The notes under the pieces: generated by a model
Databases searched by the model: none
Told to the model about the DNA's origin: nothing
What the model saw: the letters and a program-made list of their open reading frames with translations, nothing else
Assembly: GCA_963969395.1 (NCBI GenBank)
Contig: OZ017796.1
Span: 34,586,243 to 34,650,242, forward strand
Reading direction: 5' to 3'
Length of the DNA stretch: 64,000 nt
DNA from: Pseudoscleropodium purum
Lineage: Eukaryota > Streptophyta > Bryopsida > Hypnales > Brachytheciaceae
Position numbers and translations under genes: made by a program
Shown: positions 1-64,000 of the stretch, piece by piece
How the letters are laid out: each line of letters starts with the position of its first letter
How positions within the stretch are numbered: the stretch's first letter is position 1

Positions 1-2174
1 GTATGGGAGGCAAGCCATTTCTAACCAATACCCCATTTTGGCAATATAGGAATTCTCTTTTCATGTAGAAGAAATGAACAACAATTATTTATAGCAACAA
101 TTTTTGACACAATTGTGGCACATTATGATTAGCTAATAAGACTTCAAAATTGCAACTAGACCTTGGTTGGAAAGAGGAAGCTCTAAATCACTATTATGGA
201 AGAAAGTCCATTTTCCACTAAAAAATTCACATTAATTCTATGTTGCAGAAAAAAATTTGGAAAATTATACAATCCTTTTGCTGCCTCTTGCTAAATATGA
301 GAAAATTTACCTTCTAAAGAAACCCACCTTGCAAATACTAAAAGTTGCTTAAGTGGTTAGAAATGGGTTGCCTCTCTTAGATTAAATCTAGAAAGATAAG
401 GACAACCATTTTTTGGTTTCATATTTCCTAGTGATTCTAAACATTTGTTATTAGTATATTTATTTGTTTAATAAAGTATTTTTCTAAACCAACAAGTACA
501 ATGTTCTTCAATCAATCTTGTATAGTGGAAGGCTCAAGAATGATTCGGGCATTAAAATGTGCCCCTACCAATGTGAGTGAAATAGTGTAGAAGGTGCCAT
601 AAATGGAATAAATTGTTTAGGTTGAAAGATGGAATTTCTAAGTTCATGCTTTTTGAGTATGGAGGAGTTGGCAAGGATTATCTAGAACATCATATTTCCT
701 CATATTTGAATGCTTTATGACCAAAAGCCAAAATCTGACTACAATTAAGGGATCAGAGTTAAGTGGCACACAACAAATCTCCATACCCTAATTTTTTTGA
801 TGAAGTGAATTCGTCTAGCATTGACAAGAATTTTCACAACATCCTATTTCTCAATTTTTGCATTGTCTCACTTGTTCTATGAACATTAGAAGAGATGGGG
901 GGGGGGGGGGGGGGGGAGGACGTTAGAGGGCCATTTCAGGCCTGTTCCCAACATTGTTCCCTTGGTAGATGAGGAACAATTGTTGTCAAATTTCGCTTTT
1001 TTGAAAAAAAATTTGAAAAAATTAGAATGCAAAAAAGCAGAAAAAAGATTTTAACTATCTTTTTGAAATTTTTTTAGTGATGTGGTAGTCACGATGCCAT
1101 GTCAAGCAATAGTTGCAAGCTATTGCAACGGTAATCCCTTGACATTGGCAGCCCAAGGAACTCACATTCCTCTAAGGGGGCTGAAAATCTTCTTATGATG
1201 ACAAGTCTCCATTCATTATAGTTGTAGCCTAGGAGCATGTATAGCACCTTCATCTTTAAATATTAGTATTAAATTCATTCTAACTTGGATAATCATGATG
1301 AAAATCTGAACTAGATTGTTCTTCACTTCTCTTGTTACTAAAATTTAATGCAATTTATTTTCATCTTTAGATTTCTCTACAAATGCATCTTTTCCTTTAG
1401 ATGAATTGTTTTCAAGCCTTCTACCTTACCATGAATTTTTTCTACATTTAAATTGTACTTTCCACAATATGGTCAATCAAAATGGTCATTTCAAATCAGG
1501 GCTTCCTTCACTTCTTTAAGGATCAAATGCAAATCTTTCTCATCTTTTAAGGATTTTTTTCTTAACTTTAAACACTTTACATGGCAATCTTCAATGGTAG
1601 GTGTTACACATTTACAATTCTCAAAAATGTTATTGAATAAATATTCTATAGTATATTTATGTTTCATCCAAGATCCCAAATCTTTAAAGGATATATAAAA
1701 AAATGTTTAAATTTTGGATAAGGTAAGAGCCGGTATTTATGCCATGTGACTACTTGCACCACTTCTTGACCATTATGTTTCAATTTGACTATATTTCTAT
1801 ATTTGAAAATTTGAAATAACGCTAATTGGGTGGGTTTTGAATTGTGGTGCAATTATGCTGAGAAAAGTTTTGGGAGTTTTCGAATTTTTGAAGGTATGTT
1901 GTTTTGAGTGGCTGGCCGTTAGAATGGGAATAGGAATGGTTTTTGATGGCCGGCCAGGTTTCAAATTCATCTGGAATTCCGAGGCCACGACTGACGTGGC
2001 GGGTTGAGAATGAAACATGGCTTACGTCAGTGCGGCTTGAGTGCTTTGCTGCTTCGATTCCATCCCTGAGGATCGGTTTCACACTCCAGAGTCGATGGAT
2101 GCTTTTCCGTTCCCTTGACCCCGGCATGCACGAACTACAGTAACCCTTCCATTCGCACATCCAAATTCCCACCG
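1..2174. other. AT-rich intergenic DNA upstream of FANCD2
   Basis: No gene is recognisable on either strand; the short open frames lack domain-like composition and overlap one another. A poly-G run of about 20 bases lies at 897-916. From about 1900 the base composition becomes richer in G+C and CpG, which marks the approach to the FANCD2 promoter. Confidence 0.6.
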
Positions 2175-3142
2175 CCCTGATACTGATACCCTCTCAACAG
2201 CGGTATGCCCGTGTAATTGTACTCAGCGTTGCCCGTCGTCGCTGCGGATGATAACTATGGGTGTATTGATACCCTATCTAGCTGAGTCGTGGGGGGTATC
2301 AATATCCGCCTCCCAGGCGGGAAACCAAATGTTTCCATTCCGCGGCTTCCTCAACACGCTCTCTCGTTTCTGAAACACCCGTGAAGTAAATTCCCAATTC
2401 AAGTTCCATGACGGATTTGATTCCCATGTTGTTGTTGTCGTCTGCAAGTATCCCTACTTTGTGAATGCAGGGCTTTGTGAGTGGAGGGAATTTGATTCAG
2501 TCGGATTTCCGAATGAACACGCTGTTTGCTGTGAGTGATTTCTTTAGTTTCGCACAAGAAAAAGAACTCTTCTAACATGAGCCTTGCCCGTTGGAGTTGC
2601 TTGTTTCGTCTGGGACGGGAAAGTTTATTCAAAGATGGAGAACGGTGGAAAGGATTCTGATTTTTGGCAATGTTTTTGTCTGGCAGAGATTTACAGGCAA
2701 GAGCTGCTCTTACCATAATTAATGTGTAAAGCTCTGTTTAGCGACTCTTTTTCGCCTCCGATTGTTTTTCCCGTGGTTCTGTTCCAAGTAATCTTCAGCG
2801 GAGACTACTATGTTTACGAATTATGAGGATGATTGTTGTCGACCGAATTATCGCCTTCGAGGAAGCGGCCGCTATAATAGTTGGTGATTTGGGAGTTGGA
2901 GGATCTCTTGTTTAATCTTAGACAGGAAAGTGTATGGAGGGATGGTTTTGAAGATTCCGACTTGTGCGTCTGTTTTTGTCTGAGAATGATTTGGAGGCAA
3001 TTTCTGCGTTACCAGACCTAAGGTGGAAGGCTCTTTGTTACCACTCTTGATTTTTACCCGGTTCTCTTCCATATTATCAGAGGGTTTGAAAGTGGACGCT
3101 ACTACGTTCATGAATTTCGAGGATTGATTGTTGTGCTTTGTA
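2175..3142 (+). promoter_or_regulatory. Probable promoter and 5' leader region of FANCD2
   Basis: This GC-richer stretch lies directly upstream of the FANCD2 start codon. An E2F-type site (GGCGGGAAA, reverse TTTCCCGCC) lies at 2316-2324. An 11-bp inverted repeat, TATTGATACCC at 2264 and GGGTATCAATA at 2294, could form a cruciform or bind a dimeric factor. Control of DNA-repair genes by E2F at S phase is established in plants and animals; its operation here is inference. The 3' third consists of two diverged tandem units, listed separately. No clear TATA box was found. Confidence 0.5.
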
Positions 3143-3170
3143 ATGTCGCCGTCGAGGAAGCGACCGCCAA
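2590..3170 (+). repeat. Diverged tandem duplication of the FANCD2 5' region
   Basis: Unit 1 (about 2590-2875) and unit 2 (about 2892-3170) align in the same order. Both contain a shared GTTTTTGTCTG block followed by a GGCAA block, a GGTTCT(C/G)TTCCA block, an ACTACNTNTTNATGAATT-like block, and finally TCGAGGAAGCG(G/A)CCGC. Unit 2 carries the FANCD2 start ATG at 3143. In unit 1 the matching position reads ATTATCGCC, so it has no start codon there. Identity is roughly two thirds by eye with small gaps, so the duplication is old. Confidence 0.6.
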
Positions 3171-6100
3171 CTCACGGAGACGTCAATGAGCGGCAGGGCA
3201 CGCAATCTGTGCTCCGCAGACGCACGAATCAGCAGCAAGAAGGCGACGCGTTCGTCAGCTTGCTATCGGAATGTGGTTGCAGATTATCGCCTCAGGGGCC
3301 AGTCTTATTATCCCGTGAGCTCCAGCAGCGTCTGGAGATCCGGTTGACCAGAGATGCATCAGCTGTTGGACCTTTTCTGGCGGGCTTCCAATCGCACATA
3401 GATAATGGGGAGAATTTACACAGGTTAGCAATGTTTCAATTTGTATTTGCAGAATTGGTAGCGAGAGAATGTTTGAGTAATTTTCCAGATGTGGACCTCG
3501 TGATCTTGGAGGTCATGAGAGAGCAGCGAATTCTCTATCTCGCGGTGTTCCAGTTCCAATTATTTTTAGATGTATCAGCCTGAGTTGAAACTTTCTGTCT
3601 TAGTTTCCTGCTGAAACCTTTGATGCGTACAACATGCTCCTCATGTTTTGAGCACTTTCATATAATTGATGTGCCTGCGTGTTACGAATTGGTGCAGGGT
3701 GTTAATGCCGATGGCAAAAAGTAGTAATAGTGCCGAGGCTCGAGCTGGTTTTAGTCTGGCACGAATCTTGCTCACTGTCACCCCTATCCAAACAGCAGTT
3801 GCTAATGTCTTGTTGGAGAAACTTCCTGAGCACATAGGAGATGACACTGGCAGTACCCTCCCTGCGCTCATGGACAGTATACCAAGGTACCACAAGAACT
3901 CCTCCATACCTAGCCAGCTGGTAGTGGTATTCCTCGTCTTCTTAATTTCACTGGCCCTTTCGTACATTGCCAGAATCGTGTGAATTGTTTCATTGGAGCT
4001 TCTGAGAGTCAGGTCTCAAGTTTCCTTGATTGCAGTTGCTGCACCAGTTGTGTGCTGTGAGTCAAAATTTTCGATTTTTTAATGTACTGGTATTGGTAAG
4101 TATTGGCGCTTTGATAGAGTCATCAATCCAAATATTGCTTTGTCTGTTTCTCTAGATCGTTTCTATGTACTGCTTTGCTTTGCTGCAGAAGTACTGGCAG
4201 CTTCGACCGAGTAAGATCGTTGAAATTCTCGAGTTCTACATGTTATTGATTTACAGTGATTTGTTGTAGCAATCCACTTTATAAGTTCTCTGAAATTCAT
4301 GATCCTGCACGCAGACTTATTTTGAGCCAATTTCGGTGGCTCAATTTCCTTGTTGATAGTAAGAGTCTTACAGAGAAACTCCTCGAGGTGTTGACAATAT
4401 GTCCACTGGCACTGAAAAAGGAGATTATCTCGTTTCTTCCCGAAGTTATTGTGGATGCAGACCATGAGATGGTAATGCAGGCCTTAGAGCAAATGTTACA
4501 GGTGATTTCTTCCGCTATCAATAAATTGTTATGGCTCTCGTATGTGAATTTCTTGCCTCGTTTGCTATCCAAAGAACTCAGACTTCTGTCGTTCTTTTAA
4601 GCATCGAAAGGGGCATCATAACTGGTCGTCTACATATCAGTAGGCATGGCTTTCCAATTTCCTATTAGTCTCTTCCTGTCCCAGTCGAGTGATATTTTGG
4701 TCGAGGTAAGCAGCGAGTGTCTTCTCAATGATTGCTTTTTGGGTTGCAATTAGACTCGGAACTGCCATACAGACATTCCTACTGGCTGCATCTGTTTGAC
4801 TTGTGATGACCGTTTGTTAGTTTTAGTATGTAGACGGTTGTTTTGCTTACTGATTCGTAACTTCTTCGTGCAGGAAGATCTAGAGCTTGTAGTGCCAGTG
4901 TTGGATGCTTTTTCGAACATGAATCTTGAACCTGAACTTTTTGATCAGGTGAACATATTGAAATGCATTGATGAGGGCTTTTCTGCTAAAACTGTGTTGT
5001 TGGCGCTCACTTGTTCTTGTGCAGCGATTTGAACTCTTCGTACATTACATCTGAATAAGGATGCTTAACTTTTAACTTCTACTTCGTCAAATGGTTAAAT
5101 GGTTGACGACGACTATTTTGGCTTACATCTAGCGTTGGATGTCGTGCTATTTATACTCTTAATTTATCGGTAGTGCTTTGTATCCAGGTTGTCAGCGTTG
5201 CCGTTTCCAGCTTACGGACGGCAGATGCTGAAGACTTACCGCTTGTCATCAAGTTTTTGCTTCAATCTGCATCAAGCACAAGTATCAAGCTGATTATTCA
5301 GCAACTGCGTGAACATCTTCAGTTTGTTACTATCTCTGATGTGCGTTCATCTAGGCCTGATCGGAAACAGAAGGGGTTAGTGAGTGCTCCAAATTGCGAA
5401 GCACTGATCCTTGAGGCCATTCGGTCAGGACTTCGTATGCAGAATGTAAGATACTTTGCATCATATTGAGCCTTTGAAGCTTTCCTTAGGCGGTCTAATT
5501 GCAGCTTTGGAATGTGATTTTGAAACGATTACTCCATAGTTTTGTCTGAGTGAAATGTTTGATATGCTTCTCGATTTTTTAGCTCGACCATCTCATAGGC
5601 ATCTGGGATTACATGGGATATAGGTTAACTTTGTATGTTCTAAATTTTTCATTAGGCCTTATTGTAGATCATATCAATCTATGTCGTCCCTTGTCGTGAA
5701 TGATCATCTAATTGCCCGCAGTATCCATTCTCTTTTAAGACCCATGGAGCTTCTGTGAATGTAAACTCCTTTCACCGCTGCGACTGAATGCAGATCGCAT
5801 GTGAAGCTGTTCTCAAGGAGATTCGAAGTCTTGAAGGTGTTCATAAGCATAAAGTGGTAGACATCTGGTTTTTATTGATCATTCATGGTAATGGAGCCCC
5901 ACACCGTAAGGCGGCCGAGTCCTTGTTGAAGCGGAAAGTAATCCAGGGTGAAATCACACCATCTTTGATTAGGCTGTGTGTGCATGGGCGTGGAGATTCT
6001 CTTCAGGTTTAGTCTGTGCCAAATACCCTGTGTGTTTAATTAGATGCTTGCGGGGTCACAAACTGGTTGTGGATTTTTGTGCTGCTGTAAATTTTTGCAT

Positions 6101-9100
6101 TCAGCTTTTTCCTGAGAATGATATTGGATGTCTAGGATTATTTCAAAACTTTGCTATCAGTTGGTGAAAGTTTCTTGAGGAACACCGAATTGGCCACACA
6201 TGAATTTGGCACTCAGGTGTACATGCTTCTCTTTGAAGAATTTGTTGGTGATTTTTATAGACGAGAGGTACGTCCCCATCGATTCATTCTTGATCTATTC
6301 TCTGATTTAGATATGTATTTGATACTGGGCAGAATTCTGGGGACAGTCGGGACACTTTCCATATAGCTAAAATTACCAGAGCAAGCTGTTTTTTTTCCTC
6401 AAATGATATTATGATAGCATTTCAGATAATATCTTATAGTGGTTCACTGTGATTGGTCATGTTATAGTAATGGTATAGGGATTTAATGCCTGAATCTGTA
6501 GCCCTATCGTTTTGAGCTGTCATATGAGCTATTTGAGCCTTTGCAGGTGTTGGGGTCACTTATCACGCATATTGGATCTGGTATTTCAACTGAGATTGGA
6601 GCCGCTTTGGATACTTTATGGTTGATCACAAAAAGAAAACCTCAAGAGCTGCTACCAATGTCGACTTTCTTGAATGGTGGGCACTATTACTTCATAGATG
6701 GAGAAATTTCAAAGAGAATGATGACTGTAATGCTACTTCAATTCAGTGTTGATTGATTTGTGGACGACACTTGCTAGTGTGTTCATTTGATGGCTTGCTC
6801 ATTTCAGGCATACTGGACTACTTGGAAGGTTTTCAGGACACGCATCTCCACCAGGTTGTACGACTTTTCTTGAGTTCCTGGCACTCGAATGCTTGCGTTA
6901 AACGCGTTGTATGGATATCCATGTTCGTCATGAAATCAATGAAGATTTGCTCATGAACATCTTCCCCCAATTCCATCCCTGCAAGTGCGTCTTGTTCCTG
7001 CTATTTTCGTTAGCATTTTCTCATTTCCTGTTAAACCAGTATTAAATTTATGGCATATTAATTTACGTTAGGATCCTTTCCCACAGGTTTACAGGGTGTT
7101 TTGTCATATTGCCATGGCTGCCCGAGGGCGTAGAGGGACTTCTAGCGGTGTTTCTGTTGCGGATGATCTACTTATAATAGTGCGCAAGCAGGTCAGGTGA
7201 CATTCTTTGGTAGCTTAGTTTTTTCCTGTATGAATCTCTCTGGATTCAGATCTCCTGGTGCAAATGAGAAATAGTACAGTGAAAGATGGACGGGAATTGT
7301 GGAAATCACATGTTATTTCACTCTGAATTGATTTCACGCTGGGAAATTGGTTTTGTTCTGTTATTCTTGAGTTGATTTCGAATTTGAGTTAGGATATCAT
7401 GCATTAACAAATTCCTGCAGAGCGACATGGAAAGTACTCTTTTGCCGAGGATGTCGTATACCGTTGAATTCATCTCTTGTGATTCGTTGAGTCATTGGTC
7501 CCTTCGAATATTTTGTAATAACGCTGTTGGGAATGTATCATGGTAATACTCTGTGCCACATTTTCGGAGAGCCGAGCCAGTGGGAAGCGGAGCTAGAATG
7601 TCAGTTATCGAACTTGATCAACCGAATGGTTTCTCTTGAAGACTTGATTATTAATCTTCCATTTGAGTAGGAAGTGTTCTTTCCCAGTTTCGATATTTTG
7701 ACTTGTGCCAGACAATACTGAATTTGAAATCTCATTCTTTTGTTCAGATCTCAAACCCAGATTTAAAATACAAACGAATGGGAATCATCGGAGTTTTGGG
7801 TCTTGTTACTTGCTTGGGGCGTAAAATAAGTGAGGAAGATGACATTGCTGCAGAAGAGATACCTACTGAGGTTAGTTTTACAGGTCTCGTGCTAGGGTGT
7901 CATGAGTCGTTTAATGGCAGTCCTTGATTGTGTCTTGTTTATAATGTAATTTGTTGACGGGGAGAAGGTAGGATGCTTTCAGATTACTCTAAACACTGGA
8001 GGACATATATCGTTGTCACCAACATCGTTTGCACCTGTTTCCGCTGTTTCTGTATCTTGTATTATTCAACTGTAAGGACTGCTCATGAGGTTGCTTAATC
8101 ACTGGTTATATATCGTCTGTTACCAAGGAATCCAGTCTCAAAGAAGCTGTGGCGCTTCTGCAAATGAACATGGACGCGTGCAAAACATCAGCAGTTGCCC
8201 GGGGTTACTTCTATGACGAGTTGGCCAACCAGTTGGAGGCCTCTGCCTTGCACCCGTCAGTAGTAGAATGGTGAGTGGTGTCTTTCGTTTCAGCACTCTT
8301 CAGTTTTTTGTCTTAAGTTCAGCTTCACGTGACCCACTCTGGGGATCGATTCGCCAAAGTCATTGGTTGGATGTTGGAGATATGCTTGATCGAGAGTAGA
8401 GAACATTATCCTCTAATGTTGGGATCCTGTATCAAATGCATGCTGGTTGTAGTTGGTGTTCTGATTTCGAATATCTACGAACTTGTTGCTGAATCTGAGT
8501 TACTTTAGGTATTTTCCTGAATCTTGTCATTGATTCCAAGAGAAAATTTATGTATCAGTAATCTTCCGAGTCATTTTCTAATGATTTGAGTATTTCAGGG
8601 TTGCTGTCCAGACTGAAGAATTCTCTGCATTGTATCTTGGGGATCTTGAAGGAGGTCAGCTGCCTGATTCACATGGTAGTTGCAGTTCAATTGCAGGTAA
8701 TTGATCATGATTTTTTTCGTGGTTCAATGCATCTTTCTACTTTACTGAAAGTATGAAAGAGTGGTATCTCATTGAATTTGGTGATAAATATGTTGAGATC
8801 TCATAAAATTTGTCTTGAGATTAGTCACTTGGATTGATAATTTGAGAGGCCTTCACTGGTATATGAGGAGTAAATTTTGGTCTTACGACAATGTTTGGAC
8901 TTGCAGGTGAAGTTTGGATGAATCTGGATGGTGATATGTCCCCCATTATACTAAATGTTCTGCCTATGCTGACTGTATCTTCTGATAAGAGGTTTTCATT
9001 CTAATCCGAGCCACGCATTCAGTGTCTTTCTTAGTCTGAGATCTAATGGATGCCGAAATTGGATGCCTTGTGGTTATACTCACACTAGCTCCATAGAATC

Positions 9101-12100
9101 AGTTAATTATTGAAGCATGTCGCTGAGTCGAATCCTTGCTGACACATGTCATTAATTGTGTATTGTTCATACGCGTTTCAACATTTTCTCGACTGCTTTC
9201 TGCGCAGCTTATCTCAATCATTACTGTACCTACCTGCCAACTTTCGTCTGCTCGCTGCGGTATGTTACATTATCTGTCATCTATGTGTATTTCTGCATTT
9301 GACACGAGAGAGAAATGAGAGAGCTACTTGTTTTCTTACGTCTGAAGCCTTGTCACAGTCGCTCTAAGCAGGTGAAATACCAATGATATTAGACACCTTT
9401 TCGTGTCACCAGGCAAGGTGTAACTCTACAGTTCATTATTCACACTGCTTCCCGCAGGTGGAGCGGGAGGCAAATCAAGGCTCGTTGGGCGGCATTGATG
9501 CACTTCTAGGATGCCCACTGTATCTTCCAAAGCATGAGGTCCGTGAAGTAACTTCTTTTATTCGCAACTGGGGTCTACATTGGGAGACCCTGGTACTTGC
9601 TTTTCTAGTATGATGCAACTCATTGTGCTAATTATAATCATTGTATCTAGGCACGAGTTCAGTGCAATCAAATGAACATCTACTACAGCATAATTTTAAA
9701 CATCTTTCATTCAACTAGATCATCTAGCGTAGTAAAATGCGTACGTCCATTCAAAATTTATGAAAATGACCAGTAGTCATATCTTGTGCAGCTGCTCCTT
9801 GGCGAACAATGGAACGACCTGTCAAGAAAAGTAAAGGAGTCTTGTTGCTTTTCATTATTCTACGCTATCAACTGGATAAGAGAACTGGTAATTTTTCTTG
9901 TTGCCATGTTCTACCACTTTCACCAGGATCCATTCTGTATAAGCGGAGCTCTCCAGGTCTGATGCCTATGATTTCTGCAGATAAATGCGTTCTCTACCCA
10001 GATTCAAACACGACTAGATGACAGCGGCTCACAACTGACACTAGAGGAGACGACTACAAAGCTTTTCAATCGACTCCGAAATTTATTGTATGAATTAAAT
10101 CTCAATATCCTCTACTTTCAGTTACAACTCTGCAATTATGCAGTCTCATAGCTGTTTGAGCGCCGTTTGGTGTTTTATCTTATAATTTTAATTCAGATCT
10201 ATTTATCCTTGTGAACTATGTGATCAAGAGTAAACCGTGTATTGTACTACTTTATGCTCTTGATGATCGCTTTCTACGCATTTGGTCTTGTCTCTGCAGG
10301 TGCTTGGAGCAGCGGTTGAATGAGTGTCTGAAAGCGGTGCCTCGTCTGTCCTTACCCCAGCTTCACTTTCTCGTTGATGAATCTGTTGGTGAAAAAATAG
10401 AGAAAAAACAAAACATCTCGTCCAAGGATGCACAAAAAACGGGTCAGAAAAGGAAGACCAAGGTATCGAAGAAAGAGAAAGCTGGCGTCAATGTAGATAA
10501 TGCCCCAAACGCTGGAGATGGCCACACTCAGGCCTCTCAACGATCACAGCAAGGGCAGACACCTGGAGCTCCTGCAAATGTCACAGAGAGTGTTCCGGTT
10601 GCTGACAAAACCACCGATGTGCCAAGTGAAAACGGGCAAGGGACTTGTACAGTGCTCGAAGAGCAAAGGTGGAAGTTTCGAGCTCTCACTCTCACATGTA
10701 CAGCTATCTTGTCAATACCTGAGGTATGTCTTGGAATTTTTGCACACTTGCAGTCCTCGATTTCGGACACCTAATCTGTGTCGCTGCGCACTGTTCACGA
10801 AAATAAATTGGTTAATTAATTTAGGCCTCTTGATAATCCCTTTAGTTCACCTATCGAGCAGCATGATTCATTTTTTGTAGATGTTGACCCTGCTAGTCTG
10901 TTTTCTGTTGGCAGCATAGTATTTACCTCCTCATCAATTTTGAGAGAGGTGGGCGTAGAGCAGAACCTTAGGGGGCTTCTATTGGAACAGCTTGTTAATA
11001 GACGATGGACTGCTTGCAAAGACACAGTATCTTGTAGCACAATTTTGATTTACCGCTCTAGATGATGCTTTTACAGTTTAGTGGACTTCTCAATCAGTCT
11101 CGCACAAGTAAATTATATACCTAAGTTCTTCTAGTTGGATAGAAGCTAGAAGTTTTTATTTATATTTTTTTTTTTCATCAAGGGTACATATTTACTTTGA
11201 AGTGATTTTTCGTTTCAGGGCACAAATGCCGCATGCTGTACTGATTCGTCTTGTCAGGTAACTTCATTCTAAACCTAGTTACAGGTCAGGTCGTGACGTC
11301 TGATCGTTTGCTACACACCCCATCTTTCTGTGGTCACTGATTTTACCCATCTTCACCTGGGTAAGTAGGTTTGAGGTCATGAAGTAGCCAATTGACGTTC
11401 TTGTTTGTGTATGCTAGCTTCCCCTCTATCTCTACATCTTACAAGATCTATACAATAAGCTGGATATTTCATTAGAGCAACCGACTCGAAAATTGGCTCC
11501 TTGGATAGTTACTGCTCCCACCCCAAAGTTACCCTCTGGTTTGGGATCCCTGAGTGCTGCTGATGTTTTAAAGAGGCTGCAAACTGTCTTCCCAAGTCTG
11601 AGGCGGCACTTGAATTCTGCCGTTTCCCAACTTCGTCCAGGTAATTTTAGTATCATCGTAGAGCAGTTGTCTATAGAACTTTCGTGGACTGAAATATCCT
11701 TTCATGTACTCGGTTTGGAAAATCTCTTGATTTGAAATAGCCTTGCAAAATAATGCCAGGAGGTCATTTCTCCGAGAGAACGGATGAAGAGCTTGCACTT
11801 TGTGAAGGGCATTGGAAGGCGCAGTCTACTGCCGCAGGCAACCCAGCAGGACTGAGTCCGGATGTCTCCCCCAAAGAAACTGCTCAATCTTTTCTAATGT
11901 GTACACTTCGATGCCTAGGCAAGGTACTGTTTATTCTCGTGTGTGACGTATCATCATATTAGCCAGTTGGTCATTGAGCAGTTTTTGCCGGTATTATCAA
12001 CAGGATGCTGCCTTTTCTTTAGTAGATTTTTCTAGAAGTATCTGGTGATGCGTATACTGTAACTGTTAATTTGTTAATTTTTATCTGTTTCTCCAGGTTT

Positions 12101-15073
12101 TTGCTTATCCAGATCTTACTCTGCCAACGCATTTCCTTGTTTTTAAAGAGCTTCTGTCAGCATTCAGCTCAGTTGAAGGTGCCAATGAATTAGCTGCAGA
12201 TCTATTACCCCGGCCTGCAACAGGTAGCCTTGAGCATATTTTTTGTGGCGCCTACTCGTACCTGGACAGCTTACATGATGCAGGTATTGCAAATGAACAT
12301 TTCATTAACAATTGCCAGAATTTCTATGCACTAGATCCTTCCTGTGCTTTCAAGTACGTATCATGAACGATTACCAGGGTTGAGCTTATCATATTGGAAA
12401 CATATCTCTGCTTCTGAGTAGTATTTCCAGAAACTATTAGCGTCGGCTTTATTCTGTTTCTCTTTGTTCTATTGCATATTAGAGCTGAGTTCCTTCATCT
12501 CACCAACGTCTCTTCTCTCTCTCTAGCGGCCGGTTCATCACTTCCCGTTGCAACACAATTAGTGATGGTTCTTAAAGCACTCGTAGACTGCGCGAAGGCT
12601 TGTGACAACCAACCTGCAGATGAAAGAAGAAGGCGTGCCAGCTTTGTTCGGGTAGCAGGGTTTCTTCCTCTCATGCAAGCACATTTGAGTGTCTCAGCTG
12701 GCCGGGTGTTGACCCATGATTGGGATGCATTGGAACCCTGGAAAAGCAAAGTGCGTGCTTTTGACCTGAATGCCCTTCAAAATTGTTTTTAGTATGCTGA
12801 TTTGATGATGAGAGCAGATATTCATTGAGGTTGTTGGCTTGCAGGGGGATATGTTACAGCAGTTACTCCGCATGCACATTAGGTGCAATTCGTCGCCTCT
12901 TGATCTGTTGGAGGATATGGCTTGCAATTCCTTACCACAGGTACCATCTGATGCTGATTCTTAGTGAGCTTTGGTGTCAATTATTTCTCGCACTATTTCA
13001 GGACGGGGTGCCAATTCTTGAATCGAAGCATTTAACGTCGTGCTCATAAGAGCGAGCCACGAAGTCATATTCATATAATTGACTGATTAACAATACTGGT
13101 ATACTTGGGGCTGCTGTTGTGTCAGGTGCCTACGAAAGGAAGCAAAATAAACCTGGCAGTTGAGGGCTATCCTTCTCTGTCCCACAGTACATTTTTGATA
13201 TGGTACCGTGTGCTGGTGAGTTGACCAGAGTATTCTGAAGTGCATGTATCATCAAAGTTTGATAGGCAGCTTGATACGTTGAGGAGTCGGAATTTCCTAT
13301 AGAACTTCCATCCTTTCATTGCTTTCGTATTGTTTCCGAAAGTGTTTGCAATGTCTTATTCACCCATTTTCTGAGGCTTGTTTCTGGTGGGTTTCTGGCG
13401 AGAATTCAGCATGAGGAGGTTCTCAGTCTATTTGAAGAAGTGGTAATGACCTTGCCGAGCCTATTCTATTCAAGCATTTGATGTATAGAAATGAATGAAC
13501 TTAGCATACCTCGAGAATTTTGAATGGTACTCCAAGTAGACAAACTAGATGTACTTTACCTTGGCAGAACATGATTTAAATATATGTTTCATAGACTTTA
13601 ATCATAATTATCTGGTTGCAATGGCACTTATCGACCGATCTGATTTCTGTCCATTACAGAATATAACTGGAGTTTTAGTCCCGTCGATCCCGTTCTTGAC
13701 TTTTTAATCTTGGGTGCAGATGAGAGAGGTTTTGTCTCAAATCAAATCGAAAACTCCCCTTCCTAAAGATGCTGTGGTTATTATGCTGACGAATGCTCAC
13801 CACTGTGTCAAAGTGCATGTGGCACTAGTGCATTTAACAAAGACTCACGAGAAGGTGATCCTACTCATTCTCAGTATTCTCTCTCGGAATGTTCTGAGAA
13901 GATTTCTTCTGTTCTAGCATAATTTTGGTTGATGTGATTAGCAATCTAACGAATGGTTATAATTTGATTGTGTTTTCTCAGAGTGCCGTACATGCAGCTG
14001 CTGTCAAGTGCGGTGGAAAATTTGTAGACGCTTTTTTGAAAGGTAATTTACCTCGACCTAGTATGAAGCGGTGCTCGCCGTCCTAGATTATATAAAGTAA
14101 CATAAATACTATCGGATTGGATTGATTGCAGGCATGGATTTCTTTGAGGCGAAATTTGAAGCTCATAAGGATATCATTATTACGTTGGTAAATTGCTGTT
14201 TCTACTTCCTTTCTTAATTCTCTCTTTTATTTGACTTTTGAATGCCTTAAAACCTCTTAAATGCCAAAAAACCCTCGCATTTTCTTTCTCCCATATCAAG
14301 TGCAGATGTTTTTGCTGACATAATGCCTCAATAGTGTTAACTCTGTAGTTTTCAATTCTTCTGCATAGTCACATTGTGTCTCCTGTTCACAAGATATGCT
14401 ACTGATGAGGCTTTCATCGGTTAAATTATTAGGTCAAAGAACTGCAGAAAGCTACTCGGATAGTTCAAACCATCTGTGCTGATGCCAAGGTAAGTGTATT
14501 GTGCCAGCTTATCGACTGCTTACTGCTATCAATAGCGTTAGATGCTGCTTTCTTAATTTGTGGTCATCTTTTAGTTCGATTTTGATACGACTTAATTTCT
14601 TGCTACCAGGGCCAGAAAAGGATGCCTGTTGCTACCAAAGTGCCAGCTGTTAAACGATCCATGGAGAAATTTATATTCTGTGTGAAGGCTCTTCTGCACG
14701 GTGCATCCAATGGCAGCTCGTTTTGGATGGGTAACAGTCATTGCCTTATTGTTTGTAGTCTAATTTCTGCACTGAGAGTACGTTGACTGCATGCCCAACT
14801 GTTATCGGCAAGGGCGTCTCATGTGGACATGTGCTTTATCTACAAGATGATATTTGCTCGTGTCCATCCCATTTCTCAATGTTCTTACATACTTTGTGTG
14901 CCTCCAATTCAGGCAACCTTAAACATAAGGACTTGCAAGGGCGTGAAGTTGCATCTCAGATGTATCCAGAAGATGAAGAAGAGGAGGAAGAAGAGGAACC
15001 GCAAGAGGACGAGCCTGACTCAGACGAGACTGCTGATGAAGAAGTTGCCTTGGCTGAAGAGGATGCTATCTGA
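3143..15073 (+). CDS. FANCD2: Fanconi anaemia group D2 protein (FANCD2), 33-exon gene
   Basis: FANCD2 is the nuclear scaffold that, with FANCI, is monoubiquitinated to clamp DNA at interstrand crosslinks. My model has exons 3143-3423, 3698-3886, 4315-4501, 4874-4948, 5188-5445, 5794-6006, 6136-6267, 6547-6676, 6808-6854, 7088-7191, 7748-7870, 8128-8270, 8599-8696, 8907-8991, 9208-9259, 9458-9538, 9792-9887, 9981-10087, 10300-10723, 11219-11257, 11418-11640, 11760-11923, 12097-12283, 12527-12750, 12845-12940, 13126-13215, 13410-13442, 13720-13854, 13982-14042, 14132-14187, 14433-14489, 14610-14730 and 14913-15073. All use GT-AG and keep phase, giving about 1490 aa, close to the animal protein (about 1450). 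Matches to the human protein run in order end to end: EKLPEH, SLPE-like FLPEV, DLPLVIKF, SLITHIGSG, KYKRMGIIG, ALFYAINW-like LFYAINWIREL and FWMGNLKHKDLQG. The ubiquitin-acceptor lysine is one of the two in KYK near residue 546-548. The C terminus is a long acidic tail, as in the family. The start is the first ATG; an upstream in-frame TTG is ignored. Edges may be off by a base or two, and the exon 19-20 junction is the least certain. Confidence 0.95.
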
Positions 15074-18000
15074 AGTTTCTTTTTGTTTTTTCTGAGATCG
15101 AGTCTTCTGTTAGTGGGTTTTCAGAAGATCTTGAGTTTCAATTGTATAATGCTAACAATGGTACACGATAGCACACATGCTTCTCATCTTCTGTCTCCAA
15201 AAGTTTCGTCAAAACAAGCTACTGGCCAATCAATATTGCAGAGTTAATTTCCAAAGATCCTAGACTATTCTCACACCCAATTGGTCTTTCTGGATTTCCT
15301 TGAATTTGAGAGAACAGTGACGACCCGCTATGTCGAAACCTGGTCTTTCTTCTTCCCATAAAGGACCTCAACATGATTTGTTCTTGTTGAATCAATTCAG
15401 TACCTGCCAGTGGTTTCATGATATCAGAGTGAGATGCCAAATTAGAGAGCACACACAACCTAGATATTTGATTGCAAATGGAAATACATTCCTTGAATTT
15501 TTCTTTATTCTGTTGAATTGTGTGCCTCTCATATGTTGCAATGTGAATGTTTGCTAATCTCTGCCATTGCAATGACCATGCTTGTGCTTGTTATGGCCAT
15601 ACTTAGGTAACTACACACTAGGGCTTTGCATTGCTACACAACCGTTGATGATTGTTTAATACCCCAACGTTATACTGTTCTATTAGAGTTATCCTAAAAA
15701 TCTTAAAAGTCATCCTCTCTTTGGTCTTTAATTTGCTTTTAATTTTAAATTACATTTGAATTTTTATTTGACTTGTAATTTTTTTGGAATGGCAGAAAGG
15801 CATGATTACACATGATCATCTGTCTCATCTTCAAATCATGTAAGTGTAAATAACTAATTCTTTGCAAAATAGAAGAAGACTTAGAAAGTTGTTACCTTGC
15901 AGAAAATGAACACTTGAATTTGGCTGTCCTTGAAGTATTTAGGGCTTGAGGATGACAACAATTGATCAACATCATATGTCCCCTTTGTGCCTCTCTTTCT
16001 TTTCATCATTTTTGAGTAGGTCATATGGGGACTTCTGTTGTTTAATTTTTACATATTTTTTGACTGACACATGCAACATTCTTCACTGATCTTGGTGATA
16101 TATAAATTGGCCCTTGAATTATATTCTCACAAGTTTATCCATCCAATTGATCATTTTATAACCATAGAATCTTGGTCCTTAAGGGAGGAGTTTTCGGCAA
16201 TTCTGCTTCACATATGTAAGTGGTCTCCTAACTTGCAGGTGTATGTTCTCTCAGCTTTTATTTAGGGTTTAGGGAAGATTATAGTATGTGATGTTGAAGG
16301 GAAACCCATATGCCTTCCAAATCAAATAAGTGCATGGGTACACAAATCCCATGCATGGATTTTAACTTTGTTCAATTGTGACCAGATGGCTTTCATATTT
16401 GCTCTAACTCCAGAAATTTTGACATTTCAATCACCAGCTTTGTGGTTCTACCTCCAGAGATTGTATGAAAACCCTCATTTTCTTGTGCTATGATTCTTGT
16501 AATAGGATTCATAAGAAGAGTTGGGCAATATAATTAGCATGGTACTTTATGGATGGGCTATAATTTGGTATTGCACTTGGTCCTGCTCATTTAAACCTGT
16601 TATAAATCTGTTGCAAGTCTCCATCAGAGGAGAGTATTTTGATGTGCAAGGGGGGAACAATTTAGATTCCAGCTACAATCATTTGGGAAGCAATTTAACC
16701 CCTAAAGGACCAAGCTGCATTTTTTGGCAACATAGAAATTTAGGGTAGGTGCATGTGACTAGAAATTTCCATATTTTTGGTTTAAATTGTAGTAGAAGGT
16801 GGGGACAAGGAATATCTTTCATATGCACTAAATTTCATGACATTTGGAAATAGGAGCCAAAAGTTATAGCCTAATGTGTTACTTTATTTTGTAACTGGTC
16901 AATTTGTGCAAATAAAAAAATAATCTTTTTTTGAAGAAATAAAAATTTGAAATTGGTTTTCTATGTAGGGAATCCATAACTCTAAAAAACCAATTGGTTT
17001 TCTATGTAGGGATTTCCAAATGATCTAAATTTTTTTAAGCATATAGCAAACTTATCTAAGAAAAAAATTCAAAGAAGCACCACCATTTTGGTCATTTTTT
17101 CATAGAAAAGTGAGCTTGTGAAATGTAGTTGCCTTGTTTTTTGCAAGGCCCCAAAAATGATTTTAGTGAATTCAAATGCTAATGTCTCGCAATCCACATG
17201 GTGAAAGTTTTTGAAATTTTTACCACATATTCTCAATTCAACATACTACAAGATCCTATGCTTACATGTATCAAAAAAAAAATTCAAAAATTTGATACTT
17301 GTACTAAAAATGGCAATTTTTGAGCATTTTGGGTGAAAACATAGTCATGAAACTTTAGGGGTTAAGCTACAATCATCTCAAAAATTGATTGGATGAGTCC
17401 CTGGTTTGGATTTGATATTAATAGAAATCATCTTCTCAAAATCACTCTTGAAAAGCAAATCTCATTGTCACCATAAACCCTAATTTAATCTTTGACAAAT
17501 TAATGTCACATGCACTAATGCAATAAATTAGTACTATCACTAGTATTTTGGATTGGAGCTTCATTATATCTTGTAAGTGATGAAATGATACATTTACCAT
17601 TGACATAAAGGTGATTTATTAATCATGTGATGATTTTATAAGATGATTTGGCTTGCAATTTAAAATGAAATTACACAAGTGTGATGAATTCATGCCCTAG
17701 TTTATGTTGAATCTTGTCATTAATTAAAAGGATATTCTAGATTCTTTTAGCATTACATTCTTGGATTATATATGAAGAAACTATGAAATTTTGAAGTATT
17801 GATTATAGATACATTAAAATAAACTCTTTTGAGAAGAAGATAAACATTATAGGCAAGAATATAGAGAGCTTAATTTTCTACATGTTATATTACCATAGCA
17901 TGTATTTCGAAGTCCTATTATAAGACTTGTATCACTATCCTATTTACGACAACATATGTTTTTTTGTCCTATAACAACTTATTTGTCTATTAGGGCAATT

Positions 18001-18632
18001 ACAATTCAAAATGTTTATACCAAGCAATGCCATGATTGTCCAAATGTATAGGATTCATTTTTGAATTCAATTTGCACTATTTTCCCCAAAAATGGATTAT
18101 AGTTTTGGGGTGCTTGTTAGAACAATCTCTCCATTAGGATACAAATGTTTCTATTCCATTTAAAAACTATTAACAATTTAATTACATAAAATCAACCAAT
18201 CGCAAAATAATTACCAATTTTTACATTTAATATCCTTCACGAAAACTCCACTACCTTCAACAATGAGGGGCTTTATGGATTTTATTTTCATCACAATCAA
18301 ATTAATTCTTATGGATACTTTTGGAGAGTGATTCCTTTTGTTTTAGTGGATGAAATCACTAAATTGCTTGAAAATCTTTAGATGGTATCACTATTTCCTA
18401 GATAAAAGTCATTAGATGAATAATTGAATTTTCATCCAAATCTTCATGTTTCATTCAAAGACTTCAATGTAAATGGCTTCATCAATCTTTGGAAGATCGT
18501 ATGTTTTTTACATTGCTACCATAAATAAATAAAATAAATAAATCTGCCATATTAGTTCTTCCCTGGCACCTAGGTACACGTGCATTAGCAAAGGAGGAGC
18601 TTTGTTAGCACCAATAATTACAATTGTAATAA
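15074..18632. other. AT-rich intergenic DNA after FANCD2
   Basis: No gene is recognised. The stretch begins with the FANCD2 3' untranslated region. A short direct repeat (TTGGTTTTCTATGTAGGG) occurs twice near 16955 and 16996. Otherwise I see only A/T-rich sequence without long open frames or terminal repeats. Confidence 0.55.
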
Positions 18633-19196
18633 GAGCATCCCCGTTGTGTCTTGCAAAATGGATGACTTTCTAATGAAGGTTGGCAAAATTGTTCACAGCT
18701 TGCAAAAAGGGGTGCATTTGCTAGCCCGCAGCTAACTTGCTAATAGGTTGCAAGATAGAGTTGGACAAAATGTTGCAAAACTTGTGTGTACTTTTGCAAA
18801 TGAGACAAAAAGTTGTGGCACTCAAGACAAAACATTGCAACACTTTGTTGACATGTCTAGAAGTAGGTGATTTGAAGTTGGAGCTACAATTCTAGATCAG
18901 TTTAGTTTCTTGATCTCTACGTGTTCATCTATGATGGCCTAATAACAAGTCATGGCTAGGGAGCAGCTCACCACCTAGCTTGCAAATTGGATGGCTTTGC
19001 ATTTTGCAAGATGAAAATCCATTGCATTTTGCAAAGTGGGTCAATGGGTAGTAGGGCTTTTTTCTTTTGGCAAAATTTAGCCAAATTGTTAGAAAGTTGA
19101 CATCTTTGGCTTCATCCCACCCAAAACTAACCTATGTAGTGAAGCTAGCAAGGGGGACACTATTCCCCAAAAAAGCCTTGGTAGGTAGTAGTGCTC
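18633..19196. mobile_element. Tourist/PIF-Harbinger-like MITE (564 bp)
   Basis: The left end GAGCATCCCC and right end ...TGCTC form short imperfect inverted ends, flanked on both sides by TAA (18630-18632 and 19197-19199). A 3-bp TAA/TTA target duplication and GAGCATC-type ends are typical of Tourist-like MITEs mobilised by PIF/Harbinger transposases. The interior holds many TTGCAAAATG-like motifs and no coding capacity. Part of it (CACCACCTAGCTTGCAAA) reappears inverted near 35820, showing a family. Confidence 0.65.
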
Positions 19197-19199
19197 TAA

Positions 19200-19980
19200 T
19201 ATCTCATATTAAAGTGAAGACACCCAAAACTGTCAAAATAAGCAATTTCAATATTGTTAGAGGTACCTTTTCATAAATAAAAATTTGTAGTAATAATAAT
19301 TGAAAATCACGAACTTTAAAAAAAATAGAATTTGTGTAATTATTATGAATTTTCAAAGTAGAACTCCCTAGACCACTGAAACTATCACATATTACCTATT
19401 ACCAAAATCAAGAGAATCGATAGTCAATCAATCATAAGGGAGTTGACTTCTTCTTGACCACATAAAGAGTTACACATATCTGGAGCACGGATTTTCTGAG
19501 TGTTGAAATTTTTCCCATGTACAACTCAATAGAGTTTAGAAGGATTCTATAGTTTTTCAAAATTTTAGTTTTCATTACATAATTACTAAGAATTTTTTAG
19601 TGGAAGATTTTGTTCCTACCACACTAGTAATATAGACTTCCCTATTTCTACCTAAAGGTTGGTTGCAAAATTGACTAAGGGTTGGTTGCAATATTGAGAG
19701 TCTTGGAGCCAATCATAATGGACCACAACTATATTGAGAATTGTGCCAAAATTAATCACTGTTCATCTCCAGCTAAGCAAAATTAAATCACCCCACACTA
19801 CTAAAATGGAAGAGTGATTGGGGAAGAGGTTGGCTCCCATAGTGCAGTATGAGAATGGTTCAATCTCATTTTTGGTGACACTTTCAATAATAGTCAACTT
19901 ATCAGAAATGTGCAGAAATGTGGACACGGACGTTATTGGGTGTCACCTTCAATATGTTATTTGCCGTGGAAAGTGGCGTT
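19200..19980. other. Intergenic DNA, nothing recognised
   Basis: AT-rich sequence without a supportable gene or repeat. The open frames here are short and overlap the tandem array that follows. Confidence 0.5.
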
Positions 19981-19984
19981 GTGG

Positions 19985-20215
19985 ACTGGAAGCTCTCGAA
20001 GTTCTCGAAGCTTTGGGATGTTGTCGAAGCTTTGGAAGCTCTGGAAGCTCTGGAAGCTCTGGAAGCTCTGAAAGCTCTCGAAGCTCTGGAAGCTCTGAAA
20101 GCTCTGGAAGCTCTGGAAGCTCTAGAAGCTCTGGAAATTCTCGAAGCTTTGGGATGTTGTCGAAGCTCTGGAAGCTCTCAAAGCTCTGGAAGTTCTCGAG
20201 TTTCTTGAAGTAGTT
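19985..20215. repeat. Tandem 9-bp array, GAAGCTCTG-type
   Basis: About 24 degenerate units of GAAGCTCTG (variants GAAGCTCTC, AAAGCTCTG, GAAGTTCTC) run head to tail. A longer sub-unit containing GAAGCTTTGGGATGTTGTC occurs at both ends. Because the unit is 9 bp, two frames stay open and give low-complexity peptides (Ser-Gly or Glu-Ala-Leu repeats). I regard these as artefacts of the array rather than genes. Confidence 0.85.
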
Positions 20216-20612
20216 CTCGATGAGCTCTGGATGAGTTCTGAGCAGGGGATCGCGAATGAATAAATAAATAAATAAATAAATAACTGAGGCAGGAAGTAGA
20301 AGGTACGAAGTTAATGTCTCAGGAGTCAGGAGGAGATCAGGTACAAAGTTGTTAAGAAAGAATAAGAAAAGGCGGGGACCGTCGTCAAAGGACGGATGAA
20401 TGAGACCAGGCCCAGCTTGAATTCAATTGTCGGCATCATCGATGCTCCTCTTCTGTCGTAGACAGTGTGGCTTTCCTTCGTTTCATTATAGACTGGCTGG
20501 GGAGGCGAGTGGGGCCGCAGCCCGAAACGCCGTCTGCGACCTGTGTGTGCAACATTATCGGCAAGTGAGCATCCTCAGTCACAGGCCTAGCAATCGGGAC
20601 TGTGCCGGTATA
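20216..20612. other. Intergenic DNA with an AATA microsatellite
   Basis: An (AATA)n microsatellite lies at about 20258-20283. The rest is moderately GC-rich but shows no supportable gene. It ends at the TA target site of the adjacent MITE. Confidence 0.5.
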
Positions 20613-21183
20613 AGGTAAACGTGCCTACGACAGGCAGGCAGAATGAGTGGTTTGTCCTGTTTCCATTATAAAAAAATTCAGATTTTTTTTCCCCATACAA
20701 AGACATTTGTGAGAAATGAAGGACGCAACTGGAATTTTATTTTTTGGACAAAAAATGAATTTTTTATGAATTTTTGAAGTGTGTTGTCCAATTGGCCCAA
20801 AAGAACCTATAGACTACCTCAACTCAGTAGAAAAGTGTTTCCATGATGGACATTGTATCACCTAATGCAATCCCAACATTTTCTAACATGGCTACAAGAT
20901 TTTTTAATGTGGACATGACATGAAAGAAATCAAGGAATAAAAAAATAACTTTTTACTACTAGTTTACACTAAAAAGGTGTAAGTGTCCTATGATAGTCAA
21001 TAATAACTCCATGACCATCTCCCAAAGCTTTGATTATGGCTACAAATCAATTTAATGTAGTCCTAATCCTATTTATTAGAAAAAATCTGTCATAGATTGA
21101 TATAAGACTCTTATGGAGAGTTCTCTAGGTGCCTGTCATTAGTGTCATTGGTGGTGCTTTGCCTGTCATAAACAAGTTTACTT
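20613..21183. mobile_element. TA-target MITE, copy A (571 bp)
   Basis: The left end AGGTAAACGTGCCTACGACA and the right end (reverse AAGTAAACTTGTTTATGACA) are terminal inverted repeats, flanked by TA on both sides (20611-20612, 21184-21185). A TA target points to the Tc1/mariner/Stowaway type. The interior is non-coding. It is homologous but clearly diverged (roughly 80% by eye) from the copies at 25643 and 44495. Confidence 0.75.
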
Positions 21184-21185
21184 TA

Positions 21186-23206
21186 GTTTGGGCTTCTTGA
21201 TGAGCAATCTAGGATGTCGCTCTTCAACTAGTGGACAAAAGTGCAAACCCTTTTCCAGATGAGAGGGCTTGTTGGAGTCACTTCATCAATTTGTAGTATG
21301 GAAGCTAGTGTTTTCTTAATGCACAATTTTTTGCCATTTGGCTACAATCCAGACACATTGACTATATTTTGTAAGGAAATTTTCATTTCTTTCAATCAAA
21401 ATAGCTAGATTGTTACTTTATTTGAAGACCAAAAGTCAGATTTTACTTATATATCGCTTAGTTTTGATGTAGATATCATTAAGTACCACCTAAGTATTAC
21501 ACAAGTATTGAAGAAATAATTGGCTACTTTTCCAAAATAATTAAAAACAAACATTGGTAAGAACAACAAGAAAGAACAAAATAGTACCTTGTTTGAAAAG
21601 TTCTTCACCACCCCTTTGTGCCCTCAAAGACCAATTGTTGCTATTATGTTGTTTTAGTTGGGTGTAGAGCTTCTTTGTAGATACAACAAACACACTAAAT
21701 TTAACATCTGAGGGTGTTTGAGTGTCGAGCTTGTGGAGGCAAAGGATGCTTTAGCAGATGCCTTGGAGCTAGATTTTCATTATAGAACGATAGTACAATC
21801 CACAAATTTACCATTGCCAAACAAATTGCGAGGTTGGACTGAGGATGCTTTTAGTGTATGACCGGAAACAGGGATAGTATTAGAATTTTCAAGTTGAAGG
21901 ACATGAACCTCATTTTTGTTTCAATGACTTTAAGAAAATTAATCCAATGCAAAGCTAACAATCCAAACCTCAAATGAACCTTTCCACATTAGAAAAAAAA
22001 AGAAAAGAAAAGATTCTACTAACATCAAAGAAAGACTTTTCATGCAAAAATGGCAAGGCTAGATCATAACAATTCTTGAAAAAGTATGACAATTATGAAC
22101 CTTCCTATTATGAGTCAAGTTGTGAGATCTTTATATTTCATTAACTTGCCAAATTTGGGAAGTAGAATGATGGGCCTTAGAATAAAGAAAGACCTATACC
22201 AATTACATTGAGGAATGTTTTTTTGGAGTTGCCCATTCATTATACCTTTACTATCTTAGAAGTTGGTTCCATAGTTCCATTGCAAATGCTTTAAGTTGTA
22301 ATGTACCTGCCAATCAATTCTAAACTTACATGAGTTCTTACTAGCACAATTTTTTTTAAACAAAACTTAAATCTATTGTTGTCCTAGTTATCAAATGAAA
22401 ATCACTTCTCCTATATTCATACCCTTTAAATCCTAAACTTTTTTTTGAAAAATACAATTTTCAATACTTGTTTCAAAAAATTCCACTTTATTGAAATATA
22501 GAGGTGTATACATAGATTTCAACATTAAACTCTAGGTAAAAATTCCTTCAGTGTCACATTATTGTGGTATGCCAAATTTGGCACAATTTCCAACAGATTT
22601 TACATATTACAAAACATATTTGGATTCTTTGTGCATTTCCTAAGTGACCTACTGATTAGTAGTAATAACAGATATTTTGTTAAAATGGTGCCATTTTTCT
22701 GCCATTTTTCCATTAATTTTCTAAGATTGATATAGATTTCAGACCCTGAAACTTTGAAATCTAGGACAAGTATACAGTTCAGACTGCACTTTCGGAACCT
22801 AGAAGTTTCAAGTTTGTGGAATACCGCCATTTTAATGAAATATCCGTTTCATGCTGTCGTGAACCTCTCGCTAAAGTAAAGCTGTCCCAGATTGCTTCCA
22901 GACAACGACTGCGGAGTGCTAGCTACGGTAGTCCGGAGCTTCTTTAAGCAATCGGTCATACTCTGACTCCAACAACAAGACATGAGCAAAAATCATGTGA
23001 AAACTAGTTGAAATCATATACTAGTTTGAAATTCTTAAATACAAGATCCTCTAGATCACTACGGCAGTAGTGATTTCTCACAAGTCTATACTTAGTTACA
23101 ATACTACTTGCATAATTATAAGTCTCTTCGTCAACGTCGCATGACACAAAGCTGCTGCGCATGCGGAAGAACTGGCGATGGAACGTACTGGCTCTTCACA
23201 TCTCGA
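21186..23206. other. AT-rich intergenic DNA
   Basis: I see no gene, structural RNA or bounded repeat. The short open frame on the minus strand near 22600-22830 has low-complexity AT-driven composition and was not accepted. Confidence 0.5.
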
Positions 23207-24121
23207 TCATCTGCGTCGACAGTCAGCAATCTCGGCAGCCAAGGCTCTCAGAAATGCTGCGTATGGCGATGCAGTGAGCACATAAACACTGGAATTCCCA
23301 ATCAGGGAATGACACTTCTCTTCCACGGTCTTCATTTCTTTAATGAGTTCGCCCAAGGAAGCCTTCCACAGAGACATGTTCAAAACATCCCACGGCAATG
23401 GCTCATTCCCTGGCGTAAGCACCTTCAGATTCTCAGCCATGCTCAGCAACAAGCGATAAATCGTGTCTTTGCCCTTGAGATTTCTCGTCAGAAGATTAGG
23501 CCCATTTCTTCCCAGAAACTCGAGGCACTGGGAGTGGGAAGGATCACTGACAACACCATCAGCGGCTTTACTGAAAGACTCTTCGAATTCTTTGGATCTC
23601 GCTGTGGATGGATCTCCATTTGAACCTAGTTATCAAACATTGCAGTTCAGTTCCGAAAATATATATCAGTTCATTGTCAGTTCTGTTGCTGGAGCACTGC
23701 CCTTACAGACAGACACGGGTTCTGTTTCTCTAAACAGAGAATGAAAATCTATATTTCCAAGTTAAGTTTGGTAATTAAAATTGATCAAGCACCGTGGAAA
23801 GCAAGCTAGAAATAACCAACTACTACCTTGTGCCAGCATCTTCATGGCAGCGTGGTCAGAGCCCCACTCTCGCATGGTCTGCTGATATCCTGGTAGGATG
23901 AGACTTTCTCGAGCATCGTCCACAAGTCGAGGTCTTCCTGCATTCAACATTTGGGATGACAGAGTGGCTGGAGAGAGCTCGACCTCGACCTCGACCTCGT
24001 CGTCAACGACGTTGAAGTGAACACCCGGAAGCTGAGTTTCCAAAATTTCCATCAGGAACTGGTCCCTTCTTGACGAAGCAGCAGCCAACCTCCGTCCATC
24101 AATTTCATACCAGTTCGACAT
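23207..24121 (-). CDS. Two-exon orphan gene, 237-aa protein of unknown function
   Basis: Exon 1 is 24121-23827 and exon 2 is 23625-23207. They join across a GT-AG intron of 201 bases (minus-strand donor GTAGTA, acceptor ACTAG) and give a continuous 237-codon frame. The start ATG at 24121 gives MSNWYEIDGRRLAAASSRRD; an upstream in-frame ATG at 24160 would add 13 residues. A valine/glutamate repeat (VEVEVE) sits near residue 52, and the C-terminal half is predicted helical (EFLGR, KDTIYRLLLSMAENL, LGELIKEMKTVEEK). It has no signal peptide, membrane segment or motif I recognise. Base composition is more GC-rich than the flanks, consistent with a real coding gene. I do not know the function. Confidence 0.6.
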
Positions 24122-24511
24122 TTTGACCTCCGAGTGTCCGATCGTCACGTTCACGTACAAGCTAGCTAAGCAAGCTCTCTCTGCTCACAACGCAGTCGAT
24201 CACAACGCATGAATTCGAGGTAGCCCCGTATCTCGATCAGGCCAAGGGCATTTACTCTCTACTTTGGATTGGCACTTCGTCAAGCTCTTGCATTTGTGCA
24301 GATGAGAGAAAGCAATATATAACTTATGAATATATACAGACTCTCCCGGGCAACTACTGTACTTCCTGCTGATTAAACATCACTTGGTGCCGTTGGTGGC
24401 GTGGGCGACGTGGTAGGTCCGACCTTTTCATCCCAAGCAAAGTACTCATTACTGTACATCTCAGATACCACTCAGACGATCACGACGATTCTCCTCCCCT
24501 CTCTAGATGCT
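24122..24511. other. Probable promoter side of the orphan gene
   Basis: A moderately GC-rich stretch between the minus-strand gene start and the left edge of duplicated block 1. No specific element is supported. Block homology begins near 24506-24512. Confidence 0.4.
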
Positions 24512-25642
24512 GTGGACTAGTGACGGAAATGGGAAAAACTTGTAGGTGGTAGAATTGGATAAATGGTAGTATTGGGTAGTTCCACCTTCTGTAAAAAAGC
24601 TCTCTTGTGTGCAACTTTTAGAACATTCCAACTTTCTTTTTAATTAAATTTTATACCCTCATACTTGCCGTCGGTGTGGCTTGTTTTTGTTGCCGTCGGT
24701 GCGGCTTGTTTTTGTTGTCGACCTGAAGATATTTTGTCGCCCCAGACGTCAGACTTTGTCTTCAGATCGGTAAACGAGAGACCCCAATTGGTTCAAATCT
24801 TGAGTAACTGCCGGCTTTACACTCCTTTTTTTACTTGTATTTGGTTGACGGTGTAAAATCCTTGTGAATCGATTTCGTGTTGGGAATGCGGCCTTCAGTG
24901 ATTCTCCTGAAATTCGGGGTCAGGGCACTCTAAGTCGCTTCCCCTGCACCATACCGACCGGGCCAATCCCCGGTCGCTTTGTCTCTTACTGTGTTTACAG
25001 TGCCTCGTCTTTTGCCCCGGTAACTTAGTGATTCACGATTGATGAGCCAGAAGAGGAGGTAATATAGAATTGTCAGAATTCGATTCCACCGGCACAACTA
25101 GAGTAAGCAACCCATTTTGGATCACCCCCATTTCCACCATGTAGGCTGCTCTATTTCCAATCAGTTGTGGTGTACATTACAACTCACAAAGAGTAGGACC
25201 AACAGGAGCTACAGAAATGTCCAAGAAGTGTACATTGAAAGCATGCGAAGGAGGGTATTCCCCTCCAACCGGACGTACAGATATTTGCACCCTTCCCAAC
25301 TTAGAGCATCCTCAGCCAAGCTACTCTTATGGCTAGTTGCTTTGTACTTTATCATTTGCAATGAAATCCCGTTTCATTCGTTTAAAAAATAATTGCATTT
25401 CATTTCTTTAAAAATAAATTAAAAAAATTAAAAAAATTAAAAAATTCACAGTTAAATTGGCAGTTAAATTCAAAAACGTTTCAAGTTGGAGTCAACTTTG
25501 TCCTTCTCCGACTCCATGATTCTTGGACATCACATTTTCCCAAGTATTCTCATTTCTCATTTATGATAGGCAAGGCCGTACTGGATCGCCCGAAGTCCCG
25601 CAGCAGGCCGGACGAGACGGATGCAGCTTGAAAACCAAGTTA

Positions 25643-26204
25643 AGGTAAACTTGCCTATGAGAAGCAGAATGACTGATCTATTCTATTTGCCATATTCTAT
25701 TTGCCATTAACAAGAAAAATCAGATTTTTTTCCATACAAAGACAAATGTGAGAAATGAAGGAAGCAACTAGAATTTTATTTTTTTGACAAAATATGAATA
25801 TTTTTATGAATTTTTGAAGTTTGTTGTCTAGTTAGCCCAAAAAAGTCTATAGACTACCCAAAATTAGTAGAGAAGTGTTTCCATGATGGTCATCTTACCA
25901 TCCAAAGCAGTCATAACATTCTTTAACATGGTTACAAGATTTCCTAATATGGACATGAGTTAAAGAAATAAAAATAATAACCTTTTACTAACAATTTACA
26001 CTAGAAAGGTGCTAGTGTTTTATCACAATTAGTAATAACTCCGTAACCATATCCCAAGGCTTTGATGACAACTACAAATCAACCTAATGCAATCATAATT
26101 CCATTTTTAAGAAAAAGTTTCTCATGGGTTGATAGAAGATTGTAATAGAAGAGTTCCCTAGGTGTTTGTCATGGATGATTTGCCTATCATAGGTAGGTTT
26201 ACCT
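25643..26204. mobile_element. TA-target MITE, copy B (562 bp)
   Basis: The ends AGGTAAACTTGCCTATGA and (reverse) AGGTAAACCTACCTATGA are inverted repeats, flanked by TA at 25641-25642 and 26205-26206. It belongs to the same family as 20613-21183. It lies inside duplicated block 1, so it was present before the duplication. Confidence 0.75.
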
Positions 26205-28311
26205 TATTGGCTTTTCTTCCCATGCCGCTTGCAGCTAGGGTTGTTTATTGTACTTCTTGTAGTAAAAGGTCTCTTTTTATTTGTGTCAAAAAAATAAAAA
26301 AATAAAAAAAGTTATTATTGCTTCTATTTTTGTACAATTCTTGTAGAATAGAATATTCGGGCCAATTTTATGAGATTTTTTTTCAATGGGTTGTATTGAT
26401 AGTAAGTTCATTTTGTAAAAACTCAAGAATTGTTTTCAATTGAGTGAAAAAGAACATCATGAAGTATTTTGTTCATCATTCAAAATTCATAGATATTGAA
26501 AAAAAAAAGGTGACTTCCATCTCAAAAAGACAAGTGCCATTAATTAAGTGTTGTTGAAAATGGTTTATGGACTTACTACATGGTAAATGGTGAATTCCAT
26601 CCTTGATGTGTTCATTAGGAGGTAGACCTTGTAAAGAAGAAATTCTGAAATATGACGACAAGGTCATTTTGAAGTCAACCATAATTGGGTTTATTACAAC
26701 AACAAGAAATGATACTTAGGTCAAAACAACATGCCTAAATTGACATGACAAATCACATACAATGAAGGTAATTACAAGTAGCCCCAATTGGTAGAATAAA
26801 TCACTCCATGTCACTAATTTTCTACCAATTACTAATTCTATGCAAAGTTTTGGATCTCATACCCTCTTTTTAGGGCAACCATACACTATGTTGGAGAAGT
26901 GCATTAGTTGGTTAAGAAGTTTTGGCCAAGACATGTTTATTTGAGGCAACAAGTGGAATGTTGGAGAAAATGAAAAGACAATAAAATAATGCCAAAAGAA
27001 GTCTTGAATAGTTGTAGTATTCTAGACAACTTCACAATTTGAAGTCCATTTGACAACTTCACTTGAAAGAAGAAGAGTCTAAAAGCTAGCCAATATTGTT
27101 TGAAATAGAGAAAGCCTTCAATTGCATAGCTAAGATATGCCATGATAAATGAAATTGGAATTTTCTAAAGGCCAAGTTTCTTATTGGAGGTGAAGCCACC
27201 CAAGAAAATTGACCTCTAAAGAAATCCCCTTACAAAAAGTGTTGCCACACCAAATGAATCTTGGTTGTGGTGTAAACCCAATTTAGTAAAGAACAAAACT
27301 CTGCCAATTATATTGCTTTATTTTCCTATAATTCTTGATTAGTGTATTTTCTCCACCACAATGTAAAGCAACCATTAATGGGTTTGCATTACTTAAGTAG
27401 GAACACCTAAAAGATCCAAAACGCCCAAACTGTCACTTTTTTAATGTGGACCATGGCTATTATTAAATTGGTGAAATTCTTACATTTTTCTATTGGCAAG
27501 TGAATTTTCTATGCACCAAAGCATCATTTGGATATCATATGCCAAAGTTATGAAGGGTCAAAGTTTTTTTGGTTTCTTCAAAGCTATAGGACCATATTGA
27601 TTTAGGAGATGTACATAGCATGAGCATCTCATCAAGTAGCATTTTGAGATACATGGTACATTTGAGTGTCCCTATCTTAGCACTAGAAGCAACGACGCTA
27701 GCGTGCGAGCATGGAGCGGCGAGCATGAATCTTATGAGCATGCATTTTTATTTTAGAAATTCAATTTTTTTGGGGTGAATTTTTATTTTTGTTTAATACA
27801 AATTTTATATTTATAGATTTTTTACTATTTATAGTTAAAAGGGGCCTATAACCGCCTTACCTATGACCGTTTTTAAAAAAAAATTGCAATATCCACTGCA
27901 TTTTTTGAAGTGTTAGCTCAAACTAGGGTTATATTATACCCACTGGAATTAATTGAAACCTTGTGGGTTTCAAACTCGGCCCACCATGTTTAAATCTCTT
28001 TGACCTCTGGCTACAATATTCCTATTTAATGAAGTGCAATTAAGATAAAGAAAATCAACTTCAATGAATACATGGCATATTTCTAATAAAATTGACAAAT
28101 AAATCTTGAACTTACAAATATAAACATAGTGACTATTTTCATTGAATTCATTCCAATGGAATTTGAACTACAAGTGGAAAGAAGAGTTTAGACAAAATGA
28201 TCACTTTTTGTGAGAAAATGAAATTTTTTTCAATTAATTGAAAATATATTCAATCGTATAAAATGGATTCATTTCACAAGCCATTGAAGTGCTTACAGCT
28301 AGCGTCTTCTA

Positions 28312-31300
28312 TTACTCTAATACTGTGATAATTCCCGCTTTTACCAAAACAAGCTTCAACTTGTTGAAACTATAGCTTGGTGCATGGATAAACTTGTCTT
28401 CGTTTATGTCCATTTTGCAGAAGTACCGGAAGAGGTAGTACAAATGCTTGCAATTTACATACTGTTGCCGACCTCCAATGGCTGAAACCGCCATAGAAGT
28501 AAAGTCAGGGCACGTACATGATGGGTACATACCCACAGTGATTCGATAAATGTTGAGATTTGGTTCAGCCCTAGTTTGTAGTGAAACAATTGCTCCTAAA
28601 CCAGGAAATGGTAACAATGTCACTCCCAATATCTCTCCTTTAATGTTTCCAGCACTCTCCCACTTGTTGCGTTGTTCAATTGTAGGTGCATTTGCAATTC
28701 GGTGTATGGTACGGCTATTTCGTACAGTTGGATATACATGTGCGTCTACTGGATTTGATTCATCATATAGCACACTCTTGAATACATTAGACATACCAAA
28801 TAGCCGTCGTGGAGACAATATAGGACGCTCTTGAAGTCGAAATCCAGCATGCTGCAACAATAGGGTCTCCTCTTGGGTAAGATTTGTTCCTGCTAAGATA
28901 GGCCATACTTCGGGAACCTCCGGCCACTCTATAACCCACTTGCGTTTACTTCCTTTGACGCACCGTTCGATGTCATCTGCACAAAACCAAAAGTTTGCCA
29001 CTACCTCTTTCTTACTTCCGTAATCTATTTTTCTTCCACTATAGGTTGGAGCGGGAGTTCCCTTGCGACCTTTGGCAATCTTCCCCTTGCATGTCATGTT
29101 TGAACCTTTCTGTTGAGCATAACATTTTGCATTTGACTTGTGGCTAATCCTTGCAATGTGCCATTTTGATGTATCACAGTCACTTTCAAATGCAACCGTG
29201 ACATGTGGCGGAGTGTTCACTAGAGGTTTAGGACCTTTATGTCCTGAAGATTCCATTGACGTTGTTGTGGCACGTGTTCGAACACGAGGTTGGGAAAAGT
29301 TGATTTTATCAGGTCTATGTGAGTCACATGCATCATCGATAGGAATGTCTAACTTCCTCTTCAAGCTCCCAAAAATCTCTTCTCCTTCGAGATGAGGAAT
29401 GCGAGTTCCAATACCTTCGGAACCTGGCAATGAATTCAATGCCTCTGCAATCTTCTTTGGATCACCGCTACGTCTTGCTGCTCTCAATTTCAACTCCCCT
29501 TTTGATGGACCAGATCCCAAAGCATATCCCTTCAAGTAAGCTCGATAATTTGTCATTTGCATCCATGCCCAAATACTGTCATCACATGTTGCATCAAAGA
29601 CATTGTTCCCTCTATTACCAAACATTTGAAGCCACTTGTTGTGTATGGTTTCTGACAAATTGCATGAAGGCATATCAGCAAGTTCTTCCAAATTTAAATC
29701 CTGAAAATGAAGTTGCACAAACATTAGACTTTGCTAATTCAATGTTTTATACCATCATGAAATCCATCTGAGATATAAATAAACATTTATAAATACATGA
29801 ATCAAAAGTGAGAGTAGTAAGAAGATCTCAATAATATCCATGTTTGGTCAAACGGGATTTTGCAAGATCTTTTCCAGTAAAGTGACTTTTTGAAGCTTAA
29901 AATATAAAATGAAAACTTTCAACAAACCCAAACAAAAATTCAAATTCAAATAACCACTATTCAATATATATTTTATATAGCCTACAAATAAACCTTTTAT
30001 TTCAAAAGTAGGGATTCTGGGTTTGCACAACAACCTTCAAATTTACTTATTATTTATTTCTTAATTTTTTAATTAAATGTTCTTTGAACATGAACCAAAA
30101 GTAGAGGTATTGAGGGGGACCCTACATACCCTTGTCGGATCCGACAGGGGTATAGAAGGTCCCTACCCCTACCCCTACTTTTGGTTCATGGACTGTTTCT
30201 TTCCCAATTTTTTGGATGAAAAAATGCTAAAAAAAAATTGGAGATATTGAAGTAAACTATGAACCTTATATTCATAATTCCTATCTCATGAGTGTATTTG
30301 TAGTCCTTCCTAAAATTCCAATTTCTCATCAATTTGGGACATTCCTATATTTTTTAAAACAAAGATTTAGGAAATTCCATGCATTCAAATCAAATCATAG
30401 AAATATTAATTTCAATAGAAAATTGCTTTGAATGCACCAAAAAAATTTTAAAACAGATTTGAAAATTTTTATACTCCAATCAAATTGACTTACCAATTGC
30501 ATGAATCCTCCCCATTGCCTATATCGGAAATGCCAAAAGGCAAGCCAATGTTCTAAGTGGTGAAGTGCATCTTCTGTTGTTGCTCCCGATGATAACCACC
30601 AAGACCGAATTGCCAGGTATTTTGTTTCTGCTTCCTCCATTGATTTTGCATCTTTGTACTGTTTACAAAGTAAATTGTGTTGTTGCTGAAACGCTTCCTT
30701 AATGTACTTCTGCGTGTGCTTCTGGAGAGAAGGACTCCAATGCAATAAGCATGTTCTTTCCCTATTCTCCATTTTCTGATCTGCAAAACCACTTCCATAT
30801 ACAATTCGTACGGCATTCCAATTCGCCATAGCGCTATCAGCCATAAATCCTTTAAAATTTGGATTCTCAACTCCATGTCGCAACATTACAGTATTCAAGC
30901 ACTTCCAAAAGAGCAACTGAACCTCAGTATCTTCTGATTGCATATCACAGGTTGCAATCGTCATGACCTTCTTGTAATCTGGATCATACACGTGGCAAGC
31001 CATTGTCGTCCATTCCTTTACACGCTTGACGTGGTCGAACATCATCCACGCATTTTGAAGATTTCCTCCGGATTGCATGCGCTGCACCAGGTCCACACCG
31101 CTTCCAGGTCCTTCTGTGAGCATCTTGAAGATAAATACCTTCTCTTTTCCTTGGCCTGGAAAGACACTGTCGTGGATGAATTCGAACTTCGACTCTTTCT
31201 TCATAGTCATTATGTTGTCGATGATGCCTCCACGGTTGTTTGAGCGAAATGACGATATCACATTTCTAATGTTGGGACTACTCAAGTATTGAAACCGATC

Positions 31301-32653
31301 CATCACCTCTTCTAGTTCTTCTCCCTTCAACATCACTTTCTCTCCCTCTCCGTTATGGAACAAATAGGTCGTGAGAAAATCTTTGCTTGCAGAGAGAGCA
31401 ATGGTTGAGTTTGTGGCAGTAGGAGTTTTTGCCACTTGCTCTGCAATGAGTTCACAAATCTTCTCTGCAGAATCTCTATACATGCCTTTTGCTACTGGGT
31501 GAGAGTGATCTCCAAGATGAATTGCGGCCCTTGTCATTTTAGGAATCTCGCTATAACAGTAGTATATTCTAGCGTCGTATTGCTTTAGACATGTTGGATT
31601 CTGTCTACATAGTTTGCAAACTAACGTACAATCCTTGGGAGGCTTGTCTCCTATTAGAAAAGGGGACACTGTATATCCACTCCACTCCGTCTCATTGTGC
31701 TTATTAACTCTCTTTAGATATTCACAATCGAGATTCATACAAACAAGGTGACCAGTGCAATAGGACTTCCGGAATCTCAATCTGTCGGAGTTGTGAATAT
31801 TGGTAGTTTGTACCTTGCACCACGCATGTCCATCATAACGTTTGTCCATCCCCTCCAAATTTCCGACAGCCGACGAAGATGGCCACGTGCGGCATGGAGG
31901 CAACTCAAAGATGACGTTTCCATTGAAGACTGATGGAAGAAACCCAACTTCATGGTGCTTGATGGCATTTACATCCATTGTGGACAATTCGTTCCTAGAC
32001 CGATGCATACTCTTCAAATTCCTCAAGCATTCCATTATGCTCCTCCGATCAAGTGTAGGTGGATACAACGGAGGACGAGATAACAGAGATTGTATGGGAC
32101 TATTGCCTTGGATGTCTGAAACTGAATGATTACTATCACGACTACCAAGAGCGTTTTTGACACATTGCGGTTTTTTACGGACACTCAAGTTAGGTGACTG
32201 TCCTTCCGAATCACTTGACAACTCGATAATAGGGTCCAATTTCTCAATCTTTACAGCACGTAGAAAAGTACTTGAACTAGGAATTGGAAGTTCCTGTCGA
32301 AGAGGGCTAGGAGAAACTACGTTTGTGACATATGGCATATCCACTATTGAATTATCGGACTGGCGGCTAACCATCTCTGTAGATGCATTTAGAATAGCCA
32401 TAGGAAGACCATATGCTCTATAGTTTCCTATAGGGAGGAACCAACAAACTCCATCCTTGTCTTCACTCTTCTCAATAGGAACAAATTCTATGCTTTTACC
32501 ACATTCAGACTTCCTCTCTTCTTCTATATAGATAGAGGACTCATCAAATCTGAAACGTACATGTAGAAGATGATTGGATACTCTAGCCAGATTGCCATTC
32601 GCCAAAGGAAACACAAGCGGAACTACATGACCGTCTACTCTAATGCAAGCCAT
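28312..32653 (-). CDS. MULE-family transposase with SWIM zinc finger, copy 1
   Basis: Exon 1 is 32653-30494 (720 codons) and exon 2 is 29700-28312 (462 codons plus stop). They join at donor TTG|GTAAGT and acceptor TTTTCAG|GAT, giving about 1182 aa. The start is ATG in MACIRVDGHVVPL; a splice acceptor (TTTTGCAG) just upstream suggests a further 5' exon. An N-terminal zinc-binding region around residues 299-385 (Cys pairs ending in HSH) resembles the WRKY-GCM1/FLYWCH type found in MULE transposases. The MULE DDE core follows: first Asp in MMFDHVKR (about D540), second in FMADSAMANWNAVR (about D606), then LLHWSPSLQKH, and a candidate Glu in LEHWLAFWHF (about E701). The C terminus has a SWIM finger, CTC...CKH (about 1115-1139). 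Such proteins bind terminal repeats and cut and paste the element. There are no internal stops, so it may be active. Intron 1 contains a foldback element. Confidence 0.88.
30089..30190. repeat. 102-bp foldback element, TGTCGGATCCGACA core
   Basis: The arms CATGAACCAAAAGTAG and CTACTTTTGGTTCATG are perfect inverted repeats. Inner arm parts (GGGGGACC / GGTCCCTACCCC) also pair, and the middle holds a 14-bp palindrome, TGTCGGATCCGACA. It lies in the transposase intron. Related hairpins occur at 48943, 56104, 59777 and 60028. Confidence 0.8.
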
Positions 32654-33442
32654 GGTGATAAAGCAACACTGCAAAACAACGGAATGAAAAGCCAAGGATA
32701 CATCAATTTCAACTATAGAAGACAGAAGCATGTGAAGTATGTCAATATAGTCCACAGAAATTATGTAGTTTCAATTCAACCTATGGTATTCTAGAAGTAT
32801 CCATTCATAAGAGAACTTTGATAGTATATGTACAAACTATTTACACAAAGATGTCATTTAGTTCCTTCATTACTGCTTTCATGTGAGTTACAAGAAATAA
32901 ATGAGTTCAAGCGGCTTTGGCAAGAGATTGATTTAAAGTAAACAAAAATCAATGAGTCAAGGTGGCTTTGGCAAGAGCTTCATTTCAAAAAAATGAAATT
33001 TATGTATTGAGGCGGCTCTGAAAAACGCGTTCAAGAAGATACTCATTAAATCTTGCCAGTTTTATACTCCAGAGTGAAGATAGACAATGAAAGGGGTGTC
33101 AGAATAAAAGACGGCTCATAAAATCTTAGGACAACTATTTAGAATTTGAAATTTGCAAGGCGGCGCTTCTCATAGGTCTATCTATTGAGGCACTCGGGAA
33201 GGACTAACCTACTTGGTTGTTTTGAATAAATAGTCTCCATGTTTCTTCATTCATGTCTTTCCAATACTACCTTCAACATAGTTCTGTACTTCTCATAGTG
33301 TGAGACTTCTAAAGTTTATATATTGATCCTTATGCTTGTAGACTGTGAGAGCTTTGCAGACATAGTTCCAGACCTTAGAAACAAACGGAAGAGACATATT
33401 TCATTGTATTTCTCATCACGCAAGGCACTTAGAAGATCTAGA

Positions 33443-33778
33443 ATGACTCGCTCAAAAAAACTTGTGTCAAAGATAGGTCAGTCGTCACAGATACAACTCC
33501 GAAAACACCTTCTCTTTGAAAGTGGAGATAGTGGCGTAGAAGTCGACCCAGAAGTACAAGAGTTGCAGTCACAGGAGACGTCGGCTGAAGACATGACAAG
33601 CAACCAAGACATCTCAAGACACAATAGCCTCTTACAAGTAAGAATTTGTATAATCAATTCTTATTCTTTGTATACTTTTCAGTGTGTTGGATTTGAATCT
33701 ACCCAAAAAATATACAACTTACAGTACGAGTCTCATGCTTTATCAAAGTTCAAGTATTTCATTGAGACTTTGATTTGA
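33443..33778 (+). CDS. Small rightward ORF, probable first exon of the second MULE gene (copy 1)
   Basis: The ATG at 33443 opens MTRSKKLVSKIGQSSQ and a polar, acidic stretch (VEVDPEVQELQSQET). A consensus donor CAA|GTAAGA at 33638 ends a 65-codon exon; if unspliced the frame runs to 33778 (111 aa). It is read away from the transposase. Both duplicated copies keep the frame. I infer that in the complete copy it splices in phase 0 to the ParB/methylase exons beginning at 56914, but only expression data could show this. Function on its own is unknown. Confidence 0.45.
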   Translation: MTRSKKLVSKIGQSSQIQLRKHLLFESGDSGVEVDPEVQELQSQETSAEDMTSNQDISRHNSLLQVRICIINSYSLYTFQCVGFESTQKIYNLQYESHALSKFKYFIETLI

Positions 33779-34589
33779 AATTATGATGAGGTTTGTTTCA
33801 CTTGACAAAGTACTATTTTAGAGTCCATCATTGTGGTCTTCTTGACTTCTACAAGAATGAAGATGTTCAATCCATGGATCAACCGTGCAATGTATTCTGG
33901 CTATTTATTCAAAATTTCTATTCATGTGAATTGTAGCCATAAAAACGATGTCTTCCAAATTTGTATCCAACTGATGGAATGAAGGTAGTAAGGTGCAGTT
34001 TGTACTCCAATTGAAAATTCTCAAAATTTCTTGAATCTCAATATCATATAGCAATATGAACTTTGGACTTATATCTAGGCTTAGTTTATTTTTCAATTTT
34101 AGAGCAACATGCTATCTTTTGTTTATACTAAAATCTTCCACATTATAATATAAAACCATGATGAAATTTTAATATTTATTAAGGATATTATATATTAGAT
34201 TTGAAATATATAATTATTTCACAAGAAATTCATAATAATTTGAAATTTTCTAGCAAAAAATTTGAAAATTGAAGAACATGTAACAAACATATGACTTCAT
34301 CTCAGAATATTAAACTAAAATTCTTCCACTTCCATTAGTTTCAAATTGGAAGAAAATAGAGTTATGATTGTTCAAGCTTTTTAGCCACGTCCTTCTAGCA
34401 ATGAATAGGTTTAGGGTGTAAAGTCCTTACAAATTAGGCTGCACATAGATTTCCAACTTTGCACTATTACAATTCTTTAAGAAAAATAGATAATATGTGA
34501 CTCTTAACACTATTTTAAACCAATGCAAATTCTAATATTCTTGTATTGGATTAATTTTCCTCAAAATCTTTTTTGAAGGTGATTGCACT

Positions 34590-35142
34590 AATTTTCTAGA
34601 CGATACTAATTCTCCCTCTCTGTTACGAAAAATAGTGTAGTTCTCTCTCGAATCCCTAAAACTGAAACCACTGCTGTTTGCTTTCTTTCTTAGTCTTGTT
34701 TGCTTTTTCTCTTCCTTCCTTCTGTTTTTTCTAAAGTTTTTCGGGAACTGGTGCATCACTGACTGCACATGCCTTGAATCCGTGATTCGAGGTTTCACTG
34801 GCAAAGATGAGCAATCACGAGAGTACTTCAGTCGCAAAGGAGTTTGACAAAGGAATAGTTGCTTATCACTCTATTGCGAGAGTGTGGGGTGTGCACTTGC
34901 ACCTCACCTGCTCCAAGAAGTGCCAAAGTGAGTGTTAGGAAAGCTCATTCATAGTTACAGTTAACTCGAAGATGGCCGGAGGACGTTACAGATTACGCAT
35001 TCACAGTGGTGAAGCGCCCGCTTGGATTGATGCCCTCTCTCACCCAGCTAGTTCATTGACACATCCAGCGCCTTGGATTATGGAAAACTTCTCAGAGATT
35101 ATAGCCTTGCTTGCATGCATCGTCAGGGATGAAGTTCCTCCG
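34590..35142 (+). pseudogene. Captured gene-like 5' segment (copy 1)
   Basis: The stretch is richer in G+C than the rest of the element. It contains an ATG at 34972 in a good context (GAAGATGG) starting MAGGRYRLRIHSGEAPAWID and open for 56 codons, ending at CCTCC|GTAAGA, which looks like a splice donor. I do not recognise the protein. A leader plus first exon ending at a donor site is what a gene fragment captured by a MULE (Pack-MULE) would look like; this is inference. The homology to copy 2 ends within one base of this donor. Confidence 0.4.
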
Positions 35143-35742
35143 TAAGACAACGAGTATGTGGATTGAATGAATTGGATTAGATGGTTGTCTTGCAATGCTA
35201 GGTAAGCTTACACGGTAGGTAAGCTTACACGATAGGGTCGTAATAGATTGATGGGGAATAAGGGAACATAACCAGGTTTGTTTTTTTAAATGCTAATGTG
35301 GCACCATTCCATTGGCAAACCATCACCATCACAAGTTGCAACTTATAATATGTAGCTCCCTCTTAGTTTGGAAAAATATAAATTCCACTTTTATATGGAC
35401 CCGGTGCATGGAGAAGGGATACAATTAGGAATTGACACATATTAGATTCTCTTATGATCCACTAGTCTTCACTAATTTCCACCAATGGAGATATCTTCTA
35501 AATATCGGTAGAAATAGAGCTCCTCCTTTTCTATTGCCCACCCCAGCAAGACAATCAGTGGAGACAATTTTGGCTTCTTGCTTGTTTTAGGTTCAAGTTT
35601 GCTCACCAAGTGAGTATGTAAGCCCACCCTAAGTTAAGAGGACTAGTTGTAGTTGAATACATTAAGGACAGGTTGCTAACATCAGATGATTAGTTGTATC
35701 AAATGAAAAGGTCGGACCTACCACACTCCTCCATGCTTCTAA
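35143..35742. other. Intergenic DNA after the duplicated block
   Basis: No gene is recognised. A short direct repeat TAGGTAAGCTTACACG occurs twice near 35202 and 35217. The stretch is unrelated to what follows copy 2. Confidence 0.5.
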
Positions 35743-36181
35743 AAGCATCACTACCCTCCTTGCAAAATGTGGTGGATTTTTTGGCTTATAAAATGCAAAG
35801 CCATTCATTTTGCAAGCTAGGTGGTGCACCCATTCACCCTTAACAAGCTAATGCAATTGTGTACATGGAGATCTCAAATTGAAGAAGTGCGAAATTGAAG
35901 CTCTGACATTGAACAAATTGTAGACACTTCAAGGAAGCTTGGAACAAGTGTCACAACAAGTGTATTTTATTTGCAAAAGTACCACAACAAGTGGAGAAGA
36001 TCATCAACAAAAGCTAGAGATCAAGAAGGGGATTTTGTCGAATGGAGTTATGCAAGCCATGAGTAGGCCAAGCTTCAAGTGGCAAAATAATACTTTTTTG
36101 TCAGCCATCTTGTTGTTTGCCAACTAGCTGCTAAACAAGTCATCTGTTTTGTGGGACAGGTGGGACAATTTTGCCAACCTC

Positions 36182-36979
36182 CACTACAAGAGAATGGTAT
36201 CCAAATTGACAAATATTTGACACATCTTTGTCTAAAATGACAAGGATTGTCAGTTTTGTCTACAATACTGTCAATTTGTATTTCTATCAATCGTTCTGTC
36301 ATGTTCTTGTCAATATATGTTTTTCTTTATAAATTTTTTTGTTAATTCCAATAACACAAATATCCAAATCAAAAAGAAACACCGCTTCTCTGTACACATT
36401 GAATTTTATTTACATCACTCAAATAGAAGAAAAAGGTGACATGTGAATAAGTGAGGGAAGGACAAGTTCTTTATACAAATGGAGTGGTAGAAGGTAGAAC
36501 AAATCATATGGGATATGTAAATTAAGATTATGAATGATTCACATATCCCATATGGTTTGTTCAATCCTCTATTACCCCATTGGTGTAAAGATCTTATCTT
36601 CTTTGCTTCTTTAACACCCAAGTGCCCTCTTTCCTGTCAATGAAGTATGTGAAGGATCTCTCTATCATGTAAACAATTAAATTCTATAGTTCAATTTATG
36701 TGGAAGTCTCAATTGTGTTGTTTTTTGACTTGGCATGTTGTGGTCATTTATAAAGCAAATTTGAAAATGAATTATTATATTTTAATATCCAAAAAAAGGA
36801 CACAATTGCTAGAAATTTTGCCAACAAAACAATGAGAATTGACAAAAACTCTATCCAAACAAACAAGAAATTGACACAATTTTGTTATTTTTGTCCAAAT
36901 CAACACATCTGAATTGACACCACAATTGGCAAAATTGTGTCATTTTTTTGTCTGTTCAGACAAAATTTCTCTTATAGTG
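36182..36979. mobile_element. Non-autonomous CACTA-type element (798 bp)
   Basis: The termini are CACTACAAGAGAA and (reverse) CACTATAAGAGAAA, the hallmark CACTA ends of En/Spm transposons. A perfect 3-bp target duplication CTC (36179-36181 and 36980-36982) matches the family. Subterminal regions carry repeated AATTGACA/TTTGTC motifs in both orientations, as CACTA elements do for transposase binding. There is no coding capacity. It is inserted in a Tourist-like MITE and itself contains a small foldback element. Confidence 0.85.
36461..36596. repeat. Small foldback element inside the CACTA element
   Basis: The arms GTTCTTTATACAAATGG...ATCATATGGGATATGT and their inverted copy pair over about 57 bp with a few mismatches and a short loop. 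The arm sequence is related to the larger foldback at 38446-39035 (CTTTATATACCTATGGG...TGGGATATATAAATT), so both belong to one family. Confidence 0.7.
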
Positions 36980-37024
36980 CTCCTATACAAAGTCATTCAT
37001 TTTGTAGGACACTTGGGAATGCTC

Positions 37025-37460
37025 TAAGTGATGTTCAATCAACACGAAATACTTGGCCAGGAGATATGAAAGAGTATTATTTGCTCTCCCTCATATGCAC
37101 GAATGCTAGAGACAAAGTGTCAATCCAAGATAGAGTGTTTATGTCCTTGGCCTAATCAAGATACCGAATTATTTGGAATTCGCTTCATTGTGCTCTTCGT
37201 TTAGAAATTATTATCAAAGTTCCAGACTCACAAGGGACTCACAACACGTTCCTTGTGTGCTTGCAAGGAAACTCAACAATATTCCATGAAAGTGGCCTTA
37301 GGCAACGTCACCTTTTCCTTGTGTTGCGGTCTGAGATAATGCAGGCAGGTTTGACCCTTTGGTTGGATGGCCATTCTCTGAAGGATCATGTGTGCGAGGG
37401 CCTTAGGAAGAATGGGTTCTTGGAGACTAATAATTGCAACATTTGGTTTAGGTGATTCAT
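37025..37460 (+). pseudogene. Possible relic coding fragment
   Basis: A GC-richer patch holds two adjacent open frames in series (about 37025-37155 and 37157-37455) separated by one stop, with sensible amino-acid composition (DMKEYYLLSLIC, then GLTLWLDGHSLKDHVC). I do not recognise the family. It may be a decayed exon; support is compositional only. Confidence 0.25.
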
Positions 37461-38445
37461 TTATAGTGACTTCAAAAATGTTTCATACTTGAAAAAAAAT
37501 GATATACCTAAATTAAGAATTAATATATTAATCAAAATTTCATTTGTGTCGTACAAGTAACACACTTGCTTTTAAAAATAAATGAAAATCTAAAAATTAA
37601 TTTTTGATTTTTAAGATACAAGTACCTTTATTTAGTGGAATGAGAATTCTTCATAGATTTTTTTTGTAAGAATTTACAAAATTTTAAATTAGCACTAAGA
37701 ATCGACATATAACATACTAAAAAAAATATGACTTCAAATCTTCACTTTTCTTATAATTAACCATTAAAAACTCCAAAAACAATGGAAAATATGATTTCCA
37801 AGAAGAACCAGCAACTGAATCATGGAATCAGAGACTCCAAATTCATCACTGAGTTGGAGAAGGGCAAAGTTAACTTCAAAACAAGGTCACATTTTAAAAT
37901 TTATTTGCCAATGTGAAAATTTAGAGTTTAACATTCGAGTGCACCGTTCATTCATAAACCTCAACCTTGGGAACTTGTTGCACCTTGTGTGCAAATTTGA
38001 TTCCCGGCTCATGCCCACATCTTGTTTTTTGTTTTTATTTCCTTGTCAAAATTGCCTTAAGGTGGGAGGTCCATAAATTGACGTAACATTCACTAGCAAA
38101 GAGGAAAGGGCTACCTTCTCTCTGACAAAATGGCACCGAATATTTGGCACCAAGTCAATAGCTAAAAACTATGTGTCACTATTTGTTAGAGTCCAAATTG
38201 GATACAAGATCGTGACTGCTAACTTGGGGTACTTAAATAAACAATTACTTTCATTTAAAACAATGCACAAAATCTATAGACTCGAGGTAAATGTAGGCTC
38301 ATAAAAATTCAATTCAAATAGTACTAAAATTAAAAGGTTTTAACGAAGTAGCTATGAAATTATTATAGAAATCAATGTTAGTGTCCAATTCTCCTCAAAA
38401 TGCATTGTAAGCCATTCATATTGTGAGATCTAAAGTGCAAAGACA

Positions 38446-39035
38446 ATTCTTTATATACCTATGGGATATTAGTTGGTAGAACAAACAATGTGGGATATAT
38501 AAATTACAATTTGTAGTTTCTCAACCACTCATAGTTTAGTCGAACTCAAGCAAAGAATGGTGATTGAAGTAGAATTTCAAACCTCATTGAGGTATAGTAT
38601 AAAAAAAAAATTTCAAAAAATTTTGAACTAAAAAAATTTGGGAAATGAGGTTAAGTTTTTTCCTTCAAGAATCCTTTTGAGATTTAAATCCTTCAATCAA
38701 AAGTAATAGAAAAAATTTGAAGAGGGGTTGGAAGGAATTTTTTTTGACATTTTCAAACATCATCTAAAATTTGTCCATAACTTTTGATTGAAGGATCTAA
38801 ATCTCAAAAAGATTTTTGGAGATGAAATCAATCTCAATTTAACATTTTTTCATAGCTTAGTTTGTTTGAAATTTTTTATTTATACTATGCCTAAATGAGG
38901 TCTAAAATTATACTTCAATCACAATTCCTACTTTTGATTTTAACTATGAGTGTTTGAAAAACTACAAATCCTAATCTATAAATCCCATATGGATTGTTTT
39001 ATCTCCTACCACCCCATAGGTATATAAAGAGCTTC
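38446..39035. mobile_element. Large foldback MITE (about 590 bp)
   Basis: The left half and the reverse complement of the right half align over most of their length. Matching blocks include CTTTATATACCTATGGG, TTTGTAGTTTCTCAACCACTCATAG, a (T/G)GTGATTGAAGTA block, CCTCATTNAGG-TATAGTAT and TTGAGATTTAAATCCTTCAATC. Long arms with almost no loop define a foldback element. No target duplication was resolved. Transcripts of such an element would be hairpin RNAs suited to siRNA production (inference). Confidence 0.75.
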
Positions 39036-42000
39036 TCTCCAAATTTAAAGTTTCAAAATATGTTTTTACAACGGCCAATAAGTAAATTGCTATGGAATGT
39101 TACTCAAAGGATTCTAGCTTGGGATTTTAGGCAAACCATTCTTTTTACAAATCATGTTGATTTGTATATTTGAACCTAGATTTAGCAAAAGAAAATGTAG
39201 CACACCAAAAATCTATTGCCACTATCTTGGTACTACCAACTTAGATTAATGATGTGTGAATGAATTTCGTGGATGACGCTTCCATGGAGGGGAAGGCAAC
39301 CTCCCTGAAGGTTGTTGAATGTTATGGACCATTTAAGAAATGAAACTAAATTTTGGGGAGGTGAAACTTCTTTAAAATATTTTTCAGTAAATTTTTCTTG
39401 AAAGAAATAGAATTGGCATCTAACCCAAGTCATTTCATATTTTTTGGAGCTTTGTGGAATTAGTTATGAAATTTTGAAATTGAAATGGCATAAGTTTTTA
39501 ATATTGTCCACTTCCTTAAATATACATTATTTGTACATTGTTGATGGCTATGAAAAAAAAAACATATACGAATAGTGTACATTTGAAGAGGTGGATGATT
39601 TTAGAGCTTGTATGCTTATAAAACCTCCTACCTTAGATTAGTTATATGCAATGAGGTATAAATCTTCCCAATTTGGAATTGCACAATTCCCAAAGAAGGA
39701 ATCTAGATGATTAGCAATGCATACAAGTTTTACATTATCTTCTACAAAATGCTTGGAGTGTTTTGAGGCTTAGAAAATAGAGAAAATATGGATTCTCTAC
39801 AAGTTTGTTTGATTGTGGCCAATAAGTGCAAATATAGAAAATAAAAAAAAATCATAATTGAATTTTAAAAAACTGAATAATTGAATTTTTTTTTAATTCA
39901 ATATGATGTGGCATCTGAAGCAATCATTTAGTCTCTGATTTATTTAATAAAAAAAAATTCAAATTTTTTTTAATTTTCACTTTTTATTGTTTTTGAATTG
40001 TTGGCTAGAGTCAAATGACCCTACAAAGAGCCCAAATTTTTTCTAATGAATTGCTTCAAAATATTCAAGATTATCCAAAGCAAACTTAAGCTAAAATCTT
40101 TATTTTGTTTTTATTCTATAACAAATTCAACCATAGGATCCTTTATTTAGCATATTCAAGTACATACTTCCAAAATTTACAAACAAAATACAAGTACATA
40201 ACTATATATACTATTTGTCCTATTAGGGGGGATTAAGGTCACCTAAGAAATTAAAGGCACCACAAATATAAAATTTTGTGGATATTAGTACAATGTAGTA
40301 ATATTTCAACTCACTCTAATTCATATCACACAAATTATGGTTATAGAGCAAATTAGTGTATCGAGGATGCAAAAAATTGGGGGGAGAGGTAAATGTGCAA
40401 TTTATAATACTCACCTTTAGAAAACACCATTAAGGCATTAAGTACCCCATTTTCCAAAGAATTTCCTTTTTTCCAAGGTTCATATTATGTGGTCAATTGT
40501 AACTAGGCAAGAAATTGACTAATATGCAATAAATAATTTAGAGTGAGTAAGCCTATACTTGAGAATTTCCTATGTTGGTTAGCTAAAGAATGCCAAACTC
40601 ATAGGAAGCAAGGAGTTGGATGCTCTATATTTCAACTAAATTTGAGTGATAATTATTTCATTATACTTTTCAAAGATGAAATCACATGTCTTCTGTAATT
40701 CATGAAATTTCCAAATTGAGTTTTGATCATTTCAAATCATCATATATTTTGAAGGAAAAATAAATAAAATTCATATCTATTCTACAATTGGTTCAAAAAA
40801 TATAATTTTTTTTCCAAATGTGTAAATTCTAGTAGAAATATTATATTGTAAACAAATTTTTTATAAACCGATGGATTGTGATAATAGGCCTATATTCAAA
40901 TAGCAATACATTTTTTAATTCTTAGAATTTTTTAAGTTTAAAATTGGAATTAATAAAAATTAGAAATTAGACTTAACAAACTTCATTTCATTAGTTGGGC
41001 TCAAATTTGAAAATGATCATTTACTTGACTCAAATTCTAATCAAGTGTAATGAGGTAGGAATTGCCAAACTACACAAAAGGCATCTTTTGTGATTTGTGG
41101 CACACACTTCTTCATTTTTAAAAAAATCCTTAGATACCTTCATGGATTCATTATTTTGAATGTTACAAAAGGAGAATCTTTTGTACCAACCTCCAAAAAC
41201 TACATGAAAACTTCTTGTATTGCATCCTCCAACAAATTTGTTTTGTCATCTAAAAACCACACTAGGGCTCTTTAGTCATTCCATGGTTAAGAATGGATGG
41301 CATGTTAACATCATTTATCCAAGTAGTAGTGTTTCCTTTTGCCATTTTAAAACCTTAAGACCCCTATATTGAAACAAAATTATAATAAGTGATATTTCAA
41401 TAAAAAGTGAGGGTGCAAATTTTGCCATATCATTTGACATCTACAATTAAACTATCATACCACTAAACCATCATTATCTTTCATGATGATGCACCCCCTT
41501 TTTTTTATGAAAATTCAGAGTTGTTGATCTAATAAACAAGAATCCCCCCTCCAATGCCATTAATCTTAAAAAATAAATAATACATATACGGATATTATGG
41601 GATATGAATACAAACTCTGAAATACATATATGAATATAAAAGATAGATATGAATACAAAAAAAAAGATTATATAGGTATGGGATATAGATACATATAGAA
41701 TACATATATAGAATACGGATATGGAAGGCATGTAGAAAATCCCACTAATATATCTTATATCAATTGGTGCCTGGACTGCTCGTCAAAAATACAAATATTT
41801 GTGTAGGGGGGTACTTACCAATTAGGGTCCAAATGAGGTAATAGGAGCCAACTGCCACATAACCAATGCTTTTTTAGAACCATTATTGATTATGTAGCTG
41901 AATCTTGTTCAAATTGGTCCAAAAAAATCATGCTTTATTGATTATAAATGTTATAGTATCATATTTGAATATTTTATAATCTACGATGTCGTTATTTCAT

Positions 42001-43388
42001 CTAAATTAAGTGCAAAACCTCCGAATTAGGTATTGTAATCAATGCTTAATGAAGCATAAAAAGGATGCAAATTATGCTAAATTGAATGTAGAATAGCTAC
42101 TTTAATGATGTCCATGGACAATAAATAGATGATTGAAGCAATAGATGAATGTATAGGGGTTCCAAGACCTAAATGAACAAAGATGAAAATCCAACTTCCA
42201 ACTACAACAATAAGCATTGCAAAGCATGTTGCAATTGACTCCTATTAAGTCAATTGATTCCTTAGTAATATGAATTAACTAATTCACTTTTTTTTTGGGG
42301 GGGGGGGCAAGGTGTGTAGTACAATAAACTATCTATTAAAAAAATAAACAATCATCTAAAATTAATTGGATTGTTCCCTATGAGTAACTATCCACTCAAA
42401 AGACACCATCACTAGGTATAAAGTTAGAATGGTACATATAATATATCTAGAAAGTGAGCACATTAGCACATGAGCATAAGATGAAGCTTTGCTATAATAT
42501 TTAAGTTTAGTACTTTTAAGGCATCACCCCAATTTTGGAGGATACAAGTAGAAACATTGAATAAAGAGTGTGCCTCTATTATTGCTATTAAGTACAACAA
42601 AACATAATTATTATTGGGTGGTTCCAAAAAACACTCATGCTTTTTAGAGGGCACATGTTGTGTATCAATCATGTCATCTTCTATAACATTTAAAGTATGG
42701 GGACAATGGATATGAAATTAAAAGTGAAGATGGATAGATCTTTTTTTGTCATAGGAATTTTTTTGAAGATTTTAAGAAAATCATTTCATAATTAAAAACC
42801 AATTTTGCTAATTTGTCACAATTTTAGTTTTCATGATTTGAAATGCTTTTGAATAATCATAATTATCAGCATAGACTCAAAGAGGCGAGCTTCCAAGAAT
42901 ATATTCATATTATAGGCATGTACTTGTATACAATGCAAAAAAAACTAAAAATAGAAATTTTTGAATCCTCTACATCTAAAGTAGAACTACCCATTACCAC
43001 ATAGATTTGCAATCTCGATATTTTGGAAAAGTTATTTATGAGCTTTTATATTTTCAAAGATTGAATGGTTTGAGAAAAGTGAATTGCAAAAAGAATGAAG
43101 ACATTCTAACAAGAATTGAATTTTTTGAAATTTTTCAAAGCTGAAATGTAAAATTGTAAGTAGACCTTTCTTGAAGCATAGGTTGCAGGTTTTTTTTTTG
43201 GCATGGAGCAATACACCATGTAGGAAATGGGGGACATTCCCTCCAAATTTAATCCATTGTGTCTCTGCCACGATAGTGTAGTCTAGCGACAAATCGCTAG
43301 AAAAAAAACCCCTAGTAGATTGATTTGTTAGCTCCCCAATGCATTGCCATTATGATAATGGATTAGTAAGATTGTGGTAATAGATGTC
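39036..43388. other. AT-rich intergenic DNA
   Basis: No gene is supported. Notable only are a degenerate ATACATATA/ATACGGATAT simple-sequence patch at about 41560-41735 and a poly-G run near 42296. This separates the CACTA/foldback cluster from duplicated block 2. Confidence 0.55.
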
Positions 43389-44494
43389 GTGGACTAGTGA
43401 CGGAAATGGGAAAAACTTGTAGGTGGTAGAATTGGATAAATGGCAGTATTGGGTAGTTCCACCTTCTGTAAAAAAGCTCTCTTGTGTGCAACTTTTAGAT
43501 CATTCCAACTTTCTTTTTAATTAAATTTTATACCCTCATACTTGCCGTCGGTGCGGCTTGTTTTTGTTGTCGACCTGAAGATATTTTGTCGCCCCAGACG
43601 TCAGACTTTGTCTTCAGATCGGTAAACGAGAGACCCCAATTGGTTCAAATCTTGAGTAACTGCCGGCTTTACACTCCTTTTTTTACTTGTATTTGGTTGA
43701 CGGTGTAAAATCCTTGTGAATCGATTTCGTGTTGGGAATGCGGCCTTCAGTGATTCTCCTGAAATTCGGGGTCAGGGCACTCTAAGTCGCTTCCCCTGCA
43801 CCATACCGACCGGGCCAATCCCCGGTCGCTTTGTCTCTTACTGTGTTTACAGTGCCTCGTCTTTTGCCCCGGTAACTTAGTGATTCACGATTGATGAGCC
43901 AGAAGAGGAGGTAATATAGAATTGTCAGAATTCGATTCCACCGGCACAACTAGAGTAAGCAACCCATTTTGGATCACCCCCATTTCCACCATGTAGGCTG
44001 CTCTATTTCCAATCAGTTGTGGTGTACATTACAACTCACAAAGAGTAGGACCAACAGGAGCTACAGAAATGTCCAAGAAGTGTACATTGAAAGCATGCGA
44101 AGGAGGGTATTCCCCTCCAACCGGACGTACAGATATTTGCACCCTTCCCAACTTAGAGCATCCTCAGCCAAGCTACTCTTATGGCTAGTTGCTTTGTACT
44201 TTATCATTTGCAATGAAATCCCGTTTCATTCGTTTAAAAAATAATTGCATTTCATTTCTTTAAAAATAAATTAAAAAAATTAAAAAAATTAAAAAATTCA
44301 CAGTTAAATTGGCAGTTAAATTCAAAAACGTTTCAAGTTGGAGTCAACTTTGTCCTTCTCCGACTCCATGATTCTTGGACATCACATTTTCCCAAGTATT
44401 CTCATTTCTCATTTATGATAGGCAAGGCCGTACTGGATCGCCCGAAGTCCCGCAGCAGGCCGGACGAGACGGATGCAGCTTGAAAACCAAGTTA

Positions 44495-45056
44495 AGGTAA
44501 ACTTGCCTATGAGAAGCAGAATGACTGATCTATTCTATTTGCCATATTCTATTTGCCATTAACAAGAAAAATCAGATTTTTTTCCATACAAAGACAAATG
44601 TGAGAAATGAAGGAAGCAACTAGAATTTTATTTTTTTGACAAAATATGAATATTTTTATGAATTTTTGAAGTTTGTTGTCTAGTTAGCCCAAAAAAGTCT
44701 ATAGACTACCCAAAATTAGTAGAGAAGTGTTTCCATGATGGTCATCTTACCATCCAAAGCAGTCATAACATTCTTTAACATGGTTACAAGATTTCCTAAT
44801 ATGGACATGAGTTAAAGAAATAAAAATAATAACCTTTTACTAACAATTTACACTAGAAAGGTGCTAGTGTTTTATCACAATTAGTAATAACTCCGTAACC
44901 ATATCCCAAGGCTTTGATGACAACTACAAATCAACCTAATGCAATCATAATTCCATTTTTAAGAAAAAGTTTCTCATGGGTTGATAGAAGATTGTAATAG
45001 AAGAGTTCCCTAGGTGTTTGTCATGGATGATTTGCCTATCATAGGTAGGTTTACCT
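44495..45056. mobile_element. TA-target MITE, copy C (562 bp)
   Basis: The duplicate of copy B with the same inverted ends and TA flanks. It was carried here by the segmental duplication and is not an independent insertion. Confidence 0.75.
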
Positions 45057-47165
45057 TATTGGCTTTTCTTCCCATGCCGCTTGCAGCTAGGGTTGTTTAT
45101 TGTACTTCTTGTAGTAAAAGGTCTCTTTTTATTTGTGTCAAAAAAATAAAAAAATAAAAAAAGTTATTATTGCTTCTATTTTTGTACAATTCTTGTAGAA
45201 TAGAATATTCGGGCCAATTTTATGAGATTTTTTTTCAATGGGTTGTATTGATAGTAAGTTCATTTTGTAAAAACTCAAGAATTGTTTTCAATTGAGTGAA
45301 AAAGAACATCATGAAGTATTTTGTTCATCATTCAAAATTCATAGATATTGAAAAAAAAAAGGTGACTTCCATCTCAAAAAGACAAGTGCCATTAATTAAG
45401 TGTTGTTGAAAATGGTTTATGGACTTACTACATGGTAAATGGTGAATTCCATCCTTGATGTGTTCATTAGGAGGTAGACCTTGTAAAGAAGAAATTCTGA
45501 AATATGACGACAAGGTCATTTTGAAGTCAACCATAATTGGGTTTATTACAACAACAAGAAATGATACTTAGGTCAAAACAACATGCCTAAATTGACATGA
45601 CAAATCACATACAATGAAGGTAATTACAAGTAGCCCCAATTGGTAGAATAAATCACTCCATGTCACTAATTTTCTACCAATTACTAATTCTATGCAAAGT
45701 TTTGGATCTCATACCCTCTTTTTAGGGCAACCATACACTATGTTGGAGAAGTGCATTAGTTGGTTAAGAAGTTTTGGCCAAGACATGTTTATTTGAGGCA
45801 ACAAGTGGAATGTTGGAGAAAATGAAAAGACAATAAAATAATGCCAAAAGAAGTCTTGAATAGTTGTAGTATTCTAGACAACTTCACAATTTGAAGTCCA
45901 TTTGACAACTTCACTTGAAAGAAGAAGAGTCTAAAAGCTAGCCAATATTGTTTGAAATAGAGAAAGCCTTCAATTGCATAGCTAAGATATGCCATGATAA
46001 ATGAAATTGGAATTTTCTAAAGGCCAAGTTTCTTATTGGAGGTGAAGCCACCCAAGAAAATTGACCTCTAAAGAAATCCCCTTACAAAAAGTGTTGCCAC
46101 ACCAAATGAATCTTGGTTGTGGTGTAAACCCAATTTAGTAAAGAACAAAACTCTGCCAATTATATTGCTTTATTTTCCTATAATTCTTGATTAGTGTATT
46201 TTCTCCACCACAATGTAAAGCAACCATTAATGGGTTTGCATTACTTAAGTAGGAACACCTAAAAGATCCAAAACGCCCAAACTGTCACTTTTTTAATGTG
46301 GACCATGGCTATTATTAAATTGGTGAAATTCTTACATTTTTCTATTGGCAAGTGAATTTTCTATGCACCAAAGCATCATTTGGATATCATATGCCAAAGT
46401 TATGAAGGGTCAAAGTTTTTTTGGTTTCTTCAAAGCTATAGGACCATATTGATTTAGGAGATGTATATAGCATGAGCATCTCATCAAGTAGCATTTTGAG
46501 ATACATGGTACATTTGAGTGTCCCTATCTTAGCACTAGAAGCAACGACGCTAGCGTGCGAGCATGGAGCGGCGAGCATGAATCTTATGAGCATGCATTTT
46601 TATTTTAGAAATTCAATTTTTTTGGGGTGAATTTTTATTTTTGTTTAATACAAATTTTATATTTATAGATTTTTTACTATTTATAGTTAAAAGGGGCCTA
46701 TAACCGCCTTACCTATGACCGTTTAAAAAAAAATAAATTGCAATATCCACTGCATTTTTTGAAGTGTTAGCTCAAACTAGGGTTATATTATACCCACTGG
46801 AATTAATTGAAACCTTGTGGGTTTCAAACTCGACCCACCATGTTTAAATCTCTTTGACCTCTGGCTACAATATTCCTATTTAATGAAGTGCAATCAAGAT
46901 AAAGAAAATCAACTTCAATGAATACATGGCATATTTCTAATAAAATTGACAAATAAATCTTGAACTTACAAATATAAACATAGTGACTATTTTCATTGAA
47001 TTCATTCCAATGGAATTTGAACTACAAGTGGAAAGAAGAGTTTAGACAAAATGATCACTTTTTGTGAGAAAATGAAATTTTTTTCAATTAATTGAAAATA
47101 TATTCAATCGTATAAAATGGATTCATTTCACAAGCCATTGAAGTACTTACAGATAGCGTCTTCTA

Positions 47166-50100
47166 TTACTCTAATACTGTGATAATTCCCGCTTTTACCA
47201 AAACAAGCTTCAACTCGTTGAAACTATAGCTTGGTGCATGGATAAACTTGTCTTCGTTTATGTCCATTTTGCAGAAGTACCGGAAGAGGTAGTACAAATG
47301 CTTGCAATTTACATACTGTTGCCGACCTCCAATGGCTGAAACCGCCATAGAAGTAAAGTCAGGGCACGTACATGATGGGTACATACCCACAGTGATTCGA
47401 TAAATGTTGAGATTTGGTTCAGCCCTAGTTTGTAGTGAAACAATTGCTCCTAAACCAGGAAATGGTAACAATGTCACTCCCAATATCTCTCCTTTAATGT
47501 TTCCAGCACTCTCCCACTTGTTGCGTTGTTCAATTGTAGGTGCATTTGCAATTCGGTGTATGGTACGGCTATTTCGTACAGTTGGATATACATGTGCGTC
47601 TACTGGATTTGATTCATCATATAGCACACTCTTGAATACATTAGACATACCAAATAGCCGTCGTGGAGACAATATAGGACGCTCTTGAAGTCGAAATCCA
47701 GCATGCTGCAACAATAGGGTCTCCTCTTGGGTAAGATTTGTTCCTGCTAAGATAGGCCATACTTCGGGAACCTCCGGCCACTCTATAACCCACTTGCGTT
47801 TACTTCCTTTGACGCACCGTTCGATGTCATCTGCACAAAACCAAAAGTTTGCCACTACCTCTTTCTTACTTCCGTAATCTATTTTTCTTCCACTATAGGT
47901 TGGAGCGGGAGTTCCCTTGCGACCTTTGGCAATCTTCCCCTTGCATGTCATGTTTGAACCTTTCTGTTGAGCATAACATTTTGCATTTGACTTGTGGCTA
48001 ATCCTTGCAATGTGCCATTTTGATGTATCACAGTCACTTTCAAATGCAACCGTGACATGTGGCGGAGTGTTCACTAGAGGTTTAGGACCTTTATGTCCTG
48101 AAGATTCCATTGACGTTGTTGTGGCACGTGTTCGAACACGAGGTTGGGAAAAGTTGATTTTATCAGGTCTATGTGAGTCACATGCATCATCGATAGGAAT
48201 GTCTAACTTCCTCTTCAAGCTCCCAAAAATCTCTTCTCCTTCGAGATGAGGAATGTGAGTTCCAATACCTTCGGAACCTGGCAATGAATTCAATGCCTCT
48301 GCAATCTTCTTTGGATCACCGCTACGTCTTGCTGCTCTCAATTTCAACTCCCCTTTTGATGGACCAGATCCCAAAGCATATCCCTTCAAGTAAGCTCGAT
48401 AATTTGTCATTTGCATCCATGCCCAAATATTGTCATCACATGTTGCATCAAAGACATTGTTCCCTCTATTACCAGACATTTGAAGCCACTTGTTGTGTAC
48501 GGTTTCTGACAAATTGCATGAAGGCATATCGGCAAGTTCCTCCAAACTTAAATCCTGAAAATGAAGTTGCACAAACATTAGACTTTGCTAATTCAATGTT
48601 TTATACCATCATGAAATCCATCTGAGATATAAATAAACATTTATAAATACATGAATCAAAAGTGAGAGTAGTAAGAAGATCTCAATAATATCCGTGTTTG
48701 GTCAAACGGGATTTTGCAAGATCTTTTCCAGTAAAGTGACTTTTTGAAGCTTAAAATATAAAATGAAAACTTTCAACAAACCCAAACAAAAATTCAAATT
48801 CAAATAACCACTATTCAATATATATTTTATATAGCCTACAAATAAACCTTTTATTTCAAAAGTAGGGATTCTGGGTTTGCACAACAACCTTCAAATTTAC
48901 TTATTATTTATTTCTTAATTTTTTAATTAAATGTTCTTTGAACATGAACCAAAAGTAGAGGTATTGAGGGGGACCCTACATACCCTTGTCGGATCCGACA
49001 GGGGTATAGAAGGTCCCTACCCCTACCCCTACTTTTGGTTCATGGACTGTTTCTTTCCCAATTTTTTGGACGAAAAAATGCTAAAAAAAAATTGGAGATA
49101 TTGAAGTAAACCATGAACCTTATATTCATAATTCCTATCTCATGAGTGTATTTGTAGTCCTTCCTAAAATTCCAATTTCTCATCAATTTGGGACATTCCT
49201 ATGTTTTTTAAAACAAAGATTTAGGAAATTCCATGCATTCAAATCAAATCATAGAAATATTAATTTCAATAGAAAATTGCTTTGAATGCACCAAAAAAAT
49301 TTTAAAACAGATTTGAAAATTTTTATACTCCAATCAAATTGACTTACCAATTGCATGAATCCTCCCCATTGCCTATATCGGAAATGCCAAAAGGCAAGCC
49401 AATGTTCTAAGTGGTGAAGTGCATCTTCTGTTGTTGCTCCCGATGATAACCACCAAGACCGAATTGCCAGGTATTTTGTTTCTGCTTCCTCCATTGATTT
49501 TGCATCTTTGTACTGTTTACAAAGTAAATTGTGTTGTTGCTGAAACGCTTCCTTAATGTACTTCTGCGTGTGCTTCTGGAGAGAAGCACTCCAATGCAAT
49601 AAGCATGTTCTTTCCCTATTCTCCATTTTCTGATCTGCAAAACCACTTCCATATACAATTCGTACGGCATTCCAATTCGCCATAGCGCTATCAGCCATAA
49701 ATCCTTTAAAATTTGGATTTTCAACTCCATGTCGCAACATTACAGTATTCAAGCACTTCCAAAAGAGCAACTGAACCTCAGTATCTTCTGATTGCATATC
49801 ACAGGTTGCAATCGTCATGACCTTCTTGTAATCTGGATCATACACGTGGCAAGCCATTGTCGTCCATTCCTTTACACGCTTGACGTGGTCGAACATCATC
49901 CACGCATTTTGAAGATTTCCTCCGGATTGCATGCGCTGCACCAGGTCCACACCGCTTCCAGGTCCTTCTGTGAGCATCTTGAAGATAAATACCTTCTCTT
50001 TTCCTTGGCCTGGAAAGACACTGTCGTGGATGAATTCGAACTTCGACTCTTTCTTCATAGTCATTATGTTGTCGATGATGCCTCCACGGTTGTTTGAGCG

Positions 50101-51507
50101 AAATGACGATATCACATTTCTAATGTTGGGACTACTCAAGTATTGAAACCGATCCATCACCTCTTCTAGCTCTTCTCCCTTCAACATCACTTTCTCTCCC
50201 TCTCCGTTATGGAACAAATAGGTCGTGAGAAAATCTTTGCTTGCAGAGAGAGCAATGGTTGAGTTTGTGGCAGTAGGAGTTTTTGCCACTTGCTCTGCAA
50301 TGAGTTCACAAATCTTCTCTGCAGAATCTCTATACATGCCTTTTGCTACTGGGTGAGAGTGATCTCCAAGATGAATTGCGGCCCTTGTCATTTTAGGAAT
50401 CTCGCTATAACAGTAGTATATTCTAGCGTCGTATTGCTTTAGACATGTTGGATTCTGTCTACATAGTTTGCAAACTAACGTACAATCCTTGGGAGGCTTG
50501 TCTCCTATTAGAAAAGGGGACACTGTATATCCACTCCACTCCGTCTCATTGTGCTTATTAACTCTCTTTAGATATTCACAATCGAGATTCATACAAACAA
50601 GGTGACCAGTGCAATAGGACTTCCGGAATCTCAATCTGTCGGAGTTGTGAATATTGGTAGTTTGTACCTTGCACCACGCATGTCCATCATAACGTTTGTC
50701 CATCCCCTCCAAATTTCCGGCAGCCGACGAAGATGGCCACGTGCGGCATGGAGGCAACTCAAAGATGACGTTTCCATTGAAGACTGATGGAAGAAACCCA
50801 ACTTCATGGTGCTTGATGGCATTTACATCCATTGTGGACAATTCGTTCCTAGACCGATGCATACTCTTCAAATTCCTCAAGCATTCCATTATGCTCCTCC
50901 GATCAAGTGTAGGTGGATACAACGGAGGACGAGATAACAGAGATTGTATAGGACTATTGCCTTGGATGTCTGAAACTGAATGATTACTATCACGACTACC
51001 AAGAGCGTTTTTGACACATTGCGGTTTTTTACGGACACTCAAGTTAGGTGACTGTCCTTCCGAATCACTTGACAACTCGATAATAGGGTCCAATTTCTCA
51101 ATCTTTACAGCACGTAGAAAAGTACTTGAACTAGGAATTGGAAGTTCCTGTCGAAGAGGGCTAGGAGAAACTACGTTTGTGACATATGGCATATCCACTA
51201 TTGAATTATCGGACTGGCGGCTAACCATCTCTGTAGATGCATTTAGAATAGCCATAGGAAGACCGTATGCTCTATAGTTTCCTATAGGGAGGAACCAACA
51301 AACTCCATCCTTGTCTTCACTCTTCTCAATAGGAACAAATTCTATGCTTTTACCACATTCAGACTTCCTCTCTTCTTCTATATAGATAGAGGACTCATCA
51401 AATCTGAAACGTACATGTAGAAGATGATTGGATACTCTAGCCAGATTGCCATTCGCCAAAGGAAACACAAGCGGAACTACATGACCGTCTACTCTAATGC
51501 AAGCCAT
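47166..51507 (-). CDS. MULE-family transposase with SWIM zinc finger, copy 2
   Basis: Exon 1 is 51507-49348 and exon 2 is 48554-47166, with the same structure and about 1182 aa as copy 1. All recognised motifs are intact: the N-terminal zinc-binding cysteines and HSH, the two core aspartates, LLHW, and the SWIM CTC...CKH. Differences from copy 1 include Pro to Ala in LLHWSASLQKH, Arg to His in GIGTHIP and Lys to Glu in SFNELK. This is the transposase of the complete element, so if expressed it could act on that element's ends and on the single left end left in copy 1. Confidence 0.88.
48943..49044. repeat. 102-bp foldback element, copy in block 2
   Basis: The duplicate of the hairpin at 30089-30190, with the same arms and the same TGTCGGATCCGACA core, again within the transposase intron. 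Confidence 0.8.
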
Positions 51508-52314
51508 GGTGATAAAGCAACACTGCAAAACAACGGAATGAAAAGCCAAGGATACATCAACTTCAACTATAGAAGACAGAAGCATGTGAAGTATGTCAAT
51601 ATAGTCCACAGAAATTATGTAGTTTCAATTCAACCTATGGTATTCTAGAAGTATCCATTCATAAGAGAACTTTGATAGTATATGTACAAACTATTTACAC
51701 AAAGATGTCATTTAGTTCCTTCATTACTGCTTTCATGTGAGTTACAAGAAATAAATGAGTTGAGAGAAATAAATGAGTTCAAGCGGCTTTGGCAAGAGAT
51801 TGATTTAAAGTAAACAAAAATCAATGAGTCAAGGCGACTTTGGCAAGAGCTTCATTTCAAGAAAATGAAATTTATGTATTGAGGCGGCTCTGAAAAACGC
51901 GTTCAAGAAGATACTCATTAAATCTTGCCAGTTTTATACTCCAGAGTGAAGATAGACAATGAAAGGGGTGTCAGAATAAAAGACGGCTCATAAAATCTTA
52001 GGACAACTATTTAGAATTTGAAATTTGCAAGGCGGCGCTTCTCATAGGTCTATCTATTGAGGCACTCGGGAAGGACTAACCTACTTGGTTGTTTTGAATA
52101 AATAGTCTCCATGTTTCTTCATTCATGTCTTTCCAATACTACCTTCAACATAGTTCTGTACTTCTCATAGTGTGAGACTTCTAAAGTTTATATATTGATC
52201 CTTATGCTTGTAGACTGTGAGAGCTTTGCAGACATAGTTCCAGACCTTAGAAACAAACGGAAGAGACATATTTCATTGTATTTCTCATCACGCAAGGCAC
52301 TTAGAAGATCTAGA

Positions 52315-52650
52315 ATGACTCGCTCAAAAAAACTTGTGTCAAAGATAGGTCAGTCGTCACAGATACAACTCCGAAAACACCTTCTCTTTGAAAGTGGAGA
52401 TAGTGGCGTAGAAGTCGACCCAGAAGTACAAGAGTTGCAGTCACAGGAGACGTCGGCTGAAGACATGACAAGCAACCAAGACATCTCAAGACACAATAGC
52501 CTCTTACAAGTAAGAATTTGCATAATCAATTCTTATTCTTTGTATACTTTTCAGTGTGTTGGATTTGAATCTACCCAAAAAATATACAACTTACAGTACG
52601 AGTCTCATGCTTTATCAAAGTTCAAGTATTTCATTGAGACTTTGATTTGA
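52315..52650 (+). CDS. Small rightward ORF, probable first exon of the ParB/methylase gene (copy 2)
   Basis: Identical in protein sequence to 33443-33778, with a donor at 52510. In this complete copy a phase-0 splice to the acceptor TTTGCAG at 56913 would join ...NSLLQ to MDSTDMNKEQAFF. The intron would then span the captured fragments and AT-rich DNA. This is inference from phase, strand and position. Confidence 0.45.
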   Translation: MTRSKKLVSKIGQSSQIQLRKHLLFESGDSGVEVDPEVQELQSQETSAEDMTSNQDISRHNSLLQVRICIINSYSLYTFQCVGFESTQKIYNLQYESHALSKFKYFIETLI

Positions 52651-53843
52651 AATTATGATGAAGTTTGTTTCACTTGACAAAGTACTATTTTAGAGTCCAT
52701 CATTGTGGTCTTCTTGACTTCTACAAGAATGAAGATGTTCAATCCATGGATCAACCGTGCAATGTATTCTGGCTATTTATTCAAAATTTCTATTCATGTG
52801 AATTGTAGCCATAAAAACGATGTCTTCCAAATTTGTATCCAAGTGATGGAATGAAGGTAGTAAGGTGCAATTTGTACTCCAATTGAAAATTCTCAAAATT
52901 TCTTGAATCTCAATATCATATAGCAATATGAACTTTGGACTTATATCTAGGCTTAGTTTATTTTTCAATTTTAGAGCAACATGCTATCTTTTGTTTATAC
53001 TAAAATCTTCCACATTATAATATAAAACCATGATGAAATTTTAATATTTATTAAGGATATTATATATTAGATTTGAAATATATAATTATTTCACAAGAAA
53101 TTCATAATAATTTGAAATTTTCTAGCAAAAAATTTGAAAATTGAAGAACATGTAACAAACATATGACTTCATCTCAGAATATTAAACTAAAATTCTTCCA
53201 CTTCCATTAGTTTCAAATTGGAAGAAAATAGAGTTATGATTGTTCAAGCTTTTTAGCCACGTCCTTCTAGCAATGAATAGGTTTAGGGTGTAAAGTCCTT
53301 ACAAATTAGGCTGCACATAGATTTCCAACTTTGCACTATTACAATTCTTTAAGAAAAATAGATAATATGTGACTCTTAACACTATTTTAAACCAATGCAA
53401 ATTCTAATATTCTTGTATTGGATTAATTTTCCTCAAAATCTTTTTTGAAGGTGATTGCACTAATTTTCTAGACGATACTAATTCTCCCTCTCTGTTACGA
53501 AAAATAGTGTAGTTCTCTCTCGAATCCCTAAAACTGAAACCACTGCTGTTTGCTTTCTTTCTTAGTCTTGTTTGCTTTTTCTCTTCCTTCCTTCTGTTTT
53601 TTCTAAAGTTTTTCGGGAACTGGTGCATCACTGACTGCACATGCCTTGAATCCGTGATTCGAGGTTTCACTGGCAAAGATGAGCAATCACGAGAGTACTT
53701 CAATCACAAAGGATTTTGACAAAGGAATAGTTGCTTATTACTCTATTGCGAGAGTGTGGGGTGTGCACTTGCACCTCACCTGCTGCAAGAAGTGCCAAAG
53801 TGAGTGTTAGGAAAGCTCATTCATAGTTACAGTTAACTCGAAG

Positions 53844-54149
53844 ATGGCCGGAGGACGTTACAGATTACGCATTCACAGTGGTGAAGCGCCCGCTTGGATT
53901 GATGCCCTCTCTCACCCAGCTAGTTCATTGACACATCCAACGCCTTGGATTATGGAAAACTTCTCAGAGATTATAGCCTTGCTTGCATGCATCGTCAAGG
54001 ATGAAGTTCCTCCGCAGGCTAAATCGGGAAGCTCCGCCACTGAATCAGGAAGCTCCGCCACAAAAGCTAGAGCTCCGCCACTAAAGCTGGAAGCTCCGCC
54101 ACGATGCTTCCTGCGTCACGTTGCAACTTTACCTAACATAATTGATTAA
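53844..54149 (+). pseudogene. Captured gene-like segment with GAAGCTCCGCCAC repeats
   Basis: The frame begins MAGGRYRLRIHSGEAPAWID as in copy 1. Past the homology break at 54014 it runs into about four GAAGCTCCGCCAC-type units (54029-54105), giving a low-complexity SGSSAT/APP tail. I do not recognise the protein. The unrelated tail suggests a join of two fragments rather than a natural gene. Confidence 0.35.
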
Positions 54150-54384
54150 AGCAAGCTCCCCGCACTGAAAGTTGTGTCCCACTGGTTTAGCTACCAAAAT
54201 TCGAAATCTTTTAAAAATCTTCTCCCGCGCCATTGGAATCACTCATCGGGAAGAGTGAACGCCTGCTCAAAGCATGAGTTCTCCGAATTGCTCTACTGAC
54301 TGTGAGCGACGGGATTCTTAATCACCATTGCTTCCCTGTTTTCATACTCCCAAGCAATTGTCTTGCGAAATCTAATCTTCTGTG

Positions 54385-54582
54385 ATGGCGACCTGGCAGC
54401 GCTCAAGGACGGAGCAACAAGGACGGAGCACAAGAAGTCGCTCGCGTGAAGACGAGGTTGTGGATGCTCGGAACCAGTTCAATCAACACGTGAATCTGCA
54501 TGTGAGGTTTCGAATGCACTTGCTTGGTCAGTCAGCTTCATGTCTTGGGGCTCGTAATTTGCTCAAACCTGTCATCAACTAG
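54385..54582 (+). CDS. Short ORF in GC-rich segment, unknown
   Basis: The ATG in TGTGATGGCG opens an arginine/serine/glutamine-rich frame (MATWQRSRTEQQGRSTRSRS) of 65 codons. A CCCGCGCC-type GC patch precedes it near 54225. It may be the first exon of another captured gene: a possible donor (TGTGAG|GTTTCG) lies near 54506. No family was recognised and support is weak. Confidence 0.25.
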   Translation: MATWQRSRTEQQGRSTRSRSREDEVVDARNQFNQHVNLHVRFRMHLLGQSASCLGARNLLKPVIN

Positions 54583-55217
54583 AAAGCTCCTCGTGAACTG
54601 AAACCCCAAGTACGTCGAGCTTCCTGCAAGGCCTTCGTCGGAACCGACAGGGGTCCTTCGGGGAGCTCAGGGCACCCCTTGTTTTGGACCTCCGAGACGT
54701 CCTGGTCCTCGTGAGTTGTTGCGGTGTTGCTGCGACTTGGCTTCTGAGTTGCTGCAACGTGGCTTCGGAGTTGCTCCAGCGTGGCTTTGGCGTTTAGCCA
54801 AGTACTTTTGAAATTAATTTCGGGAGCCATCAACATCCTACCCCGAGTACGTCGAGCTTCTTGCAAGGCCTTCGTCGGAACCGACAGGGGTCCTTCGGGG
54901 AGCTCAGGGCACCCCTTGTTTTGGACCTCCGAGACGTCCTGGTCCTCGTGAGTTGCTGCGGTGTTGCTGCGACTTGGCTTCTGAGTTGCTGCAGCATGGC
55001 TTCGGAGTTGCTCTAGCGTGGCTTTGGCGTTTAGCCAAGTACTTTTGAAATTAATTTCGGGAGCCATCGACATCCTACGTACTCCGTGCCTCAGACCCCA
55101 GTTTCTAGTGACCTCGAATTTTTGAGATTGAGGGATGTCAGATGGTGGATGAGTCGGTTGAAATTTTAGATTTGATCGTTTAGAATTTCTGATACTCGCA
55201 TGCGAGGAGCTTCTCAT
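54579..55217 (-). CDS. Minus-strand ORF with two 79-residue tandem repeats
   Basis: A 212-aa frame on the minus strand contains two nearly identical 79-residue units (237 bp apart), each starting MAPEINFKSTWLNAKATLEQ and ending in PLSVPTKALQEARRT. Conservation of frame through both units and the GC-rich composition argue for coding origin. The end of each unit resembles short linker peptides near the end of plant retrotransposon gag proteins, but I cannot assign it. The start at 55217 follows no clear signal. It may be a relic of a retroelement or a captured gene inside the MULE. Confidence 0.4.
   Translation of the reverse strand: MRSSSHASIRNSKRSNLKFQPTHPPSDIPQSQKFEVTRNWGLRHGVRRMSMAPEINFKSTWLNAKATLEQLRSHAAATQKPSRSNTAATHEDQDVSEVQNKGCPELPEGPLSVPTKALQEARRTRGRMLMAPEINFKSTWLNAKATLEQLRSHVAATQKPSRSNTATTHEDQDVSEVQNKGCPELPEGPLSVPTKALQEARRTWGFSSRGAF
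54600..55079. repeat. 237-bp tandem duplication, two units
   Basis: The block beginning GTACGTCGAGCTTC(C/T)TGCAAGG starts at 54610 and again at 54847, an exact 237-bp period, and the units extend to about 55079 with few differences. The period is a multiple of three, so the minus-strand frame survives. Each unit contains GTCGGAACCGACAGGGGT, one base from the core of the foldback family. Confidence 0.85.
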
Positions 55218-55219
55218 TC

Positions 55220-56913
55220 TGCCTAAACCAGACCCTGTCCATGAAACTTGCTCTCACACAATTCAACTTTACTTTTTTTTATAGTCTTTGATCTCTTTTG
55301 AGGATCCAAAGCATTGTTTTTTATTCTTTCATTTGAACATGAGTTACTGTAGCCAAGACAAAGTAGGTGACTTGGCGTTTCTGAAGAAGTGCATTCAAGT
55401 TTCTGGATTCTGATTTTTGGAAAATCAATATTGTCTTGGAGCGATTTGAGTCCAATTTGATGATGTTTCCATCTCAGAGAGCTATTAATTTGGTTATTTT
55501 TCTAGACTCAATGTACGTTGATGGATGCTATGTAAAGCAAGCTGTTAGATGAGAGTTGGTCACAAGTTTAACTGAAGTAATCTTGGCTCAGTATGAAATT
55601 TGACATAACCCTCATGGTTTTTGAAGCATAGTATACATGACGTGTTCTCTCCCGTTAATATGAAAGCGAAAAGAACGATTAAAGGAATGTTTAGTGAAAG
55701 CTTAGTTTGATCCAATTCACTTTTAGTTTGTGGAAGAGGACATATGTTTACCATCTAGACACACAGCAATGTGTACCTTGCCAGTAAATTTTTGGTCATG
55801 AATGATGCTTTGAACGAACCCAAATCTAAAGCATCATTTAATCTTCCTTCACATGTTCATGAAAATGTTTTACTAAGATGAGTGTAGCAAATTAGTCAAC
55901 AGTATTTGACAATTTGGGAGCATGAATTTCTCATTGTATTGCTAACAACGCTTCACCTCAATTCATTTTGCAATGGCCTTTGAAATGCTTATCATTAGAG
56001 AACAAGGTGTTTCTAGTAGTCATTGTGTTCCCATGCTACCTTACCAATTCATAAGTTTAGAAGAAAGAGTAACAATTACCTCTCTAGTGACTCATATAGG
56101 GGGTACCTTGAGATTCCTCTTAGACCCCTGTCGGATCCGACATGGCACCTAATGGAATCTCAAGAGACCCCAAGAATATGTCACTTTAGGGGGACTTCAT
56201 GGTTCCTATTTATAATGTTTTGTTTTTTGACTTGAAATGGTGAATATTTGAAGGCCATTTTCTATTTCTAGGTCACTTGGGATGGAATTTGTAAAATTGT
56301 GCCTTAAATAAATAGTTTCATTGAAAATGTCTTGAATATGTAAGGAATGGGACGTTATGAAAGAGAGACTTTTTTTTTGGGTCTCAATACTTTCAATAAT
56401 CAAAGCTTGAATAAGATACAGAAATTCTATTGTTGAATCAATATATGTATGCAATACAATTATTTATGTGATATTCTAGTCATTCATTTTCACATCATAG
56501 TTGGAAAGTCTTCTTTATATTCGTGTAGTCAAAATCTTGGAATTTACTGTTTTAGATTGTTTAGAGAAAGTAAATGAAACTATATAATTCTTACATAGTT
56601 TAATTCATATATTCATCTCAATTTATTCCAATTCATCTCAACTTATTTACAATTGATACTTTTTGGATTTAGGAAGTGTAATCATTGAAGAGTTTCACCT
56701 AGATTAGGAACCCCTATTTAATTCTCAAATGATTTTGATGTCCAAAAAAATAGGAAAATATGTTACATGGGCAATGCTTGTCATTTCCACTGGTAGTTGT
56801 TCTTACATATGTTATTCATACCCAACCTTACAAGACAAATGGACTTTAATCAAATCCAAATAGTTTTATCATGTCAAATTCTATTATTCTAATAGTGGTC
56901 ATTGCCTTTGCAG
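55220..56913. other. AT-rich non-coding stretch within the MULE
   Basis: No gene is supported. It contains one foldback element (56104-56166) and ends at a splice-acceptor-like tract (TTGCCTTTGCAG) before the first exon of the ParB/methylase gene. I interpret it as intron or leader. Confidence 0.45.
56104..56166. repeat. Foldback element with TGTCGGATCCGACA core
   Basis: The arms CCTTGAGATTCC and GGAATCTCAAG pair perfectly and enclose CCCCTGTCGGATCCGACATGG. The arm sequence differs from the other family members while the palindromic centre is the same. Confidence 0.65.
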
Positions 56914-57804
56914 ATGGACTCCACAGATATGAACAAGGAACAAGCATTTTTTTCTGGTCCACAAACTAAAGTTGTGGATCAAGAAATTGAGGATGATCGA
57001 GTTCCTCAGACTCCTGGGCTTCTTCCTGTTATCGAATCCGTGACTTAGAACAGGATGAAGATGTTGATGTGGTAAGCTTTTATGATACCATGGATGCTTG
57101 TGATCGTGCTGCAGATGAGTATGAGAAAGACAAGGGAAGTCGTATTAGTTTCCCAAAGCCAAGAGATCCTAGAGTGCCAGTATTCTCAGATGAGAGCTCT
57201 GATACAGAGTGTAGTGATCCCAGCTCATTGAGCTCTACTGTAGATTCATCCCCATCTGTATGTAGTCCGTGGGGTCCTATACATTGTGATTGCTTAGGAC
57301 TTCACCAGTTAAGGTACAATCCAGTGGTCATCATTCACCAATGTTCCAACTATCATGAGGATGTGGACATTGAGTGAAAAATGTAATTAAGAGGATATAT
57401 AAAACCAGTTGGTTTTAATTTGTGCATATATGGTATTGCTTCGTTTTTCAGTTATCTACAAACATATTTGATATATACTATAAAATCCATTGGAAATAAA
57501 TAATTTCATGGTATTCATAAATTGCATTCACATATACCTAGCACTTTTATGTACTCTAATTTTGTATAATAGTGTTTTTAGAATTCTTTAATGAGTACAT
57601 TTTTTGAGATCTTCATGATGTAAATTCTAATAATACTGATTGTATGTCTCATTATTTTTGTGTGCATTTTCTTTGCAGGGACAAGATTCACCACTCATTT
57701 TGTCAGAAAATGTCCAACACCAAGTCACACCCGCAACGGATGACACACAATAGCCAGAGATAGAAGGAGAAGAAGAGGCGGAAGAAATACAGGAAGAGAT
57801 AGAG

Positions 57805-60800
57805 ATGGAGGAAGATAAAGAACTTCTTGAAGATGAGCTCCGCCGATTTCACAAGGTGGATTCTGTGGCCACAATAACTTCACTAAGGTTGAAGCCAGAG
57901 AATCTATCACGTTTCAAGATTCCACTTTGCAGGCTAGTGCCGATGCCAATGGTGAGGCCTACTCTTTCCTCCGATTTACAGAAACTTGAGCAGGACTTTG
58001 CACATGGCTACCGAGATGGAGCAACATCGTTTTATGTGTCAACAACCAATGAGGTCGGCGAGAGTGCAGAATTCACTGGGGAAGAGGTTGCAAGATGGGG
58101 CCCTTTTTGGCAACAAAGGAATAAAGAATTTGTTGCATTTCTAGAAACAAAGCCAGAGTTGCATTTCATGAAGAACATGAAGTTTTTCATATGTGATGGC
58201 AATCACCGACAAATTGCTTGGATGAGCCATATTCGAAGAAAGTACCCTTTGGACATTAATTGGCACATCTCAGTTGACTGCATTGTGCTAGAAACAAAAG
58301 GAAGAGTGGAGATGACAATGCAGGTGATGCATGAAATTAACAAGTAAGTACTTCATCTTTCAATTTGGATTGATTTCAAAATTCATATCTCACATTATTC
58401 TAAATTGTTTAGGATGGAAAGTAGCATATGATTGTATAAATTCTAAAGTTGAATTTCATGTTTCAGGTCCACTGAAGATTCACATGTGAAGACAAACTTG
58501 GTACACACGTTGTACCGTGTGCAAAAATATGGAAGAATGGAGTTGAAGAAGATCTTAGAGATGCTTAGGCCCTCTGAAAGGAAGCAGTGCGTATTTCAAG
58601 TGGGTAGAAAGGCGTGGTATTCGATGCCTATGGATGTTTTCACATCATTCAATTTTAGGGTGAGTTTTATTTTGCCTACTAAATTGTATTTTTAGAAAGG
58701 AAAAAGAAAAGAGTTAACTAGATTTTTAGTTCTATGGCTTACAAATTTCTTATGATGAATTCCATTTGCAACATGAAATCTCTCAAGCTGCAGACACCGC
58801 TGCTCGGCGTTACATTGATGTGACACCGGCAGAGGAAAGAACTGACCGCGGAGTTGCAGACGCTATGAGATTTGCAGCAAAAGAAAAAACCTCAAAGTTA
58901 CGTATGAAGATGGGAAAGTTGTTGGCAGTTGCAGATCCGGCCCTTAGATCAGAGTTCCTTGAAGATGTATATTTAGAAATTTAAGTGAATTTTTTATTTT
59001 ATTTTGATGTTTGGTAAAAAAGATATATATTGAACAATCTACTATCATGTTGCAGGTGGAGAAACATTGGGTTTGGAATGAGGTGCCGGAAATGACTTTG
59101 GAAAAGCTCCAGATGATTGCAACAAGTACCATGTCAACAGCTCACAAGATGAAAGTGCTGAGGTGGTGGAATTCTTCTAATATTTCAAAGGAGTCATTGA
59201 AGTTTCCACCGTCCCCTGTTTCAGAAGATAGACTCTCGGCTTTTTTGCATAAAGTTGTTTGGTGGGCCGGGGTAAGATCATTCATTATATAAAATGTTTA
59301 CTTACAATATTCAATAATTTGGAATGCATATTCTTTATTGTATTTAAATTGATCTCCTTTTTTGATTAATTGAAAGTTGCATTTTTGGGATGAGAAAGTT
59401 AATTGCCATGTCAAATACAGCTTGAAGATGGTGCACAGCAATATTTTGACAACGTAGTGGCAAAAGACAAGCCTGACAATCCTGACATCAACATGGACGT
59501 GCCCCTTCAGCCGGAAACTCTATCGGAGTACGTTGAGGGGTGGAGGAAGAAAATATGGGATAATGCATTTGGTCCAGTTTTAAAGGGACCAAACTACTTT
59601 AAGAAGCACAAATCATTTTTAAGTCGCGAGGGATCTGACCAAGCTGTTCGAAGGGTTCTATTTAGGTGAGTGCTTTCAATTTGAATGAAATGCTAAAAAT
59701 GAGAAGTTCATTAGAATTCGTTGTTTCTTTAAATTAGCTTTTAAAAGTAAAATAAAATTAAAATATCTCTTGGAAAATCAAAAGTGGGAGTATTGGAAGG
59801 GAGCCCCAATACTCCTGTCGGATCCAATAGGGGTGCTACGATTCCCTGGGCCTACCCCTGTTTTTGGTATTGCGAGGGAAATTAACATTTCTTTTCTATT
59901 TTTCCTAAATGAAATTGTAAATGGGAAAAATGATTTAGATCAATTTTTTCTTGGTTCCTTATTGCAAGATATGTAATTTTTTTTAAATTTTGGAAATAAA
60001 TAAATAAAGAGACAATATTGACAGAGTGAACCAAAAGTTGGAGTATTGGGAAGGACCTTCAATACCCTTGTCCGACCCAACAGGGGTATGGACGCTATCT
60101 CCTAGTACTCCAACTTTCGGTTAAATATTGTTCAATGTAATTTTTAGAGTACTTCATGACATGTATTTTTTGAGTTCTAAGTACATTTATAAATGTTGAA
60201 GTTGATTGAAGACAAGACAAAATATTTTGTGATTCATGTATGTTTCTCTTAAGGCGTTGACTTAGAATTGTCTTCACATTGTAGGTACTTCAAGCTTGAG
60301 CTTGTTCCAAAGGGTGCTATATTACGAGGCTCTCTACCTCCTTTCCTTTCATCTTGGTTGGATCGGAGTTCAAAAGACTGCATGTTTACACCCACTCAGC
60401 TCCGAATGTTTACTACAGCTAATTTGACCGGTGGCAGGTGGTACTTGGAGTGCCCAGTGGACTACACCCACTTCTCAGAGGTTGCATTTCGTAAATCATT
60501 TGATGGCCTAGGTGTGATTGATGTAGAGGTGCCCGAGTTTGCAGACCTTCCCGATGCCCAAAAGAGGAAAGCTATTGCACGAAGAACAATTGCAGACGAA
60601 AAGAAGAAGAAAAAGGAGGAAGAAATGAAGGCTAACAAAGAAAAGAGGGAAGCAAAGCTAATAGCAAAGTTGGCTGAGAAGGAGAAGGAGGCAGAGAAGG
60701 AAAGGAAAGATAAAGAGAAAGGGAAGAAGAAACTGGAGGGTGGAAATCAAGTGCGAGGGTCTTCTACAGTGGACCAAGAATCACAGATAGAGTCTGGATC

Positions 60801-60894
60801 ACGTAGCGGTGTGAAGAGGAAGGCTGTCTTACAGGAGCTCACTGAGGAGATGGTTACACAAGGCACCCAAGTGATTGTCATAGAAGATGACTAG
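57805..60894 (+). CDS. Intact ParB-like domain protein within the degraded gene
   Basis: From the ATG at 57805 (MEEDKELLEDELRRF) the frame stays open through six exons (57805-58342, 58469-58659, 58730-58966, 59056-59271, 59421-59665, 60285-60894) to a stop after VIVIEDD, about 680 aa. The DGNHR motif at about residues 132-136 is the signature of the ParB N-terminal/sulfiredoxin fold (nucleotide or phosphate binding, in ParB CTP-dependent DNA clamping). The tail from about residue 575 is a charged coiled coil of Lys/Glu. It may be a stand-alone product or the front half of a ParB-methylase fusion whose stop at 60892 arose secondarily; reading continues sensibly past the stop, which favours a former fusion. 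Confidence 0.55.
59777..59868. repeat. Diverged foldback-family element
   Basis: It resembles the hairpin at 60028 in layout (AAAAGTGGGAGTATTGG...CTCCTGTCGGATCCAATAGGGGT...CCCCTGTTTTTGGT), but the arms pair imperfectly. It lies in the intron between exons ending 59665 and starting 60285. Confidence 0.5.
60028..60123. repeat. 96-bp foldback element in ParB gene intron
   Basis: The arms GAACCAAAAGTTGGAGTA and TACTCCAACTTTCGGTT pair over 17 bases with one G-T-like mismatch. The core is CCCTTGTCCGACCCAACAGGGGTATGG. Relative to 30089, the arm has changed on both sides (GTAG/CTAC versus GTTGGAGTA/TACTCCAAC), so pairing is kept despite sequence change. Confidence 0.7.
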
Positions 60895-62909
60895 AAGGTG
60901 AACACGGAGGAGTTGATCCTAAACAATTCCATTGTTGATGTGATGAAAAATGAAGGCAAGGGCAAGGATCATGCTATGAAGAAGTGATGGAGTTCTTAAT
61001 GAAGGTGTGTTTTTTGTTTTTGAAATTTTGCCATTCCAGAATTTGAACGTATTGCATGCATTCATTATTTTTATAATATGAAATCACTTATAGATCTTCT
61101 GTGTGTAGTTGTCTGATGGTAAGAGTCGCATGTTCAATGGCGAAATGAGCAAGAAGGCTGGAGTGGATCTCATTTTGTTTGACCTTCAATAAAACCTCCC
61201 TGTTCCAGAAGTGTCCATTCCAGCAAACCATGTGCCGCACTGGAACTTTGACAAGGAGTTTAAGGAGATTGAGTAGGCAATTGTGTTTGCAACAAAGCAT
61301 TTGCAAGACAATGGTTGTTTTGTCATTTTTCATTCTTGGAGTGCAAAGGCAAGGGGCGTGGTAGTGGGTTTGACCTAGATGTATCCATTTTTGAAGTTTA
61401 AAGAGTGGTTGGGAATCAATTGCATGCACTTGACTTCGGGCGTGAATCCAGCAAATATGGTATGAATGTGTTCCGATTGTATCGTTGTTTAATTATTTTG
61501 GTATATTGATTATATTATTTTTATTGATGATTTTCTGAATTAAATGTATGCAGACAATGAAGTTTGGAATCACGTTGCTAGTGAAGAAGCTTGACAAGAG
61601 ACGCAAGTCACAGTTCAAGTTCAGGTTGACTGAAGCAATGAAGAAGGCCAAAGTAGATCTTGAACGTGACGATACATTGATCAACTACACCACCATTGAC
61701 AACATGATGATGAACGGAAGTGTACCATGGCGTGGTCCTCGTGAGAAAGACGCAAGGCTTTTTCAATTCATAATTGAAGGAACAACTAGCGAAGGAGACA
61801 TTGTTCTTGATAACACTGGAGCAACTGGTAAGATTAATTTCAACTAATATTATTTTCATTTATTATAATCCTAGCTCTACGTTTTATTAATGAATTGCGT
61901 GTGTTTACTGTTAGGTGCATCAATTACAGCATGTCGGGGTATAGGTCGCCATGTTGTGGCTTTGGAGAAAGATGATGCCATTTTCAACGCAATGTTGCTG
62001 CCTATGAGGAAGACAATTGAACAAGAAGAGACAGTAGAAGAAGAAGAGGAGGAAGAAGAAGACACTACTCAAGATCCTGATGCAATGGAAGTGGAGGTCT
62101 TTAGTTTTGCTTGGAAGAAAAACACTAGTAAGTAAGTTTCCAGAGGTTTATGTTCAATGTGAATATTTTGTTTCTAGTGTTTATGATTTAAACAAATTTG
62201 AATTTGTTTTTGCAGACCCCATGGAGTGATGTTCTTAAATACAACATTGCGCAAAAGAAGACTAATTTTGAGTCCAGAAAAGTCTTTTGATTTGCCAGTG
62301 TATGCAAAGCAATTGGCATCGGCATTTGTAGAGTTTGGTTGCTCAGAACCAAAGAAGCGGCGAGACACTTATGCTTTAAATGTGTTAGAGTATTTAGATG
62401 TTAGCACTGTGGAAGATAGAGAGACTTCTGAGTCTTCTGCAAACAATGATTCTGCAACCGAATCTACTATGACCTAAACTCATAAGTTAGACATATCTTA
62501 TAAGTTACAATTTTTTGTATTGATTTTTTTTATGAGTGGATTTGTGTGTTTTATGGCTACATTTATTGTGCACACTGTTACTTCTAAAAATTTTTTTGGA
62601 GTAAAATATCAATGAACATTCATTACCAACAAATGCAATTATACAATAATTTAGCGCCATAGAATTTCAACAATGAATTTCTAAACCTTGATCCCCACCA
62701 CTTGTATGTAACAATTCATGTACAATTGTTTTGGGTTTTCCTCTTTAAATTTACAATAGTTTTTTTTATCACAACCCTAAAATATTTTGTCTTTAAAATT
62801 ATTAAAATGAACAATCCTAAGATCCACGGTTATAGGGCCTTCACATCAAATTTCAGTAAAAAAAGTTCCCGCTCTCAGGCTCACACGCTAGCAACCCTGG
62901 CACTAGAAG

Positions 62910-64000
62910 GATGGGCCAATGACTATTGATTTCAAGCCTCGGTGTCCATCACTTTATTTTCTACCAGTATGCAACTAGACATGAATGAATTAAATCATAT
63001 TTATTCTTCAAAAGTGAAATCATATGTTTATTATAAGTTATAAGATTTTCAAGTTTGGGAGGAAAATTTTGAAACTTTTGCAAATTATTTAAGAAAAAAA
63101 TGAAGAAATTTTTTATCAAACACATACTCATATACTCCAAAACCTGAAATTTTCACCATTGATGTATATTATAGTGTATAACATTATAGTATAAACCAAA
63201 ATTATCAAGTCCATCTAAATTTAGAAAATCAACAAATGGCTATGGTTATAGGTCTAAAATTCATATTACTATAAAATATATATTGAAATCTAAGATTTCT
63301 TCAGAATTTCCAATTGGAGTAGAAACTATATTTGATAAGCTTAAATTCCTTAGGTGGACTTAAATTCAAAAAATATCATTTTTATGGCTAAAATTCACAT
63401 TAAGAATAAATAGCAAAAAATGTACAAAATACAACACAAAGGTGATTTGTAGATTAGGGTTGTTGCAAGAAATACTCACCATTTTGGGCTCAAAACAATA
63501 TATTTTAGTGTGTACTGTGACTTTTGGAATGTTTTTTTAGAATTGAAATAAAATATGGATAATTTCATTAATTTGTAAAGCATTGAAAATAGTATGTCTT
63601 TGAAAAATTCAGACTTAGAAAAAATTATCTCCAAAAATTAAGTATAATACAAAGTCTATGCACCCTTCTTCATTGAAGGCTTTCTCATGGTTCCAAAAAT
63701 GTGATCAAGGGAAGCATGGTCAAATAGGAGATCTCACTATAACAAAAAAAAAATTTGAACAAAAAAAAACAACTTTAAATTAGTTTATGCACCAAAACAA
63801 CTTTATATATGGTTTCATCAATATCTTTAAATTAGGTTGTTTATTTTGTTTTATTTGATATGTTGAAATCTAAAAATTGTGAAGTATCTAGCAGCATTCT
63901 TAGTACTACTCCAAAGTTCTTTGCTTAGAAGGGTGCATGGACTCTATTTTGTGGCATTTTAACTTATGGTGCAAAAGTTATTGAGTTTTAAAGTTTGGAT
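62910..64000. other. AT-rich DNA beyond the MULE
   Basis: This lies outside the element, after the right target duplication. No gene, repeat end or RNA gene is recognised; it consists of A/T-rich sequence with many short homopolymer runs. Confidence 0.5.

Follow-up and report, generated by a model that had tools for sequence, protein, structure and literature searches.

The DNA between positions 46542 and 62899 of the window, the whole stretch of 64,000 nucleotides that was analysed, is almost certainly a two-gene Mutator-like element (MULE). At a probability of roughly 0.6, it is read here as a full-length, partly decayed copy of a Mutator-like (IS256/MULE-class) cut-and-paste family with two genes, in all likelihood from a bryophyte (moss or liverwort), whose second protein acts on the element's DNA. 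This DNA transposon forms a single unit of 16.4 kb, with a 10-bp duplication, short imperfect terminal repeats, and a transposase gene from which the second gene, of ParB/sulfiredoxin-fold and N6/N4-methylase-like type, diverges.

The element is bracketed by an exact 10-bp direct repeat, GCACTAGAAG, at 46532-46541 and 62900-62909, these being its left and right target-site duplications; other copies show different 9-10-bp repeats at the same junctions. The left terminal inverted repeat (CAACGACGCTAGCGTGCGAGCATGGAGCGG, 46542-46571, + strand) pairs with the right one (62869-62899, - strand, ending in CACACGCTAGCAACCCTG), the first base of the former and the last of the latter being common to other copies. 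This terminal repeat is short and imperfect, of about 24-31 bp, and is accompanied by an inverted subterminal motif, GGCCTATAACCG at 46695-46706 (+) with its counterpart GGCCCTATAACCG at 62827-62839 (-); elsewhere in the window, the left motif recurs only in a truncated copy (copy A, at 27843) and, inverted, at the right end. Written as GGCC(C)TATAACCG, this motif is found in the window only near both ends, in inverted orientation, and in the duplicated left end. Both features from which a sequence-only reading had delimited the element, the flanking repeat and the opposed terminal motifs GCTAGCGTG(C/T)GAGC at 46549 (+) and 62879 (-), are therefore present as claimed. When 40-mers drawn from the window were paired at random 20000 times, just one pair matched as well as the first 40 bases of the two ends, while over 400 bases an equal match was reached in 13 of 1000 shuffles, so that the significance comes from the position at the extreme ends. 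Terminal repeats arising by chance are ruled out by the exact GCACTAGAAG pair, the opposed end motifs and the 40-base pairing.

GCACTAGAAG and the end motif occur a third time, at 27680 and 27697, which the earlier reading overlooked, because the left half of the element lies in a 10.6-kb direct duplication (24504-35142 and 43381-54014; 99.2% identity by BLAST, 44 substitutions) that takes in the left end with 3.15 kb of its flank as well as the transposase. This segmental duplication carries the truncated second copy of the left half (copy A, 27690-35142, + strand), for which no right end was found within the window. Since the duplication ends inside the element at 54014, with its breakpoint between the two genes, the 16.4-kb unit might be suspected of being a chance juxtaposition; other loci with the same ends, both genes and their own duplications refute this idea, and its probability is put at next to nil.

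The same two ends recur in four near copies from other parts of the 313-Mb genome, each flanked by a different 9-10-bp duplication (GTCAAATGA, CTGTAGAGAG, AAGCTCAACA and GAAAAAAACC); in the GAAAAAAACC copy, extra subterminal repeats separate the terminal bases from the main alignment, and these bases were read apart. The proposed boundaries, as well as the placing of both genes inside one element, thus hold at other loci. Altogether, eight elements were examined (the window element, six near copies and one distant copy, with copy A excluded), and a perfect 9- or 10-bp duplication, within the 9-11 bp characteristic of MULEs, flanks all six having both ends in the fetched DNA, two further near copies having one end only within it. 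The search for further copies also revealed linkage, the transposase adjoining the ParB exon in five of the six near copies (the sixth not being covered) and in the distant copy. In the latter, the ParB exon is 55% and the transposase 47-53% identical, and both genes lie between matching ends, similar to the left and right ends described above, with a 10-bp duplication and in the same divergent layout as in the near copies, so that the pair is old. Since both genes have stayed together in a copy with only some 50% identity, the second gene looks constitutive, and the earlier term "cargo", right in that the gene lies inside the element, is too weak in its passenger sense. The presence of both genes together in the window copy and six others similarly makes the second gene look like a working part. 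In addition, the ParB exon is found at no fewer than 151 places in the genome (at least 151), and three transposase/ParB pairs in protein collections lie on contigs of exactly equal size, one of them 9903 bp long, at least three such pairs being obtained in none of 20000 control runs in which the lengths were jittered.

Most of the copies seen show decay. Stops interrupt the transposase in all five other near copies read (1 to 5 each) and second-gene exon g in three of five, and the distant copy has several. Copies C46 and C41 keep the last five second-gene exons open, and across six near copies these exons give a dN/dS of 0.74, so that constraint on the second gene is not demonstrated at near-copy depth.

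The transposase gene is encoded on the - strand. Its 5' exon (49252-51624) is an open frame of 791 codons, giving 786 aa when read from its first start codon; it contains a Cys/His-rich N-terminal region and an RNase-H-like core and has 60 homologues with identities up to 83%. The 3' exon (47169-48587), an open frame of 470 aa from the first start codon in the window element and also open in copy A, is homologous to the 3' part of P0013 and shows a CxC...CxH (SWIM-like) arrangement near the C-terminus, with a weak Pfam SWIM match (E 0.18). An IS256/Mutator-type fold is assigned through the model of a homologue, P0061 (pLDDT 71.7), whose three top-ranked PDB matches are all chains of the ISCth4 transposase (E 6.1e-5, 3.1e-4 and 4.4e-3; prob 0.99-1.00) with low TM-scores of 0.19-0.35, those of the best match being 0.21/0.35; ISCth4 is of the IS256 type. 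The identity is thus based on a modelled relative and not on Pfam MULE-domain models, matched by none of 15 transposase family members at E <= 10, whereas SWIM was matched by one of the 15 (E 6.8e-5); given the fold match, the absent MULE match is read as divergence. A Pfam MULE-model match is not a defining feature of the MULE class itself. A PDB search by sequence gave nothing for the transposase, and a genome-contig profile search with its alignment returned L001. Taken with the 9-10-bp duplications and the terminal repeats, the ISCth4 fold match agrees with the MULE-type element originally claimed.

The second gene is encoded on the + strand. Its ParB/sulfiredoxin-fold exon, bearing a DGNHR motif, spans 57754-58344 as placed from homologues (297 for this exon), the model of the Ceratodon purpureus protein P0001 and the frame listing; in the window copy, the frame is closed immediately before this exon by a TAG (57751-57753). 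Middle exons occupy 58467-60891, at about 58467-58659, 58790-58981, 59050-59271, 59418-59666 and 60283-60891, their borders, drawn from tblastn with P0001 over parts of the gene and from exon translations, being partly guessed. The TAG found at 60892 in the window copy is a Q in five of five other copies. Residues about 220-400 of the P0001 model match Noc, ParB, KorB and sulfiredoxin, and the 37 best-ranked PDB matches of the domain in Foldseek are ParB, Noc, KorB, PadC or Srx entries, with probabilities up to 1.00 and modest E values (best 3.9e-3, none at E <= 0.001). Judged from this model, the second gene carries a ParB/sulfiredoxin-fold domain, and the ParB-like domain of the earlier reading is upheld as a ParB-type fold. 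Both this assignment and that of the methylase rest on the fold and Pfam matches of relatives and are weak for the window sequence, which has no Pfam ParB match itself; the HTH (parS-binding) region is not resolved in the P0001 model. No relatives were found by scans in viral contigs, a genome-contig profile search with the ParB alignment gave no result, a PDB search by sequence with the second gene gave a single chance-level match, and tblastn of phage and plasmid records matched the methylase end only.

Exon translation and copy comparison place the methylase-like exon with the motif IV position, which reads DLQ* and has three stops in the window, at 61109-61459 (+); the motif I region (DNTGATGASITACRGIGRHVVALEKD) and the C-terminal tail are encoded by methylase-like exons at 61554-62477 (+). 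Methylase homology, as previously claimed, is substantiated by Pfam N6_N4_Mtase (PF01555), which clears the cut-off in P0001 (4.9e-7) and falls short of the curated one with the window exons (4.3e-4); the Riccia protein P0002 gave no PF01555 match. The canonical motif IV, (D/N/S)PP(Y/F/W), is absent from every copy and relative read: DLQE stands in five of five other near copies, DMPE in the distant copy, DTPF in Ceratodon and DMPT in Riccia. Canonical forms given in the available part of one source are DPPY/F, NPPY and DPPW (PMC8885841). With motif IV non-canonical wherever read, the term "base-modifying" is unsupported, and the stop codons of the window copy speak against an intact module of this kind. 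A DNA methyltransferase that is active despite its unusual motif IV, marking or protecting element DNA as first proposed, would accord with the methylase-domain matches of P0001, the partly kept motif I region and the open last exons of C46 and C41; nevertheless, motif I reads NTGATG and the DPPY-type motif is replaced in the sequences read, making such an enzyme very unlikely and unsuitable as the default reading. On its sequence, the second protein probably lacks base-methylating activity.

Non-coding parts of the element contain the palindrome TGTCGGATCCGACA within two foldbacks, one in the transposase intron (48940-49050, palindrome at 48987-49000, DNA fold z = -8.3) and another 5' of the second gene (56085-56200, palindrome at 56129-56142, z = -4.5); a further site at 59816 shows no foldback (z -1.35). 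Genome-wide, 28 sites were counted against 0 for the reversed control, 26 of them no farther than 12.2 kb from one of the 14 near ParB copies, which excludes a genome-wide MITE having TGTCGGATCCGACA as its exact core; of the remaining two, one lies in the truncated copy and one 18.6 kb from a copy. None occurs in a 200-kb sample of one contig, in L001 or in the 5' part of the distant copy (L040). Besides TGTCGGATCCGACA, five perfect 14-bp palindromes occur in the element, and the TGTCGGATCCGACA palindromes sit in near-identical copies, so their presence could be passive. Those in non-coding parts are candidate binding sites of the second protein.

In the proposed two-gene mechanism, the transposase would recognise the short terminal and subterminal repeats and move the element, and the second protein would be a DNA-binding helper on the element's own DNA, a tentative prediction. 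By analogy with VANC of VANDAL MULEs, it would counter silencing or regulate transposition, an anti-silencing role being possible. A more specific version, considered unlikely, is that a ParB-type DNA-loading system has been adopted by a eukaryotic transposon family: the protein would load at parS-like TGTCGGATCCGACA at foldback tips in non-coding DNA, as element-specific loading sites, and spread over or cluster the element DNA, with the non-catalytic methylase domain as a reader, so that host silencing would be kept out and copies would stay mobile.

A direct part of the second protein in the transposition process, be it in excision, in pairing the ends, in choosing the target or in segregating copies, instead of anti-silencing, is rather doubtful. 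The palindromes inside the element would suit it, ParB-type proteins cluster and bridge DNA, and a role in transposition is generally attributed to mudrB of MuDR; on the other side, the 10 ORFs scanned include no ParA-like ATPase. The second gene might also be a captured host or bacterial sequence, carried passively in a Pack-MULE-like manner with no role in transposition. MULEs tend to acquire host gene fragments, according to the available part of PMC6446971, and the gene is broken in the window and several copies. However, the linkage and common divergent layout in near and roughly 50% diverged copies, the gene pairs on equal-size contigs and the abundance of the ParB exon in one genome make passive capture quite unlikely. 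With its ends defined, its copies numerous and a palindrome specific to the element, this two-gene family makes the role of the second gene directly testable.

Few second genes are known from plant MULEs, and most of them are enigmatic. MuDR of maize (mudrA/mudrB) is likewise a two-gene autonomous MULE with 9-bp duplications, and differs in its terminal inverted repeats, of about 215 bp versus about 30 bp here. Bacterial and phage proteins combining ParB-N with a DNA methylase exist and share the ParB/Srx fold, and the methylase C-terminal region of P0001 is ~30% identical over ~140 aa to adenine methylases of phage and E. coli plasmid records; in contrast, no DPPY motif is present in the bryophyte proteins read, which have a long middle region, and the window gene, interrupted by introns, is part of a eukaryotic transposon. 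C. purpureus M758_1G295400 (P0001) is of the same domain order and 30% identical over 95% of the query, while the match to Riccia sorocarpa R1sor_003727 (P0002) covers 21%. Both are named as hypothetical proteins. Among the literature matches listed, no title or abstract start names a ParB/methylase and MULE transposase pair, and the text of a MULE paper (PMC6446971) contains neither "ParB" nor "methyl". In the accessible part of PMC5735166, the VANDAL MULEs of Arabidopsis encode the transposase VANA and the sequence-specific anti-silencing factor VANC, showing that MULE second genes can be of this kind, and they resemble the present element in pairing a transposase with a second, non-transposase protein and in having motif sites in non-coding parts. 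VANC carries DUF1985/DUF287 (same source, in part), for which no Pfam match was found in the second gene or its relatives. This family, its second gene kept with the transposase across deep divergence, represents a different solution from VANC, namely the fusion of a ParB/Srx domain with a methylase-like domain in which the canonical catalytic motif is missing. If the proposed reading is true, a prokaryote-type DNA-binding domain would serve a eukaryotic mobile element.

The sequence-only reading had bounded the two-gene Mutator-like element (46542-62899) by two 10-bp repeats (GCACTAGAAG) and an inverted terminal motif, and both were found in the window exactly as claimed. When the 40 terminal bases of the left and right ends were compared, their pairing was beaten or equalled by 1 of 20,000 random pairs of window 40-mers; sought across 400 bases per end, the match is modest alone, being reached by 13 of 1000 shuffles. 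The motif GGCC(C)TATAACCG forms an inverted pair inside both ends and elsewhere in the window occurs only at the duplicated left end. This duplication is direct (24504-35142 repeating 43381-54014; 99.2% identity by BLAST, 44 substitutions, 10.6 kb) and comprises 3.15 kb beyond the left end, the left end itself, the entire transposase and some of the middle, thus explaining a third GCACTAGAAG at 27680. The right end of the truncated copy so generated (copy A, 27690-35142) was not found within the window. Both transposase exons have open frames in the window element and in copy A, with dN of 0.0030 and dS of 0.0075 between them (15 changes), and an assembly effect could also account for a 10.6-kb duplication holding two open transposase copies.

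Searching the genome at the protein level (313 Mb in 52 contigs, including the window; 150 of 389 candidates scored) located the ParB exon in at least 151 places, 14 of which, the window among these, are 93-100% identical. Six of the 13 near copies outside the window were then examined in part, including ends. The left end coincides with window position 46542 in copies C47, C49a, C49b, C46 and C40b, and the right end with 62899 in C47, C46, C49a, C40b and the C41 copy at 25.6 Mb, with differing flanks in each case; extra subterminal repeats separate the final bases from the main alignment in C40b and C41, and the BLAST match of C46 extends 6 bases beyond the left end by chance. Each copy with both ends fetched has its own target duplication (GTCAAATGA in C47, CTGTAGAGAG in C46, AAGCTCAACA in C49a and GAAAAAAACC in C40b), the pieces obtained lacking the right end of C49b and the left end of C41. 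Since the left flanks of C49a and C49b are nearly equal, these two copies are probably related through duplication. Further copies with both genes were recovered, the transposase region aligning in five of the six near ParB copies (the C41 piece spanned only 52.9-56.0 kb). These transposases carry stops (C47, 1; C46, 5; C49a, 2; C40b, 3; C49b, 3), so that among the copies read the frame is open only in the window element and copy A. A 460-bp inverted repeat (68% identical) relates 62947-63403, just beyond the right end, to 52793-53238 within the element, the latter being found in all six near copies fetched. Between the two genes, 54603-55078 is a tandem duplicate of a 237-bp unit (97%), over which the alignment of other copies is variable.

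The pairing of transposase and second gene is old. A distant copy (C41, ~450 kb) has a ParB exon 55% identical to that of the window. Upstream of this, on the opposite strand, lie the two exons of the transposase (47% and 53% identical), and downstream come the later exons of the second gene, methylase-like ones among them, which contain stops; the copy is delimited by CAACAACGTTAGCGTGTGAGC on the left and ATTAGCAACCCTG on the right, within a perfect 10-bp target duplication (ATCATATGTT). In protein collections, comparison of 60 transposase matches with 119 of 297 ParB matches yielded three pairs on contigs of exactly equal size (185737, 583271 and 9903 bases), while at least three such pairs arose in 0 of 20,000 controls with jittered ParB contig sizes (contigs of at least 5 kb); from these equal sizes we infer that the paired proteins share a contig. 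Two contigs of the cyanobacterial metagenome-assembled genome AVDCRST_MAG81 (L001, 4101 bases; L002, 2681 bases) also carry the transposase and a ParB-like gene, and this genome therefore appears contaminated with plant DNA.

Neither the transposase nor the 15 family members scanned matched any Pfam MULE model, and SWIM was detected in 1 of the 15. A structure model of one relative (P0061, made from 52 sequences) had ISCth4 transposase chains as its top three solved neighbours (E 6.1e-5, 3.1e-4 and 4.4e-3; probability 0.99-1.00, with TM-scores of 0.19-0.35), lower-ranked matches being unrelated; ISCth4 is a member of IS256, the bacterial kin of Mutator. As a full-length query, the second gene (+ strand) matched two hypothetical proteins only, from Ceratodon purpureus (P0001) and Riccia sorocarpa (P0002), which makes a bryophyte origin of the element probable. 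The P0001 model (mean pLDDT 49) is confident only for about residues 220-400, and its 37 best PDB matches are all Noc, ParB, KorB, PadC or sulfiredoxin, none with E ≤ 0.001. PF01555 matches the C-terminal part of P0001 at 4.9e-7 and the window exons at 4.3e-4, below cut-off, and gave no match in P0002. Elsewhere in the window, fragmentary exons at ~3100-12800 (+) presumably resemble FANCD2.

A base-modifying function, as earlier suggested for this second gene, is not borne out by motif IV, which is non-canonical wherever it was read: DLQ* in the window, DLQE in all five near copies compared, DMPE in the distant copy, DTPF in Ceratodon and DMPT in Riccia. Judged by its sequence, the second protein is no canonical methylase. 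Because the last five exons are open in C46 and C41 (exon g has stops in C47, C49a and C40b), the loss of motif IV reflects more than decay of the window copy. Window stops lie at 60892, at three positions within exon 61109-61459 and directly upstream of the ParB exon; at the first four, other copies have glutamine (three) or glutamate (one), a pattern as expected of mostly C-to-T decay. Across these five exons, dN/dS among six near copies is 0.74, stops being scored as changes, indicating that the copies have drifted largely neutrally after inserting.

Foldbacks of ~100 bp, one within the transposase intron and one 5' of the second gene, have the palindrome TGTCGGATCCGACA at their tips. When 3 mismatches are allowed, the window contains eight matches, of which seven fall inside the element or copy A and one outside (shuffle mean 1.11). 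Genome-wide, the exact 14-mer has 28 sites (reversed control, 0), 26 of them no more than 12.2 kb away from a near ParB copy, and all 14 of these copies have at least one; of the other two, one lies in copy A and one at a distance of 18.6 kb from the nearest such copy. In 200 kb sampled from contig C40, no match was seen even when 2 mismatches were allowed. The exact palindrome is thus essentially confined to the element family, with one recurrent site preceding the ParB exon start by ~1.6 kb and another, which has decayed in the window (59816), following it by ~2.05 kb. ParB-like loading at such putative sites would be a bolder version of a DNA-binding helper role for the second protein. Four points speak against a role for the palindrome: (i) common descent alone could explain these positions, the copies being ≥93% identical in the ParB exon, (ii) the element holds five further perfect 14-bp palindromes, (iii) 59785-59860 folds no better than shuffles (z -1.35), and (iv) the 14-mer is absent from L001 and from the distant copy's 5' portion.

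For the element as a whole, the transposase would recognise the ends and move it, a step whose footprint is observed and whose chemistry is suggested by the fold. The second protein has stayed paired with the transposase despite deep divergence; its most likely role is to bind the DNA of the element and assist it, either by taking part in transposition itself or by anti-silencing, the mode of action described for VANC (PMC5735166). No report of a transposase paired with a ParB/methylase-like gene was found in the literature searched, most subscription journals lying outside it. The element is a MULE whose second gene appears to be of an undescribed type.
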